Shown: positions 1 to 50,670 of the stretch, one piece after another | Numbering within the stretch: position 1 is the first letter of the stretch | How the letters are laid out: each line of letters starts with the position of its first letter | From: Anaerolineae bacterium | Lineage (GTDB): Bacteria > Chloroflexota > Anaerolineae > Aggregatilineales > Phototrophicaceae | Direction: 5' to 3' | DNA length: 50,670 bases | Assembly: GCA_023382675.1 (NCBI GenBank) | Contig: JAHDWN010000046.1 | Location: forward strand, 1-50,670 | The notes under the pieces: generated by a model | What the model saw: only the letters and a program-made list of their open reading frames with translations | What the model was told of the DNA's origin: nothing | Database searches by the model: none | Position numbers and translations under genes: made by a program

Positions 1-467
1 TGGCTGATGCCCTCGGCCAGCCCGCGATAGAGCGCCAGCGTAGCCAGCGTCGTGATCAGCGGTGGGACGCCGATGTAAACGATGATCAGCCCATTGACCA
101 ACCCGCAGAGCGTGCCCAGCGCGAGCGAAACGACAATCGCTGCTTCCAGCGGAAGCTGGAACGGCCCGCTTGGATTCCACATGTAGCCGAGCACGATGGC
201 GCAGACCCCCAGGATCGAACCGACTGAGAGATCAATGCCGCCGGTGATGATGATGAACGTCATCGGCAGCGCGACCAGGCCAATCTCTGTCAGCAGGCGG
301 CCCTGGTTGAGGATATTGCTAACCGTCAGGAATTTGTCCGAGCTGAGCGCAAGCACCAGCATTGCCAGGATCAAAATCAAAAAGAGAATGACTTCCTGGC
401 GCAGCAGGAAATTTGTAATCGGCGAAGGCGAGTGTCGTTCTTCGATGGGGCGGGATGACGCGGCCAT
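1..467 (-). CDS. Sugar ABC transporter permease, RbsC/RhaQ-like (3' part beyond the window)
   Basis: This is the second permease of an RbsC-family (BPD_transp_2) importer that moves a sugar across the cytoplasmic membrane. The frame is open from an ATG at 467 to the left edge, so about 155 N-terminal residues are visible. A polar N-terminus is followed by a hydrophobic helix (about residues 28-45), then the family signature ITGGIDLSVGSILG (about 78-91), and further helices ending in PPLITTLATLALYRGLAEGIS-type sequence. The start lies 4 bases after the stop of the upstream permease gene, so the two are co-transcribed and probably form the membrane pore as a heterodimer. The C-terminal half, and perhaps a substrate-binding protein gene, lie outside the window. 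The sugar cannot be told from sequence; rhamnose, ribose or AI-2-type ligands are all possible. Confidence 0.88.
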   Translation of the reverse strand, partial: MAASSRPIEERHSPSPITNFLLRQEVILFLILILAMLVLALSSDKFLTVSNILNQGRLLTEIGLVALPMTFIIITGGIDLSVGSILGVCAIVLGYMWNPSGPFQLPLEAAIVVSLALGTLCGLVNGLIIVYIGVPPLITTLATLALYRGLAEGIS

Positions 468-471
468 ATGC

Positions 472-1518
472 TCAATCTCCACTGGCGGCGATGGTGCGCC
501 GGCGACGGATCATATCGGCAAGGACAGTGACCAGGATGAGGATGCCGACGACAGCGCGGAACCAGTAGGGCGAAATGTCGATGAAGACCAACGCCGAGTT
601 GATCGCGCTCAACAGGATAGCCGCGACCATCGCACCAAAGGCCGTGCCGACACCGCCAAGGATGCTGACGCCGCCGACGACCGCTGCCGTGATGATTTGC
701 AGCTCAAGCCCCGGCGGTACGGTCGACTGGATGATGCTCAACTGCGTCGCCCAGAGCACGGCGGCAATACCGACAAACACACCGTTGAGGATGAAGACGG
801 TCATCAGAATGCGCTTTTCGGAAATGCCGGAAAGGCGCGCCGCTTCCGCATTACCGCCGACCGCATAGATAGCGCGACCGGTCGCGCTGTAGCGCATCCA
901 GAGCACCGCCAGGATCGTCAATACGATCATGATGATGATCGGCGACGGGATGGCAGGCACGTTCAATCCCAGAAGTGAGAAGGTGGGGGTCTTCATCTGC
1001 GCCAGAAAGTAGCCATCCGGCAAATCGGTGATCCACGCGCCGCTCGTCACCGTGATCAGGCCGCCCTTGAGGATGCTGAGCAGGCCGAGCGTGACGACAA
1101 TCGAGGGGATGCGCAGATAAGCGACCATGAAACCGATAGCCGCGCCAACGAGTGCGCCGACCAGGATCGGCACCAGCCACGAGACCCAGATCGGGCTGCC
1201 GTTGATCGCCAGCGTGCCGCTGATCGTACCCAGAACGCCGATCAACGAGCCGACGGAAATATCGATGTTGCGCGAAATAATGACCATCGACATGCCGATG
1301 GCAGCCACGGCTATGTAAGCATTGCCGTTGAAGATGTTGATGAAGTTGCGTTCGGCGATGTAGCGTGGGTTGGCGCTGCCGACGCTCACCAACAGGGCGA
1401 TGAGCACGAGCAGCAAGATAATCTCTTGCGACGAGATGATGCTGATCAGACGGGATAAGAATCCGCCTGTTTCAGCGCGCCGAGCGGGCGTGGAGACGGG
1501 TTGAGCGGTAGCAGTCAT
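472..1518 (-). CDS. Sugar ABC transporter permease, RbsC/LsrC/RhaP-like
   Basis: A 348-residue polytopic membrane protein of the RbsC family, of usual length for it. An Ala/Thr-rich cytoplasmic N-terminus (residues 1-30) precedes the first helix (about 31-50). The family motif SRNIDISVGSLIGVLG lies near residues 82-97, and the coupling loop RYSATGRAIYAVGGNAEAARLSGI near 209-232 matches the EAA-like loop that contacts the ATPase. The ATG at 1518 overlaps the stop of the ATPase gene by four bases (ATGA), showing translational coupling. It would pair with the next permease and the ATPase to import a sugar delivered by a periplasmic-type binding protein, which is not in the window. Substrate unknown. 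Confidence 0.92.
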   Translation of the reverse strand: MTATAQPVSTPARRAETGGFLSRLISIISSQEIILLLVLIALLVSVGSANPRYIAERNFINIFNGNAYIAVAAIGMSMVIISRNIDISVGSLIGVLGTISGTLAINGSPIWVSWLVPILVGALVGAAIGFMVAYLRIPSIVVTLGLLSILKGGLITVTSGAWITDLPDGYFLAQMKTPTFSLLGLNVPAIPSPIIIMIVLTILAVLWMRYSATGRAIYAVGGNAEAARLSGISEKRILMTVFILNGVFVGIAAVLWATQLSIIQSTVPPGLELQIITAAVVGGVSILGGVGTAFGAMVAAILLSAINSALVFIDISPYWFRAVVGILILVTVLADMIRRRRTIAASGD

Positions 1519-3053
1519 ACGGGCACTCCTTGACCGGCGACAGCATCAGCCGGTTCGGTGGTTTCACGCATCATGGCCGTGACGACATTTTTCTGATTGG
1601 CTTCTTCACGGCTGAATTCGGCAACGACTTTGCCCTCACGCATGACGACGATCCGGTCGCTCATCCCCAGCACTTCCGGCAGTTCGCTCGAAATCATCAG
1701 GATCGCCAGCCCTTGCTGCGCCAGTTCGCTGATGAGATGGTGAATCTCCGCCTTCGCACCGACATCGACCCCGCGCGTTGGCTCGTCCATGATCAAGACT
1801 TTCGGCTTGCTCGCCAGCCATTTGCTGACGACGACTTTTTGCTGGTTGCCGCCTGACAGCTTATTGACGACCTGATCGACGCTGTAGGCGCGGATGCCCA
1901 ACTGCTCGATGGCCTCGGCGGCGAGACGGCGCTCCTGGGCGGAATCGATGAAGCCGGAGCGGGTCATCGTCCGCAGCACCGCGAGCGAGACGTTTTCACG
2001 CAGACGCATCTCGCGGATGAGTCCCTGCGTGCCGCGATCTTCCGGCACATAAGCGATGCCATGGCGCATCGCCTGCCCAGGATTGCGAATGCTCACGGCT
2101 TGACCGTTGAGCAGGATTTCGCCTTCCTGCGCCGGGGTGAAGCCGAAGATCGTTTGCGCCAGTTCACTGCGCCCACTGCCGACCAGCCCGGCCAGGCCGA
2201 CGATTTCGCCGGCGCGGACGGTCAGATTGACGCCCTTACACAGCGGACGCCGCCAGAGATTGCGCACCTCCAGCACCGGATCGCCAATCGTGGCTGGCAG
2301 TTTGGGGAACATGTTCTCGATAGTGCGGCCAACCATCATGCTGACCAGTTGGTCGGACGTGACATCTTTGACCACGTTGGTGCCGACATACTGGCCGTCA
2401 CGCAGCACGGTCACACGGTCTGCCAGCAGGAACACCTCTTCCAGGCGGTGGCTGATGTAGATAATGCCGACGCCGCGTTCCCGCAGCAGGCGCACAATGC
2501 TGAACAACCGCTGAACGTCGGCTTCGGTCAGGGCAGCGGTCGGCTCGTCCATGATCAGAATGCGCGCATTGAGCGAGAGCGCCTTAGCGATCTCAACGCG
2601 CTGGCGCTGGCCGACCGACAAACCGCCGACCTTGCGATTGACATCGAGATCAGTGATCTCCAACGATTCGAGAATCTCACGCGAGCGCCGCCCCATTTCA
2701 CGCCAATCGACGCTGCCGAGTAGGCCGCGCGGGGCATGACCCATGAAGATATTCTCTGCCACGGTCAGTTCTGGATATAGGCTCAATTCTTGATAGATCG
2801 TGGCGACGCCGCGCGCCTGTGCCTCGCGCGGATTGTTGAAAGTCACAGGCTGATTATCGATGCGGATCGTGCCTTCATCCGGCCTATACACCCCGGAGAT
2901 GATCTTGATCAGCGTGGACTTTCCGGCGCCATTTTCGCCGAGCAGGGCATGGACTTCGCCTGCATAAACCTGAAACGCTACATCACTGAGTGCCTGAACA
3001 CCTGGGAATCGCTTGCTGATGTGTTCGATTTCTAGGATCGGTATTGAGTTCAT
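1515..3053 (-). CDS. Sugar ABC transporter ATP-binding protein (RbsA/MglA/RhaT type)
   Basis: A 512-residue protein with two tandem ABC ATPase domains, as in RbsA and MglA. The first half has Walker [10 protein letters not shown] (about residues 38-46), signature [10 protein letters not shown] and Walker [13 protein letters not shown]. The second half has a degenerate Walker [10 protein letters not shown], in place of GKST, and a good signature LSGGNQQKV with Walker [13 protein letters not shown]. This asymmetry is normal for the family, where one site is catalytic. A TTG in frame lies three bases upstream, but the ATG at 3053 is the better start. It is the first gene of the minus-strand importer operon and energises the two permeases that follow. 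Confidence 0.93.
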
Positions 3054-3142
3054 CAATAAGTCTCTTCTACAAAGTCGTCGTTATGTCATGTGAACCAGCC
3101 GCGTATGCCCCCGACTTTGAGAGAGCGTTCACAGTTCGAAAA

Positions 3143-3172
3143 ACTATAACGCTATCGAGGGGCGAATAGCAA
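3143..3172 (-). promoter_or_regulatory. Putative promoter of the sugar importer operon
   Basis: On the minus strand TTGCTA (3172-3167) and TATAGT (3148-3143) are separated by 18 bases, a fair sigma-70-like pair about 90 bases before the ATPase start. The rest of the 3057-3313 gap shows no gene or RNA. Confidence 0.45.
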
Positions 3173-3313
3173 CAAAGTCGGCACAATCAAACCGTGCAAA
3201 ATCACCAAACGCAATGCCTAGCGAAAAACAAACACAGATGCGCTTGAAGCGGTATGACGAAACAGCGCCGAACGAACATGCCTTAGGAATGGGCAGGCGC
3301 AGACAGACCTGGC

Positions 3314-4540
3314 TCACTCGTAGCGCAGCGCATCAATCGGGTTGAGCGCCGCCGCCCGATTCGCAGGGTAGATGCCAAAGAAGACGCCGATCACGAGTGA
3401 GATCGCCGTCGCCAGCATCAGGCTGCTCAACTGCACGCTCACGTCGAGATTGGGCACCACAGCGCTGACCAGTATCGCCCCGGTCAGCGCCAGTCCGACG
3501 CCGAGCGCGCCGCCGATCAGCGAAATGATCGTCGCTTCAGTCAGAAATTGGAGCACGATGTCGCGCCGCTGCGCGCCGACCGCTTTGCGCAGGCCGATTT
3601 CGCGTGTGCGCTCAGTCACTGTGACGAGCATGATATTCATGATGCCGATGCCGCCGACCAGCAGCGAAATCCCGGCGATCAGCGCCAGGAAGACCGTGAG
3701 CAGCGAGAAGATGTTTTCGGAGGTTTCGAGCAGATCGGTTTGTGTAAAAATTGAGAAATCATCTTCATCGCGGAAGCTGATACCGCGCAGTTCGCGCAGG
3801 GTCTCGCGCACCTGCTGGGCCGCAACGTTCACGCTATCCGAGTCGCGTGCCTGGACGATTATCAGGGAGATCGGGCTGTCGCCAGTCAGCAGTCGTGTCC
3901 GGCTCAGACGGGCCAGCGCGGTCGAGATGGGTACGAGTGCGACATTGTCTTGATTGCCGCCAAAAGCCCCGCCGCCAACTTCCTCAAGCACACCGATAAC
4001 ACGAAACCGCACATCGCCGATGCGCACGTCCTGGCCAATAATGCTGGTGTTCGGGAAGAGTCGCTCGGCAAGCTGTGGCCCCAGCACGACCACGCGTGCC
4101 TGTCCATCGACGTCCTGCTGGGTGAAAAACTCGCCATCACTTAAAGCGCGATTATTGACATCCAGGAAATTGGCGGAGACGCCGCGCACGGACGTACCCA
4201 TCTCGTGATTACCCGCGCGCGCTACCTGGCCAAGCTGAAGCTGTGGCGCGACGGCCAGCGCGTCCGGCACACGGAAGGGGTCGGCGATTGCGCGCGCCTC
4301 ACGCAGCGTCAGGCGCACGAATTCGCCGCGATCATTCTCCGCGCCGAAGACAATAATCAAATTCGAGCCTAAGCCCATGAACTCCTGGCGCACGAAACTC
4401 TCGACGGCCTGCCCAAGCGAGACGAGCACGGTCACGGAGGCGACGCCAATCGTGATACCGAGCATGGTCAGGAAGGCACGCAGCTTGTTGCTGAACAACC
4501 CCGTGATGGCGACGCGCAGGTTTTCGAAAATAGCGGACAT
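3314..4540 (-). CDS. MacB/FtsX-type ABC transporter permease
   Basis: A 408-residue permease of the MacB/YknZ type, which couples ATP hydrolysis to extracytoplasmic work such as peptide or lipoprotein handling rather than classical transport. The N-terminal cytoplasmic segment and first helix (about residues 15-40, with the ITIGVASVTVLVSLG stretch) are followed by a MacB periplasmic core domain (about 45-235), then an FtsX domain with three helices (about 278-400) containing RTREIGLRKAVGAQRRDI, typical of the family. Either the ATG at 4540 or a TTG six bases upstream could be the start; a GAAGG sits 4 bases before the TTG and 10 before the ATG. No MacA-like adaptor or cognate ATPase gene is adjacent, so the partner must be encoded elsewhere. 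Confidence 0.9.
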   Translation of the reverse strand: MSAIFENLRVAITGLFSNKLRAFLTMLGITIGVASVTVLVSLGQAVESFVRQEFMGLGSNLIIVFGAENDRGEFVRLTLREARAIADPFRVPDALAVAPQLQLGQVARAGNHEMGTSVRGVSANFLDVNNRALSDGEFFTQQDVDGQARVVVLGPQLAERLFPNTSIIGQDVRIGDVRFRVIGVLEEVGGGAFGGNQDNVALVPISTALARLSRTRLLTGDSPISLIIVQARDSDSVNVAAQQVRETLRELRGISFRDEDDFSIFTQTDLLETSENIFSLLTVFLALIAGISLLVGGIGIMNIMLVTVTERTREIGLRKAVGAQRRDIVLQFLTEATIISLIGGALGVGLALTGAILVSAVVPNLDVSVQLSSLMLATAISLVIGVFFGIYPANRAAALNPIDALRYE

Positions 4541-4614
4541 TGACAAATCGCCTTCGGCATCCGGTCGAAAGAGTGTACCGTGAATGATCTACGTGATTTT
4601 TGCAGATGAGTTGC

Positions 4615-4812
4615 TTATCGCGGTCGTCTCATCCCGGCTTCAGACAACCCGCCGATCACGAGGATCAGCAGTCCGCCGCCACAGCAGACCAGCAGCGCCG
4701 TTTGTCCAAGCTGGGTGGAAAAGATCGCGTAGAGCAGCCCGGCGATCAGTGCCGCCACAATCAGCCAGAAGACAGCCCGCGATGAGGTGGATAATCCCCG
4801 AAAACGTTCCAT
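4615..4812 (-). CDS. Small two-helix membrane protein, unknown function
   Basis: A 65-residue protein that I cannot assign to a family. It has two hydrophobic helices (about residues 13-31 and 37-57) joined by a short loop, with a basic C-terminus (RRPR), so the ends are probably cytoplasmic. It is supported as a real gene by an AAAGG ribosome-binding site seven bases before the ATG and by an extended -10 promoter just upstream (4836-4844). It lies 74 bases before the MacB-like permease on the same strand and may be co-transcribed with it. Confidence 0.6.
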   Translation of the reverse strand: MERFRGLSTSSRAVFWLIVAALIAGLLYAIFSTQLGQTALLVCCGGGLLILVIGGLSEAGMRRPR

Positions 4813-4835
4813 GACGAAGCCTTTGGTTTCGGCTC

Positions 4836-4844
4836 ATTATAGCA
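4836..4844 (-). promoter_or_regulatory. Extended -10 promoter for the small membrane protein
   Basis: The minus strand reads TGCTATAAT (4844-4836), a perfect extended -10 element. No good -35 is seen at 16-18 bases, which is acceptable for the extended -10 class. It lies about 24 bases before the ATG at 4812. Confidence 0.5.
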
Positions 4845-4927
4845 GGCGCGCAACGGACATGGAGCGTCAGGGATTTCACATGGATGCGTTGTGATGGATT
4901 GCCGACTGTGTATTGCCGATTCAAATC

Positions 4928-5638
4928 TCAGGCTGGCTCGAAGGCTGGGTTGTCCGCATCCAGCAGGGCGCTGACACTTGTCCCGCTCGCGTATTCGCTC
5001 AACAGCGCCATGAGATCGCGCACCGCATGTTCGACATCGGCGCGCCCGCCGTCGTGATGCGCCTCGATGGTGATCAGCGCGTCCGTCGTCGTTTCGCGGG
5101 CGGCGCTCTGGGCGCTCTGCCGCCAGCACCAGCGGCGGGCATGGACAGTCTGGCTTTCGTCGGTGAATACGACTTCGCCCACTGCCGGATGCACACTCTC
5201 GCTGCTGCCGAGATCGGCAAAGTGTTCGCTGCCATCCGCAAAATGCACGGTCAGCCCGCCATCGATCTGCGCAACGTCGAGCACGGCGACCGGCACGCCG
5301 TAGCGAATGCTGATCAGGTTGCCGATGTCCACCAGTGTGTTGATGCTGGGGATGTCACCCTGCTTGGTCAGGCGGCGCAGGAGCGATTCCGCTGCACTGC
5401 GATACTGCGTCGGATCGATGCCAAACGCACGGAAAGCAGCGCGCCACGCTGCCAGCGACGGGATCTCGCTCAGCGGCGTGCTGCCGATGCGCGCAATCAC
5501 TGCCTGCTGCTCGGCGCGATAAGCCTCAGCCAACCCGTCGGGTGATGGGCCATTATTTGCGCCGCGCACGCCGATCATGCCGCCGATGATCTTCGGATAG
5601 CGAACGAGAATGTCGGGATGGTAACGAAAGTACGGCAT
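4928..5638 (-). CDS. B3/B4 tRNA-binding-domain protein
   Basis: A 236-residue stand-alone B3/B4 domain protein, the fold found in the editing module of phenylalanyl-tRNA synthetase beta chains. Features matching the family are PKIIGGMIGVRG (about residues 15-26), SEIPSLAAWRAAFRAFGIDPTQYRSAAESLLRR-type sequence (57-90) and the block SINTLVDIGNLISIRYGVPV (about 98-117). The C-terminal third carries the usual WCWRQS stretch and an alpha-helical end. Stand-alone members are often annotated as phenylalanine-tRNA ligase beta-related proteins; a role in editing mischarged tRNA or free amino acids is proposed for the family but not shown here. It stands alone, with no synthetase next to it. Confidence 0.85.
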   Translation of the reverse strand: MPYFRYHPDILVRYPKIIGGMIGVRGANNGPSPDGLAEAYRAEQQAVIARIGSTPLSEIPSLAAWRAAFRAFGIDPTQYRSAAESLLRRLTKQGDIPSINTLVDIGNLISIRYGVPVAVLDVAQIDGGLTVHFADGSEHFADLGSSESVHPAVGEVVFTDESQTVHARRWCWRQSAQSAARETTTDALITIEAHHDGGRADVEHAVRDLMALLSEYASGTSVSALLDADNPAFEPA

Positions 5639-5862
5639 GGTGAACGCGCTCTTTTGACACTATTTCTGTCGTCGATCATTCTGTGAGGATACCCACGCAT
5701 AGGCTCAGTTTCAAAGAGTGGCATCGGGCGCGTTTGCCCAATACGCTGCCCCCGATATTTACGTGAAAAACCAGCAGCGCTCAATTGAGGGCGGATAAAC
5801 TAGAAGTGTGTTCACAATCGGACAGCACGCCACCGATCAACTTACGAAAGGGAACGGCAGAC

Positions 5863-6804
5863 ATGACCGCCTTCTCGAACACCGCCGCAGACTCTTCCAC
5901 CAAACGACAATCCATACAAACCGCACTGATGTTTGCCGTGCCGGTGGTGGCGCTCGTCCTCTATCTGTTCTACTTCTGGTTCGCCGTGCTTGACCGCTAT
6001 TTCATCTTTCTCTACTTCCACGACATGGGCGCGGGCTTCGATACGACACCCTTTGGGGCAATCACCGCGAGCCGTTATTGGATGTCTGGGCTGGTGGCTG
6101 CCGGAGCGGTGACGGTGCCTTACGTTCTGTCACACTTTGTTTTGGGGCGCATCATGCGCACGTTCCGCGCACCCGATTGGCGGCAGGTGTGGCTGCTCTG
6201 CGCCGTGCCGTTGGCAATGGCTATCCCTGCGCTGGTGATGACGGTCAATGACCCGGTGATGCCCATTGCAAATGCTATGCAGATCACCGCTGTCACCCTC
6301 ATCGGGTTGGCGCTGGCACTGATGCCGGGCAAGATCGCTGCCGAGCGCCCCCTGGATCTCATCTGGCTGGCTCTGGATAGCATCGCCCCGGCGTTCCTGC
6401 TGCTGATTTTGGTCAGTGCCGAAGACCTAGCCCGCTGGCAATCCAGCGGAGGGGCACGCTACATCAACATGTTCGTCATCGTCACTATAGGCGGTGTGTT
6501 TGGACTGCTGGTGATGACTGCGCTGCGCTGGTGGCGGCGGACAAAGCCGCCGAGTGCATGGGCATGGCTCGCCGCCGGTCTGATCCTCGCCTACCTGCTG
6601 CTGCCGCTGATCCACCACGTCTTTTCGACCACCGAAAGCTACAATCTGACCGACCCCGGCTACTTTGTGTACATTTCGGATGCGGACAATTTCTTCGCTC
6701 GCGACGGATTACTCCAGATCGGCGTCTGGGTTGGCGTTGTGTTGGCGCTGCTCGGCTTGACACGTGTGCGCGAGGCACTTTACCGGCGGCGTATGAAAGG
6801 GTGA
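5863..6804 (+). CDS. Polytopic membrane protein, unknown function
   Basis: A 313-residue integral membrane protein that I do not recognise. The start is taken at the ATG at 5863, preceded by a GGGAA purine stretch; an in-frame extension back to 5785 has no hydrophobic or family support. After a Ser/Thr-rich N-terminus there are about eight hydrophobic helices (roughly residues 20-42, 68-94, 108-127, 135-153, 165-184, 200-220, 228-248, 285-305). A notable feature is an acidic, aromatic exposed loop between the last two helices. The C-terminus is very basic (YRRRMKG), so it is probably cytoplasmic. The gene is convergent with the carboxyltransferase gene, separated by six bases. Confidence 0.75.
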   Translation: MTAFSNTAADSSTKRQSIQTALMFAVPVVALVLYLFYFWFAVLDRYFIFLYFHDMGAGFDTTPFGAITASRYWMSGLVAAGAVTVPYVLSHFVLGRIMRTFRAPDWRQVWLLCAVPLAMAIPALVMTVNDPVMPIANAMQITAVTLIGLALALMPGKIAAERPLDLIWLALDSIAPAFLLLILVSAEDLARWQSSGGARYINMFVIVTIGGVFGLLVMTALRWWRRTKPPSAWAWLAAGLILAYLLLPLIHHVFSTTESYNLTDPGYFVYISDADNFFARDGLLQIGVWVGVVLALLGLTRVREALYRRRMKG

Positions 6805-6810
6805 CGCCGC

Positions 6811-8421
6811 TCACATCCTGAAGACGCCGTAGCGTGGCGCGCCCTCGCTGACCCAATCGCGGTTGTAGCTCATCGACAGGGCAACGGTCAGCGCCATGCG
6901 TGTGTCGCGCGGGTCGATCAGGCCGTCGTCCCAGATGCGCGCCGTCGCGTAATAGGGATCGCTCTCCTGCTCAAACTTCTGGATCGTCATCGCCTTGAGC
7001 AGATTGATCTGATCCATGTCCGGTGCCTGACCACGCTTGCGCGCCGCTTCCTCCTGCACAATCGCCAGCACACCCGCCGCCTGTTCCGCGCCCATGACGG
7101 CGATCCGGCTGGTCGGCCAGGCGAACAAGAGCCGTGGATCATAGGCACGCCCGCACATGGCATAGTTGCCCGCCCCGTAGCTGCCGCCGATCAACACCGT
7201 GAACTGCGGCACGCTGGCATTGGCGACGGCATTGATCATCTTCGAGCCGTGCTTGATGATGCCGTCTTCTTCATATTTACGCCCGACCATAAAGCCGGTG
7301 ATGTTCTGCAAATAGAGCAGCGGTATACGTGACTGGTTGCACAACTGGATGAACTGCGCGGCTTTGTTGGCGCTGTCCGGGAAGAGAATGCCATTGTTGG
7401 CGAGCACGCCGACCGGGAAGCCATTGATATAGGCATGGCCGCAAACGAGCGTGTCGCCGTAATCCGGCTTAAACTCCATGAAGCGCGATCCATCGACCAG
7501 TCGGGCCAGGATTTCGCACATGTCGAGCGGCTTGCGGATGGTGTCGATGGGCACAATACCGAGCAGTTCATCCGGATCGTAGGCGGGTGGTTCAGGCGTG
7601 CGCATCTCGGCGCGCATCGTCTTCTGCCAGTTGAGCCGAGCGACCAGCTCACGCCCCAGGCGCAGCGCATCGGCATCCGTCTCGGCCAGGTAGTCGGCCA
7701 GGCCGCTAACGCGCGCATGCATGGCCGCGCCGCCCAATGATTCCTCGTCCACTTCTTCACCTGTCGCCATCTTGACCAGCGGTGGCCCGCCGAGAAAGGC
7801 CAGCGCCTGATTGCGCACGAAAACGCTGTAGTCACTCAGGCCGGGCACATAAGCGCCGCCCGCCGTGCTGTTGCCGAAGACAAGGCTGATCTGTGGGATA
7901 CCGAGGGCGCTCATGCGCGCCTGGTTGCAGAAGGTGCGCCCGCCTTCGACGAACAGTTCGGCCTGATGCGGCAGGTTTGCGCCGCCGCTCTCGACCAGAT
8001 AGACACAAGGGAGGCGATTCGTCCGGGCGATTTCCTGTGCCCGCAGATATTTCTCCACGCTGATCGGATAGCTGGTGCCGCCTTTGACAGTCGCCTCGTT
8101 AGCGACGATCAGGCATTCGACGCCGCTGACGACGCCGATGCCGGTTACGACGCCTGCGGCCGGGCTTTCGTCGTTGTACATGCCCCAGGCGGCCAGCGGA
8201 CTCAGCTCCAGAAAGGGCGCGCCGGGATCGAGCAGCAGCTCAACGCGTTCACGCGGGAGCAACTTGCCCGCGTCAAGATGTTTCTTGATTGCACGCTCGC
8301 TCCCGCCGGCTCGCACCCTTGCCTGCCGCTCGGCCAATTCTGTCATCAGCGCCTGATTATGAGCGTAGTTTTCGCGATATTCATCACTGCGCGTGTCGAT
8401 GGCGGACGTAAGAATTTGCAT
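6811..8421 (-). CDS. Acyl-CoA carboxylase carboxyltransferase subunit, MccB-like
   Basis: A 536-residue biotin-dependent carboxyltransferase beta subunit with two crotonase-fold halves (about residues 30-275 and 285-530). It moves the carboxyl group from carboxybiotin to an acyl-CoA. Matches to the methylcrotonyl-CoA carboxylase branch include GGSERAIKKHLDAGKLLPRERVE (about 40-62), the oxyanion segments ESGGANLP and GNSTAGGAYVPG, the second-half GFMVGRKYEEDGIIKHG (about 383-399) and SYGAGNYAMCGRAYDPR. Propionyl-CoA or geranyl-CoA carboxylases are the alternatives. No biotin carboxylase/BCCP, enoyl-CoA hydratase or isovaleryl-CoA dehydrogenase genes adjoin it, so leucine catabolism is inferred from the family only. 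Confidence 0.9.
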   Translation of the reverse strand: MQILTSAIDTRSDEYRENYAHNQALMTELAERQARVRAGGSERAIKKHLDAGKLLPRERVELLLDPGAPFLELSPLAAWGMYNDESPAAGVVTGIGVVSGVECLIVANEATVKGGTSYPISVEKYLRAQEIARTNRLPCVYLVESGGANLPHQAELFVEGGRTFCNQARMSALGIPQISLVFGNSTAGGAYVPGLSDYSVFVRNQALAFLGGPPLVKMATGEEVDEESLGGAAMHARVSGLADYLAETDADALRLGRELVARLNWQKTMRAEMRTPEPPAYDPDELLGIVPIDTIRKPLDMCEILARLVDGSRFMEFKPDYGDTLVCGHAYINGFPVGVLANNGILFPDSANKAAQFIQLCNQSRIPLLYLQNITGFMVGRKYEEDGIIKHGSKMINAVANASVPQFTVLIGGSYGAGNYAMCGRAYDPRLLFAWPTSRIAVMGAEQAAGVLAIVQEEAARKRGQAPDMDQINLLKAMTIQKFEQESDPYYATARIWDDGLIDPRDTRMALTVALSMSYNRDWVSEGAPRYGVFRM

Positions 8422-8523
8422 GAGGTCGGATCCGGAAAATTACTCGCCCGACGAGCATACTCGATGTGCAAGCTGCACGCCAAATACCTCCGAAATATGG
8501 GATACACGCACAATCAGTCTCTA

Positions 8524-8552
8524 TTGACGCTTTATTGCAACAGGATTAAGAT
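8524..8552 (+). promoter_or_regulatory. Promoter of the KimA-like transporter gene
   Basis: TTGACG (8524-8529) and TAAGAT (8547-8552) are separated by 17 bases. Transcription would begin near 8560, giving a leader of almost 200 bases before the ATG at 8756. Confidence 0.55.
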
Positions 8553-8559
8553 CAATGCG

Positions 8560-8755
8560 ATTTTCAGAGTCCAGAGGCATTCGCTAAGGATCGGACGGGA
8601 TAAGCCGCACGACTTGCCCCAAACTGAAGATAGTCTAGGCGAATTTATTCCAAGATAGCTGTCTTCCAGGAGAGGCGTCTGCCTCTTTTTTGTTTGCGGA
8701 GCGCAATTGGCGCTGCAAGATTTTCGTGCCAGGTCGGGGGAAAAACAGTCAAGGC
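8560..8755 (+). promoter_or_regulatory. Long leader with candidate attenuator ahead of the KimA-like gene
   Basis: This untranslated leader contains an intrinsic terminator (8671-8692) between promoter and start codon, which is the layout of an attenuator or transcriptional riboswitch. The 5' arm of the terminator, AGAGGC, also occurs at 8573-8578, so the 3' arm GCCTCT (8681-8686) could pair with either copy. A further pairing of ATTCGC (8579-8584) with GCGAAT (8639-8644) would bring the two regions together. KimA homologues in Firmicutes are controlled by a c-di-AMP (ydaO) riboswitch, but I do not see the ydaO consensus here. The rest of the 8422-8755 gap contains no gene. Confidence 0.45.
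8671..8692 (+). terminator. Intrinsic terminator within the transporter leader
   Basis: AGAGGC (8671-8676), loop GTCT, GCCTCT (8681-8686), followed by a run of T. It lies upstream of a plus-strand gene and after no plus-strand gene (the previous gene is divergent), so it most likely works as an attenuator. Confidence 0.7.
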
Positions 8756-10735
8756 ATGGCAATAAACATCAAACGGGTATTACTCGGCAAGCGCCTGCAA
8801 ACCGCAGATCTTCCGCATCAGGCGATTAGCCGCCCGATCGGTCTGGCGGTCTTCGCGTCGGACGCGCTGTCCAGCACTGCTTACGCAACGCAGGAAATCC
8901 TGACGATCCTCGCCCTGGCGGCAGGCGGTGGTTTGTTATGGACAACCAGTGTGCCAGGTGCCACCATCCAGATCGGCGACCTGGCGCTGCCGATTGCCAT
9001 TGCGATTGCGGTTTTACTGGCTATCGTGACGATCTCTTACCGCCAGACGATCCACGCCTATCCCAATGGCGGTGGCGCTTACATCGTCGCGCGCGATAAC
9101 TTCGGCGAATTGATGGCGCAAATTGCCGGCGCGGCGCTGCTGACCGACTACATTCTGACCGTCGCCGTCAGCATCTCTTCCGGTGTTGCGCAAATCACCT
9201 CAGCGTTTCCAGATTTGCTGCCCTACCGCGTCGATATTGCGCTTGCCGTCATTGCGCTCATGACGCTTGTCAACTTGCGTGGGGTCAAAGAAAGCGGCGC
9301 GATCTTCTCGATCCCAACGTACTTCTTTCTGGGAACGATGTTCCTGACGATTATCGTTGGCCTGATACGCCACTTTACGGGCACACTGCCGCTGGTCGAA
9401 GGTGTGGAGCACATGCAAGAGTCCGTGGTGCAGCCGCTGACGCTGTTCCTCGTATTACGCGCCTTCTCGAGCGGCTGTACTGCGCTCACCGGCATCGAGG
9501 CGATCTCGAATGGCATTCAGGCCTTCAAAGAGCCGAAGAGCCATAACGCGGCCACGACTCTCGTCTGGATGAGCAGCATCCTGATCATGCTGTTCCTGGG
9601 CATTACTTTCCTCGGCGTGCAAATTCATGCGATGCCGAGCGAAGTCGAGACGGTCATCTCACAGATGGGCCGCGTCGTCTATGGCGAAGGCAGCATCTTC
9701 TACTATCTGATCATCGCCGGCACAGCGCTAATCCTGTTGATGGCCGCCAACACCAGCTTCGCGGACTTCCCGCGGTTGGCGGCGTTGGCTGCGGGTGATG
9801 GTTTTCTCCCGCGACAGCTCACCTATCGCGGTGGCCGTCTCGTCTTCTCCTGGGGCATCGTCGGGTTGGCGCTGCTGGCCTCGCTTCTGGTCGTTATCAG
9901 TAATGCCAGCGTCAACTTCTTGATCCCGTTGTACGCGGTCGGAGTATTCTTGAGCTTCACCATCTCCCAAGCGGGCATGGTCGTCCGTTCGCGGAAGATT
10001 GGCAAGCTCAAGCCGGGCGAAGTGGTGAAAGGGCTGGAGACGGACCTCAACTACGATCCACACTGGCGTATTCACCAGGCTATCAGCGCCATCGGCGCGT
10101 TCTTCACCTTCATCGTCATGATCATCTTTGCGGTGACGAAATTCCGCGATGGCGCATGGTTCGTCGTTGTGTTGATCCCTGCGCTGGTATTCATGTTCTT
10201 CCGCATCAAGAATCATTACCGCCAGGTCGCCCAGGCGCTCAGTCTACCGCGCACGCGCGTCGATACGCATCCACGCCCGATGCAAACACTCATCCTGATC
10301 GATGACGTGCACGCCGAAAGCGCGCGCATGGTAAATTTCGCCAAGTCACTAGGCGCGCCCTGGAAAGCAATCCATATCGGTGTCAATCCGGAGAAAGCGG
10401 CGAAGGTCAAGCAAAAGTGGGATGAGCGCATTGGCGAAGGCACCTTCGAGGTCATTCCGTCGCCATATCGTTTGCTGGCAGAGCCAATTCGCGACTACGT
10501 GCTCAAACTGCTGGCAGAGACGGAAGATGGCTTCGTCCACATCATTATGGGCCAGCTCGTCATGGATTCCTTCTGGGAGCAGGCGCTGCACCAGAACAGC
10601 GCGTTCATATTCAATCTGGCACTCGCCGGGCTGGATCGTGTCGTCGTGACGAACGTGCCCTACCAGATCCATCATGAGGTGGACTCGCAAGGGCACGAAC
10701 ATCTGGTCGCCGAGACACCCTCAAACAGCAACTGA
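8756..10735 (+). CDS. APC-superfamily transporter, KimA-like (probable K+ or amino-acid uptake)
   Basis: A 659-residue membrane permease. The start is taken at the ATG at 8756, which gives the family N-terminus; the open frame extends 22 codons further up but through the leader. Family features are RLQTADLPHQAISRPIGLAVF-like sequence, then SDALSSTAYATQEI (about residues 39-52), SYRQTIHAYPNGGGAYIVARDN (about 95-116) and LLTDYILTVAVSISSGVAQITSAFP. About twelve helices (to about residue 485) are followed by a roughly 170-residue soluble C-terminal domain, as in KimA (YdaO), a c-di-AMP-inhibited high-affinity potassium importer. An amino-acid permease is the alternative. Control by an attenuator in the leader is likely. 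Confidence 0.85.
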   Translation: MAINIKRVLLGKRLQTADLPHQAISRPIGLAVFASDALSSTAYATQEILTILALAAGGGLLWTTSVPGATIQIGDLALPIAIAIAVLLAIVTISYRQTIHAYPNGGGAYIVARDNFGELMAQIAGAALLTDYILTVAVSISSGVAQITSAFPDLLPYRVDIALAVIALMTLVNLRGVKESGAIFSIPTYFFLGTMFLTIIVGLIRHFTGTLPLVEGVEHMQESVVQPLTLFLVLRAFSSGCTALTGIEAISNGIQAFKEPKSHNAATTLVWMSSILIMLFLGITFLGVQIHAMPSEVETVISQMGRVVYGEGSIFYYLIIAGTALILLMAANTSFADFPRLAALAAGDGFLPRQLTYRGGRLVFSWGIVGLALLASLLVVISNASVNFLIPLYAVGVFLSFTISQAGMVVRSRKIGKLKPGEVVKGLETDLNYDPHWRIHQAISAIGAFFTFIVMIIFAVTKFRDGAWFVVVLIPALVFMFFRIKNHYRQVAQALSLPRTRVDTHPRPMQTLILIDDVHAESARMVNFAKSLGAPWKAIHIGVNPEKAAKVKQKWDERIGEGTFEVIPSPYRLLAEPIRDYVLKLLAETEDGFVHIIMGQLVMDSFWEQALHQNSAFIFNLALAGLDRVVVTNVPYQIHHEVDSQGHEHLVAETPSNSN

Positions 10736-10744
10736 TAGCTAGAT

Positions 10745-10780
10745 CGGCTGCGGGTGCTCAGCCGAGCGCCCGCACAGCCG
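10745..10780 (+). terminator. Strong GC hairpin after the transporter gene
   Basis: CGGCTG (10745-10750) pairs with CAGCCG (10775-10780), and inside it CGGGTGCTC pairs with GAGCGCCCG with a two-base bulge. It begins 9 bases after the stop codon. There is no T-run after it, so it may be a Rho-dependent end or an RNA-stabilising stem. Confidence 0.4.
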
Positions 10781-10802
10781 TGCAATCCCTTCGCACTTAT
10801 CG

Positions 10803-10808
10803 TATAAT
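10803..10808 (+). promoter_or_regulatory. -10 element (TATAAT) before the metal-type ABC ATPase
   Basis: A perfect TATAAT lies 48 bases before the ATG at 10856. No convincing -35 is seen at 16-18 bases. Confidence 0.4.
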
Positions 10809-10855
10809 GCGACTGCGTATCAATCAGTGTCACAGATGAGTCAGGTCAATTGACT

Positions 10856-11677
10856 ATGGCAGCAGTGCAGGCTGAGCCGCGCACGTCTTCGACAACGCAG
10901 TCCCCCCAGGCAAAAGAACCGACACTGATCGTGCGTGATCTCACGGTACAGTACGGCGACGTACTTGCGCTGGAGTCGGTCAGCTTCACCATCGCGCGCG
11001 GTGAATGCGTGGCGGTCATCGGCTCGAATGGTGCGGGCAAATCGACCCTACTGAAGGCGATCCTTGGCTTGATCCGCACAGAACGCGGCACCGTGACCGT
11101 TCATGCCGATCACCCGCTGCCACTCGGCTACGTCCCCCAACACGAAGGCATCCGTCTCGATTTCCCGGTGACGGTCGAAGATGTCGTTATGATGGGTCGC
11201 ATTCGTCAAATCGGCTGGCTACGCGTTCCAGGACGACGCGATTGGAAAGCCGTCGAAGAAGCCATGGCGCGCACCGGCATCATCGACCTGCGCCACCGAC
11301 AAATCGGCGAGTTGAGCGGCGGTCAGCGCCGACGCGCCTTTATTGCGCGAGCGCTGGCTCAGGAAGCTGAATGCCTGCTGTTGGATGAGCCGATGAGCGG
11401 CGTCGATGCTGCGGCGCAATCCGACCTGATCGATACTCTGCATCAACTCAGCCGCGAGGGCATGACCGTCGTGATGACGACTCACGACCTCGACCTCGCC
11501 TTTCGCCGGTTCGACCGCGTCATGGCGCTGCGCCGCCGATTGATCGCTTTCGGCACCCCGCGCGAGGTTTATCGCGCCGATGTACTGGCGCAGGTCTATA
11601 ACCGCGCCGTTACTACCTGGGGCAATAACGGCGAGATCACGATGCTCGTCGATGAACACGGCTGCGGTGATTGCTGA
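10856..11677 (+). CDS. Metal-type ABC transporter ATP-binding protein (ZnuC/MntB-like), orphan
   Basis: A 273-residue ABC ATPase of the zinc/manganese importer group. An unusually polar N-terminal extension of about 20 residues precedes the domain. Walker A is GSNGAGKST, the Q-loop region reads LGYVPQHEGI, the signature is LSGGQRRRAFIARALAQ, Walker B is CLLLDEPMSGVD and the H-loop is TTHDLD. The last residues carry His and two Cys (HGCGDC), a possible metal-binding tail. A TTG six bases upstream is an alternative start. Normal family members sit beside an ABC-3 permease and a solute-binding protein; neither is present, and the next gene is convergent. It may serve a permease encoded elsewhere. 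Confidence 0.88.
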   Translation: MAAVQAEPRTSSTTQSPQAKEPTLIVRDLTVQYGDVLALESVSFTIARGECVAVIGSNGAGKSTLLKAILGLIRTERGTVTVHADHPLPLGYVPQHEGIRLDFPVTVEDVVMMGRIRQIGWLRVPGRRDWKAVEEAMARTGIIDLRHRQIGELSGGQRRRAFIARALAQEAECLLLDEPMSGVDAAAQSDLIDTLHQLSREGMTVVMTTHDLDLAFRRFDRVMALRRRLIAFGTPREVYRADVLAQVYNRAVTTWGNNGEITMLVDEHGCGDC

Positions 11678-11683
11678 TCAACT

Positions 11684-12424
11684 TCAGAACGGGTAAATCG
11701 CAATACCCAGGGCAGTCGCGACGGCGACGATCAGCGGCGCAATCACGAGCGCGGGCAGAAAATTCGCCACACGTGGCCGTTTGAGATCGAGCAATATCAG
11801 CGATAGACCGATGAGTATCAGGCCGCCGACAGCGGTCATCTCTGCCGTCATCGGGGCGCTCATGAATTCACCAAGCAGACTGCCGCCTAAAGCCAGCCCA
11901 CCCTGAATCACCAGCACCGTCAGGATGGTGAACGCAACGCCCACGCCGAGCGAACTGGCGAGCGCCATCGCTGCGAAACCATCGAGCACGCTTTTGATGG
12001 CAAGCTGCTGGAAGCCCGCTGCGATCCCCATCCCATCCTGAATCGAGCCAACCACAGTCAGCGGCCCGACGCAGAAGATCAAACTGGCCGTCACAAACCC
12101 GGTGATGAAGCGTGCCCGGCGCTCCGCAGCATCGCCGCCGCGTTTATCCGCCGCCCCGAAGCGCGTCTGCAACCAACCTGCAAACCGTTGAAGACCGCCG
12201 TCAATATCCAGGAGTTCACCAATAATGACGCCGGAGACAAGACTCAGCAGCGGGATGATGATGTTACCGGTTGCACCTGCGTTGCTGATGCCGACGTAGA
12301 GCGTGACCAATCCCAGACCCGTCATGACCGACTGTTGGATACGCTCTGAGATGCGATTGCCGATGAAAAGGCCAAAGGCGCTGCCGATGGCAACGGTGAT
12401 CATGTTGAGGAGGGTGCCGCCCAC
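11684..12424 (-). CDS. DUF554 family membrane protein
   Basis: A 246-residue integral membrane protein of the DUF554 (YdfK/YqgA) family. The diagnostic N-terminus GTLLNMITVAIGSAFGLFIGNRI (residues 3-25) is present, followed by GLGLVTLYVGI and the conserved FITGFVTASLIFCVGPLTVVGSIQDG (about 107-132). About seven helices fill the sequence, and the length is normal for the family. Function is unknown; a transport role is only a suggestion. The gene is convergent with the ABC ATPase gene, and 86 bases separate its start from the upstream deacetylase-like gene on the same strand. Confidence 0.9.
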   Translation of the reverse strand: MGGTLLNMITVAIGSAFGLFIGNRISERIQQSVMTGLGLVTLYVGISNAGATGNIIIPLLSLVSGVIIGELLDIDGGLQRFAGWLQTRFGAADKRGGDAAERRARFITGFVTASLIFCVGPLTVVGSIQDGMGIAAGFQQLAIKSVLDGFAAMALASSLGVGVAFTILTVLVIQGGLALGGSLLGEFMSAPMTAEMTAVGGLILIGLSLILLDLKRPRVANFLPALVIAPLIVAVATALGIAIYPF

Positions 12425-12510
12425 GCGCGGTCGCTTTCATTTGTGACGATGGGTGCGAGAAATGGTGACGAGTATAGCGCGCCAGCGGCGTTTGAGTCGA
12501 ACGATCGCGG

Positions 12511-13404
12511 CTACTCTGTGACTGCGATTTTGACGGTCCGCGCATGGATAGCGACGATGTCTTCAAGACTGTGCGCATAGCCGCCGGCCATGGTGATAGC
12601 GACGGGTAGCCCGGCGGCCCGGCACTGGTCGAGCACGATCCGGTCGCGCTCTGCCAGCCCTTCCATACTGACCGCCATGCGCCCCAGGCGATCACCGGCA
12701 TAGGGATCAGCCCCGGCGAGATAGATGGCAAGATCGGCCCCCGCACAAGCGAGCGCGCGGCGGACGCCCTCCTCAACCAGCGAGAGGTATTCCTCATCGC
12801 GTGTGCCGTCACGCAGCTCGATGTCCAGACTGCTGCGCGCTTTGTGAAACGGAAAGTTCTTCTCGCCGTGAATGGAGAAGGTAAATACCGAAGGATCTCC
12901 GGCAAAGATACGGGCGGTGCCATCACCTTGATGGACATCGCAATCGATAATGACGACGCGCCGTGCTCGTTTTTCGGCCTGCATCGTGCGGACAGCGATG
13001 GCACTGTCGTTGGTGACACAATAACCCGCGCCGAAATCGCTGTGGGCGTGATGCGTACCGCCCGCGAGATTGAACGCTATGCCCGTATCCAGTGCCGACC
13101 GGCAAGCCGCGATTGTGCCACCCGCGACGTGGCGGGTGCGCACGATCATTTGCGGCGACCAGGGAAAGCCGATGCGCCGCTGTTCCTGAGCGGTGAGCGC
13201 GCCGGACTGAAGCCGCCACCAGTAGTCATGGCTGTGGACGCGCAGGATTTGCGCGTCGGTAGCCGGTTCGGGCAGGCGCAGACTATCAGCAGGTAAAGTG
13301 CCTTCAGCAATGACTTTCTGGCGCAGGAGCGCATACTTGCTCATCGGGAAGCGATGATCAAGCGGCAGTGGCAAGACGAAGGTATCGCTGTAAAAGGCGA
13401 GCAT
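12511..13404 (-). CDS. Histone deacetylase / acetylpolyamine amidohydrolase family protein
   Basis: A 297-residue arginase/deacetylase-fold enzyme that removes acetyl (or other acyl) groups using one zinc ion. The catalytic His pair is in GGTHHAHSDFGAGYC (H118-H119), zinc ligands are in DCDVHQGDGTA (D156, H158) with the third Asp in AGADPYAG (D233), and the transition-state Tyr loop GGYAHS lies near residue 282. All key residues look intact. In bacteria such proteins act on acetyl-CoA synthetase (AcuC), polyamines or unknown substrates; no acsA or acuA lies nearby, so the substrate is not known. The gene follows the DinB gene by 27 bases on the same strand. Confidence 0.92.
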   Translation of the reverse strand: MLAFYSDTFVLPLPLDHRFPMSKYALLRQKVIAEGTLPADSLRLPEPATDAQILRVHSHDYWWRLQSGALTAQEQRRIGFPWSPQMIVRTRHVAGGTIAACRSALDTGIAFNLAGGTHHAHSDFGAGYCVTNDSAIAVRTMQAEKRARRVVIIDCDVHQGDGTARIFAGDPSVFTFSIHGEKNFPFHKARSSLDIELRDGTRDEEYLSLVEEGVRRALACAGADLAIYLAGADPYAGDRLGRMAVSMEGLAERDRIVLDQCRAAGLPVAITMAGGYAHSLEDIVAIHARTVKIAVTE

Positions 13405-13431
13405 GGTAGCGTCGGCAACCTCCAGGAGCGC

Positions 13432-13920
13432 TTAGCGCTGCGCCTTGCCCCAGGCTCCCATCACCTGCCGCAGGATCGCGAGTTCGCCGACGTGATAGGC
13501 ATTATGATCCGCCAGAATGAGGGCTTCGCGCAAGATCGTGTGGCCGTCATAGCCGTGAGGGATGGGCGCGAGAAGATCGGTCGCCGGGGCTTCGACGATG
13601 GCTTGCATGTCGCGCAGATCGCGGCGGAATGCATCGAGGCTGGCATTCCAGGCGGCGACATCCGCCTGAGCGTCGGGCGCGGGCCAATAGCCTTCCGGCC
13701 AGGGCGGCGACACATGCTGCGGATTGCGTACGTACTCCAGGATGTCCCACTGGGCAAGGCGCAGATGCTCGACCAGGTGCCACGGCGTGTAGGTGACGTT
13801 GGGCGGGCGGGTGTTGATCATGGCGGGCGGGAAATCAGCAACGGCATCGTCGAAAGGCATGTGCGCGCCGCGCCCCTGCAAGAGATTAACGAGATGGCGA
13901 CGAAGGATTTGATCTTCCAT
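13432..13920 (-). CDS. DinB-family four-helix metalloprotein
   Basis: A 162-residue DinB/YfiT-like protein with the four-helix fold and a likely triad of metal-binding His residues: one in TPWHLVEHLRLAQWDIL (about residues 45-61) and two in HNAYHVGELAILRQVMG near the C-terminus (about 138-155). Members are bacillithiol- or mycothiol-dependent transferases, or proteins of unknown role. The HDAC-like gene is 27 bases downstream in the same direction, so the two probably share a transcript, but no functional link between the families is known to me. Confidence 0.9.
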   Translation of the reverse strand: MEDQILRRHLVNLLQGRGAHMPFDDAVADFPPAMINTRPPNVTYTPWHLVEHLRLAQWDILEYVRNPQHVSPPWPEGYWPAPDAQADVAAWNASLDAFRRDLRDMQAIVEAPATDLLAPIPHGYDGHTILREALILADHNAYHVGELAILRQVMGAWGKAQR

Positions 13921-14041
13921 ATTGAATCTCCTTATCGCTGCGGATTCGCTGCCGAGAGTCTACTGCTGATCCTGAGAATGTGCCGCAAGATGATGGGCGA
14001 CTTCTGGCTGACACACAGAAGCGAGGAGCACGCAAAGCGCG

Positions 14042-14572
14042 TCAGGGCTTCTCGACCCAATCGCCTGTGGGCAGTTTCTCACCGGCGCGGATCGGCACTT
14101 TGAGTCTGTTTTCGAACGGCGTCAGCGGGCAGGAGTAGGATGCGTTGTAAGCGCAGAATGGGTTGTACGCGAGATTGAAATCGACGTGGAAGCGGTTGCC
14201 GCCGAGATGCTCTGGCTCCAGATAGCGGCCTGCGCCATAGGTCTCTTGGTTTGCGCTGACATCAACAAACGGCAAGAAGAACCCGAAGTCGGTCTCGTAA
14301 ATAGTGAGCCGCGCTTCCTCGCCCTCCACGGTGAAGCGAATCTCCCCATAACGGGTGTAGACTCGTTTGTCGCCCGTGGTTGTCTCGACCAGAATGTCGT
14401 CCTGCTCGGCGAACGGCGTCAAAGTAACAGTGAGATCGAGATCGGAGTTGGGATCGTAATAGCGCAGGCCGCCGAAGGCGGCGCGCTGCTTCGGTGTGAG
14501 GGGCGATTGGTGATGGAATTTGAAGAAGTGATCTTTTTCCTGACGGAACGCAAGCAGCTCTTCGGCACTCAT
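14042..14572 (-). CDS. DUF1684 domain protein
   Basis: A 176-residue DUF1684 protein. Typical features are the N-terminal FRQEKDHFFKFHHQSPLTPKQR block (about residues 9-30), GLRYYDPNSDLDL (about 35-47), the central GRYLEPEHLGGNRFHVDFNLAYNPFCAYN block (about 117-145) and YSCPLTPFENRLKVPIRAGE near the end. The protein lacks a signal peptide and membrane helices, so it is cytosolic. The family function is not established. The gene is separated from the DinB gene by 121 bases without recognisable signals. Confidence 0.88.
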   Translation of the reverse strand: MSAEELLAFRQEKDHFFKFHHQSPLTPKQRAAFGGLRYYDPNSDLDLTVTLTPFAEQDDILVETTTGDKRVYTRYGEIRFTVEGEEARLTIYETDFGFFLPFVDVSANQETYGAGRYLEPEHLGGNRFHVDFNLAYNPFCAYNASYSCPLTPFENRLKVPIRAGEKLPTGDWVEKP

Positions 14573-14684
14573 GGTATTCCCCGGTGATGATGATGCGCAT
14601 CAAACCGACGTACACATCCCCGGCAGTCTTACGCGCCTACTGCGTAAATCCATTCACGAAGGTGGCATCCGGCGCAAGTCATAG

Positions 14685-15107
14685 TTTTCCGAGTTCGGCA
14701 TCCAACAAACGCGCGGCTTCAAAGCTCTGAAGTTGTGGCTGACCTTACAACAAACGGGAATTGAGGGCTACTGCAAACTAATTTCACACGACATAGACAT
14801 GGCACACGTGCTACAATCACGGATAAGGGCACGTTCCAATTTTGAGTTGATCGCAGCCGGCCCGCTCAGTGTCACCGGTTTCCGCTATGCACCGCCAGGC
14901 GGAGGTGATCTGCGCGCTCTGAATCAATCCCTGCTCAAAATCGTACAAGCTAAAGGCCGTGTATTCCTCACAAGCACTGAACTTGACGGCCAACTGGTTT
15001 TGCGAGCTTGTATCGTCAATTACCGCACACGAGAAGCCGATCTGGAATTGCTGCTTGATGCCATTGAGGAGGCTGGTGACTACGTGCTGAAGTGCACAGG
15101 GGGGTGA
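14685..15107 (+). pseudogene. Remnant of a PLP-dependent (group II) decarboxylase, C-terminal end only
   Basis: The open frame from 14685 to the TGA at 15105-15107 encodes the last roughly 140 residues of an aromatic-amino-acid/glutamate decarboxylase-type enzyme. Recognisable pieces are TRGFKALKLWLTLQQTGIEG (equivalent to the RxFRALKVW block after the PLP lysine) and FLTSTELDGQLVLRACIVN near the end. An in-frame TAG at 14682-14684 stands directly upstream, and about 330 N-terminal residues including the PLP lysine are missing; 14573-14684 carries no recognisable part of them. The 124-codon frame from TTG at 14733 has no ribosome-binding site. A truncated, probably dead gene is the best reading. 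Confidence 0.75.
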
Positions 15108-15179
15108 CTCTGGGGCAAATCCCTGGAAATCTTTATTCTGTGCGCGCATTTATTAACCGAAGCTGCATCAAACCCCAAT

Positions 15180-15185
15180 TATAAT
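15180..15185 (+). promoter_or_regulatory. -10 element (TATAAT) at the head of the signalling cluster
   Basis: A perfect TATAAT at 15180-15185 lies 78 bases before the first receiver ATG (15264), in an AT-rich stretch. No good -35 hexamer is seen. It is the best candidate promoter for the receiver/GAF/kinase cluster. Confidence 0.4.
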
Positions 15186-15263
15186 AAGACATAGTCATTG
15201 GACCCGGTAGAGACTTTCATAAGGCATGGGCAGATCGCTCAGGCCGGGTTAGAGGAGCGAGAG

Positions 15264-15635
15264 ATGAGGCGCGTTCTCTATATTGAAGATAATCCCGATA
15301 ATCGTATGCTGGTGCGCCGCGTTCTTATGGCATCGGACTACGAATTTGAGGTTCTTGAGGCCGAGAATGCCATTATTGGGATTGAATTGGCGCTCACGAA
15401 AGCGCCCGACTTGATCTTGATGGACATCAGTATGCCGGAGATGGATGGGTTGTCTGCCACGCGCAAACTCAAGACCATGCCCCAACTGAACGGCGTTCCA
15501 ATTGTCGCGCTGACGGCAAACGCGATGGAAAAAGACGAAGATCAGGCAGTCGCTGCCGGTTGCGATGGCTTTATCCGGAAGCCGATTGATATTGATCGAC
15601 TTCCCAATGACATTATGAGCTACTTTAGGAGCTAG
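15264..15635 (+). CDS. Single-domain response regulator (receiver), first gene of the signalling cluster
   Basis: A 123-residue stand-alone receiver of the CheY/DivK type. The start at 15264 is fixed by GAGGAG six bases upstream and gives the normal receiver N-terminus MRRVLYIEDNPDNRMLVRR. The phospho-acceptor Asp is in LILMDISMPEMDG, the conserved Thr in VALTANAM and the Lys in FIRKPIDID, so the site is intact. There is no output domain. It probably carries phosphate to or from the hybrid kinase of the same cluster. The next receiver gene starts five bases after its stop. Confidence 0.93.
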   Translation: MRRVLYIEDNPDNRMLVRRVLMASDYEFEVLEAENAIIGIELALTKAPDLILMDISMPEMDGLSATRKLKTMPQLNGVPIVALTANAMEKDEDQAVAAGCDGFIRKPIDIDRLPNDIMSYFRS

Positions 15636-15640
15636 CAGTC

Positions 15641-16081
15641 ATGAGTGAGACGGCGGGAACAAAAGCACGCGCGCCGATCGAACCGAGCGATGCGCACGTA
15701 TTGGTGGTCGAAGACAATGTGCCAAACTTCGTGCTGATCGCGCGGATGTTGGCATTTATGGGCGTTCAGCGTTGCGAGTGGAAAACCTCCGGCTGGCAGG
15801 TGGTGCAGTTTGCAGATACTTTGCCGCGTGTAGATTTGATCTTGCTGGACATTCGCCTGCCATACGAAGACGGCTACCAGGCGCTGCAAAAACTGCGCAC
15901 CAGCGCCCGGTTGAAGGATACGATCATCGTCGCTGTCACAGCAGAAGCAAGCGAAGATCAGATGCGCCGGGCAAGAAAAGCGGGTTTTGATGGTTTCATG
16001 GGTAAGCCGCTTGATCCGGACAGATTTCCCACCCAGATTCGCAGACTCTTGAATGGTGAAGAAGTCTGGGAATGGAAATGA
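15641..16081 (+). CDS. Single-domain response regulator (receiver), second
   Basis: A 146-residue receiver with a polar N-terminal tail of about 20 residues. The acidic pair is in LVVEDNVPNF, the acceptor Asp in LILLDIRLPYEDGY, the Thr in AVTAEASE and the Lys in FMGKPLDPDRFP. The loop after the acceptor Asp reads RLPYEDG where MPxMDG is usual, so the face that contacts partners may differ from that of the preceding receiver. A ribosome-binding site (AGGAGC) lies at the end of the previous gene. An 83-base gap without clear signals separates it from the first GAF gene. Confidence 0.92.
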   Translation: MSETAGTKARAPIEPSDAHVLVVEDNVPNFVLIARMLAFMGVQRCEWKTSGWQVVQFADTLPRVDLILLDIRLPYEDGYQALQKLRTSARLKDTIIVAVTAEASEDQMRRARKAGFDGFMGKPLDPDRFPTQIRRLLNGEEVWEWK

Positions 16082-16164
16082 GTTGGCCGCCGGCTGCTGT
16101 AATGCTTAACCTCGCAGATTGCCCGTATTTGATACAAGCACGAAACGATAGGTAGGGTGAGGCT

Positions 16165-17439
16165 GTGACACACAACCCCCAGACGGGCGACGCAACCGGT
16201 AATCGCAGACATCGTCAGAGTGTCTCACCGGTTGCGATGGACGAAATCCAAACGCTCTATGCAATCAACCAGCAACTACCGAGCGCAGAAGATATAAGCG
16301 CAATCATGCGCGTATTACAGTCAACTGTAGCAGCGGACGCCGCCAGCTTGCTTCACATTGCAATCGAGCGAATGAACCACACGATTTCGCTGCAATATGC
16401 GTTGACAGGTGACAGCGCGACAATTCCTGCACAGAAGTTGGATATTCCATTTAACAGCATCGCGAACCAAGCTCAAACAATCGACTTTTTCGAACAAAGC
16501 GGAAACACAGACGACAGTCTGAGCGCGCTGGTGACACGGCACGGGGGGCAGAGCCATATCGTCATCCCGCTGATCGATCAGGGGCGCGTTTCCGATTTTA
16601 TTGTTGTTGTTTACAAATCGGCCCGCACATTTACTCCGGCTATCCGCCAGTTATTTGAATTCTTCGCGCGTCAAGCGAACGTAGTCGCACAAAACCAACG
16701 CCTGCTGCGCGAATCACAATCCGGAAATGCCCATTTCGAGCGGCAGCTCAAGGTTTTGGAGACTCTCAACCTGCTGGCGAACAGCATCGGTGTGGACACC
16801 GATGAGCAGGGCATTATGTTGGTAACCATGCAGACGCTGGTCGAAGCGACCGGCGCAGATCATGCAGGGACGGTCTTGATTGACCCAGACGGCAAGGCAG
16901 CCTCGGTAACGAGTGAATATCCAGATCAGGGCGCCATCGGTGTAAACATCGATGTAGCGAACAACCCGGTGATCGATTTGCTGCGCCAGGACATGAGCCG
17001 CCCGATTCTGATCGAAGATGTCGAGCACGATAAACTGATCGCGCCGACGGTACTAGAGGCGCTGCGTGGAATTGGCATCAAGTCGATTATCATCGCGCCG
17101 CTGACGGTCGGTGGGGAACTGATTGGATCGGTCGGGCTGGACATGTACACGCTCGACCGCAAGTTCTCGCCAGAGATGATCGAACTGGTCGATGCATTGA
17201 CAAGCCAGTTGGCGATCTACATTCAAGACGCACGGGCGCGCCGGTCGGCGGCCATGCGCCTGGAACACAGTCAGATGGTCGAGCAAGTCATCAATCGTTT
17301 TCGGACGCTGAACTTGGTCGACAGCCTGCTGCTGGAAGCAGCGCGTGGCTTACAAGAGATGCTGGATGCCAGACGCGTGGCTATTCGACTGGGCGACACT
17401 GAGGTGGCGCGGGCGGACCAGGAGGCCAGTCAGGTATGA
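16165..17439 (+). CDS. Soluble GAF-domain sensor protein A (no kinase domain)
   Basis: A 424-residue cytosolic protein. It has two GAF domains (about residues 25-180 and 197-350), a coiled-coil-like linker, and then only the first half of a third GAF (about 374-411, ending in RRVAIRLGD), followed by a short acidic tail. The GTG start follows GGGTGAGG at a suitable distance. GAF domains bind small ligands or mediate dimerisation; the ligand cannot be predicted. There is no HisKA, HATPase, GGDEF or other output domain. It is coupled to the next gene by an ATGA overlap, and with the three following sensors it probably feeds the hybrid kinase downstream. Confidence 0.85.
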   Translation: MTHNPQTGDATGNRRHRQSVSPVAMDEIQTLYAINQQLPSAEDISAIMRVLQSTVAADAASLLHIAIERMNHTISLQYALTGDSATIPAQKLDIPFNSIANQAQTIDFFEQSGNTDDSLSALVTRHGGQSHIVIPLIDQGRVSDFIVVVYKSARTFTPAIRQLFEFFARQANVVAQNQRLLRESQSGNAHFERQLKVLETLNLLANSIGVDTDEQGIMLVTMQTLVEATGADHAGTVLIDPDGKAASVTSEYPDQGAIGVNIDVANNPVIDLLRQDMSRPILIEDVEHDKLIAPTVLEALRGIGIKSIIIAPLTVGGELIGSVGLDMYTLDRKFSPEMIELVDALTSQLAIYIQDARARRSAAMRLEHSQMVEQVINRFRTLNLVDSLLLEAARGLQEMLDARRVAIRLGDTEVARADQEASQV

Positions 17440-19031
17440 ATCAGTTGGTTCAGATTACAACACTGACGGATCTGCGGGCACGTTTCATCGGTGCGCTGGC
17501 AATCGCCTCGATTGCCATTGGCCTTGCCGGACTGGCACCAACCCACCTGGTGATCGGGCAAAGCCTGGGCACTGAGACGACGATTGTGTTGCTTTTGGGT
17601 GGGCTGTGGCTGCTCCTGCTGATACGCGGTTACGCCGATCTCGCGGCACTGGGTCTGTGTGCCTCATTGACACTGGCATCCCTGACACCGCCGCCGATGT
17701 TCCTGGTGATCGCCGTGACGGCATTGCTCGCAGCAGCCGCGCTGCTGACACGCCGGGGTTATCTAATCGTTTGGACAGTCATCATTGTACGTCTTGCGTT
17801 TGCGGCGCTCGAATTTGTAACACAAACCCCCAATTCTCTTTGGGAACTGGGCAGTAACTACCTTATACCGCTAGCAGTCATCCTGATTACCAGTTTGTCG
17901 GCACGGTTCTTGATTTCGAATGCAGAGCGCACGGCGAGTCAGTCGGCGCGCGCTGCGCATCTGCTGCAATTCACGGCTGAAATCGCCCATATCACCAGCC
18001 AGTCACTTGGGCTTACCCCCCTGCTAGGCCAGGTTACGCTGCAAATTCGCGAGCGATTTGGGTACTACCATGTGCAGGTGTTCCTGGTCGATAATACGGG
18101 CGACTATGCTGGTCTGGTGGCGAGCACAGGTGAAGTTGGGCAGCAATTGTTGATGCGCAAACACCGTCTTGCCGTCGGTTCCAACAGCGTAATCGGCCAG
18201 GCGACGGGGCGCGGTGAACCCGTCATCGCTCGCGATAGCGACCCGAAAAACGTGCGCTTTCGCAATGAACTGCTGCCTGCGACGCGCGCGGAACTTGCTT
18301 TGCCGATCAAAGAGGGTACCCAGACAATCGGCGTGCTGGATGTCCAGAGCAGGGATGATGATGCTTTCGACCAGAACGAAGTTCAATCGCTACAAACTCT
18401 GGCGAATGTTCTGGCGTCAGAAATCCGCAACATTCGCCTTTATGAGAAGCAAGTGGCAACAGCGCAAGATAACGAACGCCTGTATCAACAAACTCAGACC
18501 GACCTGGAAGAGATCCAACGGCTCAACCGCGAGCTTACCGGCAATGCCTGGCGCGATTACTTGCGAGAGATGGGTGGGGTCGCAGGCGTCACGCTGGATC
18601 AAAAACAGCAAACAGGCGATCTAAGCTGGAGCGAGGAACTGCGGGCAGCAGCACAGGGCGACGTGATTGAAGACATCACCCCGGATCATTCGAAAGTCGC
18701 GATGCCGCTGAAGCTGCATGGCAAATTGATCGGCGCAGTGGAAATCGAGACCGATCATGAAATCCCGCAAAGTAAGATCCAGGCCATGAGCGAAGTGCTG
18801 GAATACCTGGCAACCAGTTTGGAGAATGCCCGTCTATATGAAGCGTCGCAGATTGAAAACGTTCAGAAGCAACGGCTCAACGAAATCGTGACGCGCTACG
18901 AGACCGTAGGCTCAGTTGAGGAACTGCTGCGAGTAACATTGCAGGAACTTGGCGAAACACTGGGCGCGGAAAGCGGCACAATCCGATTGGGGACGGCACC
19001 GGCTGCCGAAACTAACGGAAGGGGTGCATGA
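17436..19031 (+). CDS. Membrane-bound GAF sensor protein B (no kinase domain)
   Basis: A 531-residue protein with about six N-terminal hydrophobic helices (residues 18-160), making an integral membrane sensor module that I cannot assign. A canonical GAF follows (about 178-339) with the cluster-specific signature FGYYHVQVFLVD and RAELALPI. Next comes a divergent GAF-like module marked by a Trp motif (AWRDYL near 370, then the core AMPLKLHGKLIGAVEIE near 421 and LENARLYEAS near 462), and a half-GAF stub at the C-terminus (about 478-518, ending in GTIRLG). No output domain is present. Its ATG overlaps the previous stop, and its own TGA overlaps the next ATG. Confidence 0.85.
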   Translation: MNQLVQITTLTDLRARFIGALAIASIAIGLAGLAPTHLVIGQSLGTETTIVLLLGGLWLLLLIRGYADLAALGLCASLTLASLTPPPMFLVIAVTALLAAAALLTRRGYLIVWTVIIVRLAFAALEFVTQTPNSLWELGSNYLIPLAVILITSLSARFLISNAERTASQSARAAHLLQFTAEIAHITSQSLGLTPLLGQVTLQIRERFGYYHVQVFLVDNTGDYAGLVASTGEVGQQLLMRKHRLAVGSNSVIGQATGRGEPVIARDSDPKNVRFRNELLPATRAELALPIKEGTQTIGVLDVQSRDDDAFDQNEVQSLQTLANVLASEIRNIRLYEKQVATAQDNERLYQQTQTDLEEIQRLNRELTGNAWRDYLREMGGVAGVTLDQKQQTGDLSWSEELRAAAQGDVIEDITPDHSKVAMPLKLHGKLIGAVEIETDHEIPQSKIQAMSEVLEYLATSLENARLYEASQIENVQKQRLNEIVTRYETVGSVEELLRVTLQELGETLGAESGTIRLGTAPAAETNGRGA

Positions 19032-20722
19032 TGATCGATTCCCTGTTCCGCTTCCTTTTTACGCTTCGCTACCCCTATACCAACAGCGTCATGCGCCAGC
19101 GCGCCTGGGGGCTGTTGGCGATGACATGGCTGTCTGTCGTGGCCTGGGCGCTGTATTTGTTCGGGGCGGCGCTGCCTAACATCAACGCTGGGGTGTCGTC
19201 CAATCTTTTCTTGACACCGAGTTTGCTGGCGCTGCCTGTGGCCGCCTTCATTGCCCTCTATGCGCTGCAAACGGGTCGGCTGCGTACAGCAGCAGCCATC
19301 TTCACCTACATGCTCCTGTTGAGCACTGCGCCGCTGCTGTACACGTCACCTGAAGGGCTTTTGCCGCTGGCAGTCGTTCCGGCTCTGATCGCGGGCGGCG
19401 TTTTGCTCAACCGACGTCAGTATCTGGTTGTAGTCGTACTGACTCTGGGTTTACTGGCTGGCCGCGCGATCTGGCTGAGCAATTACACTGACCCCTATGT
19501 GTTTGTCCCACACAATAACTTCGATTTGCTGCTCATTGTTCCAGTGGTGACTCTGGGAAGCGCAGCAGCATTCCTGTACGTATTTAGTGGCAACGACGAA
19601 CGTACCCTTAGCAACGCGCTTGACATGGCGCGTTTCATGCAGACGGCTGCAGAACATGGCACAGCGCCCACAACGGATGTGAACGAGGCGGATCTATTGA
19701 GCAGTCTTGTTCGAGCTCTGGAGGAAGATTTCGGTTTCTTCAACGTCCAGGTGTACATGATCGGCGATGAGCGCCGCCTCGTGCGCCGCGCGCGAATGGC
19801 ATTGGGCATGACTGTGGAGCGCGACGCGCGCAGCTTCATCAACATCGGCAGTGCAACGTTGGTAGGCCAGTCTGCCGAAAAACGCGAGATCGTCGTCGTA
19901 GACAACCTATCGCCGAAAGAAGACCAGTCGCTGTTGACAGCCCCTGCACGACGCGCGCTGGCTATTCCACTGATCGCAGACGGCGAATTGTTCGGCGTCA
20001 TCGAAGCCGACAGCGAAAAAGATCGGGCGTTTGAAAAAGATCAGGTAGAGGCCATCACGTTGACTGTTCAGCGCACGGCGAGTCTGCTCATCATGCAGCG
20101 GCGCATATCCGAGTTGAAGACCGAGCTACGGGAAGCGCAAGGCAACCTGAACAACCTGACATCGCTGTTGCGTGAACAAGATGCCCGCCTGAAGGAAAAC
20201 ATGCGCACAACCTGGAACACCTATGTGAACAAGTATGGCCTGAGTGCGACGGGTTACGACCTCTTCCGCGAGGCTGACAGGTATCGGCTGATGCAAGCAG
20301 CGGACATCCCAGCCAGGCTACGCACGGTCCTTGAAAAGGGTGAGTTGTTTATCGAAGAAGAGGAAGATGTTCAAACTCTGACGATCCCGATCGCCTTCCG
20401 AGGGGAACTATTAGGCGCAATGTCTTACTCACTGCCGCCGGGGCAACTGTTGAATCAGCGCAAGATCGAACTGGCACGGAGCGTCGCTGAACGTTTGGGC
20501 GCGGCGCTGGAGAATACGCGGCTTCTGGAACAGACGCAAGCACAAGCGGAACGCGAATTCCAGGCGAGCACGATTGGCGCACGCCTGACCGGTATCACCG
20601 ATGTACAAACCGTGCTTGATCTGGCAGCAGCAGAATTTCAAACCGCGCTCGGCGCGGTTTATGCACGCGCCTATCTTGAAAGCGCGCCCAGCGGCGCGCG
20701 CGCCGAACAGGAGGGGCCATGA
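19028..20722 (+). CDS. Membrane-bound GAF sensor protein C (no kinase domain)
   Basis: A 564-residue protein with the same layout as its upstream neighbour. About six N-terminal helices (residues 25-190) are followed by a GAF (about 205-358, signature FGFFNVQVYMIGD), a coiled-coil segment (about 360-390), a Trp-marked GAF-like module (TWNTYVNKYG near 395; IPIAFRGELLGAMSYS near 453; ENTRLLEQ near 495) and a half-GAF C-terminus (about 514-552). Its GAF lacks the ASTGEVG strand motif of the paralogues, so its ligand may differ. No output domain is present. Start and stop both form ATGA overlaps with neighbours, so translation of the series is coupled. Confidence 0.84.
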   Translation: MMIDSLFRFLFTLRYPYTNSVMRQRAWGLLAMTWLSVVAWALYLFGAALPNINAGVSSNLFLTPSLLALPVAAFIALYALQTGRLRTAAAIFTYMLLLSTAPLLYTSPEGLLPLAVVPALIAGGVLLNRRQYLVVVVLTLGLLAGRAIWLSNYTDPYVFVPHNNFDLLLIVPVVTLGSAAAFLYVFSGNDERTLSNALDMARFMQTAAEHGTAPTTDVNEADLLSSLVRALEEDFGFFNVQVYMIGDERRLVRRARMALGMTVERDARSFINIGSATLVGQSAEKREIVVVDNLSPKEDQSLLTAPARRALAIPLIADGELFGVIEADSEKDRAFEKDQVEAITLTVQRTASLLIMQRRISELKTELREAQGNLNNLTSLLREQDARLKENMRTTWNTYVNKYGLSATGYDLFREADRYRLMQAADIPARLRTVLEKGELFIEEEEDVQTLTIPIAFRGELLGAMSYSLPPGQLLNQRKIELARSVAERLGAALENTRLLEQTQAQAEREFQASTIGARLTGITDVQTVLDLAAAEFQTALGAVYARAYLESAPSGARAEQEGP

Positions 20723-22971
20723 ACAAAGGGACATGGGCTTTTCTCAATCCGGTCAACTGGCCGATCTGGGTCAAGATCGTCATATTGGTAGGTACGGGAA
20801 TTTTGACGTTAGCCATACCTGCGTTTATGACGGTGCGTACCGGCACGATCGAGAATGGCATCGACAATGCGGAAAGCTACATTGAACTGAACGGCACGCA
20901 GCACGCGATCTCCATTAACAGACTGATCGACAGTGCGCAAACTGCGTTCGACGAGTTCATGAGCGATCAAACGACTCTGACCCAGCACATCAGTTTTCTG
21001 ACCAGCGCCACGGACTCGAACACGACCAGAACGACGCTCCAGGATATTTACACGGAGACATTGATCAACCCGACAGACGCGGTGTTCGATCAGGTGCGCC
21101 TTCTGAATACGAACGGTATCGTGGTGGCCGCACAAGCTGACGGAGCTGCCGAGGCCGCTGGTCTCCTGGGAACGAATCAATCCCGCACGAATGCATTCCG
21201 CACGGCAACGGCAGCGGTCGCCGAAGGCAGAGCTCGCACGATGGCCGCATCTCTGGTCGACGGCGAACCGGTTCTCGAATTGATCCAACTCATTGCGCGG
21301 CGCAATGGCGATCCTGCCGGGTATTTGATCGGGCGCATCGACAATGACCGCCTGGTCGCGCTGCTAGAAGACACGGATGCCAACTACCCGGTAACGACAT
21401 TCTTGATCAGCCAGGAGGATGTCGTGTTCGGGCCGGCACTGGCCGAAGGCGCGCTTGTGCCCAGCCGTTCATTAGGAACGATTCGCGCCTTGAGTGGGCA
21501 AACGGGAATGAGCCGCTATCGCCTGGAGAGCGGTGAAGAGATCCTGGGCTATTATGCTCAGCTACCGGGTACCACGCTGGCGCTGGTCAGTCAGGCGCGG
21601 CTAGAGGATGTGGCTCAGCGTGCCTTTGACTTTTACAATGCGCGCAGTTTTGTCCTGGTAGCAGGATTTGTAGCGCTCGGTGCGGTGTTGGTAGCGGCGC
21701 TCTTGCTGCTGAACAACAACCTGACGCCACCACTGAACCGGCTGCGCTTGGCTTCATTGGCACTGGCGCAGGGGGATTTCACCTATGAAGTCCCGGATCG
21801 TCAGCGTGGTGACGAGATTGGCGCGCTCGCCAACTCGTTCATGCTGATGCGCGACCAAGTGCAGACGATGGTTCAGGCGCTGGAAGCAAGACTTGCCGCT
21901 AGAGCACGAGACATCGGTGCTACACAGCAGATCAGCCAGTTTGCAGCCACACAGCGTGATTTGCAGTCGCTGCTGGAAAACGTCGTGACTCTGTTGGTGG
22001 AGCGATTCACCAACCTATATCATGCGCAAATCTTCTTGATTGATCCGGATGGGAAGCACGCTATCCTGCAAGCGAGCACGGGCGAAGTGGGCAAACAACT
22101 GTTGGCGCGTGGACACCGTCTGCCTGTAGGCAGTGTCAGTATCGTGGGACAGGCCGCTGCGCAGAAGCGCCCGATGACCGCCCGCGACGTGGGTGCGAGC
22201 CAATTGCACCAGAAGCAGCGCTTCCTGCAGGAAACACGTGCGGAAATGGCAATTCCCCTGCTCTTCGGCGAACGTGTCATCGGCATTCTGGACGTGCAGA
22301 GCCGGCAAAAAGACGCATTCGTCCACGAAGAGGTTTACGTCTTGCAGACAGTAGCGAACCAGATTGCGGTGGCGATCCAGACGGCGCAGCTGTACGAGGA
22401 ATCGGTGAAAAGATTGGCGCAAATCGAGAACGCCAATCGCAAAGCGACGCTGCAAGCGTGGGAAACGTACATGCAAGAGCAGCAGAAAGATAAGTTGAAC
22501 AGCAGCGCAGGCCTTGAGTCGAACGAGGATCTTTCAACGTTGCGCCGTGCTGCTCTAACAAACCGCCAGGCCGTGGTAGGTGAACTTACAGAGCGCGAGA
22601 CATTTCCTATCGCCGTACCGATCCAGATCGGCGGCGCAGTCCTGGGCGCGGTCGAGTGGGAAATCCCGGCGACGGACTTCAATGAGAACAAGCTCGAATT
22701 GGCAAAAGAATTAGCCAATCGTCTGGCAATCGGTCTGGAAAATGCACGTTTGTTCCAGGAGAGCCAGCGTGCAGCCGAACGTGAGCGCATGGTCAACAAT
22801 ATTGCGGCGCGGTTGGCTTCTCAGACCGACATCAGCGAAATCTTGCAAACGGCGGTGCGAGAAGTTGGGCAGGCATTGCGAACTCCACAAGTCAGCATTC
22901 GCTTGCATGGCGGAAAGCATACTGCAAACGGTAGTAATGGCTCACACGAAATTCCTGGCGAGAAGAACTGA
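20719..22971 (+). CDS. Membrane GAF sensor D with extracytoplasmic domain and HAMP (no kinase domain)
   Basis: A 750-residue transmembrane sensor. One helix (about residues 16-40), an extracytoplasmic sensor domain of about 265 residues of the Cache type (inferred from size and position), a second helix (about 308-332), then HAMP (about 335-390, with the proline-rich start LTPPLNRLR and a DEIGALANSF segment). A GAF follows (about 407-561, signature YHAQIFLIDPDGKHAIL), then the Trp-marked GAF-like module (QAWETYM near 580; LENARLFQES near 673) and the half-GAF C-terminus (about 691-730). There is no kinase or methyl-accepting region. The stop lies 12 bases before the hybrid kinase start. Confidence 0.87.
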   Translation: MNKGTWAFLNPVNWPIWVKIVILVGTGILTLAIPAFMTVRTGTIENGIDNAESYIELNGTQHAISINRLIDSAQTAFDEFMSDQTTLTQHISFLTSATDSNTTRTTLQDIYTETLINPTDAVFDQVRLLNTNGIVVAAQADGAAEAAGLLGTNQSRTNAFRTATAAVAEGRARTMAASLVDGEPVLELIQLIARRNGDPAGYLIGRIDNDRLVALLEDTDANYPVTTFLISQEDVVFGPALAEGALVPSRSLGTIRALSGQTGMSRYRLESGEEILGYYAQLPGTTLALVSQARLEDVAQRAFDFYNARSFVLVAGFVALGAVLVAALLLLNNNLTPPLNRLRLASLALAQGDFTYEVPDRQRGDEIGALANSFMLMRDQVQTMVQALEARLAARARDIGATQQISQFAATQRDLQSLLENVVTLLVERFTNLYHAQIFLIDPDGKHAILQASTGEVGKQLLARGHRLPVGSVSIVGQAAAQKRPMTARDVGASQLHQKQRFLQETRAEMAIPLLFGERVIGILDVQSRQKDAFVHEEVYVLQTVANQIAVAIQTAQLYEESVKRLAQIENANRKATLQAWETYMQEQQKDKLNSSAGLESNEDLSTLRRAALTNRQAVVGELTERETFPIAVPIQIGGAVLGAVEWEIPATDFNENKLELAKELANRLAIGLENARLFQESQRAAERERMVNNIAARLASQTDISEILQTAVREVGQALRTPQVSIRLHGGKHTANGSNGSHEIPGEKN

Positions 22972-22983
22972 GATAGGCGAGTA

Positions 22984-25900
22984 GTGACTATGGTGCGTAA
23001 TAACACCCCATACATTCCGCAATCACAGCGTTTGCGCCGGCGAGCCGCCAATCGCATTACGCTGATCGTATTGATCGCTTTCTTGATCATCGGGCTGCTC
23101 AGCTTCCTGGGTATCCGAACGGTCGCGCGTGAAAATCTGGAGCGCACCCATGTCGAAACCCTGCAATCCGTCAGCCAGGAAATCGATACGAAGTTAAACC
23201 AGACCTACGAAGACATTCAGTTTCTGACGACCAATAGCGCAATACGCACGTTCGCGAGTGCCGTGCGGGCGACCGGCGGCCAGAGAAACAGCGCCGCCAT
23301 TGAGAGTGCGCAAACGGCACTGGCACAGACGTTCGCGACAACCCTGGTTCGTAACCCGGAAGAATATCTGGCGATCCGCTATGTCGATTTGAATGGCGAT
23401 GTATGGTCGGAGGTGCGCCAGGAAAACGGGACTCCACACATCTCCCTGGACTCCGAGGTCACAGCCCAGACCAACGATGCAACCTTCCTCCAGGGACTTC
23501 AAGCGCCGCTAAACACAATGGTCACAAGCGAGCTGCGCTTCCTGACGTATGCGGGAAGCGACGAACTTGTCGAGCCGCTGACGCCTTACGTCCGGTTCAT
23601 GACCCCAACGAGCACAGACACTGATTCGATGACCACTGCTGGCATGGTACAGATTGACGTCGCGCTGGCGCAGATTCTAAACGTCCTCACGACTGACACA
23701 ACCATCACCAGTGTCGAGGGTCGCCGGGTTGTTCTCATCGACGATCAGACCACTCTGATCGCAGACACATCGCTGACGGATGCAAATATTCTGCGCCGAA
23801 TTGCCAACGGGTTTGGCGTTTCATTAGAGTCACAGCTTCCAGCTTTGGCAAACGCCATCACAACGAATAACAGCGCTGTCCGCGCCAATGTGATCGAAGG
23901 CGTGATGGCTTCGTCTTTGCCGATTGCGCTTACCGGGGCCAACGGAACCCCCTGGTCGCTTCTGTTACTGGACAACGCAGGTTCGGCACTCGACTCGGCA
24001 ACTTTGAATGGCATTTTGGCTTTGCTGGGCAGCGTGATGTTGGGCGGCATCGTCGGTGTGGTGCTTCAGACCGTATTACGCGACACTATGCGCCCGCTCG
24101 ATCAAACGGCAATGCTGGCAATGCAGATTGCTGACGCAGCGGTAGACCCGGCGCAGCAGACCGGTGTGGGTTTCACGGAGAGTGAAGCCCCAGACGAAAT
24201 CACCCTGGCAATTGAAAATCTGCGCCTCCAGGTGCAATCGCTGAGTCAGACTCTGGACATGCGCACGGAACACTACCGGCACAATCTGGAGTTGGCGGCA
24301 CGCATCAGCCGTGAGACGGCGACTGTGCACGACCTCAGCATCCTGATCAACCGTACCCTCGATCTCATTTGTGACTCATTCGGCTTCTATCACGCACAGG
24401 TGTTCCTGGTCGACGAAGCCGGCGTGAACGCCGTGCTGCGGTACAGCCATGGTAGCGCGGGTCAACGTTTGCTGGCGCAGGAGCACAAACTGGCCGTCGG
24501 TTCTGCGTCGGTCATCGGCCAGGTCACGGTAAAAGGTGAACCGGTCGTCGTCAACGACACGAGCAGCGAAACATCCGGGCCACATCATTTCAATCCGGTG
24601 CTGGCGACAACCCGTGCGGAAATGGCGCTGCCGCTGACCATCGGGAGACGCACGATCGGCGCGCTCGACATCCAGAGTGAGACGGCCAACGTCTTCCGCG
24701 AGGACGAGGTTCAAATCTTCCAGCTTCTCGCCGACCAGCTTGCCATCGCGATTCAGAATGCCCGCTTGCTGATCGAGACAGAAGCGCGTGTGGAACAAAT
24801 CGACCGGCTCAACCAGCAGTTCATCCGCTCCGCCTGGGAGAAAACGCTGGAAACCGGCGAAATCGGCGAATCGTATTACTACGATCTCATGCAGGTTGAG
24901 CGCGGCACGCCCAAAGACACAGGCAAAGGCCTGCGTATCCCCCTGACCATTCGTGGTGTTGTCATCGGCGAGATTGAGGCGAATGCCGGCGCAGACCGTA
25001 AGCTGAGCGAAGGCGATGAAGCTTTCATGCGCGCGGTTGCTGACCGTATCGGCCTCGCGATTGAGAATGCTCGCTTGCTCGGCGAAACTCAGAATACACT
25101 GGCCGAGACCTTCTCGCTCTACGAACTCAGCCGGTCGTTGAGCGAGGCAGCCAACCTTGAAGACGTAATCCGCGCCATCAATCTGACCGTTGTCACTGAT
25201 GCGACTGGCGGCCAGATTGGCATTTTCAAAGTCGATGCAACCGACATTACCCAGGTGAATCTAGAAATCACCAACACCTGGACACGGCGTGAATATGAGG
25301 AGGCCACCGGCACCCTCCTCCATCTGCAAGATCATTCACTGTTGACTTCGCTGACACCAAATCAGGTCATTCTCGTACAGGACATTGCCAGTGACGGGCG
25401 AGTGGATGCTGAATTGCGATCCCTGCTGCAAACCTCACTGGGGGCGAAAGCGGCGGTTCTGATCCCGATCAGCGTGCGCGGTAGCGTTCGTGGTGTACTG
25501 ACACTGGGTTTCCCGACGGTGCGCGCCTTCAGTCAGCGCGATGGACGTATCTTTGCCGCTTTGATTGACCAGGCCAGCGTCGCGATTGATAACCGCCTCC
25601 TGGTGCAGCAGAACGAGCAAGAAAGAGAGCGGTTAGACCTGATTTTGGAAACGCTGCCCGCCGGCGTAATCGTGCTCGATCCGCAAACACTGCGGCCTTT
25701 GCAGGCGAATCAACAGGCACAAACACTGCTCGGACAGGTCATCGATAGCAACACAGCGTTCACCATCGAGGGCTACAACCTGTATCGCACGGGCACTAAC
25801 GCATACTATCCAGCGACTGAAATGCCCGTTTTCAGTGCGCTTGCAAACCGGCATCAGGAATTCTGTGACGACATCACGGTTTATCACCCTGACGGCCTCC

Positions 25901-28900
25901 AGATCGATCTGCTGGCTAACGCCGCGCCGATTCTAAACGAACAAGGGCAAGTCTCGGCGATTGTGGCCGCATTCCAGGACATCAGCACCCTGCGAAATCT
26001 GGAAAACACGCTGCAAGAGAACTTGCGTGAGACGATCTTGCTGTATGAGACAACACGCTCGCTCGCGGAAGCTCCCGAAGTCGGCGACGTTATCGACCTG
26101 ATGCTCGCGCAGCTCAGTCTCCAGGACGCCAGTGAAGTCTATCTGGTGATGACGGATGAGAAGACCAATTCTCCTCACGTTATCCGGTCGCTGAGTGGTC
26201 TGGAGGGTGAATTCCCGCTGCCGCAACAATTGCTGGATGTGCAGCAACCGCTGTTTATCAGCGACGTCGCACATCCACGCCAGCTTGAGGATGAAGCCAC
26301 GCGCATTGCTCTGATGAACCAGGGGATTCGCAGCCTCATCGTAGCGCCTCTGCGCGTCCAATTCCGTGACGATTCACCTCCTAGTTGGGTGGTCATGGCA
26401 TTCGCTGACCAACAAGACTTCAGCATCGAACGAGAGCAATCGTTTGTGGCGCTGATCGACAGTGTGGCAGTGACGCTCGACAACCGCTATCTGGTACAGA
26501 GTACGCAGGTAGCGCTGGACACAACGGCTGCGTTGTACACCGCTACCAGTACGATCAGCCGCGCGCAGGATTTGAATGAATTGAGCGAATCGATTCAGGA
26601 AGCACTTCACTGGCTGAAGGCTGACATCTATGCAGGGTTCGTGCGTTCCGGTGATGTGCTCCAACCGATGTTCAATGTGAACCTTGACGGCGGTGAAATT
26701 GACTTCAGCAGTCTCCTTGAGATGCATCGACCAACAGATGCGGTTTTTATCCAAGACTTGCAGGAGGTACTCGAGCCGACGCCTTTCGAGCAGGAACTGT
26801 TCAATCTGGGCATCCTGCGTGCATTTGGGATGGTGCCTATCCGTTTGCAGGCACGTTTCGAAGGTTACGTGTTGATAGGATATCATCGCGCACACTCATT
26901 TTCGGAGGGCGAGACCCGTTATATGGCGGCCATCGCAGACAGCAGTTCGGTCATGATCGATAACTTGCTGCTCCTCGACCAGATCCAGGACAGCTTGCAA
27001 GAAACGAGCGTTCTGTATTTGTCGAGCCGCGAATTGAGCGATGCGCTGAATGAAGAAGATATCGTCCAGGTTATCGTCAACCATCTGCTGGATCGGTCGG
27101 CAAACCAGGTGTTTGTATGCTCGTTTGACAATGGCATCAGCGAAGGATCAGAGAATACGTTGCGCGTCGTCGCTCACTGGCAGAGCGAAACCGATGAGCC
27201 AATCGATTTCATGGGCATCATGCTGTCGTCGGATTATTTCCCAGCGTGGCGCATCCTCAGCAGTGAAGATCTGATGCTGATTGACGACGTGGAAACAGAT
27301 GAACACCTGAGCGATGCCGAGCGGCAAGGTCTACAGAGCCTGGGGCTGCGGTCGGTCAGCGTCCTACCACTTAGCGGGCGCACGCAGCGACTGGGTGTGA
27401 TCCTGATCGGCGATAATGCCCCGTTCAAACACAGCGACCGTGAGGAACGTATCTACGGTTCATTTGCCGAACAAGCCTCCTTACGTCTCGAAGCCTCACG
27501 CCTGTTGATCCAGACCGAGCGGCGTGCGCGCCAGCTAACAACCTCCGCTCGCGTCGGCCAGCTCGCAAGTTCGCTGGAAGAACTGAGCCGCCTGCTGCCG
27601 ACCATCGTCGATCTGATCAAAGAGGCCTTCGGCTATGATCATGCTCAGATCTTCCTGATGGATGAAGAGCATCGTTTTGCGGTTCTGTCCGCGAGTACAG
27701 GCGAGGCCGGTGAGCAGCTCCTGGCGGCGAAGCACAAGCTGGAGAAAGGTTCACAATCGGTCATCGGCCAGGTCACAGCTACGGGTGAGCCGGTGTTGGC
27801 GCTGGATACAAGCTTGACCGGTGCGGTGCATCGGCCAAACCGTTTCTTGCCCAACACCCGCGCAGAAATCGCCGTGCCACTCATCCTCAAAGGGCGCGTC
27901 GTTGGCGCGTTGGACGTGCAATCCAACACCCCGAATTTCTTCAACCAGGATGATATTAGCGTGTTGACCACGCTCGCAGCGCAAATCAGCGTTGCGATCG
28001 ATAACGCCGCGCTCTACGAAGAATCACAGGCGCGCGCGAAAGACATGTACTTCCTGTTCACAGTCGCAACAGCGGCGGCGGGCGCAGACACGCTGAGTGA
28101 AACCATGCAGAACATCACGCTGGCGCTTCAGGAACTTCTCGAAGCCGCCGCCGTGAGCGTTTACCTGCCGGTGGAACTGACGGATGGCGAAATCACCATC
28201 ACGGAACTGCGCCCTGTCGCCATCGCCGGTTCGGACATGCCGCTTTCGGAGATCTCTGAAATCCGGTTGGGTGAGACGGACACACTCCATGGGCGGTCTG
28301 CAAGCGAACTTCGCCCATACATCATCGGTGATATCTCGGAAGAGCACGACTACGTGCCCATCATCGGCGATGCACAGTCCGCCATTATCGTTCCGCTATC
28401 AGTCGGCAATCAGCTCATCAGCTTGTTAACGATGGAAAGCCTGGAACTGAACGCGTATGACGATGACACGTTGACGCTGCTATTGACACTGTCCGGTACA
28501 CTGTCCGCCATCGTGCAAAACCAGAAGCTTCTGGAAGAACTCCAGCAAACCAACGAACAGCTTCTGGAGCTTGACCGGCTCAAGAGCGACTTCCTGGCAA
28601 ACATGAGCCACGAACTGCGCACGCCGCTCAACTCGATCATCGGCTTCAGCCGCGTGATCTTGAAAGGCATCGATGGCCCGCTGACCGAGATGCAGGAACA
28701 AGACCTGACCACGATCTACAACAGTGGACAGCATTTGCTCAATCTGATCAACGACATTCTGGATCAGGCAAAGATCGCCGCCGGCAAGATGGATCTGCAA
28801 TGCGACTACTTCGACATCAAGCCGGTGATCGAGAGTGTGCGCTCAATCGGCATTGGTTTGGTGAAAGACAAGCCAATTGACATCATCGTTCACATGGCTC

Positions 28901-30225
28901 CGGGAATGCCGAAGGCCTATGGCGATGAATTCAGGACACGGCAAGTGCTGCTGAACCTGGTTTCGAACGCGGCCAAATTCACCAAAGAAGGCTCAATTAC
29001 ACTCAATACGTATACTCAAGATGAGCCGACCGGTGAAACGTTTATCTGCATTGAAGTGACTGACACCGGTATCGGTATCGCAGAGCAAGACTTGCCACTG
29101 CTCTTCGAAGCCTTCCGCCAGATCGACTCGTCATTGACCAAGACTCAGAGCGGTACGGGGTTGGGCTTGCCGATTGCCAAATCGCTGGTCGAAATGCAGG
29201 GCGGCCAAATGACGGTGCAATCGGAGATCAACGTTGGTTCGACGTTCGCCATCTATATCCCGATTGCCCCATCCACAGCACCGCTGACATCCACGCAGGA
29301 AATGCAGGCAGTGAGCGATGGCTCGGCTGGCACGAACGGAACACATGCGCAGAAAGTGAAAGCCCCGCCACCACCAAAAGCAGATGAGCTGGAGGAAGAA
29401 GCCGCGCCTGCTTCGCAGATCACAGAGAAACAACCTGTGCCGATCAGCGCGCCCAAGCCTACTCATTTCAAACGGCAGGTCTTGTTGATCGAAGACAATC
29501 CCGATATGGTCGATCAATTCCGGCGCGTCTTGCAGCGAGACGGTTTCGACGTATTCACAGCTTCGATCACCCTTGAAGCAGAAGCGATGGCTAGCGGCTT
29601 GCATCCCAGTCTGATTATTCTCGACGCCAATTTTGCGGGAGACACCGGCTGGGAAATTCTGTCGCGGTTACAGCAGCGTGATGACACAGCGGATATTCCG
29701 GTGATCGTCGTCGCATTGAGTGACGAACACGAACGCGCGCTTGAAAATGGGGCGTTCACGTTTATCCGCAAGCCCTTCATGCCTGAGGTGCTCGCACAGG
29801 CAGCGAAAGACGCTGAGACGGAAGCCCAGCGTGACCGCATCTTGATCATCGACGATGAACCGAACAGCGTGCGTCTGTTGAATGATATTCTCGCGGATGC
29901 AGGCAAATACCGTGTCTTCTGGGCCGCGAATGGCGTTGAAGGTGTGTCCATGGTGGCGCGGCGGCGGCCTGATCTGGTGATCGTGGATCTGAGGATGCCA
30001 GAAATGGATGGTTTCCAGGTCATCCAGGAACTGAGAGGCAACCCGGAAACTGCCGCGATCCCGATCATGGTGGTTACGGGTGACACGCTGAACGAGACCG
30101 AAATGACACGGCTCAGCCTCCTCAAGGTCATCTATAAGCCAGATCTCGATATGCAGGGGCATCGTCAGTTCGTCGAAACTGTGAAGCAGCATCTTTCCAC
30201 CACGAATGGAGATCATCGAGGCTGA
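22984..30225 (+). CDS. Giant multi-GAF hybrid histidine kinase with two receivers
   Basis: A 2413-residue membrane kinase. Helix 1 (about residues 25-47), an extracytoplasmic sensor region (to about 335), helix 2 (337-360) and a HAMP-like linker come first. Then follow GAF1 (436-596), a Trp-marked GAF-like module (610-699), GAF2 (706-880), PAS (885-1005), and GAF3 to GAF7 (about 1015-1856). HisKA carries the phospho-acceptor H1876 in NMSHELRTPLNS. HATPase (about 1945-2095) has N, G1 (DTGIGI) and G2 (GTGLGLPIAKS) boxes. A Pro/Ala linker leads to receiver 1 (2164-2278, D2214) and receiver 2 (2284-2405, D2335). Receiver 1 seems to have Ala where the conserved Thr/Ser is expected. The GTG start is preceded by AGG. 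It is the only kinase in the cluster. Confidence 0.93.
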   Translation: MTMVRNNTPYIPQSQRLRRRAANRITLIVLIAFLIIGLLSFLGIRTVARENLERTHVETLQSVSQEIDTKLNQTYEDIQFLTTNSAIRTFASAVRATGGQRNSAAIESAQTALAQTFATTLVRNPEEYLAIRYVDLNGDVWSEVRQENGTPHISLDSEVTAQTNDATFLQGLQAPLNTMVTSELRFLTYAGSDELVEPLTPYVRFMTPTSTDTDSMTTAGMVQIDVALAQILNVLTTDTTITSVEGRRVVLIDDQTTLIADTSLTDANILRRIANGFGVSLESQLPALANAITTNNSAVRANVIEGVMASSLPIALTGANGTPWSLLLLDNAGSALDSATLNGILALLGSVMLGGIVGVVLQTVLRDTMRPLDQTAMLAMQIADAAVDPAQQTGVGFTESEAPDEITLAIENLRLQVQSLSQTLDMRTEHYRHNLELAARISRETATVHDLSILINRTLDLICDSFGFYHAQVFLVDEAGVNAVLRYSHGSAGQRLLAQEHKLAVGSASVIGQVTVKGEPVVVNDTSSETSGPHHFNPVLATTRAEMALPLTIGRRTIGALDIQSETANVFREDEVQIFQLLADQLAIAIQNARLLIETEARVEQIDRLNQQFIRSAWEKTLETGEIGESYYYDLMQVERGTPKDTGKGLRIPLTIRGVVIGEIEANAGADRKLSEGDEAFMRAVADRIGLAIENARLLGETQNTLAETFSLYELSRSLSEAANLEDVIRAINLTVVTDATGGQIGIFKVDATDITQVNLEITNTWTRREYEEATGTLLHLQDHSLLTSLTPNQVILVQDIASDGRVDAELRSLLQTSLGAKAAVLIPISVRGSVRGVLTLGFPTVRAFSQRDGRIFAALIDQASVAIDNRLLVQQNEQERERLDLILETLPAGVIVLDPQTLRPLQANQQAQTLLGQVIDSNTAFTIEGYNLYRTGTNAYYPATEMPVFSALANRHQEFCDDITVYHPDGLQIDLLANAAPILNEQGQVSAIVAAFQDISTLRNLENTLQENLRETILLYETTRSLAEAPEVGDVIDLMLAQLSLQDASEVYLVMTDEKTNSPHVIRSLSGLEGEFPLPQQLLDVQQPLFISDVAHPRQLEDEATRIALMNQGIRSLIVAPLRVQFRDDSPPSWVVMAFADQQDFSIEREQSFVALIDSVAVTLDNRYLVQSTQVALDTTAALYTATSTISRAQDLNELSESIQEALHWLKADIYAGFVRSGDVLQPMFNVNLDGGEIDFSSLLEMHRPTDAVFIQDLQEVLEPTPFEQELFNLGILRAFGMVPIRLQARFEGYVLIGYHRAHSFSEGETRYMAAIADSSSVMIDNLLLLDQIQDSLQETSVLYLSSRELSDALNEEDIVQVIVNHLLDRSANQVFVCSFDNGISEGSENTLRVVAHWQSETDEPIDFMGIMLSSDYFPAWRILSSEDLMLIDDVETDEHLSDAERQGLQSLGLRSVSVLPLSGRTQRLGVILIGDNAPFKHSDREERIYGSFAEQASLRLEASRLLIQTERRARQLTTSARVGQLASSLEELSRLLPTIVDLIKEAFGYDHAQIFLMDEEHRFAVLSASTGEAGEQLLAAKHKLEKGSQSVIGQVTATGEPVLALDTSLTGAVHRPNRFLPNTRAEIAVPLILKGRVVGALDVQSNTPNFFNQDDISVLTTLAAQISVAIDNAALYEESQARAKDMYFLFTVATAAAGADTLSETMQNITLALQELLEAAAVSVYLPVELTDGEITITELRPVAIAGSDMPLSEISEIRLGETDTLHGRSASELRPYIIGDISEEHDYVPIIGDAQSAIIVPLSVGNQLISLLTMESLELNAYDDDTLTLLLTLSGTLSAIVQNQKLLEELQQTNEQLLELDRLKSDFLANMSHELRTPLNSIIGFSRVILKGIDGPLTEMQEQDLTTIYNSGQHLLNLINDILDQAKIAAGKMDLQCDYFDIKPVIESVRSIGIGLVKDKPIDIIVHMAPGMPKAYGDEFRTRQVLLNLVSNAAKFTKEGSITLNTYTQDEPTGETFICIEVTDTGIGIAEQDLPLLFEAFRQIDSSLTKTQSGTGLGLPIAKSLVEMQGGQMTVQSEINVGSTFAIYIPIAPSTAPLTSTQEMQAVSDGSAGTNGTHAQKVKAPPPPKADELEEEAAPASQITEKQPVPISAPKPTHFKRQVLLIEDNPDMVDQFRRVLQRDGFDVFTASITLEAEAMASGLHPSLIILDANFAGDTGWEILSRLQQRDDTADIPVIVVALSDEHERALENGAFTFIRKPFMPEVLAQAAKDAETEAQRDRILIIDDEPNSVRLLNDILADAGKYRVFWAANGVEGVSMVARRRPDLVIVDLRMPEMDGFQVIQELRGNPETAAIPIMVVTGDTLNETEMTRLSLLKVIYKPDLDMQGHRQFVETVKQHLSTTNGDHRG

Positions 30226-31898
30226 TGGAGACACATTCGACACGCCACATTGACCTGGAATGTCTGCACTGCAAAACGCGGGTTCCATTGGACAAAAATG
30301 TGGCGGGCTGTCCCAACTGCGGCGAGAACATTCTCGAAGCACGCTATGATCTCAATCTGATCAACGTCCAGGAATGGCAAGCGGCGCTGAAAAGGCGCCG
30401 CCCTGGAGTCTGGCGCTATCTGGAAGTCCTGCCGATCTACGACAAGCGCAACATTGTCAGTCTGGGCGAAGGCGGAACGCCATTGATTCGTTCCCAGGCG
30501 CTGGCGAGCATGTTGGGGCTGAAGTATCTCTACATCAAAGACGAACGCCAGGGGCCGACGAATAGTTTCAAAGACCGGCAGGCCACAGTCGCGATTTCTG
30601 CGATGCGCGAAATCGGTGTCGATGAGGTCGTGGTGGCGAGCACGGGCAACGTAGCAATCGCTTATGCTGCGTATGGCGCACGCGCCGGGATCAAGCTGTG
30701 GGCGTTCTTCCCCAGCCTGACGCCAGGCCCCAAGATGCGTGAAGCAGCGCTCTACGGTGCGGAAGTCATCAAGATCAGCGGTAGTTACGACGAAACGAAA
30801 GAAATTGCCGCGCGCTTCGCCAAGAACAAACACGTCTTTCTCGACCGAGGCATCAAGAGCGTCGCCGCAATCGAGGCGATGAAGACCATCGCTTATGAAA
30901 TCGCCGAAGACCTGGGTGAAGAACTGGAACACGGGCAGCGCTGGCGTTCGCCGGACTGGTTCTTCCAGGGTGTGAGCGGCGGCATGGGGCCGATTGGAGT
31001 TGCCAAGGGCTTCCGCGAGATGCAGTCGATGGGGCTGGTCGATAAGCTGCCTGCCCTGGGGCTGATTCAATCGACGGGCTGCGCGCCCATGGTCGATGCC
31101 TTTGTGCGCGGCCAACGTATCGCAACGCCTGTGAACAATCCACAGACGGTGATCGCCACCCTGGCGACAGGCAACCCCGGTCGCGCATACGAGCTGCTTT
31201 ACGACTACGTCCAGGAAAATGGCGGCTACTTTGCCGACGCGACCGACGAAGAAGCTTTTGACGCGATCCGTCTGGTAGCGCGGCTGGACGGCATTTCTGT
31301 AGAACCTGCCGCCGGTGTGATGTTCGCCGGGCTGTTCAAAATGGTGCAGCGTGGCATCATCAAGCCGGATGAGGTGGTGGTGCTCAATTGCAGCGGTCAC
31401 ACGCTGCCGGTCGAACGTGAAATTCTGGGCGAGCAGTGGCAGAAACAGGTCGAGCTACAACACGCGAAGACTGTACAACTACCAGAGGATAAGTTGTTAT
31501 CTGCTCTCGATCACATCGAATCGAGCATCCGGCGCATCCTGGTGATCGAAGACAGCCCGGACGCCGCACGCTTGATCAAGCGCCTGCTCGAAGCACGCGC
31601 ACAGAATTACGACGTTCATCTCGCCGATGATGGGCGCACCGGTCTGCAAATGATGCTGGAAATCAAGCCGGATCTGGTGATCACCGATTTGATGATGCCC
31701 GACGTGGACGGTTTCGTCGTCATTGAGGCGATGAAGAGCGACGAGCTTTTGCAGCACGTGCCCATCGTCGTCATCACGGCGAAAGAGCTGACCGCCAGCG
31801 ACCGGGAGCGGCTCAACGGCCAGATCGAGATGCTCCTCCAGAAAGGCTCGTCGATTGACGAAGATTTCATCGACAGTCTGGTGGATAAGCTGGAATAG
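30225..31898 (+). CDS. Threonine-synthase-like PLP enzyme fused to a C-terminal receiver domain
   Basis: A 557-residue fusion. An N-terminal Cys4 zinc ribbon (C13, C16, C29, C32) precedes a fold-type II PLP domain (about residues 70-415) with the Schiff-base lysine K116 in NSFKDRQ, the STGNVAIAYAAYGARAG segment and the glycine loop SGGMGP. This arrangement fits threonine synthase (O-phosphohomoserine to threonine); a related lyase or cysteate-synthase-like enzyme is possible. After a short helical linker, an intact receiver (about 436-557) shows acidic IEDSPD, acceptor D488 in LVITDLMMPDVDG, Thr in VVITAKE and Lys in LLQKGSS. The frame is continuous across the junction. Its ATG shares one base with the kinase stop (TGATG), so it is translated with the kinase and is probably its phosphorylation target. 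Confidence 0.88.
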   Translation: METHSTRHIDLECLHCKTRVPLDKNVAGCPNCGENILEARYDLNLINVQEWQAALKRRRPGVWRYLEVLPIYDKRNIVSLGEGGTPLIRSQALASMLGLKYLYIKDERQGPTNSFKDRQATVAISAMREIGVDEVVVASTGNVAIAYAAYGARAGIKLWAFFPSLTPGPKMREAALYGAEVIKISGSYDETKEIAARFAKNKHVFLDRGIKSVAAIEAMKTIAYEIAEDLGEELEHGQRWRSPDWFFQGVSGGMGPIGVAKGFREMQSMGLVDKLPALGLIQSTGCAPMVDAFVRGQRIATPVNNPQTVIATLATGNPGRAYELLYDYVQENGGYFADATDEEAFDAIRLVARLDGISVEPAAGVMFAGLFKMVQRGIIKPDEVVVLNCSGHTLPVEREILGEQWQKQVELQHAKTVQLPEDKLLSALDHIESSIRRILVIEDSPDAARLIKRLLEARAQNYDVHLADDGRTGLQMMLEIKPDLVITDLMMPDVDGFVVIEAMKSDELLQHVPIVVITAKELTASDRERLNGQIEMLLQKGSSIDEDFIDSLVDKLE

Positions 31899-31923
31899 GG
31901 CGCTGACAGATTGAATCTGACAG

Positions 31924-31951
31924 ACAGGGCGCGACGCAGGTTGCGCCCTGT
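31924..31951 (+). terminator. Hairpin ending the signalling cluster
   Basis: ACAGGGCGC (31924-31932) pairs perfectly with GCGCCCTGT (31943-31951), with T-rich but interrupted sequence after it. It lies 26 bases after the stop of the fusion enzyme and before the acyl-CoA dehydrogenase gene, so it marks the end of the cluster. Confidence 0.6.
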
Positions 31952-32021
31952 TGATTCTGGTGTTTCTGACCGAATGGCGGTCTAATCTTTGACAGCTAGA
32001 GAGTATGAAAGGTTGATGGTC

Positions 32022-33509
32022 ATGTTCGAACTTGCCCATTCACCAGCAGGTTTTTTGAGCCATATGTTAGGCGAGGCCCTGCCGCACGACTTGCCGCTGG
32101 ATGCCTACGAGCAGTGGTGGGAAACGCGAGGCAGAGCAATTTCATCCGATGTAGATCGCGCGGGCACGGCGTGGATCCGGCAATATGATTTGATGGCGAA
32201 CCGGATCGACGAGTTGGTGTTTCCAAGTGGCTACCGCGACATGCTGCTAGAGGGGTATCAAAACGGTGTCATCTGGCGCGGGTTCGCGCCTGCCAACGAA
32301 GGCCTGACAGCGGTTTACGCATTGGGCTACATCGCCGGTTACTACGATACTGGCTTGTACTGTCCGTACACGGTTTCCTTGGCGACGGCGGCGGTCGTTG
32401 ATAAGTATGCCGCCCCGGAAGTACGCGACCGGTATCTGCCCCGGATGCTGGCGCGCGACGAGACAGTGTGGCAGGGCGCGACCTGGATGACGGAGGCGCG
32501 CGGCGGCAGCGACCTGGGCGGCGCGGTCGAGACGGTTGCGCGACAGACGCGCGATGGCTGGCGACTGACGGGTGAGAAATATTTTTGCAGCAACGCCAAC
32601 GCGGAGCTGGCTGTCGTCGCTGCCCGCCCGGAAGGTGCGCCGCCCGGTGTGCGTGGACTGGCGTTGTTCCTCGTGCCGCGCTATCGCCAGGATGGCAGCC
32701 TCAACGTCTACATTCGACGCTTGAAAGACAAGATCGCGACCCGTTCTGTGCCGACCGGCGAAGTCGAACTGCGCGACAGCGAAGCGTATTTGCTGGGCAA
32801 GCCGGAGCACGGCATTTACCTGATCATGGAAGTGCTGAATCTATCGCGTGTCGCCAACAACATCGGCAGTGTCAGCCTGATGCAGAATGCCCTGGCGCAG
32901 GCCTATGCGTTCGCGTCGGAGCGGCAGGCGTTCGGCAAGCGTCTAATCGACCAACCGCTGATGCGCCGCCAGTTCGAGCAGAAGTGGCTGGGTCTGCACG
33001 CCGCGTTCACCCTCGCCTGGGAAACAGTGCTGCTGGCGGAGACGGCCTGGCGCGAGCAAGCGGGCAGCTATTCCGAGCGCTTCCAGTTGTTCCGGATTAT
33101 GATCCACCTGGCGAAATACTGGACGGCAGAACAGGCCGTGCAGTACGCAAAATGGGCGATGGAGGTCAACGGCGGTCACGGCACGCTGGCAGAATTCGGC
33201 GTCGAACGCCTGCTGCGCGAGGCGATGATCACCGACATCTGGGAAGGGCCGCCACACCGCCAGGCGCTCGACGGCCTGGAAGCGATGGAACGCAAAGGCG
33301 CGCATCGGCTGCTGTTCGCGCACCTTGCGCCGTATGCTGACTCGGAAACGCTGCAAGACATGCAGGCGCGTGTCGAGGCCCACTTGGCGCTGGCACAGGA
33401 TGAGAAAGAAGCGAGCGCGTTCGACTTGTTCGACGCGCTTGCCCCATTCGCTGCGTCAGCGCTCGTGCGCAAATACGAAGCTATAGAAATGATGGCAGGT
33501 AGAAACTGA
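32022..33509 (+). CDS. Acyl-CoA dehydrogenase family protein, AidB-like
   Basis: A 495-residue flavoprotein of the acyl-CoA dehydrogenase superfamily, long like AidB rather than the 380-residue core enzymes. Matches are MTEARGGSDLGG (FAD-binding loop, about residues 155-166), LTGEKYFCSNANAE, the helical block RVANNIGSVSLMQNALAQAYAFASERQAFGK (about 276-306), and the C-terminal VNGGHGTLAEFGVERLLREAMITDIWEGPPHRQ, in which the usual catalytic-base position and the IWEG motif are seen. The ATG at 32022 is chosen because GAAAGG lies nine bases upstream; a closer ATG (32016) and a TTG (31989) are in frame. Substrate unknown; AidB proteins act in protection from alkylation. The last 29 bases overlap the convergent pirin gene. 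Confidence 0.88.
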   Translation: MFELAHSPAGFLSHMLGEALPHDLPLDAYEQWWETRGRAISSDVDRAGTAWIRQYDLMANRIDELVFPSGYRDMLLEGYQNGVIWRGFAPANEGLTAVYALGYIAGYYDTGLYCPYTVSLATAAVVDKYAAPEVRDRYLPRMLARDETVWQGATWMTEARGGSDLGGAVETVARQTRDGWRLTGEKYFCSNANAELAVVAARPEGAPPGVRGLALFLVPRYRQDGSLNVYIRRLKDKIATRSVPTGEVELRDSEAYLLGKPEHGIYLIMEVLNLSRVANNIGSVSLMQNALAQAYAFASERQAFGKRLIDQPLMRRQFEQKWLGLHAAFTLAWETVLLAETAWREQAGSYSERFQLFRIMIHLAKYWTAEQAVQYAKWAMEVNGGHGTLAEFGVERLLREAMITDIWEGPPHRQALDGLEAMERKGAHRLLFAHLAPYADSETLQDMQARVEAHLALAQDEKEASAFDLFDALAPFAASALVRKYEAIEMMAGRN

Positions 33510-34251
33510 GGTAGTGCAGCGGCGCTTCCTGCCCCGCGCTAAGATACGCATGAGCGTCAGGACGCGCCAGAACGACATCGTACTGCCCCAGGTTGGCGTT
33601 CAAGCGATCATTCTGAAGAGCGCCGCTGCCGTCGGTGACGTAAAGAAACAGATCTTCATCTGCGCGCGGCGGCTCCAGCGCGACGCTGCCACCGGGCGTG
33701 ATCGTCGTCGCGGTCAAACGCGCGTTGACATGGCTGTCGATTGGCGATTCCCCGTCGATGAGATCGTAGATCGTCGCTCCGTTCTGGCGGCGGGCGGGCA
33801 GCGCTTCTTTGCCAAGCTGCTGGTAATGTGGCGACAGATGGCGATACTGCGCAGCAGCAGCGAACCAGATCTGGATCACGCGGGTCGGCGCATCGGTACG
33901 GTTTAGCTCCTGATGCTCAATCCAATCGCCGGAGAACATGCGCTGGAATTCCCCGGCGTGGATGTCGCCGCGTCCGCCGGTCGTATCTTCGTGATAGAGC
34001 GTGCCTTCGAGCACCCAGGTATAGATCTCCAGGCCGCGATGCGGATGCCACGTGAAGCCATTGCGCGGCGCGATCTCGGTCATGTGTGCCGTGATCATGC
34101 CGCTCAGGCGCTGCAAAGGACTCCAGCCGCCGACTGCGAAATGCGAGTGCAGCCAATGGATCGGCCGCACATCCGGGAAGCTATCAGCAGGAAAGTACTG
34201 GAGGTCTTCTCGACGGACAAAAGCAGGATCGTAGACGGTCGGCTGGAACAT
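33481..34251 (-). CDS. Pirin family protein
   Basis: A 256-residue bicupin. The N-terminal cupin contains the pirin metal-site pattern: two His in WHPHRGLE, a third in TLYHEDTTG and the distal EHQE segment (about residues 69-115). The C-terminal cupin has the usual AVALEPPRADEDLFLYV-like part. Pirins bind iron and act as quercetinases or redox-dependent co-regulators. A GTG directly before the ATG is an alternative start. The gene follows proS by 14 bases and is probably co-transcribed with it. Confidence 0.92.
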   Translation of the reverse strand: MFQPTVYDPAFVRREDLQYFPADSFPDVRPIHWLHSHFAVGGWSPLQRLSGMITAHMTEIAPRNGFTWHPHRGLEIYTWVLEGTLYHEDTTGGRGDIHAGEFQRMFSGDWIEHQELNRTDAPTRVIQIWFAAAAQYRHLSPHYQQLGKEALPARRQNGATIYDLIDGESPIDSHVNARLTATTITPGGSVALEPPRADEDLFLYVTDGSGALQNDRLNANLGQYDVVLARPDAHAYLSAGQEAPLHYLSFYLPSFL

Positions 34252-34265
34252 CACATCACCAGGAA

Positions 34266-35708
34266 CTAATAGGCTTTAGCAAACAGGGCGGTCTGGTTGG
34301 TTGTACGTCCGGTCAGGAGGCACTTGCCCTCGCCACCGGGCTGTTCGAGCGGATAGCAGCGGTGCGTCGCCTGCGTCTCGGCTTTGATCCGCTTCTCGTT
34401 TTCGGCGTCGTCTGCCCACCAGCCGCGCGCGAAACCGCCCGTCTCGACGACCTGTTTGAGTTCGTCGTAGCTACTGACGTCGTGAATGTTGGCGTCGCGG
34501 AAGGCTGTCGCCTGGGCAAGCAGACCGTTGTGGACTTCATCGAGGAGCGCGGCGACACTGGCGGCGAGGCCATCCTGCGCGAGCGTGCGCTTGCCCTCTT
34601 TGCCGGGCACATCACGGCGAGCGGCGACGACGACGTTGTTCGCCACATCTTTGGGGCCGACTTCGAGGCGCACCGGAACGCCGCGCATTTCCCAATCGTT
34701 GAATTTGAAGCCGGGCGAGAGATCCTCGCGTTTATCGACCCAGACGCGGATGCCCGCATCGGCCAGCGCCTTCTTGATCGGCTCGATGGCACTAAGGACG
34801 GCGCTGCGCTCATCATCGTTGCGGAAGATGGGCACGACGACGACCTGATAGGGCGCAAGCTTGGGCGGCAGGCGCAGGCCTTTTTCGTCGCCGTGGGCCA
34901 TGATGACCGCGCCGACCATGCGCCAACTGAGACCCCACGAGGTTGTCCAGCAATGTTGAAGCTGGTTGCTGCGGTCAAGGTACTGGATGTTGAAGGCTTT
35001 GGCGAAATTCTGGCCCAGGTTGTGACTGGTGCAGCTCTGAAGCGCGCGTTTGTCGCCCATCATCGATTCGATAGTGTAGGTACGCAGCGCGCCGGCGAAA
35101 CGTTCGCTGGCACTCTTCAGCCCCTTGATGCCAGGGATAGCGGCGACGTTGTAGACGACGTCGTAGTAAACGTCGAGCATTTGCAGCGTTTCTTCCTCGG
35201 CTTCGGCTTCGGTGGCGTGGGCGGTGTGCCCCTCCTGCCAGAGGAACTCGGCCGTGCGCAGGAATGGGCGCGTGCGCAGTTCCCAGCGGACGACGTTGCC
35301 CCATTGGTTCATCAGCACCGGCAAGTCGCGGTAGGACTGAATCCAGTTGGCGTAGGCCTCGCCGATGATGGTTTCGGATGTGGGGCGGATGACGAGCGGC
35401 TCGGCCAGTTCTTCACCGCCGCCATGCGTAACGACGGCCAGTTCCGGGCTGAAGCCTTCGACGTGCTCGGCCTCGCGCTGGAGGTAGCTCATTGGGATAA
35501 AGAGCGGGAAGTAGGCGTTCTGATGCCCGGTGGCTTTGAAGCGCGCATCCAGCGCATTCTTGATGCCTTCCCAGATTTCGTAGCCATAGGGCTTGATGAT
35601 GACGCAGCCGCGCACCGGCGACGAGGCGGCCATATCCGCACGATAGACGATGTCGTTGTACCAGGCGGAGAAATCTTCTGCGGGCGAAGGTAAAGGCTGA
35701 TTAGACAT
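34266..35708 (-). CDS. proS: Prolyl-tRNA synthetase, archaeal/eukaryotic type
   Basis: A 480-residue class II aminoacyl-tRNA synthetase that charges tRNA-Pro. Motif 1 is in KPYGYEIWEGIKNALDARF, motif 2 in NVVRWELRTRPFLRTAEFLWQEGHTAH (about residues 134-160) and motif 3 near GLSWRMVGAVIMAHGDEKGLRLPP. An anticodon-binding domain (about 285-385) and a C-terminal domain ending in Tyr follow. The absence of the long bacterial editing insertion between motifs 2 and 3 and the terminal Tyr identify the archaeal-type enzyme. The ATG at 35708 is preceded by GAGGG; an upstream frame extension lacks family similarity. It has its own -10 (35752-35757). Confidence 0.95.
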   Translation of the reverse strand: MSNQPLPSPAEDFSAWYNDIVYRADMAASSPVRGCVIIKPYGYEIWEGIKNALDARFKATGHQNAYFPLFIPMSYLQREAEHVEGFSPELAVVTHGGGEELAEPLVIRPTSETIIGEAYANWIQSYRDLPVLMNQWGNVVRWELRTRPFLRTAEFLWQEGHTAHATEAEAEEETLQMLDVYYDVVYNVAAIPGIKGLKSASERFAGALRTYTIESMMGDKRALQSCTSHNLGQNFAKAFNIQYLDRSNQLQHCWTTSWGLSWRMVGAVIMAHGDEKGLRLPPKLAPYQVVVVPIFRNDDERSAVLSAIEPIKKALADAGIRVWVDKREDLSPGFKFNDWEMRGVPVRLEVGPKDVANNVVVAARRDVPGKEGKRTLAQDGLAASVAALLDEVHNGLLAQATAFRDANIHDVSSYDELKQVVETGGFARGWWADDAENEKRIKAETQATHRCYPLEQPGGEGKCLLTGRTTNQTALFAKAY

Positions 35709-35751
35709 AATCCCTCGTAATCGGTGTACTGTGGTGTCCAAAACTTGGCTG

Positions 35752-35757
35752 ATTATA
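35752..35757 (-). promoter_or_regulatory. -10 element (TATAAT) upstream of proS
   Basis: The minus strand reads TATAAT at 35757-35752, 43 bases before the proS ATG. No convincing -35 is seen. It suggests that proS and the pirin gene can be transcribed apart from rsmI. Confidence 0.45.
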
Positions 35758-35810
35758 ACGGACAGCGCAAAACCAGCGTGAGGGTCGAGTCAGGCTCAAT
35801 TCCCGCGTGA

Positions 35811-36644
35811 TCAGTCGCTCTTTTCCTGAACGCCGAGCGCGTAGATGGTCTTACGATCCCAGCCAGACTCGGCGGCCAGCGCCTTAGCTGCATCTTTGAG
35901 CCGTTCGCCCGCTGCCAGGCGGTCGTGCAAGGCCGCCCGCACGCGCGCCTCATCCCAGATGTCCGGCTCGGCAGGCGGCGCGCCCGCGATCAGCAGGACG
36001 ACTTCGCCGCGCGGCGTATGTGATTCGTAGTAGGCCAGGATTTCAGAGAGCGGCGCGCGAGTGTACTCCTCGTGCAGCTTGGTCAATTCGCGGCCAACGC
36101 AAGCCGGGCGGTCGCCAAGCACATCTTGAGCGATGTGCAACGTATCAACCAGCCGATAGGGGCTTTCGTAGAGAATGAGTGTGCGCGGCTCATCAGCGAT
36201 GTCAGCCAAAAATGCGCGCAGGTCGTTGGTCTTGCGCGGTGGGAAGCCGAGGAAGACAAAGCCGCCCGTCGTATCCAGGCCGCTGGCGACGAGCGCGGTG
36301 ATGGCTGCGTTCGCGCCCGGCAGCGCTTCGACGCGGATGCCCGCCGCCAGAGCCGCCTGGATCAGTTCGTAGCCGGGGTCGCTGATGCCGGGCGTGCCTG
36401 CGTCGGAGATGAGCGCGACGTCGCCACCTGCAAGCGCCGCGAAGATCGCATCGAGCTTGGAGAGCTTGTTGTGCTCGTGATAACTCGTCATTGGCGTTTC
36501 GATCTGGTAGTGCTGGAGCAGCACGCGCGAGGTGCGCGTATCTTCGGCAGCGATCAGCTTGACCTCACCCAGCACACGCAGCGCGCGCAGCGTGATGTCT
36601 TCCAGATTGCCAATGGGCGTTGGGACGATAAAAAGCGTCGGCAT
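35811..36644 (-). CDS. rsmI: 16S rRNA (cytidine-1402-2'-O) methyltransferase RsmI
   Basis: A 277-residue SAM-dependent tetrapyrrole-methylase-fold enzyme that 2'-O-methylates C1402 in the ribosomal P site. The hallmark segments are all present: VPTPIGNLEDITLRALRVL (residues 7-25), AAEDTRTSRVLL, the SAM loop LISDAGTPGISDPG (about 78-91), and LPGANAAITALVASGL. A C-terminal extension of about 55 residues, rich in Ala and Arg, resembles the helical tail of other RsmI proteins. It lies 12 bases downstream of the deaminase gene, so the two share a transcript. Confidence 0.95.
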   Translation of the reverse strand: MPTLFIVPTPIGNLEDITLRALRVLGEVKLIAAEDTRTSRVLLQHYQIETPMTSYHEHNKLSKLDAIFAALAGGDVALISDAGTPGISDPGYELIQAALAAGIRVEALPGANAAITALVASGLDTTGGFVFLGFPPRKTNDLRAFLADIADEPRTLILYESPYRLVDTLHIAQDVLGDRPACVGRELTKLHEEYTRAPLSEILAYYESHTPRGEVVLLIAGAPPAEPDIWDEARVRAALHDRLAAGERLKDAAKALAAESGWDRKTIYALGVQEKSD

Positions 36645-36656
36645 CAGCGCGACAGC

Positions 36657-37250
36657 TTACTCGGCTTCATCGCCCTGCCGACTGTTGTAGACGAACGCAC
36701 CACTGTCCGCGAAATCCCTGTAGACCTGAAGCGCCTGCTCGGTAAGCACGTCGTTGACCAGTTCGATGCCGCGCTTCTCCAACTCTTTATCCCATTCAGG
36801 ATGGACAGGGCCTTCATCGAAACCGGTGATGGCCTCCAATTCCGGGCCGCTGCCAGCAATCACGAGCGAGCGCACGCCCGACCAGAGCACTGCGCCGTAA
36901 CACATGGCGCATGGCCGCCAGTTGACAACCAACTGATAGAGCGGCATCCCTGGCCCGCCCAGATCGTATGTGCCCAGTTGTCGCTGTGCGAGTGACAGGG
37001 TGGTCACTTCCGCGTGCGCAGACGAGCAGTTCGACTCGACGACGCGGTTGACGCCAATGACAACGAGCTTGCCGCTGTCGCGCTCAAAGACACCGGCGGC
37101 GAACGGCCCCCCCGTACCATGCTCAAAATTCAACCGGGAAAAGCGGATGACGGCAGCCATGCGCTCTTCGAGCGTGGGCATGAACGGCGGCAGTTTCGCG
37201 TGCTCCTGCACCGCCCAATCCGGCAGCGCGATGCTGAAATCGGTGATCAT
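36657..37250 (-). CDS. Nucleoside/guanine deaminase of the cytidine-deaminase fold
   Basis: A 197-residue zinc hydrolase. The zinc site is complete: H79 and the proton-shuttle E81 in SSAHAEVTTL, and C114 and C117 in RPCAMCYGAVLWSGV. The length and the extended C-terminal part (GFDEGPVHPEWDKELEKRGIELV) favour the guanine deaminase (GuaD)-like branch over tRNA adenosine deaminase (TadA), but the substrate cannot be fixed by eye. AGGTG lies five bases before the ATG. First gene of a probable unit with rsmI, behind a TATAAT box at 37289-37294. Confidence 0.88.
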   Translation of the reverse strand: MITDFSIALPDWAVQEHAKLPPFMPTLEERMAAVIRFSRLNFEHGTGGPFAAGVFERDSGKLVVIGVNRVVESNCSSAHAEVTTLSLAQRQLGTYDLGGPGMPLYQLVVNWRPCAMCYGAVLWSGVRSLVIAGSGPELEAITGFDEGPVHPEWDKELEKRGIELVNDVLTEQALQVYRDFADSGAFVYNSRQGDEAE

Positions 37251-37288
37251 GGTACACCTGAGTTTTTGAGGGCAGAAGTAGGATAAAG

Positions 37289-37294
37289 ATTATA
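37289..37294 (-). promoter_or_regulatory. -10 element (TATAAT) of the deaminase-rsmI unit
   Basis: The minus strand reads TATAAT at 37294-37289, 38 bases before the ATG at 37250. The T-rich tail of the upstream terminator lies where a -35 would be. Confidence 0.45.
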
Positions 37295-37313
37295 ACCCGG
37301 CCTGCAACCATAC

Positions 37314-37346
37314 AAAAAGCGTCAGCCTCGCTTGAGACTGACGCTT
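37314..37346 (-). terminator. Intrinsic terminator of the ABC-2 operon
   Basis: On the minus strand AAGCGTCAG (37346-37338) and CTGACGCTT (37325-37317) form a nine-pair stem extended by a further inner pairing, followed by TTTTTG. It ends 20 bases after the stop of the last permease gene. A clear Rho-independent terminator. Confidence 0.9.
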
Positions 37347-37366
37347 GTCGTAGAACGCTCTAATCC

Positions 37367-38635
37367 CTAGCCACGCACGAGGCTGGGCAGGTCACGCAGC
37401 CTGGGCAAGCGCCCCGCCAACAATGTATTGACGCGGAACAAGCGCGAGGCCAACCAGAGCGCACCGACCACGCTCAACGCCAGCAGCGCAAGGCTGAGCA
37501 CAATCTGCCAGGCCGGGACATCCGTGACCACCAAACGCATTGCCATGCCCAGAGGTGCGGTGAGTGGGAAGATGCTGAGCACGACAGGCAGCGTGTCGTT
37601 GGGTGTCGTCGCGAACACCGACAGGAAATAGAACGGGAACACTGCCGGCAGCGTGAAGATGATCGCGTACTGTGGGCCTTCGCGCATCGAGTTCGAGATC
37701 GCGCCGACAATGCCATACAACCCGGCGAAGAAGGCATAGCCAAGGATGAAGTAGAGCAGCAGCAAGGGCAACAGATGGTAAGGAATGGTCAGGTTTGCCA
37801 ATGCTTGCAGGAATGGCAGCAAGGTCTGAAGTGTCTCGCGCCCACTCAACCACCCCAGGAAAATGAACGTACCCGTCCAGATGGATACCTGGAGCAGCCC
37901 AAGAATACCGAAGGCCAGAATCTTGCCGGTGAGCAGATCGAAGGGGCGGATCGTCGAGATGAGAATCTCGATGAGCCGGGACTCCTTCTCTTCGATCACA
38001 CTCTGGAGCAGATAGCCGTTAGTCATGAACAGGCTGCCGAGCAAGATCAGGCCGAAGACGTAGACGAAGATGAAGCGCGTATCGAAGGCCTGTTCAGAAG
38101 CGACTGAGGTATTGCGCGCGACATCAACCTCCTGCAAATTGGAGCCAGTGCTCAGGCGCGTGAAGACCTGCGGATTGACATCCCTGGCAAAGTTGTTCAG
38201 CAAGAGTTGCCGGATCGCATCGCTGTTGACCATGTTGATCGAGAGGCGCGGCATCGCCTGGACGATATTGCCCGTCTCTAGATAGTCCGCCGGGATGATG
38301 TAGTAGGTATCGATTTCGCCCGCCGATAGGGCCGCTTGCGCCGCAGCTTCGTCATCATAACGGGTAAAGAGCGTGCTTAGCTCGCCGGGATCGGGGAACT
38401 TGCCCGTTTCATCGACATAACCGGCATGTTCCACGGCGCGCAAGAATTCGCTTGGGATATTGACATTGAACGGTTCGTTCGGGTTAGTCTGCCCCCCTGC
38501 ATTGCCAAAGAGCAGCGGCAGAATGCTGCCCAGCACAAATACCAGCACCGGTATCCCGAAAGTCGCGAACAGATAGCCCTTGCGCCGCAGATTGCGTTTG
38601 AGTTCGTAGGTGAAGACTTTCCAGAGTCGCATCAT
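37367..38635 (-). CDS. ABC-2 type permease (NatB-like), second
   Basis: A 422-residue ABC-2 permease. The start is the ATG at 38635, which shares one base with the stop of the upstream gene (TGATGATG); the open frame running further up is only overlap. It has a cytoplasmic N-terminus (LWKVFTYELKRNLRRKGYLF), one helix (about residues 22-42), a large extracytoplasmic domain (about 45-195), then five or six helices (about 200-395) with the VIEEKESRLIEILISTIRPFDLLTGKIL amphipathic coupling block. It probably pairs with the sister permease to form an exporter with the NatA-type ATPase; Na+, drug or lipid export are possible. The gene is followed by an intrinsic terminator. Confidence 0.9.
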   Translation of the reverse strand: MMRLWKVFTYELKRNLRRKGYLFATFGIPVLVFVLGSILPLLFGNAGGQTNPNEPFNVNIPSEFLRAVEHAGYVDETGKFPDPGELSTLFTRYDDEAAAQAALSAGEIDTYYIIPADYLETGNIVQAMPRLSINMVNSDAIRQLLLNNFARDVNPQVFTRLSTGSNLQEVDVARNTSVASEQAFDTRFIFVYVFGLILLGSLFMTNGYLLQSVIEEKESRLIEILISTIRPFDLLTGKILAFGILGLLQVSIWTGTFIFLGWLSGRETLQTLLPFLQALANLTIPYHLLPLLLLYFILGYAFFAGLYGIVGAISNSMREGPQYAIIFTLPAVFPFYFLSVFATTPNDTLPVVLSIFPLTAPLGMAMRLVVTDVPAWQIVLSLALLALSVVGALWLASRLFRVNTLLAGRLPRLRDLPSLVRG

Positions 38636-39867
38636 CAACCTGCACTTTCTCCAGTTGCCGTCGTCTGCATACGCGCGCCCGGTCGCAGTGCCCGCGCCAA
38701 CATGCGCAGGCTGGGGCGTTTGCCGTACATGAGCAGCGACCAGCGGAAGATGCGCGCTGCAATCCAGACCACGAGAATGGTCGTCACGAGCATGAGGACG
38801 ATGCTCAGCGCAATCTGCCACGCGGGAATTGCAGTGAAGGCCGAGCGCAAGATGACCACCATCGGCGCAGTCACAGGGATGAGCGTCAACGCCACCGGGA
38901 GCGGGCCATTGGGATCCTGAATGAACGTATAAATGGCGAAGAAGGGTATGGCGAAGACGAAGCCAAAGATACCCGCGATCTGCCGGCTTTCCTGCTCACT
39001 GCCCGTGACAGCACCAATGCCTGCCATGATAGCGCCATAGAGGAAGTAAAAGAGCAGGAAATAGACGAGCGAGAGCACAACCAGATCCGGCGGAATATCG
39101 ATACCGGCCAGAATGCCCGTGCCGCGATTGAGGGTGATCACGAGACCACCCGCCGCCAGCCAGACAGCGATCTGGACAAGGCCAAGCGCACCCAGCCCAA
39201 TCAGTTTGCCCGCCAGCATCTGGAATGGGGTCACGCTCGTGATCAAAATCTCCATGATGCGGTTGGCTTTTTCCTCGACGACACTCGACATCAAATAGCC
39301 GCTGGTGGCTTGAGTGACGGCGAGAAAGACGGTGACGAAGATGAACGGCGCAATGAAGACGCCCATGATCCCATCATCGCGAATGGTGCGCCCGTTGTCC
39401 AGGGTTCTCACCTCGAGATTGACAGGATCGCGAATGAGGCGAGCGAGTTCGGGATCAGATACCTCAGCGCTCAAATTGGCTGCAAGGTATTCATCGATTG
39501 CATCACCGATACGAAGCGGCGCATCGCTGACATGGTAGAACGAGACGTTGCCAGATTGCAGGTAATCTGCCTGAACGACGAAATAGCCCGACAGGGTGCC
39601 GGCGTCCAACGCAGCCCGCGCGACATCTTCGTCCGCGTAGGCCGTGAAGTTGTCCGGGCGCTCGACCGCCTGCGCCAGTACACCTGAATGATCGATGTAG
39701 CCGATGGGAGCCGTGACATCGCGGGTGACATTTTCGGCAACCAGCGAAAAGACGATGATCATGATAGCGACGATCAACAAGGGCAGACCGAACGCAGCCA
39801 GCAAAAATGAGCGCCGCCGAATATGCGTTACGAACTCGTGGCGCGCAACTAACCACCATTTAGGCAT
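38635..39867 (-). CDS. ABC-2 type permease (NatB-like), first
   Basis: A 410-residue ABC-2 permease with the same plan as the downstream paralogue: N-terminal WWLVARHEFVTHIRRRSFLL, one helix (about residues 22-44), an extracytoplasmic region (about 50-165), and a C-terminal bundle of five to six helices with SVVEEKANRIMEILITSVTPFQMLAGKLIG (coupling block, about 195-224). The ATG overlaps the end of the ATPase gene by eight bases, and its own stop overlaps the next start. The two permeases are divergent in sequence, so a heterodimeric exporter is likely. Confidence 0.9.
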   Translation of the reverse strand: MPKWWLVARHEFVTHIRRRSFLLAAFGLPLLIVAIMIIVFSLVAENVTRDVTAPIGYIDHSGVLAQAVERPDNFTAYADEDVARAALDAGTLSGYFVVQADYLQSGNVSFYHVSDAPLRIGDAIDEYLAANLSAEVSDPELARLIRDPVNLEVRTLDNGRTIRDDGIMGVFIAPFIFVTVFLAVTQATSGYLMSSVVEEKANRIMEILITSVTPFQMLAGKLIGLGALGLVQIAVWLAAGGLVITLNRGTGILAGIDIPPDLVVLSLVYFLLFYFLYGAIMAGIGAVTGSEQESRQIAGIFGFVFAIPFFAIYTFIQDPNGPLPVALTLIPVTAPMVVILRSAFTAIPAWQIALSIVLMLVTTILVVWIAARIFRWSLLMYGKRPSLRMLARALRPGARMQTTATGESAG

Positions 39868-40783
39868 GGTTACGCTCCCCTTCTACAACGCGGATGAAAA
39901 TATCGTTGAGGCTCGGTACAGCCAGTTCGAAACGCTGCAATTCAACGCTATCATCGTGGGCGATGGCATCGAGCAGGTCATCCGATGTGGTTTCATCTTG
40001 CAGATAAAGGAGCGTGCCCTTGCGGCCGTTTTCTGCCTCCTGAACCCGCACCACACCGGGGAGATGTGCCCAATCGCCCTTACCCTCGACGACGACTGCG
40101 TGCTGGGCATACTGCTTGCGCACCGCATCGACTTCGCCATACAGACTCTGGCGTCCACGACTGATCATGAGCAGGCGATCCGCCAGTTCTTCAACCTGGT
40201 GCATCTGGTGCGTGCTCATGACGATGGCACAGCCACGTTTTCTGAAATCCAGCAGCAGATCCTGAATCACAAGCGTATTGACCGGATCGAGGCCAGAGAA
40301 CGGTTCATCAACAATGATGAGAGTCGGATCGTGCAGCACAGTGACGGCGAACTGCACTTTCTGCTGCATACCCTTGCTGAGTTCGCTGACCTTCTTGCGC
40401 GCGTGTTCGCCGAGTTCGAGATGTTCCAGAAGTTGCAGCGCTCGTTTGCGTGCGTCAACGCTGTGCATCCCTTTGAGCTGCCCCATATAGACCATCATAT
40501 CCAGCACGGACACCGAACGATATAACCCTCGCTCTTCCGGCAGATAGCCGATCCGATTTTTCGTCTCATCGGAGATAGGTGCGCCGAGAACACGAATCGT
40601 CCCCGAGTCTGGCTTCAAGATGTCCAGGATCATGCGCAAGGTTGTACTTTTCCCTGCACCGTTCGGGCCAAGCAGAGCAAATACCTCACCGGTGTGAACT
40701 TCAAAGCTGAGATCATCGACTGCGCGGAATTCGCCAAAGCTCTTGGCAATGCGTTCGCAATCAATTGCGACCTGGTATGACAT
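39860..40783 (-). CDS. ABC transporter ATP-binding protein, NatA-like
   Basis: A 307-residue ABC ATPase. Walker A is GPNGAGKST (about residues 39-47), the signature is LSKGMQQKVQFAVTVLHDP, Walker B is LIIVDEPFSGLDP and the H-loop is MSTHQMHQ. The C-terminal 80 residues form the DUF4162-type domain found in NatA/CcmA-like exporter ATPases. A strong ribosome-binding site (GAGGAGG, seven bases before ATG) precedes the gene. It is first in a three-gene export operon with the two ABC-2 permeases. Confidence 0.92.
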   Translation of the reverse strand: MSYQVAIDCERIAKSFGEFRAVDDLSFEVHTGEVFALLGPNGAGKSTTLRMILDILKPDSGTIRVLGAPISDETKNRIGYLPEERGLYRSVSVLDMMVYMGQLKGMHSVDARKRALQLLEHLELGEHARKKVSELSKGMQQKVQFAVTVLHDPTLIIVDEPFSGLDPVNTLVIQDLLLDFRKRGCAIVMSTHQMHQVEELADRLLMISRGRQSLYGEVDAVRKQYAQHAVVVEGKGDWAHLPGVVRVQEAENGRKGTLLYLQDETTSDDLLDAIAHDDSVELQRFELAVPSLNDIFIRVVEGERNHA

Positions 40784-40888
40784 CGAGAAACCTCCTCATC
40801 ATTTGCAACGTTTTGGCCGGAATTTTAAGGGTTGCAACCGCGTTCTCGTTTTACACTGAAGAGACAAGAAGAATGAATAAGTTGGTGA

Positions 40889-40918
40889 TTGCGCTCACAC
40901 AAAATCCAATGATATAGT
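40889..40918 (+). promoter_or_regulatory. Candidate promoter for the lone receiver gene
   Basis: TTGCGC (40889-40894) and TATAGT (40913-40918) are 18 bases apart. A second possibility is TTGACA at 40982-40987 with a poor -10. The 40784-41047 gap between divergent genes is AT-rich and holds no other visible feature. Confidence 0.3.
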
Positions 40919-41047
40919 GAGATTAGAGCAACATGAATGAAGGGTTAATGTAACACATATCAATGAGCGCAATTTACTGATTTGACAATCAATGTACGGC
41001 AGGGTGTGAACCATCTTCACGAGAGATGGCAGGCTGAGAGGAACGTA

Positions 41048-41431
41048 ATGAAAAGGCAGATCCTGGTTGTTGACGACGAAATCGGTGCCCTGACTCTGAT
41101 CGGCATCATGCTGGAACGTGGCGGGTTCAACGTAATCAAAGCGCGCGATGCCACCTCGGCGCTGGCGCAACTGGATGAGAGCACCCCCGAATTGATTATC
41201 CTCGACGTGATGATGCCTGGCATGGATGGCATTGAGTTGTGTGGTGTCATTCGCCAGCGCGAAGCCACCGCCAAAACGCCGATCATTATCCTCTCGGCGC
41301 GCGGTGATGCTGATGCCATTATTCGAGGCATCGAAGCCGGGGCTAATGACTACCTGTTGAAGCCAATCCTTCATCATGATCTTGTTTCTAAGATTCGGAC
41401 GATGCTCGGTCAATCAATGGTATCCGCGTAA
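41048..41431 (+). CDS. Single-domain response regulator (lone receiver)
   Basis: A 127-residue receiver with normal active site: acidic pair in LVVDDEIGAL, acceptor Asp in LIILDVMMPGMDG, Ser in IILSARGD in the Thr position, and Lys in YLLKPILHHDL. The ATG at 41048 follows GAGAGG at a good distance. There is no output domain and no kinase nearby; the divergent neighbour is the NatA-like exporter operon. It may be served by a kinase elsewhere, including the large hybrid kinase 10 kb away. It forms a single-gene unit with its own terminator. Confidence 0.93.
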   Translation: MKRQILVVDDEIGALTLIGIMLERGGFNVIKARDATSALAQLDESTPELIILDVMMPGMDGIELCGVIRQREATAKTPIIILSARGDADAIIRGIEAGANDYLLKPILHHDLVSKIRTMLGQSMVSA

Positions 41432-41495
41432 AACTCCCTGTCATCTAATTACGCAAAAAGACGCACTCAGGTTGCACGATCTGAGGCAGATGAAG

Positions 41496-41515
41496 ACCCC
41501 CTCACGGGGGTTTTT
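41496..41515 (+). terminator. Intrinsic terminator after the lone receiver
   Basis: ACCCCC (41496-41501), loop TCAC, GGGGGT (41506-41511), then a short T-run. It lies about 65 bases after the receiver stop and just before the convergent DUF255 gene end. Confidence 0.85.
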
Positions 41516-41522
41516 CGTACAC

Positions 41523-43571
<2,049 letters not shown>

Positions 43572-43642
43572 GGGTCACTCTTGGGATCTATAGCTTGCGT
43601 TCGACAATATGCTGCGCACAGACTGCCACCATGCGCACAAGA

Positions 43643-43668
43643 GCTAACCATAGAGCCGCTCGGTTAGC
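43643..43668 (-). terminator. Possible hairpin at the end of the CcoG-like gene
   Basis: GCTAACC (43643-43649) and GGTTAGC (43662-43668) form a seven-pair inverted repeat overlapping the TAA stop of the minus-strand gene. Only a weak T-rich stretch follows on the minus strand, so this is tentative. Confidence 0.3.
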
Positions 43669-45163
43669 CGAAGAGGAATTCCGTGCCACGCATTTCCATC
43701 GGCTGCGAGAAAATCTGCACGGCGATCAGCAGCACGACCAATAATAGCAGCATCCAGGGCAACTGGCCGACGAAGCCGCGGCGGCCATAAAGACGGCGAG
43801 CCGCTCGCTGCACGATCCAGGCGCTCCATGCCCAGCCGCCGATAAGCGCGACGACTTGCAGCAAACCGATGGCATCCAGGCTCAGACCGCCGGACAGCTG
43901 CTCCCATGCGCCGGTCATGCCGAGGAATTCTTGAAAGACGGCGATGATCGACAGCGGTGAGATCAAGAAGTGGAAGCTGTAGTGCGCGAACCAGATGCCA
44001 AACCCAAGCGGCACGAACGCCGGCGCAAAAGCGGCGACGGTCGCCCGCAGGGGAAGCCGCTTGCGCATGTTCGTCAGCGCGCGCCCGATCTGAGCGGTGA
44101 TGGTGACGGCAGCAACGGGGAGCAGCAGATTGCCCACCACGAAAATGAGCAGCAGCACGAGGAATTCGCTGCGCAGCCCGGCGACCTCGACCAGCCAGCG
44201 CTGAAGCTCATAAACGGGCGGCACCATGGCAAAAGCATTGGTCAGGCCGATAAAGGTGAGCATGACCGGCAGCAGCGAAACATCCCAGCGCTGCGGCCAT
44301 GCACCCGGTTGCGCCAGTTCTCTACCCGGCGTGCGCGTCATCAAACCAACGTTGGCGTGAGGACAGGCACGGACACAATCGAGGCAGAAGGTGCAGTCGA
44401 GGTTGCTGCTGATCTGCGGGGCAAACAACAGTGTGCCACAGCCGAGTGTGCCCTGCGGCCCATGGGTGATCGTCTTGACGACGGTTTCGTCAGTGCCCGC
44501 AACAGGAATGGTGTCGGCACGGATAATGGGCTGCGGCGCGTAGTTGCCATTAACGCATTCTTTGCCGACGCACGAGACGCAGACGGCGCTATTTTTGACA
44601 CCGATCTGGGTCGGAGAGAGCGTGGAATAGACAAAGTTGAACGTCCCAAGCGGGCAAACGTACTTGCAGAAAGCCGACTCGGTGAAGAAAGCCTCAAGCA
44701 CGAACGAGGCGACAAAATAAGCCACGATCACCCAGGCGGTCAGGGCCGGGCTTGACCAGAGATCGAGCCACTCGTAGATAAAGAACAAGCCGAACAGCCC
44801 GGTCAACGCCAGCCACTTGTTGCGTAAAGGCCGCGGGAAGCGCCGCCCGCTCAAGCTGAGGCGCTTGGCGAGGGTGCGTGGCAGGGCGAACGGGCAGCTC
44901 ATGCAAAAAAGATTGCCCACGAGGAGCAGCACAACCACGACCAGGCCGCGATACTGCACCCAGGGCGCAACCGTCGCAAGATTACGCGCTGGCTCCTGAG
45001 GGCCGGTGAAACCATCGATGATCAGGGCGAGAGCAACGAGGGTCAGCAGCATTTGCCCCGGCAGCCGGCCCCAGCGATGGCGAAGCAGCGCGCCGATCCC
45101 CGGCAAACGTAAGAGATCTAGGGCGGTATTCGGACGGTAGGAGGCGGGGTTACGGGTTGCCAC
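43664..45163 (-). CDS. 4Fe-4S membrane ferredoxin-like protein, CcoG/NapH type
   Basis: A 499-residue membrane protein with several iron-sulfur Cys motifs: C87xxC90P after a helix, C166xxxC170P (the FCKYVCPLG motif of NapH/CcoG proteins), C195xxC198 plus C203, and a complete CxxCxxCxxxCP cluster site at C257, C260, C263 and C267. About eight helices surround them, with a long helical C-terminal half (about 285-490) not usual in CcoG. Such proteins pass electrons across or along the membrane, for instance to reduce copper for oxidase assembly (CcoG) or in NapH/NosR-type chains. The start is GTG at 45163, three bases after the stop of the lipoprotein gene. The pairing with a FixH/YtkA-type protein recalls ccoGH, but no oxidase genes are seen. 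Confidence 0.87.
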   Translation of the reverse strand: MATRNPASYRPNTALDLLRLPGIGALLRHRWGRLPGQMLLTLVALALIIDGFTGPQEPARNLATVAPWVQYRGLVVVVLLLVGNLFCMSCPFALPRTLAKRLSLSGRRFPRPLRNKWLALTGLFGLFFIYEWLDLWSSPALTAWVIVAYFVASFVLEAFFTESAFCKYVCPLGTFNFVYSTLSPTQIGVKNSAVCVSCVGKECVNGNYAPQPIIRADTIPVAGTDETVVKTITHGPQGTLGCGTLLFAPQISSNLDCTFCLDCVRACPHANVGLMTRTPGRELAQPGAWPQRWDVSLLPVMLTFIGLTNAFAMVPPVYELQRWLVEVAGLRSEFLVLLLIFVVGNLLLPVAAVTITAQIGRALTNMRKRLPLRATVAAFAPAFVPLGFGIWFAHYSFHFLISPLSIIAVFQEFLGMTGAWEQLSGGLSLDAIGLLQVVALIGGWAWSAWIVQRAARRLYGRRGFVGQLPWMLLLLVVLLIAVQIFSQPMEMRGTEFLFG

Positions 45164-45166
45164 AAT

Positions 45167-45601
45167 TCATCCAAGCGAAAGCGGAGTGTGCAGTGCGCCG
45201 GTATCGGTCGTCACAGTATAGTCGAATCGGCGACGTGCGCTGGTGCCATCCGGCAGGGTGACTTCGACATCGACCAACCAGTCGCCCCCCATTGTCCATT
45301 CAAAGGGGATGCGATACACACCGTCCTCTCCATTTTCGACTTCGCGCAGGACAGGGCGCATCCCGGCATGATTCATATCGCCGCGCACGTTGACACGGGC
45401 GTCATTGATTGGCTCGCCCTGAGCGTTTGTGATTGTCACGAGCAATGACGCCTCGCCGATTCTGGGTGGGTCGGGATCGAGTTGTAGGGCAATGTTGATG
45501 CCAGTATCGGTATTTTCACTGGGTGGCGCAGTCCGACAGCTCGCTAGAGCCAGGACAAGCAAACTGAAGAGAAGAACATAGCGTAGGCGGCGTGAACTCA
45601 T
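45167..45601 (-). CDS. YtkA/FixH-like lipoprotein
   Basis: A 144-residue exported lipoprotein. The ATG at 45601 gives a classical lipoprotein signal: RR near the start, a hydrophobic core, and the lipobox LALASC with C22 as the lipidated residue; a longer upstream start would bury it. The mature part is one immunoglobulin-like YtkA domain (about residues 38-135) with NDARVNVRGDMNHAGMRPVLREV, in which the Met-rich MNHAGM segment is a candidate copper ligand, and the WLVDVEVTLPDG strand. FixH/CcoH- and YtkA-type proteins take part in respiratory or copper-protein assembly. It lies three bases upstream of the CcoG-like gene, so they act together. Confidence 0.85.
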   Translation of the reverse strand: MSSRRLRYVLLFSLLVLALASCRTAPPSENTDTGINIALQLDPDPPRIGEASLLVTITNAQGEPINDARVNVRGDMNHAGMRPVLREVENGEDGVYRIPFEWTMGGDWLVDVEVTLPDGTSARRRFDYTVTTDTGALHTPLSLG

Positions 45602-45684
45602 CACAAACCTTAGGTGCCGGCTTCCAACGCAAGGCAGAGCCATGCACTCCCCATCCTACGCACGTTCATACGTCAGAACAAGAC

Positions 45685-48600
45685 TCAACCCTTTTTACGG
45701 CGGCGCGACCGACGCACAGAATCTGCAAGCAGCTTGCTTGAAGCGATAACAAAACCCGAAATCAGAATCGCCTCTGCCGTCGGCGGTGGATCTGTAGGTG
45801 GTGGGTCTGTCGGCGGCGGTGGATCAGTGGAGAGTGGCGGAGGATCCGTGGGCGGCGGTGGATCTGTTGGCGGTACGGCCGTTGGGGGCGGCGGATCCGT
45901 TGGCGGTACTGGCGTCGGCGGCGGCGGATCCGTTGGCGGTACTGGCGTCGGCGGCGGCGGATCGGTCGGCGGCACCGGTGTGGGAGGTGGCGGATCGGTC
46001 GGCGGCACCGGCGTGGGTGGCACGGGCGTATTTGTCGGCGGTACGGGCGTGGGTGGCACCGGTGTATTTGTCGGCGGTACGGGTGTGGGTGGCACCGGTG
46101 TATTTGTCGGCGGTACGGGCGTGGGTGGCACCGGCGTGTTCGTCGGCGGCACCGGCGTATTGGTAGGCGGCACCGGTGTGTTCGTCGGTGGTACCGGCGT
46201 ATTGGTAGGCGGCACCGGCGTGTTCGTCGGTGGCACGGGTGTGTTGGTGGGCGGCACCGGCGTGTTCGTCGGGCGCGGTGTGTTGGTCGGACGCGGTGTG
46301 TTCGTCGGACGCGGTGTGTTGGTTGGGCGCGGTGTGTTCGTCGGGCGCGGCGTATTGGTCAGCGTATTGGTTGGAATTGGCGTATTCGTCGGCACCGGCG
46401 TATTGGTCGGTGTGTTGGTCGGGATAGGCGTATTGGTCGGCACCGGCGTATTGGTCGGTGTATTCGTTGGCGGTATGAAGGTCGGCTGCGGTGTATCGGT
46501 GGGCGCTGGGGTGGAAGTCGCACCGACATTCGAGTCGCCCTGATCAGCGGCAGCACCACGAATGTTGATTGGGGCAGCGCCATAGCAAACAACGGCAGCG
46601 ACTGTGACATCGCCCGACCCGCCATTGCTGTCTACACGACCCGTGTGTTCGAGCACGATATGATGCGCACCAGCAAACTGCACACCCGCGCTAACGTCAA
46701 ACGCCTGCCATTGGTTCTCGCCATGATCGGGGATTGTCTGGATATTCACCTGATCGACGACGACGTTGAATTCTTCGTTGTCTTCAACTGCGCACTGATT
46801 GCCGCTGTAGGGGCAGCCGAGGTCCGGACGACCTACCATTGACACAACCTGGACGCTGACCAATGCCGGGCCGCGCAGCGCGATCCATACGTCCGCAGGC
46901 GTGCCGTCAGGGGTTAGAACCGTCTGCGGAATCTCGGCGAGCTGCACCGTGTTTTCAGGACAGACGGGCGTGAGCGGCTCATAAACATAGTCAAAGTGGT
47001 TGGTCATGAGGCCATGACCGGTCGCGCTGGCTGCGACTTCAACGCGCACGCCCGAATTGTTGAAGTCCCACGGCTCACCCGGATCGACCTCTTTAACCAG
47101 GTACATGCCAGGGATCAGGTCATTCCACGTGAGGACGCCGCCCTCACCGCCGATGGGCTGGCAGTCGGGTTCCAATGGATAGGAGGGGCCACTCAGACAG
47201 AGTTTGAAAACGCGGTCGGGATTCGGCGCTACGTTGCTCCAATTGACGACTTTGGTGATGGCAACATTGCCGGTGGTCGCGAAGGGCGGCGCAACGTCAA
47301 TCGTCACTGTCGCCGTATCTTCGCCACCGCGCACATCCAGGATCGTGTAGGTGAAGGTGTCCAGACCGCTAAAGCCGCTGTCCGGCACATAGACGATGAC
47401 ACCACCACCGACATGTTCCGCGCTACCGTGGGACGGCGTGCCAATATCGGCCAGCGAGAAGGTATCGCCGTCGGGATCACTATCGTTGAGCAAGACGCTA
47501 ATGGCAGTGCTGGTGGCCGCGCCAGTCGATGCCTGATCATCGGCAGCATCAGGATTGATGTTTGGCGGTGGCAGGACTTCGACGGTGACACGCGCGGACG
47601 ACTCTGCGTCCTGCGCATCCGCGATGGTATAGGCAAAGCTGATGATACCCAGGAAGTCTGTGGGCGGTGTGAAGGTGATTGTGCCGTCCGGGTTGACCTG
47701 TGTCGTCCCTGTCCCTTCTGCGAGCGCTTCGACGCGGACTATGCGCAGAGGATCGCCGTCGGCATCCTGATCGTTGGCGATCACTGCAATCGTGACCGGG
47801 ATATTGACCGTCGTCGAGCTGCGATCATCGCCTGCCTGTGGCGGTGTATTCGGCGGCGGCACAACACTGACAATGCCATGCGCCGTGCTGCCGCCACCCT
47901 TGGCGTCAGCGACGGTGTAGGTGAAGCTGTCAGCGCCCGTGAAGTCCAGCGGCGGCGTATAGAGGATGACACCATCATCAAGCGCTGCACTGCCATAGAC
48001 CGGCGCGCCAATCGTCGAAATATCCAGCGACCCAGCTTCCGGATCGCGGTCGTTGGCGAGTACGTCGATCCGAATCGGCGTATCGCGGATCGTCTCAACC
48101 GCATCATCGACCGCAATGGGCGGCTCGTTAGTGGGCGTGGCAACAACCACGGTGATGGTCGCGCTATCGCTGCCACCTTTGCCATCGCTCACGGTGTAGA
48201 CCATTGTATCGACGCCCTGGAAGCCGACGGAAGGCGTGTAAGTAACACTGCCATCATCATTGGCTCTGGCCGTACCGTTGGCAGGCTGCGACAGGTTGAT
48301 AATCGTGAGTGTGTCGCCGTCATCATCGCTGTCATTGGCGAGCGGCTCGATGCGCAGTGCCCCCGGACTGCTGGTTTCTACCCGATCATTTGTGGCCTGG
48401 GGCGCGGTATTCGGCGCAGCGCCAACGATGACGACCACGAGCGCCGTATCGATGGCTCCGTCAGGATCTGCAATCGTGTAGCTGAAGGTATCCGCACCAA
48501 TAAAGATCGGATTGGGTATGTAGGTGATCACACCGTCATCGCCGAGTTCGGTCCTTCCGCTCAACGCCGGAGTGACACTGGTGACTGTGATCGGATCACC

Positions 48601-50670
48601 ATTCGGATCGCCGTCGTTGGCGAGCACGTCGATTTCGACCGGGGTGCTCTCCGTGGTGGAGACAGTATCGTCAAACGCAGCCGGCGGCAGGTTGGGTGGT
48701 CGCTGGACGGTGATGGTGATCGTCGCTTCGTCACCTGCACCCCGACCATCATCAATACTGTACGTCAGACTATCGACACCGATGAAGCCTTCGGCAGGGG
48801 TATAGGTGATCGTATCGTTGTCGTTGCGAACGATACTACCGTTGGCAGGGCTGCCGAGTGAGGCAATGCTGATCGCGTCGCCATCGGGATCGGCGTCATT
48901 CGCCAGAACAGGGATGGTCACGGCGATGCCCGCCAGCGTTTCTGCGCTGTCGTCTTCAGCAACCGGCGGCAGATTGGGCGGCGGCAGCACGCGAATGGTG
49001 ATGCGCGCGGTGTCTTCTTCGCCCTGGTCATCAGCGACAGCATAGACAATCAGATCCACACCTGTAAAGCCGATACGCGGCGTATAAGTAATAACTCCCG
49101 CATCATCGACGGTGGTTTCGCCCGCATCCGAAGGATCGAAAACTGTCAGCGTGAGTGGGCCGCCTTCTGGATCGCTGTCGTTGGTGAGTGGCTCGATGAT
49201 AACCGACGTATCCATGAATGTTTCGACGGTATCATTCTGAGCGACGGGTGGCTGGTTGGGCGGTGGCAACACATTGACAACGACCGGCGTGCTATCGACG
49301 CCATCACGCCCATCAGCAATCGTGTAGGTGAAAGTATCTTCACCAACAAAGTCCACGTCAGGGATGTAGGTAAAGGTGGCGTCGGGGTTGGTCGCAATAC
49401 TCCCGTGCTGCGGATCGGTGGCGCTGGTAATTGTCAAAGGATCGTCATCGGGATCGGTATCGTTCGCCAGGACATCAATGGTGATGGACGCGCCCATGAT
49501 CGTTTCAACGCGATCTGCGCTGGCGACCGGCGGATGGTTGGGCGGTGGCATGACTTCGACTGAAATGGTCGCGCTGGCGCTGCCGCCCTTACCATCGCTC
49601 ACGGTGTAGGCAAAAGAATCTTTGCCCACAAAGTCGGGATTCGGCGTGTAAAGGTAAATACCGTCACCGGCGCTCGCCAGCGAACCATTCTCAGGATCGC
49701 CAATCTCAGTCACCTGGAGCGAGTTCTCATCCGGATCGCTGTCGTTCGCCAGGACAGCGATGTTGATAGGCGTCTCAAAGGGTGTCGTGACGGCGTCATC
49801 GGCAGCGACCGGGGGCTGATTGGGCGGCGGCTGCACAACGATGATGACGGTCGCCGAGGCCGAGCCGCCTTTGCCATCGACCGCCGTATAGGTGAATCGA
49901 TCCGTGCCGGAGAAGCCTTCAGCCGGCGTATAGACAATCACACCGCCCGGCTGTGGGGTCGCGACGCCATTTTCGGGCGCAGCGGGCGTAACGCCAAGCG
50001 TATCGCCATCCGGATCGCTATCATTGGCAAGGACAGAAATGACGACCGGCTGCCCGGCCATCGTCTGAGCAGTATCATCCTGCGCCGCAGGCACATTATT
50101 GGCAATACCGGCGCAGGCACTTTCAAGATTGTCAGTCGCCAGCCAGGGGAGATAGTTGGTATTTCGTGTCAGCGAGTCGCCGCTGCCGTCCGCCGCGCCG
50201 GATGGGCCATCTGCCGCCCCCCACCAGTTGCAGCTTACGTCCATGACCACTTCTGTAGGGTTGTTCACACCCGCCTGGTTGCCGGCGATGGCATTGTACG
50301 AGCCATTCACCAGCGGCGCGATGCTGTCGGTTCCGTTTTCGTCCCGAAGCGCGACAGCCGTCTGCGCGCCGGTAATGCGATTGCGCGTCAGAGTCGCCTG
50401 GGTGTTGCCGGTGATGCCGTAGAGAAGCGCATCGAACGAGATTGCGAAGATGCCATAATCGCCACCGGTGATGGTGTTCTCGCTGATCGTCGCCACACCC
50501 TCATCCACGAGAATGCCGATGTAGCGATTACTGCGCAGCGTGTTGCCGTTGATAATCACCTCTGGACTCAGGCTGTAGATGCCGATGTCGCTTTCGGTGA
50601 TGATGTTGCCAGTGATAAGCGAGTTGCCGCCATCGTTGAAAATCAGGATACCGCTGGCAGCGAACTGGCT
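45685..50670 (-). CDS. Giant surface protein: beta-helix, ten cadherin-like repeats, Pro/Thr stalk (5' part beyond the window)
   Basis: The frame is open to the right edge, so 1661 C-terminal residues are visible. A right-handed beta-helix tail with NosD-like turns (ITGNIITESDIGIYSLS and following) covers about residues 1-185. Ten tandem repeats of about 94 residues follow (about 190-1130), each with the pattern PPxAxDDxxxT...I.VLANDSDPDGDxL and a YTPxxxFxGxDxFxYTVxDGxGG strand, typical of cadherin-like/VCBS (tandem-95) modules whose Asp residues bind calcium. A small domain (VAITKVVNW...LVKEVDPG), another beta-rich domain, a stalk of about 240 residues made of PTNTP and PPTDPP units, a hydrophobic segment (ILISGFVIASS) and a basic tail RRSRRRKKG complete it. 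It is probably cell-surface anchored by the tail. Adhesion is inferred. Confidence 0.9.
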   Translation of the reverse strand, partial: SQFAASGILIFNDGGNSLITGNIITESDIGIYSLSPEVIINGNTLRSNRYIGILVDEGVATISENTITGGDYGIFAISFDALLYGITGNTQATLTRNRITGAQTAVALRDENGTDSIAPLVNGSYNAIAGNQAGVNNPTEVVMDVSCNWWGAADGPSGAADGSGDSLTRNTNYLPWLATDNLESACAGIANNVPAAQDDTAQTMAGQPVVISVLANDSDPDGDTLGVTPAAPENGVATPQPGGVIVYTPAEGFSGTDRFTYTAVDGKGGSASATVIIVVQPPPNQPPVAADDAVTTPFETPINIAVLANDSDPDENSLQVTEIGDPENGSLASAGDGIYLYTPNPDFVGKDSFAYTVSDGKGGSASATISVEVMPPPNHPPVASADRVETIMGASITIDVLANDTDPDDDPLTITSATDPQHGSIATNPDATFTYIPDVDFVGEDTFTYTIADGRDGVDSTPVVVNVLPPPNQPPVAQNDTVETFMDTSVIIEPLTNDSDPEGGPLTLTVFDPSDAGETTVDDAGVITYTPRIGFTGVDLIVYAVADDQGEEDTARITIRVLPPPNLPPVAEDDSAETLAGIAVTIPVLANDADPDGDAISIASLGSPANGSIVRNDNDTITYTPAEGFIGVDSLTYSIDDGRGAGDEATITITVQRPPNLPPAAFDDTVSTTESTPVEIDVLANDGDPNGDPITVTSVTPALSGRTELGDDGVITYIPNPIFIGADTFSYTIADPDGAIDTALVVVIVGAAPNTAPQATNDRVETSSPGALRIEPLANDSDDDGDTLTIINLSQPANGTARANDDGSVTYTPSVGFQGVDTMVYTVSDGKGGSDSATITVVVATPTNEPPIAVDDAVETIRDTPIRIDVLANDRDPEAGSLDISTIGAPVYGSAALDDGVILYTPPLDFTGADSFTYTVADAKGGGSTAHGIVSVVPPPNTPPQAGDDRSSTTVNIPVTIAVIANDQDADGDPLRIVRVEALAEGTGTTQVNPDGTITFTPPTDFLGIISFAYTIADAQDAESSARVTVEVLPPPNINPDAADDQASTGAATSTAISVLLNDSDPDGDTFSLADIGTPSHGSAEHVGGGVIVYVPDSGFSGLDTFTYTILDVRGGEDTATVTIDVAPPFATTGNVAITKVVNWSNVAPNPDRVFKLCLSGPSYPLEPDCQPIGGEGGVLTWNDLIPGMYLVKEVDPGEPWDFNNSGVRVEVAASATGHGLMTNHFDYVYEPLTPVCPENTVQLAEIPQTVLTPDGTPADVWIALRGPALVSVQVVSMVGRPDLGCPYSGNQCAVEDNEEFNVVVDQVNIQTIPDHGENQWQAFDVSAGVQFAGAHHIVLEHTGRVDSNGGSGDVTVAAVVCYGAAPINIRGAAADQGDSNVGATSTPAPTDTPQPTFIPPTNTPTNTPVPTNTPIPTNTPTNTPVPTNTPIPTNTLTNTPRPTNTPRPTNTPRPTNTPRPTNTPRPTNTPVPPTNTPVPPTNTPVPPTNTPVPPTNTPVPPTNTPVPPTNTPVPPTPVPPTNTPVPPTPVPPTNTPVPPTPVPPTNTPVPPTPVPPTDPPPPTPVPPTDPPPPTPVPPTDPPPPTPVPPTDPPPPTAVPPTDPPPPTDPPPLSTDPPPPTDPPPTDPPPTAEAILISGFVIASSKLLADSVRRSRRRKKG
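45780..46500 (-). repeat. Low-complexity tandem repeat coding the Pro/Thr stalk
   Basis: Near-identical short units (multiples of 9, 18 and 21 bases) code for PTNTPV, PTNTPR, PPTNTPV and PPTDPPPPTPV in successive blocks. The order of blocks (PTNTP at the domain side, PPTDPP near the membrane) suggests stepwise local duplication. Such arrays change length readily and can cause assembly errors. Confidence 0.85.
47285..50095 (-). repeat. Ten tandem cadherin-like coding repeats of about 280 bases
   Basis: The repeated unit encodes about 94 residues, joined mostly by PPPNxPP linkers. The ten copies have clearly diverged (for example VLANDSDPDGD versus PLANDSDDDGD versus VIANDQDADGD), so they are old duplications and not recent identical copies. 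Confidence 0.85.

Follow-up and report, generated by a model that had tools for sequence, protein, structure and literature searches.

A conserved half-GAF at the C-termini of sensor proteins in Chloroflexota and its proposed role as a connector

The GAF domain (PF01590, PF13185) has its helix 1, helix 2 and strand 1 in common with the C-terminal ends of the four sensor proteins described here, but those ends lack the other strands, the ligand pocket and the last helix: the protein simply stops. Two further systems come close. A profile of the sensor ends also matches the helical linkers between tandem GAFs (last helix plus next start), which we take to be of the signalling-helix type, but in the sensors this junction is the C-terminus, and strand 1 is still conserved. 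Multisensor hybrid histidine kinases like the one encoded beside these sensors share with them a frame of first GAF, Trp module and helix, whereas the sensors lack both kinase and output domains and break off partway through the following GAF. A domain is normally either retained intact or discarded. In a large set of proteins from one bacterial class, only the opening section of a GAF is retained as the protein end; it is conserved on the whole more tightly than the remaining chain, and it occurs in rows of sensors with no recognised output. A literature search that took in few subscription journals located nothing on C-terminal half-GAFs, which does not show that they are unpublished.

The window, meaning the whole 50,670-nucleotide stretch of Anaerolineae DNA that was analysed, carries the following features.

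15198-15635 and 15641-16081 (15198..16081), + strand: two stand-alone receiver proteins, directly upstream of the sensors
16165..17439, + strand: sensor A, 424 aa, GAF-GAF-stub, that is, two full GAF domains and then the stub (Pfam)
17266..17391, + strand: stub of A, 42 aa, ends VAIRL, then a 15-aa tail
17436..19031, + strand: sensor B, 531 aa, membrane-GAF-Trp module-stub (Pfam; hydrophobic segments by eye)
18549..18761, + strand: Trp module of B, bounds estimated from its homology to D
18864..18989, + strand: stub of B, 42 aa, ends TIRL, then a 13-aa tail
19028..20722, + strand: sensor C, 564 aa, membrane-GAF-Trp module-stub (Pfam; hydrophobic segments by eye)
20552..20677, + strand: stub of C, 42 aa, ends ARAYL, then a 14-aa tail
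20719..22971, + strand: sensor D, 750 aa, dCache (sub-threshold)-HAMP-GAF-Trp module-stub (Pfam)
22459..22668, + strand: Trp module of D, modelled as two helices (the end of a long one, then a short one) and one two-stranded hairpin
22780..22905, + strand: stub of D, 42 aa, ends VSIRL, then a 21-aa NG-rich tail
22984..30225, + strand: hybrid histidine kinase K, 2413 aa, with several GAFs, PAS, HisKA, HATPase and two receivers
25141..25533, + strand: GAF2 of K, a full GAF where the sensors stop, approximate bounds

By their ORF coordinates, A and B, B and C, and C and D each overlap by 4 bases. All four sensors finish in about 42 residues corresponding to helix 1, helix 2 and strand 1 of a GAF (the stub), followed by a short, variable polar tail. 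At the same point K has a complete GAF instead of an end, as a sequence-only reading of this DNA had proposed. The Trp-marked module that it placed before the stub is present in B, C and D and absent from A, where an ordinary full GAF (217-353) comes before the stub. No output domain was matched by Pfam in any of A to D, and no NCBIfam family exceeded its cut-off for the sensors. D and K share a reading frame, with a single TGA and a few codons between them (window 22969-22990); judged by coordinates, the same arrangement is found in the related loci L021 and L040 and not in L022 or L024.

The stub is part of a GAF, and not a GAF domain. At the profile level it has the N-terminal helices and first strand of PF01590; the full sheet with its ligand pocket and the last helix are absent, the stub stopping after strand 1 with no sheet in the model. 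When a profile from 15 stub rows was searched against solved structures, 6oap matched with a whole-chain E of 1.1e-12 (best single stretch 7.8e-9, chain 126-182), and the GAF part of that chain starts, by structural match, at about residue 134. Other matches were 8w26 (E 1.2e-12 over several stretches, the best 1.2e-5), residues 3-42 of 6bhn (E 6.8e-7) and 2lb5 (E 3.5e-6), the last two of which we take to be GAF domains; a designed helical bundle also matched, with E 0.006. In its own genome the stub profile made four strong matches, 83-108 bits, which are the four stubs, and 14 further matches with E <= 1e-3 and at most 40 bits. Of these 14, 9 coincide with the opening 22-30 residues of a Pfam GAF and so mark junctions between tandem GAFs. 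With hhalign, 41 of the 42 stub columns aligned to the start of the sensors' first GAF with a score of 23.4, a value reached by none of 100 column-shuffled controls (maximum 15.2). The claim that A to D end in the opening of a GAF is thus borne out by the structure, own-genome and hhalign matches, which together rule out an ordinary coiled-coil end without GAF similarity. Alignment with GAF2 of K, the comparison that the sequence-only reading had suggested, succeeded for the core and stopped short of the strand: a longer stub core aligned with E 7e-13 up to a point before strand 1, and the 42-column half gave P 0.046. Pfam scans of single stubs found nothing in A, B or C and, in D, a sub-threshold GAF match (1-36, E 0.077) outscored by Catalase-rel (E 0.0027), which we attribute to single-sequence scans being too weak.

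An AlphaFold model of D residues 390-750 (110 rows, pLDDT 91.2, pTM 0.76; the alignment comprised 109 of 164 non-redundant rows and that of the window) predicts how the stub continues from the module before it. The first GAF is modelled as a full GAF, best matched by 3trc (Z 22.6, rmsd 2.1, 165 residues aligned), and these fold-library matches cover only that GAF (model 1-177). The Trp module is predicted to consist of two helices, one long and one short, and a hairpin (239-248/251-261), less than a full GAF sheet and with no counterpart of strands 1 and 2. Its last helix continues into the stub (267-311), followed by a second helix (316-331) and an extended stretch, strand 1 (334-341), with a block pLDDT of 91 and no strand partner in this monomer model, which is compatible with a free-standing helical hairpin too. 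The columns of strand 1 alternate between hydrophobic and polar (V336, I338, L340). Helix periodicity is 105-107 degrees over alpha5 and alpha5-alpha1 (107 for alpha5-alpha1), which is coiled-coil-like; 288-311 alone, at 85 degrees, is not. In a weaker model of K (13 rows, pLDDT 77.6, pTM 0.43) the same frame runs through two helices (252-297 and 301-311) and two strands (318-326 and 334-343) into the remainder of the GAF, so that the position of strand 1 is a paired strand there.

The stub is under strong constraint. Between A to D and their orthologues in the nearest relative, L021, a single species pair, the pooled stubs (168 codons) show 89% identity, dN 0.069 and dS 1.84, compared with 69%, 0.218 and 1.43 for the rest of the proteins (2032 codons) and 59% identity for the tails (63 codons); dS is near saturation, so dN/dS ratios are rough. 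Pooled over the four genes, purifying selection on the stub is thus at least as strong as on the rest of the protein, with the second GAF of A exceeding the stub in conservation. By gene, stub identity in A, B, C and D is 79, 90, 93 and 93%. No other 42-residue window of B, C or D is more conserved than the stub, and in A 49 windows are, around the second GAF. Conservation drops from 3.36 bits at the last L of IRL to 0.71 bits two columns later. Insertions and deletions are rare among 211 related stubs: a helix insert occurs in 3, all A-type rows and each exactly 7 residues long, and a one-residue insert in 6.

The stub is also widely conserved. In the cluster set, made up of the window plus 48 cluster DNA stretches from relatives, 267 ORFs had BLAST matches to A to K; after 24 that are cut at the C-terminus and 20 with a HisKA-type kinase motif were set aside, 211 of the 223 complete nonkinase ORFs carried the stub end, a count that is partly circular since the profile was seeded by 193 C-termini of the same ORFs. 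Judged from their ends, 5 of the 12 others look like downstream genes that were matched by way of a receiver domain, and the remaining 7, from L042, L049 and L056, look broken or out of frame at the end. In the 211, between 4 and 67 residues follow IRL (median, 17), rich in G, A, S, E, P, D and N. A database search for proteins with the same end, as the sequence-only reading had advised, found them in number: 679 ORFs, or 628 distinct ones once identical last 150 residues were removed (the same genome being present in two collections). A wider contig set contributed 202 stub-ended ORFs in 43 of 78 loci; the 35 stubless loci are the lower-ranked ones (L111-L145) and include all 11 titled as other phyla. 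Among genomes of the window's class at least 90 of 396 have the stub (E <= 1e-20), and in a draw from the phylum at least 23 of 301 do (E <= 1e-18), both lower bounds with 13 and 17 candidates scored per genome, respectively. A Thermoflexia record (G704) has a row of at least eight stub-profile matches over 69 bits. By sequence, then, the stub occurs both within the window's class and elsewhere among the Chloroflexota. Beyond that phylum, none was found in 19 loci of 8 non-Chloroflexota genomes and 3 further Acidobacteria records; the best profile matches in those 8 genomes reach at most 48.8 bits, about the level of matches inside a 2351-aa frame of G704 (50.8 bits). Among the interior matches above 35 bits, 30 of 32 were read, and in none was the stub fused to non-GAF sequence, all continuing GAF-like by eye.

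Stub-ended genes are arranged in rows. Up to 10 such ORFs lie on one stretch, all on one strand (L088). Rows of about 8 to 10 stub-ended GAF sensors occur in L088, L084, L087, L164, L191 and contig 91 of G704, and the window has four. Of 482 successive pairs of stub genes, 345 lie within 30 bases of each other and 154 show a 4-base overlap, counts that rest on mechanically assigned starts. Among 141 rows (stretches with at least two stub ORFs), 73 have a long kinase-type ORF behind them at a distance of up to 3 kb; in 55 it carries the HisKA-type motif, and in 18 it qualifies by length only and is interrupted where the stretch ends. A further 57 end within 3 kb of the stretch end, and 11 have neither. 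Where the end of the row can be judged, then, it stands before a large kinase-type ORF in 73 of 84 cases.

Descent of this shared end was followed on a quick tree of the part from the first GAF to the Trp module, with the stub columns left out and SH-aLRT as the only support. Its 84 selected rows comprise 65 sensors and 19 of 49 K-type segments, with C and D representing the window. Stub-ended orthologues of C (9 rows) form their own clade (SH-aLRT 99) at the family level or wider, and those of D (10 rows) do so at the order level (SH-aLRT 98). Three changes between stub-ended and kinase-type rows suffice on this tree, compared with a mean of 17.2 after shuffling. So few changes, together with the C and D clades, argue that the end was inherited through gene duplication. 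This contradicts the idea of four independent truncations, although the accompanying judgment that the ends are not decay holds, given the strong constraint on the stub and its retention across the window's class and further Chloroflexota. Decay, or separate truncation, of the four genes is ruled out by the 211 of 223 ORFs, the 202 ORFs in 43 of 78 loci, the 628 distinct ORFs, the tree and the constraint. The tree is unrooted and contains long branches, with K rows lying among the sensors, and gives no direction between splitting of a kinase and fusion into one.

Covariation within single chains was analyzed by mean-field DCA (436 of the 628 sequences, mixed paralogues with the subfamily signal still in; 54,960 pairs), an approach blind to pairs between different genes. 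Within the stub, helix 1 and helix 2 couple at ranks 4 and 12, helix 1 and strand 1 at ranks 9, 42 and 47, and helix 2 and strand 1 at ranks 41, 50 and 58. The rank 4 pair, 311-319, is nearly local, and R299-L340 (rank 9) and R299-E318 do not fit the hairpin. Within the first GAF, its own strand 1 pairs with its last strand at rank 5, and the hairpins of the Trp module and of the first GAF appear at ranks 29 and 66. Strand 1 of the stub couples to the Trp hairpin at about chance level, with best ranks of 354 (120 pairs) and 366 (130 pairs), and to the last helix (267-298) also at chance level (best rank 178 for 320 pairs). The couplings of helices and strand inside the stub suggest that strand 1 and the two helices are conserved together as one unit.

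We propose that the stub is probably a conserved C-terminal connector, by which GAF sensors that lack an output domain form dimers with, or dock onto, one another and the kinase. The long C-terminal helix of the sensor's last GAF-type module would run straight into helix 1 of the stub, helix 2 would fold back, and strand 1 would pack on both. Two such ends, from the same or sister sensors, would join as a parallel helical bundle; alternatively, one end would pair with the matching helix frame before the complete GAF2 of K. Sensors with no output domain could in this way assemble with, and signal through, the cluster's one hybrid kinase. That the stub joins proteins at all, and that sister sensors and K are the ones joined, we infer as the simplest route because the sensors have no output domain and stand before a kinase-type ORF in most rows that can be judged. 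An earlier suggestion of a docking or assembly element completed by a partner protein fits this proposal. In favour of the connector stand the constraint and its sharp end after IRL, the rarity of indels, the couplings inside the stub, the strand left unpaired in the model of D, and the rows before kinase-type ORFs. Points against it are that the monomer model suits a free-standing hairpin as well, that the stub of A is less conserved than parts of its second GAF, that some top couplings do not fit the hairpin and that the last helix couples to strand 1 at chance level, that 288-311 alone lacks a coiled-coil period, that 11 of 141 rows have no kinase-type ORF found behind them, and that the part preceding the stub is not constant, since A has no Trp module.

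Three other explanations deserve weighing, and we place them in the order given here. The stub could be a self-contained cap, two copies pairing to stabilise the sensor dimer only, with no cross-talk to sisters or K; GAF proteins often dimerise through these helices, and the couplings inside the stub and the heptad-sized inserts suit such an arrangement. Nothing speaks directly against it, but it leaves the action of output-less sensors unexplained, and we consider it rather unlikely as the whole answer, while noting that it is a narrower form of the connector explanation and overlaps with it in probability. It would be improbable, in our judgment, for the stub to be the start of a GAF lost when a sensor kinase was split, kept to cover the end of the long helix and with no binding role. 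The complete GAF of K at the same position and the K rows among the sensors in the unrooted tree agree with such a remnant, but the pooled stub dN is about a third of that of the rest, and every paralogue class retains strand 1, whereas the tail behind it is variable.

We give little credence to the possibility that the stub completes a partner's partial GAF by donating strand 1 to it, the Trp module being the most obvious recipient, with each sensor plugging into the next and finally into K. Its attraction is that the Trp module of D has just one hairpin in the model and the stub has strand 1 with nothing after it. Yet covariation between stub strand 1 and the Trp hairpin is about chance when the equivalent pairing in the first GAF ranks 5, the model places a 45-residue helix between the stub strand and that hairpin in cis, and A has a stub without a Trp module. 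Inspection also disfavours the idea that the following gene product completes the stub with its N-terminus: hydrophobic stretches lie among the first 60 residues of B, C, D and K, and no GAF part was matched there by Pfam.

Should the stub be a sensor-kinase joint, as the connector proposal would have it, it would offer a way to study how one histidine kinase can take input from several sensors, and a marker by which sequence databases could be searched for systems of this kind. It is conceivable, if doubtful, that a row of sensors (four here, up to ten elsewhere) and one giant hybrid kinase form a multi-input complex in which the half-GAF serves as a general plug, allowing sensor subunits to be added or swapped as genes.

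Other genes of the window lie around this cluster. The end of K shares one base with a gene at 30225-31898 (+) encoding a PALP-family PLP enzyme (78-390), presumably threonine-synthase-like, with a receiver domain (438-543) fused to it at the C-terminus. In L045, L057, L058, L064 and L065 the kinase is followed by genes of about 550 aa that match the K receiver and may be the same fusion. Just upstream of the stand-alone receivers, a short ORF (14733-15107, +) matches only the last 52 positions of PF00282 (PLP decarboxylase), just below the family cut-off, and is likely a fragment. Toward the other end of the window, a 1624-aa protein (45685-50559, -) contains ten Big_9/cadherin-like stretches and a CshA-type repeat.
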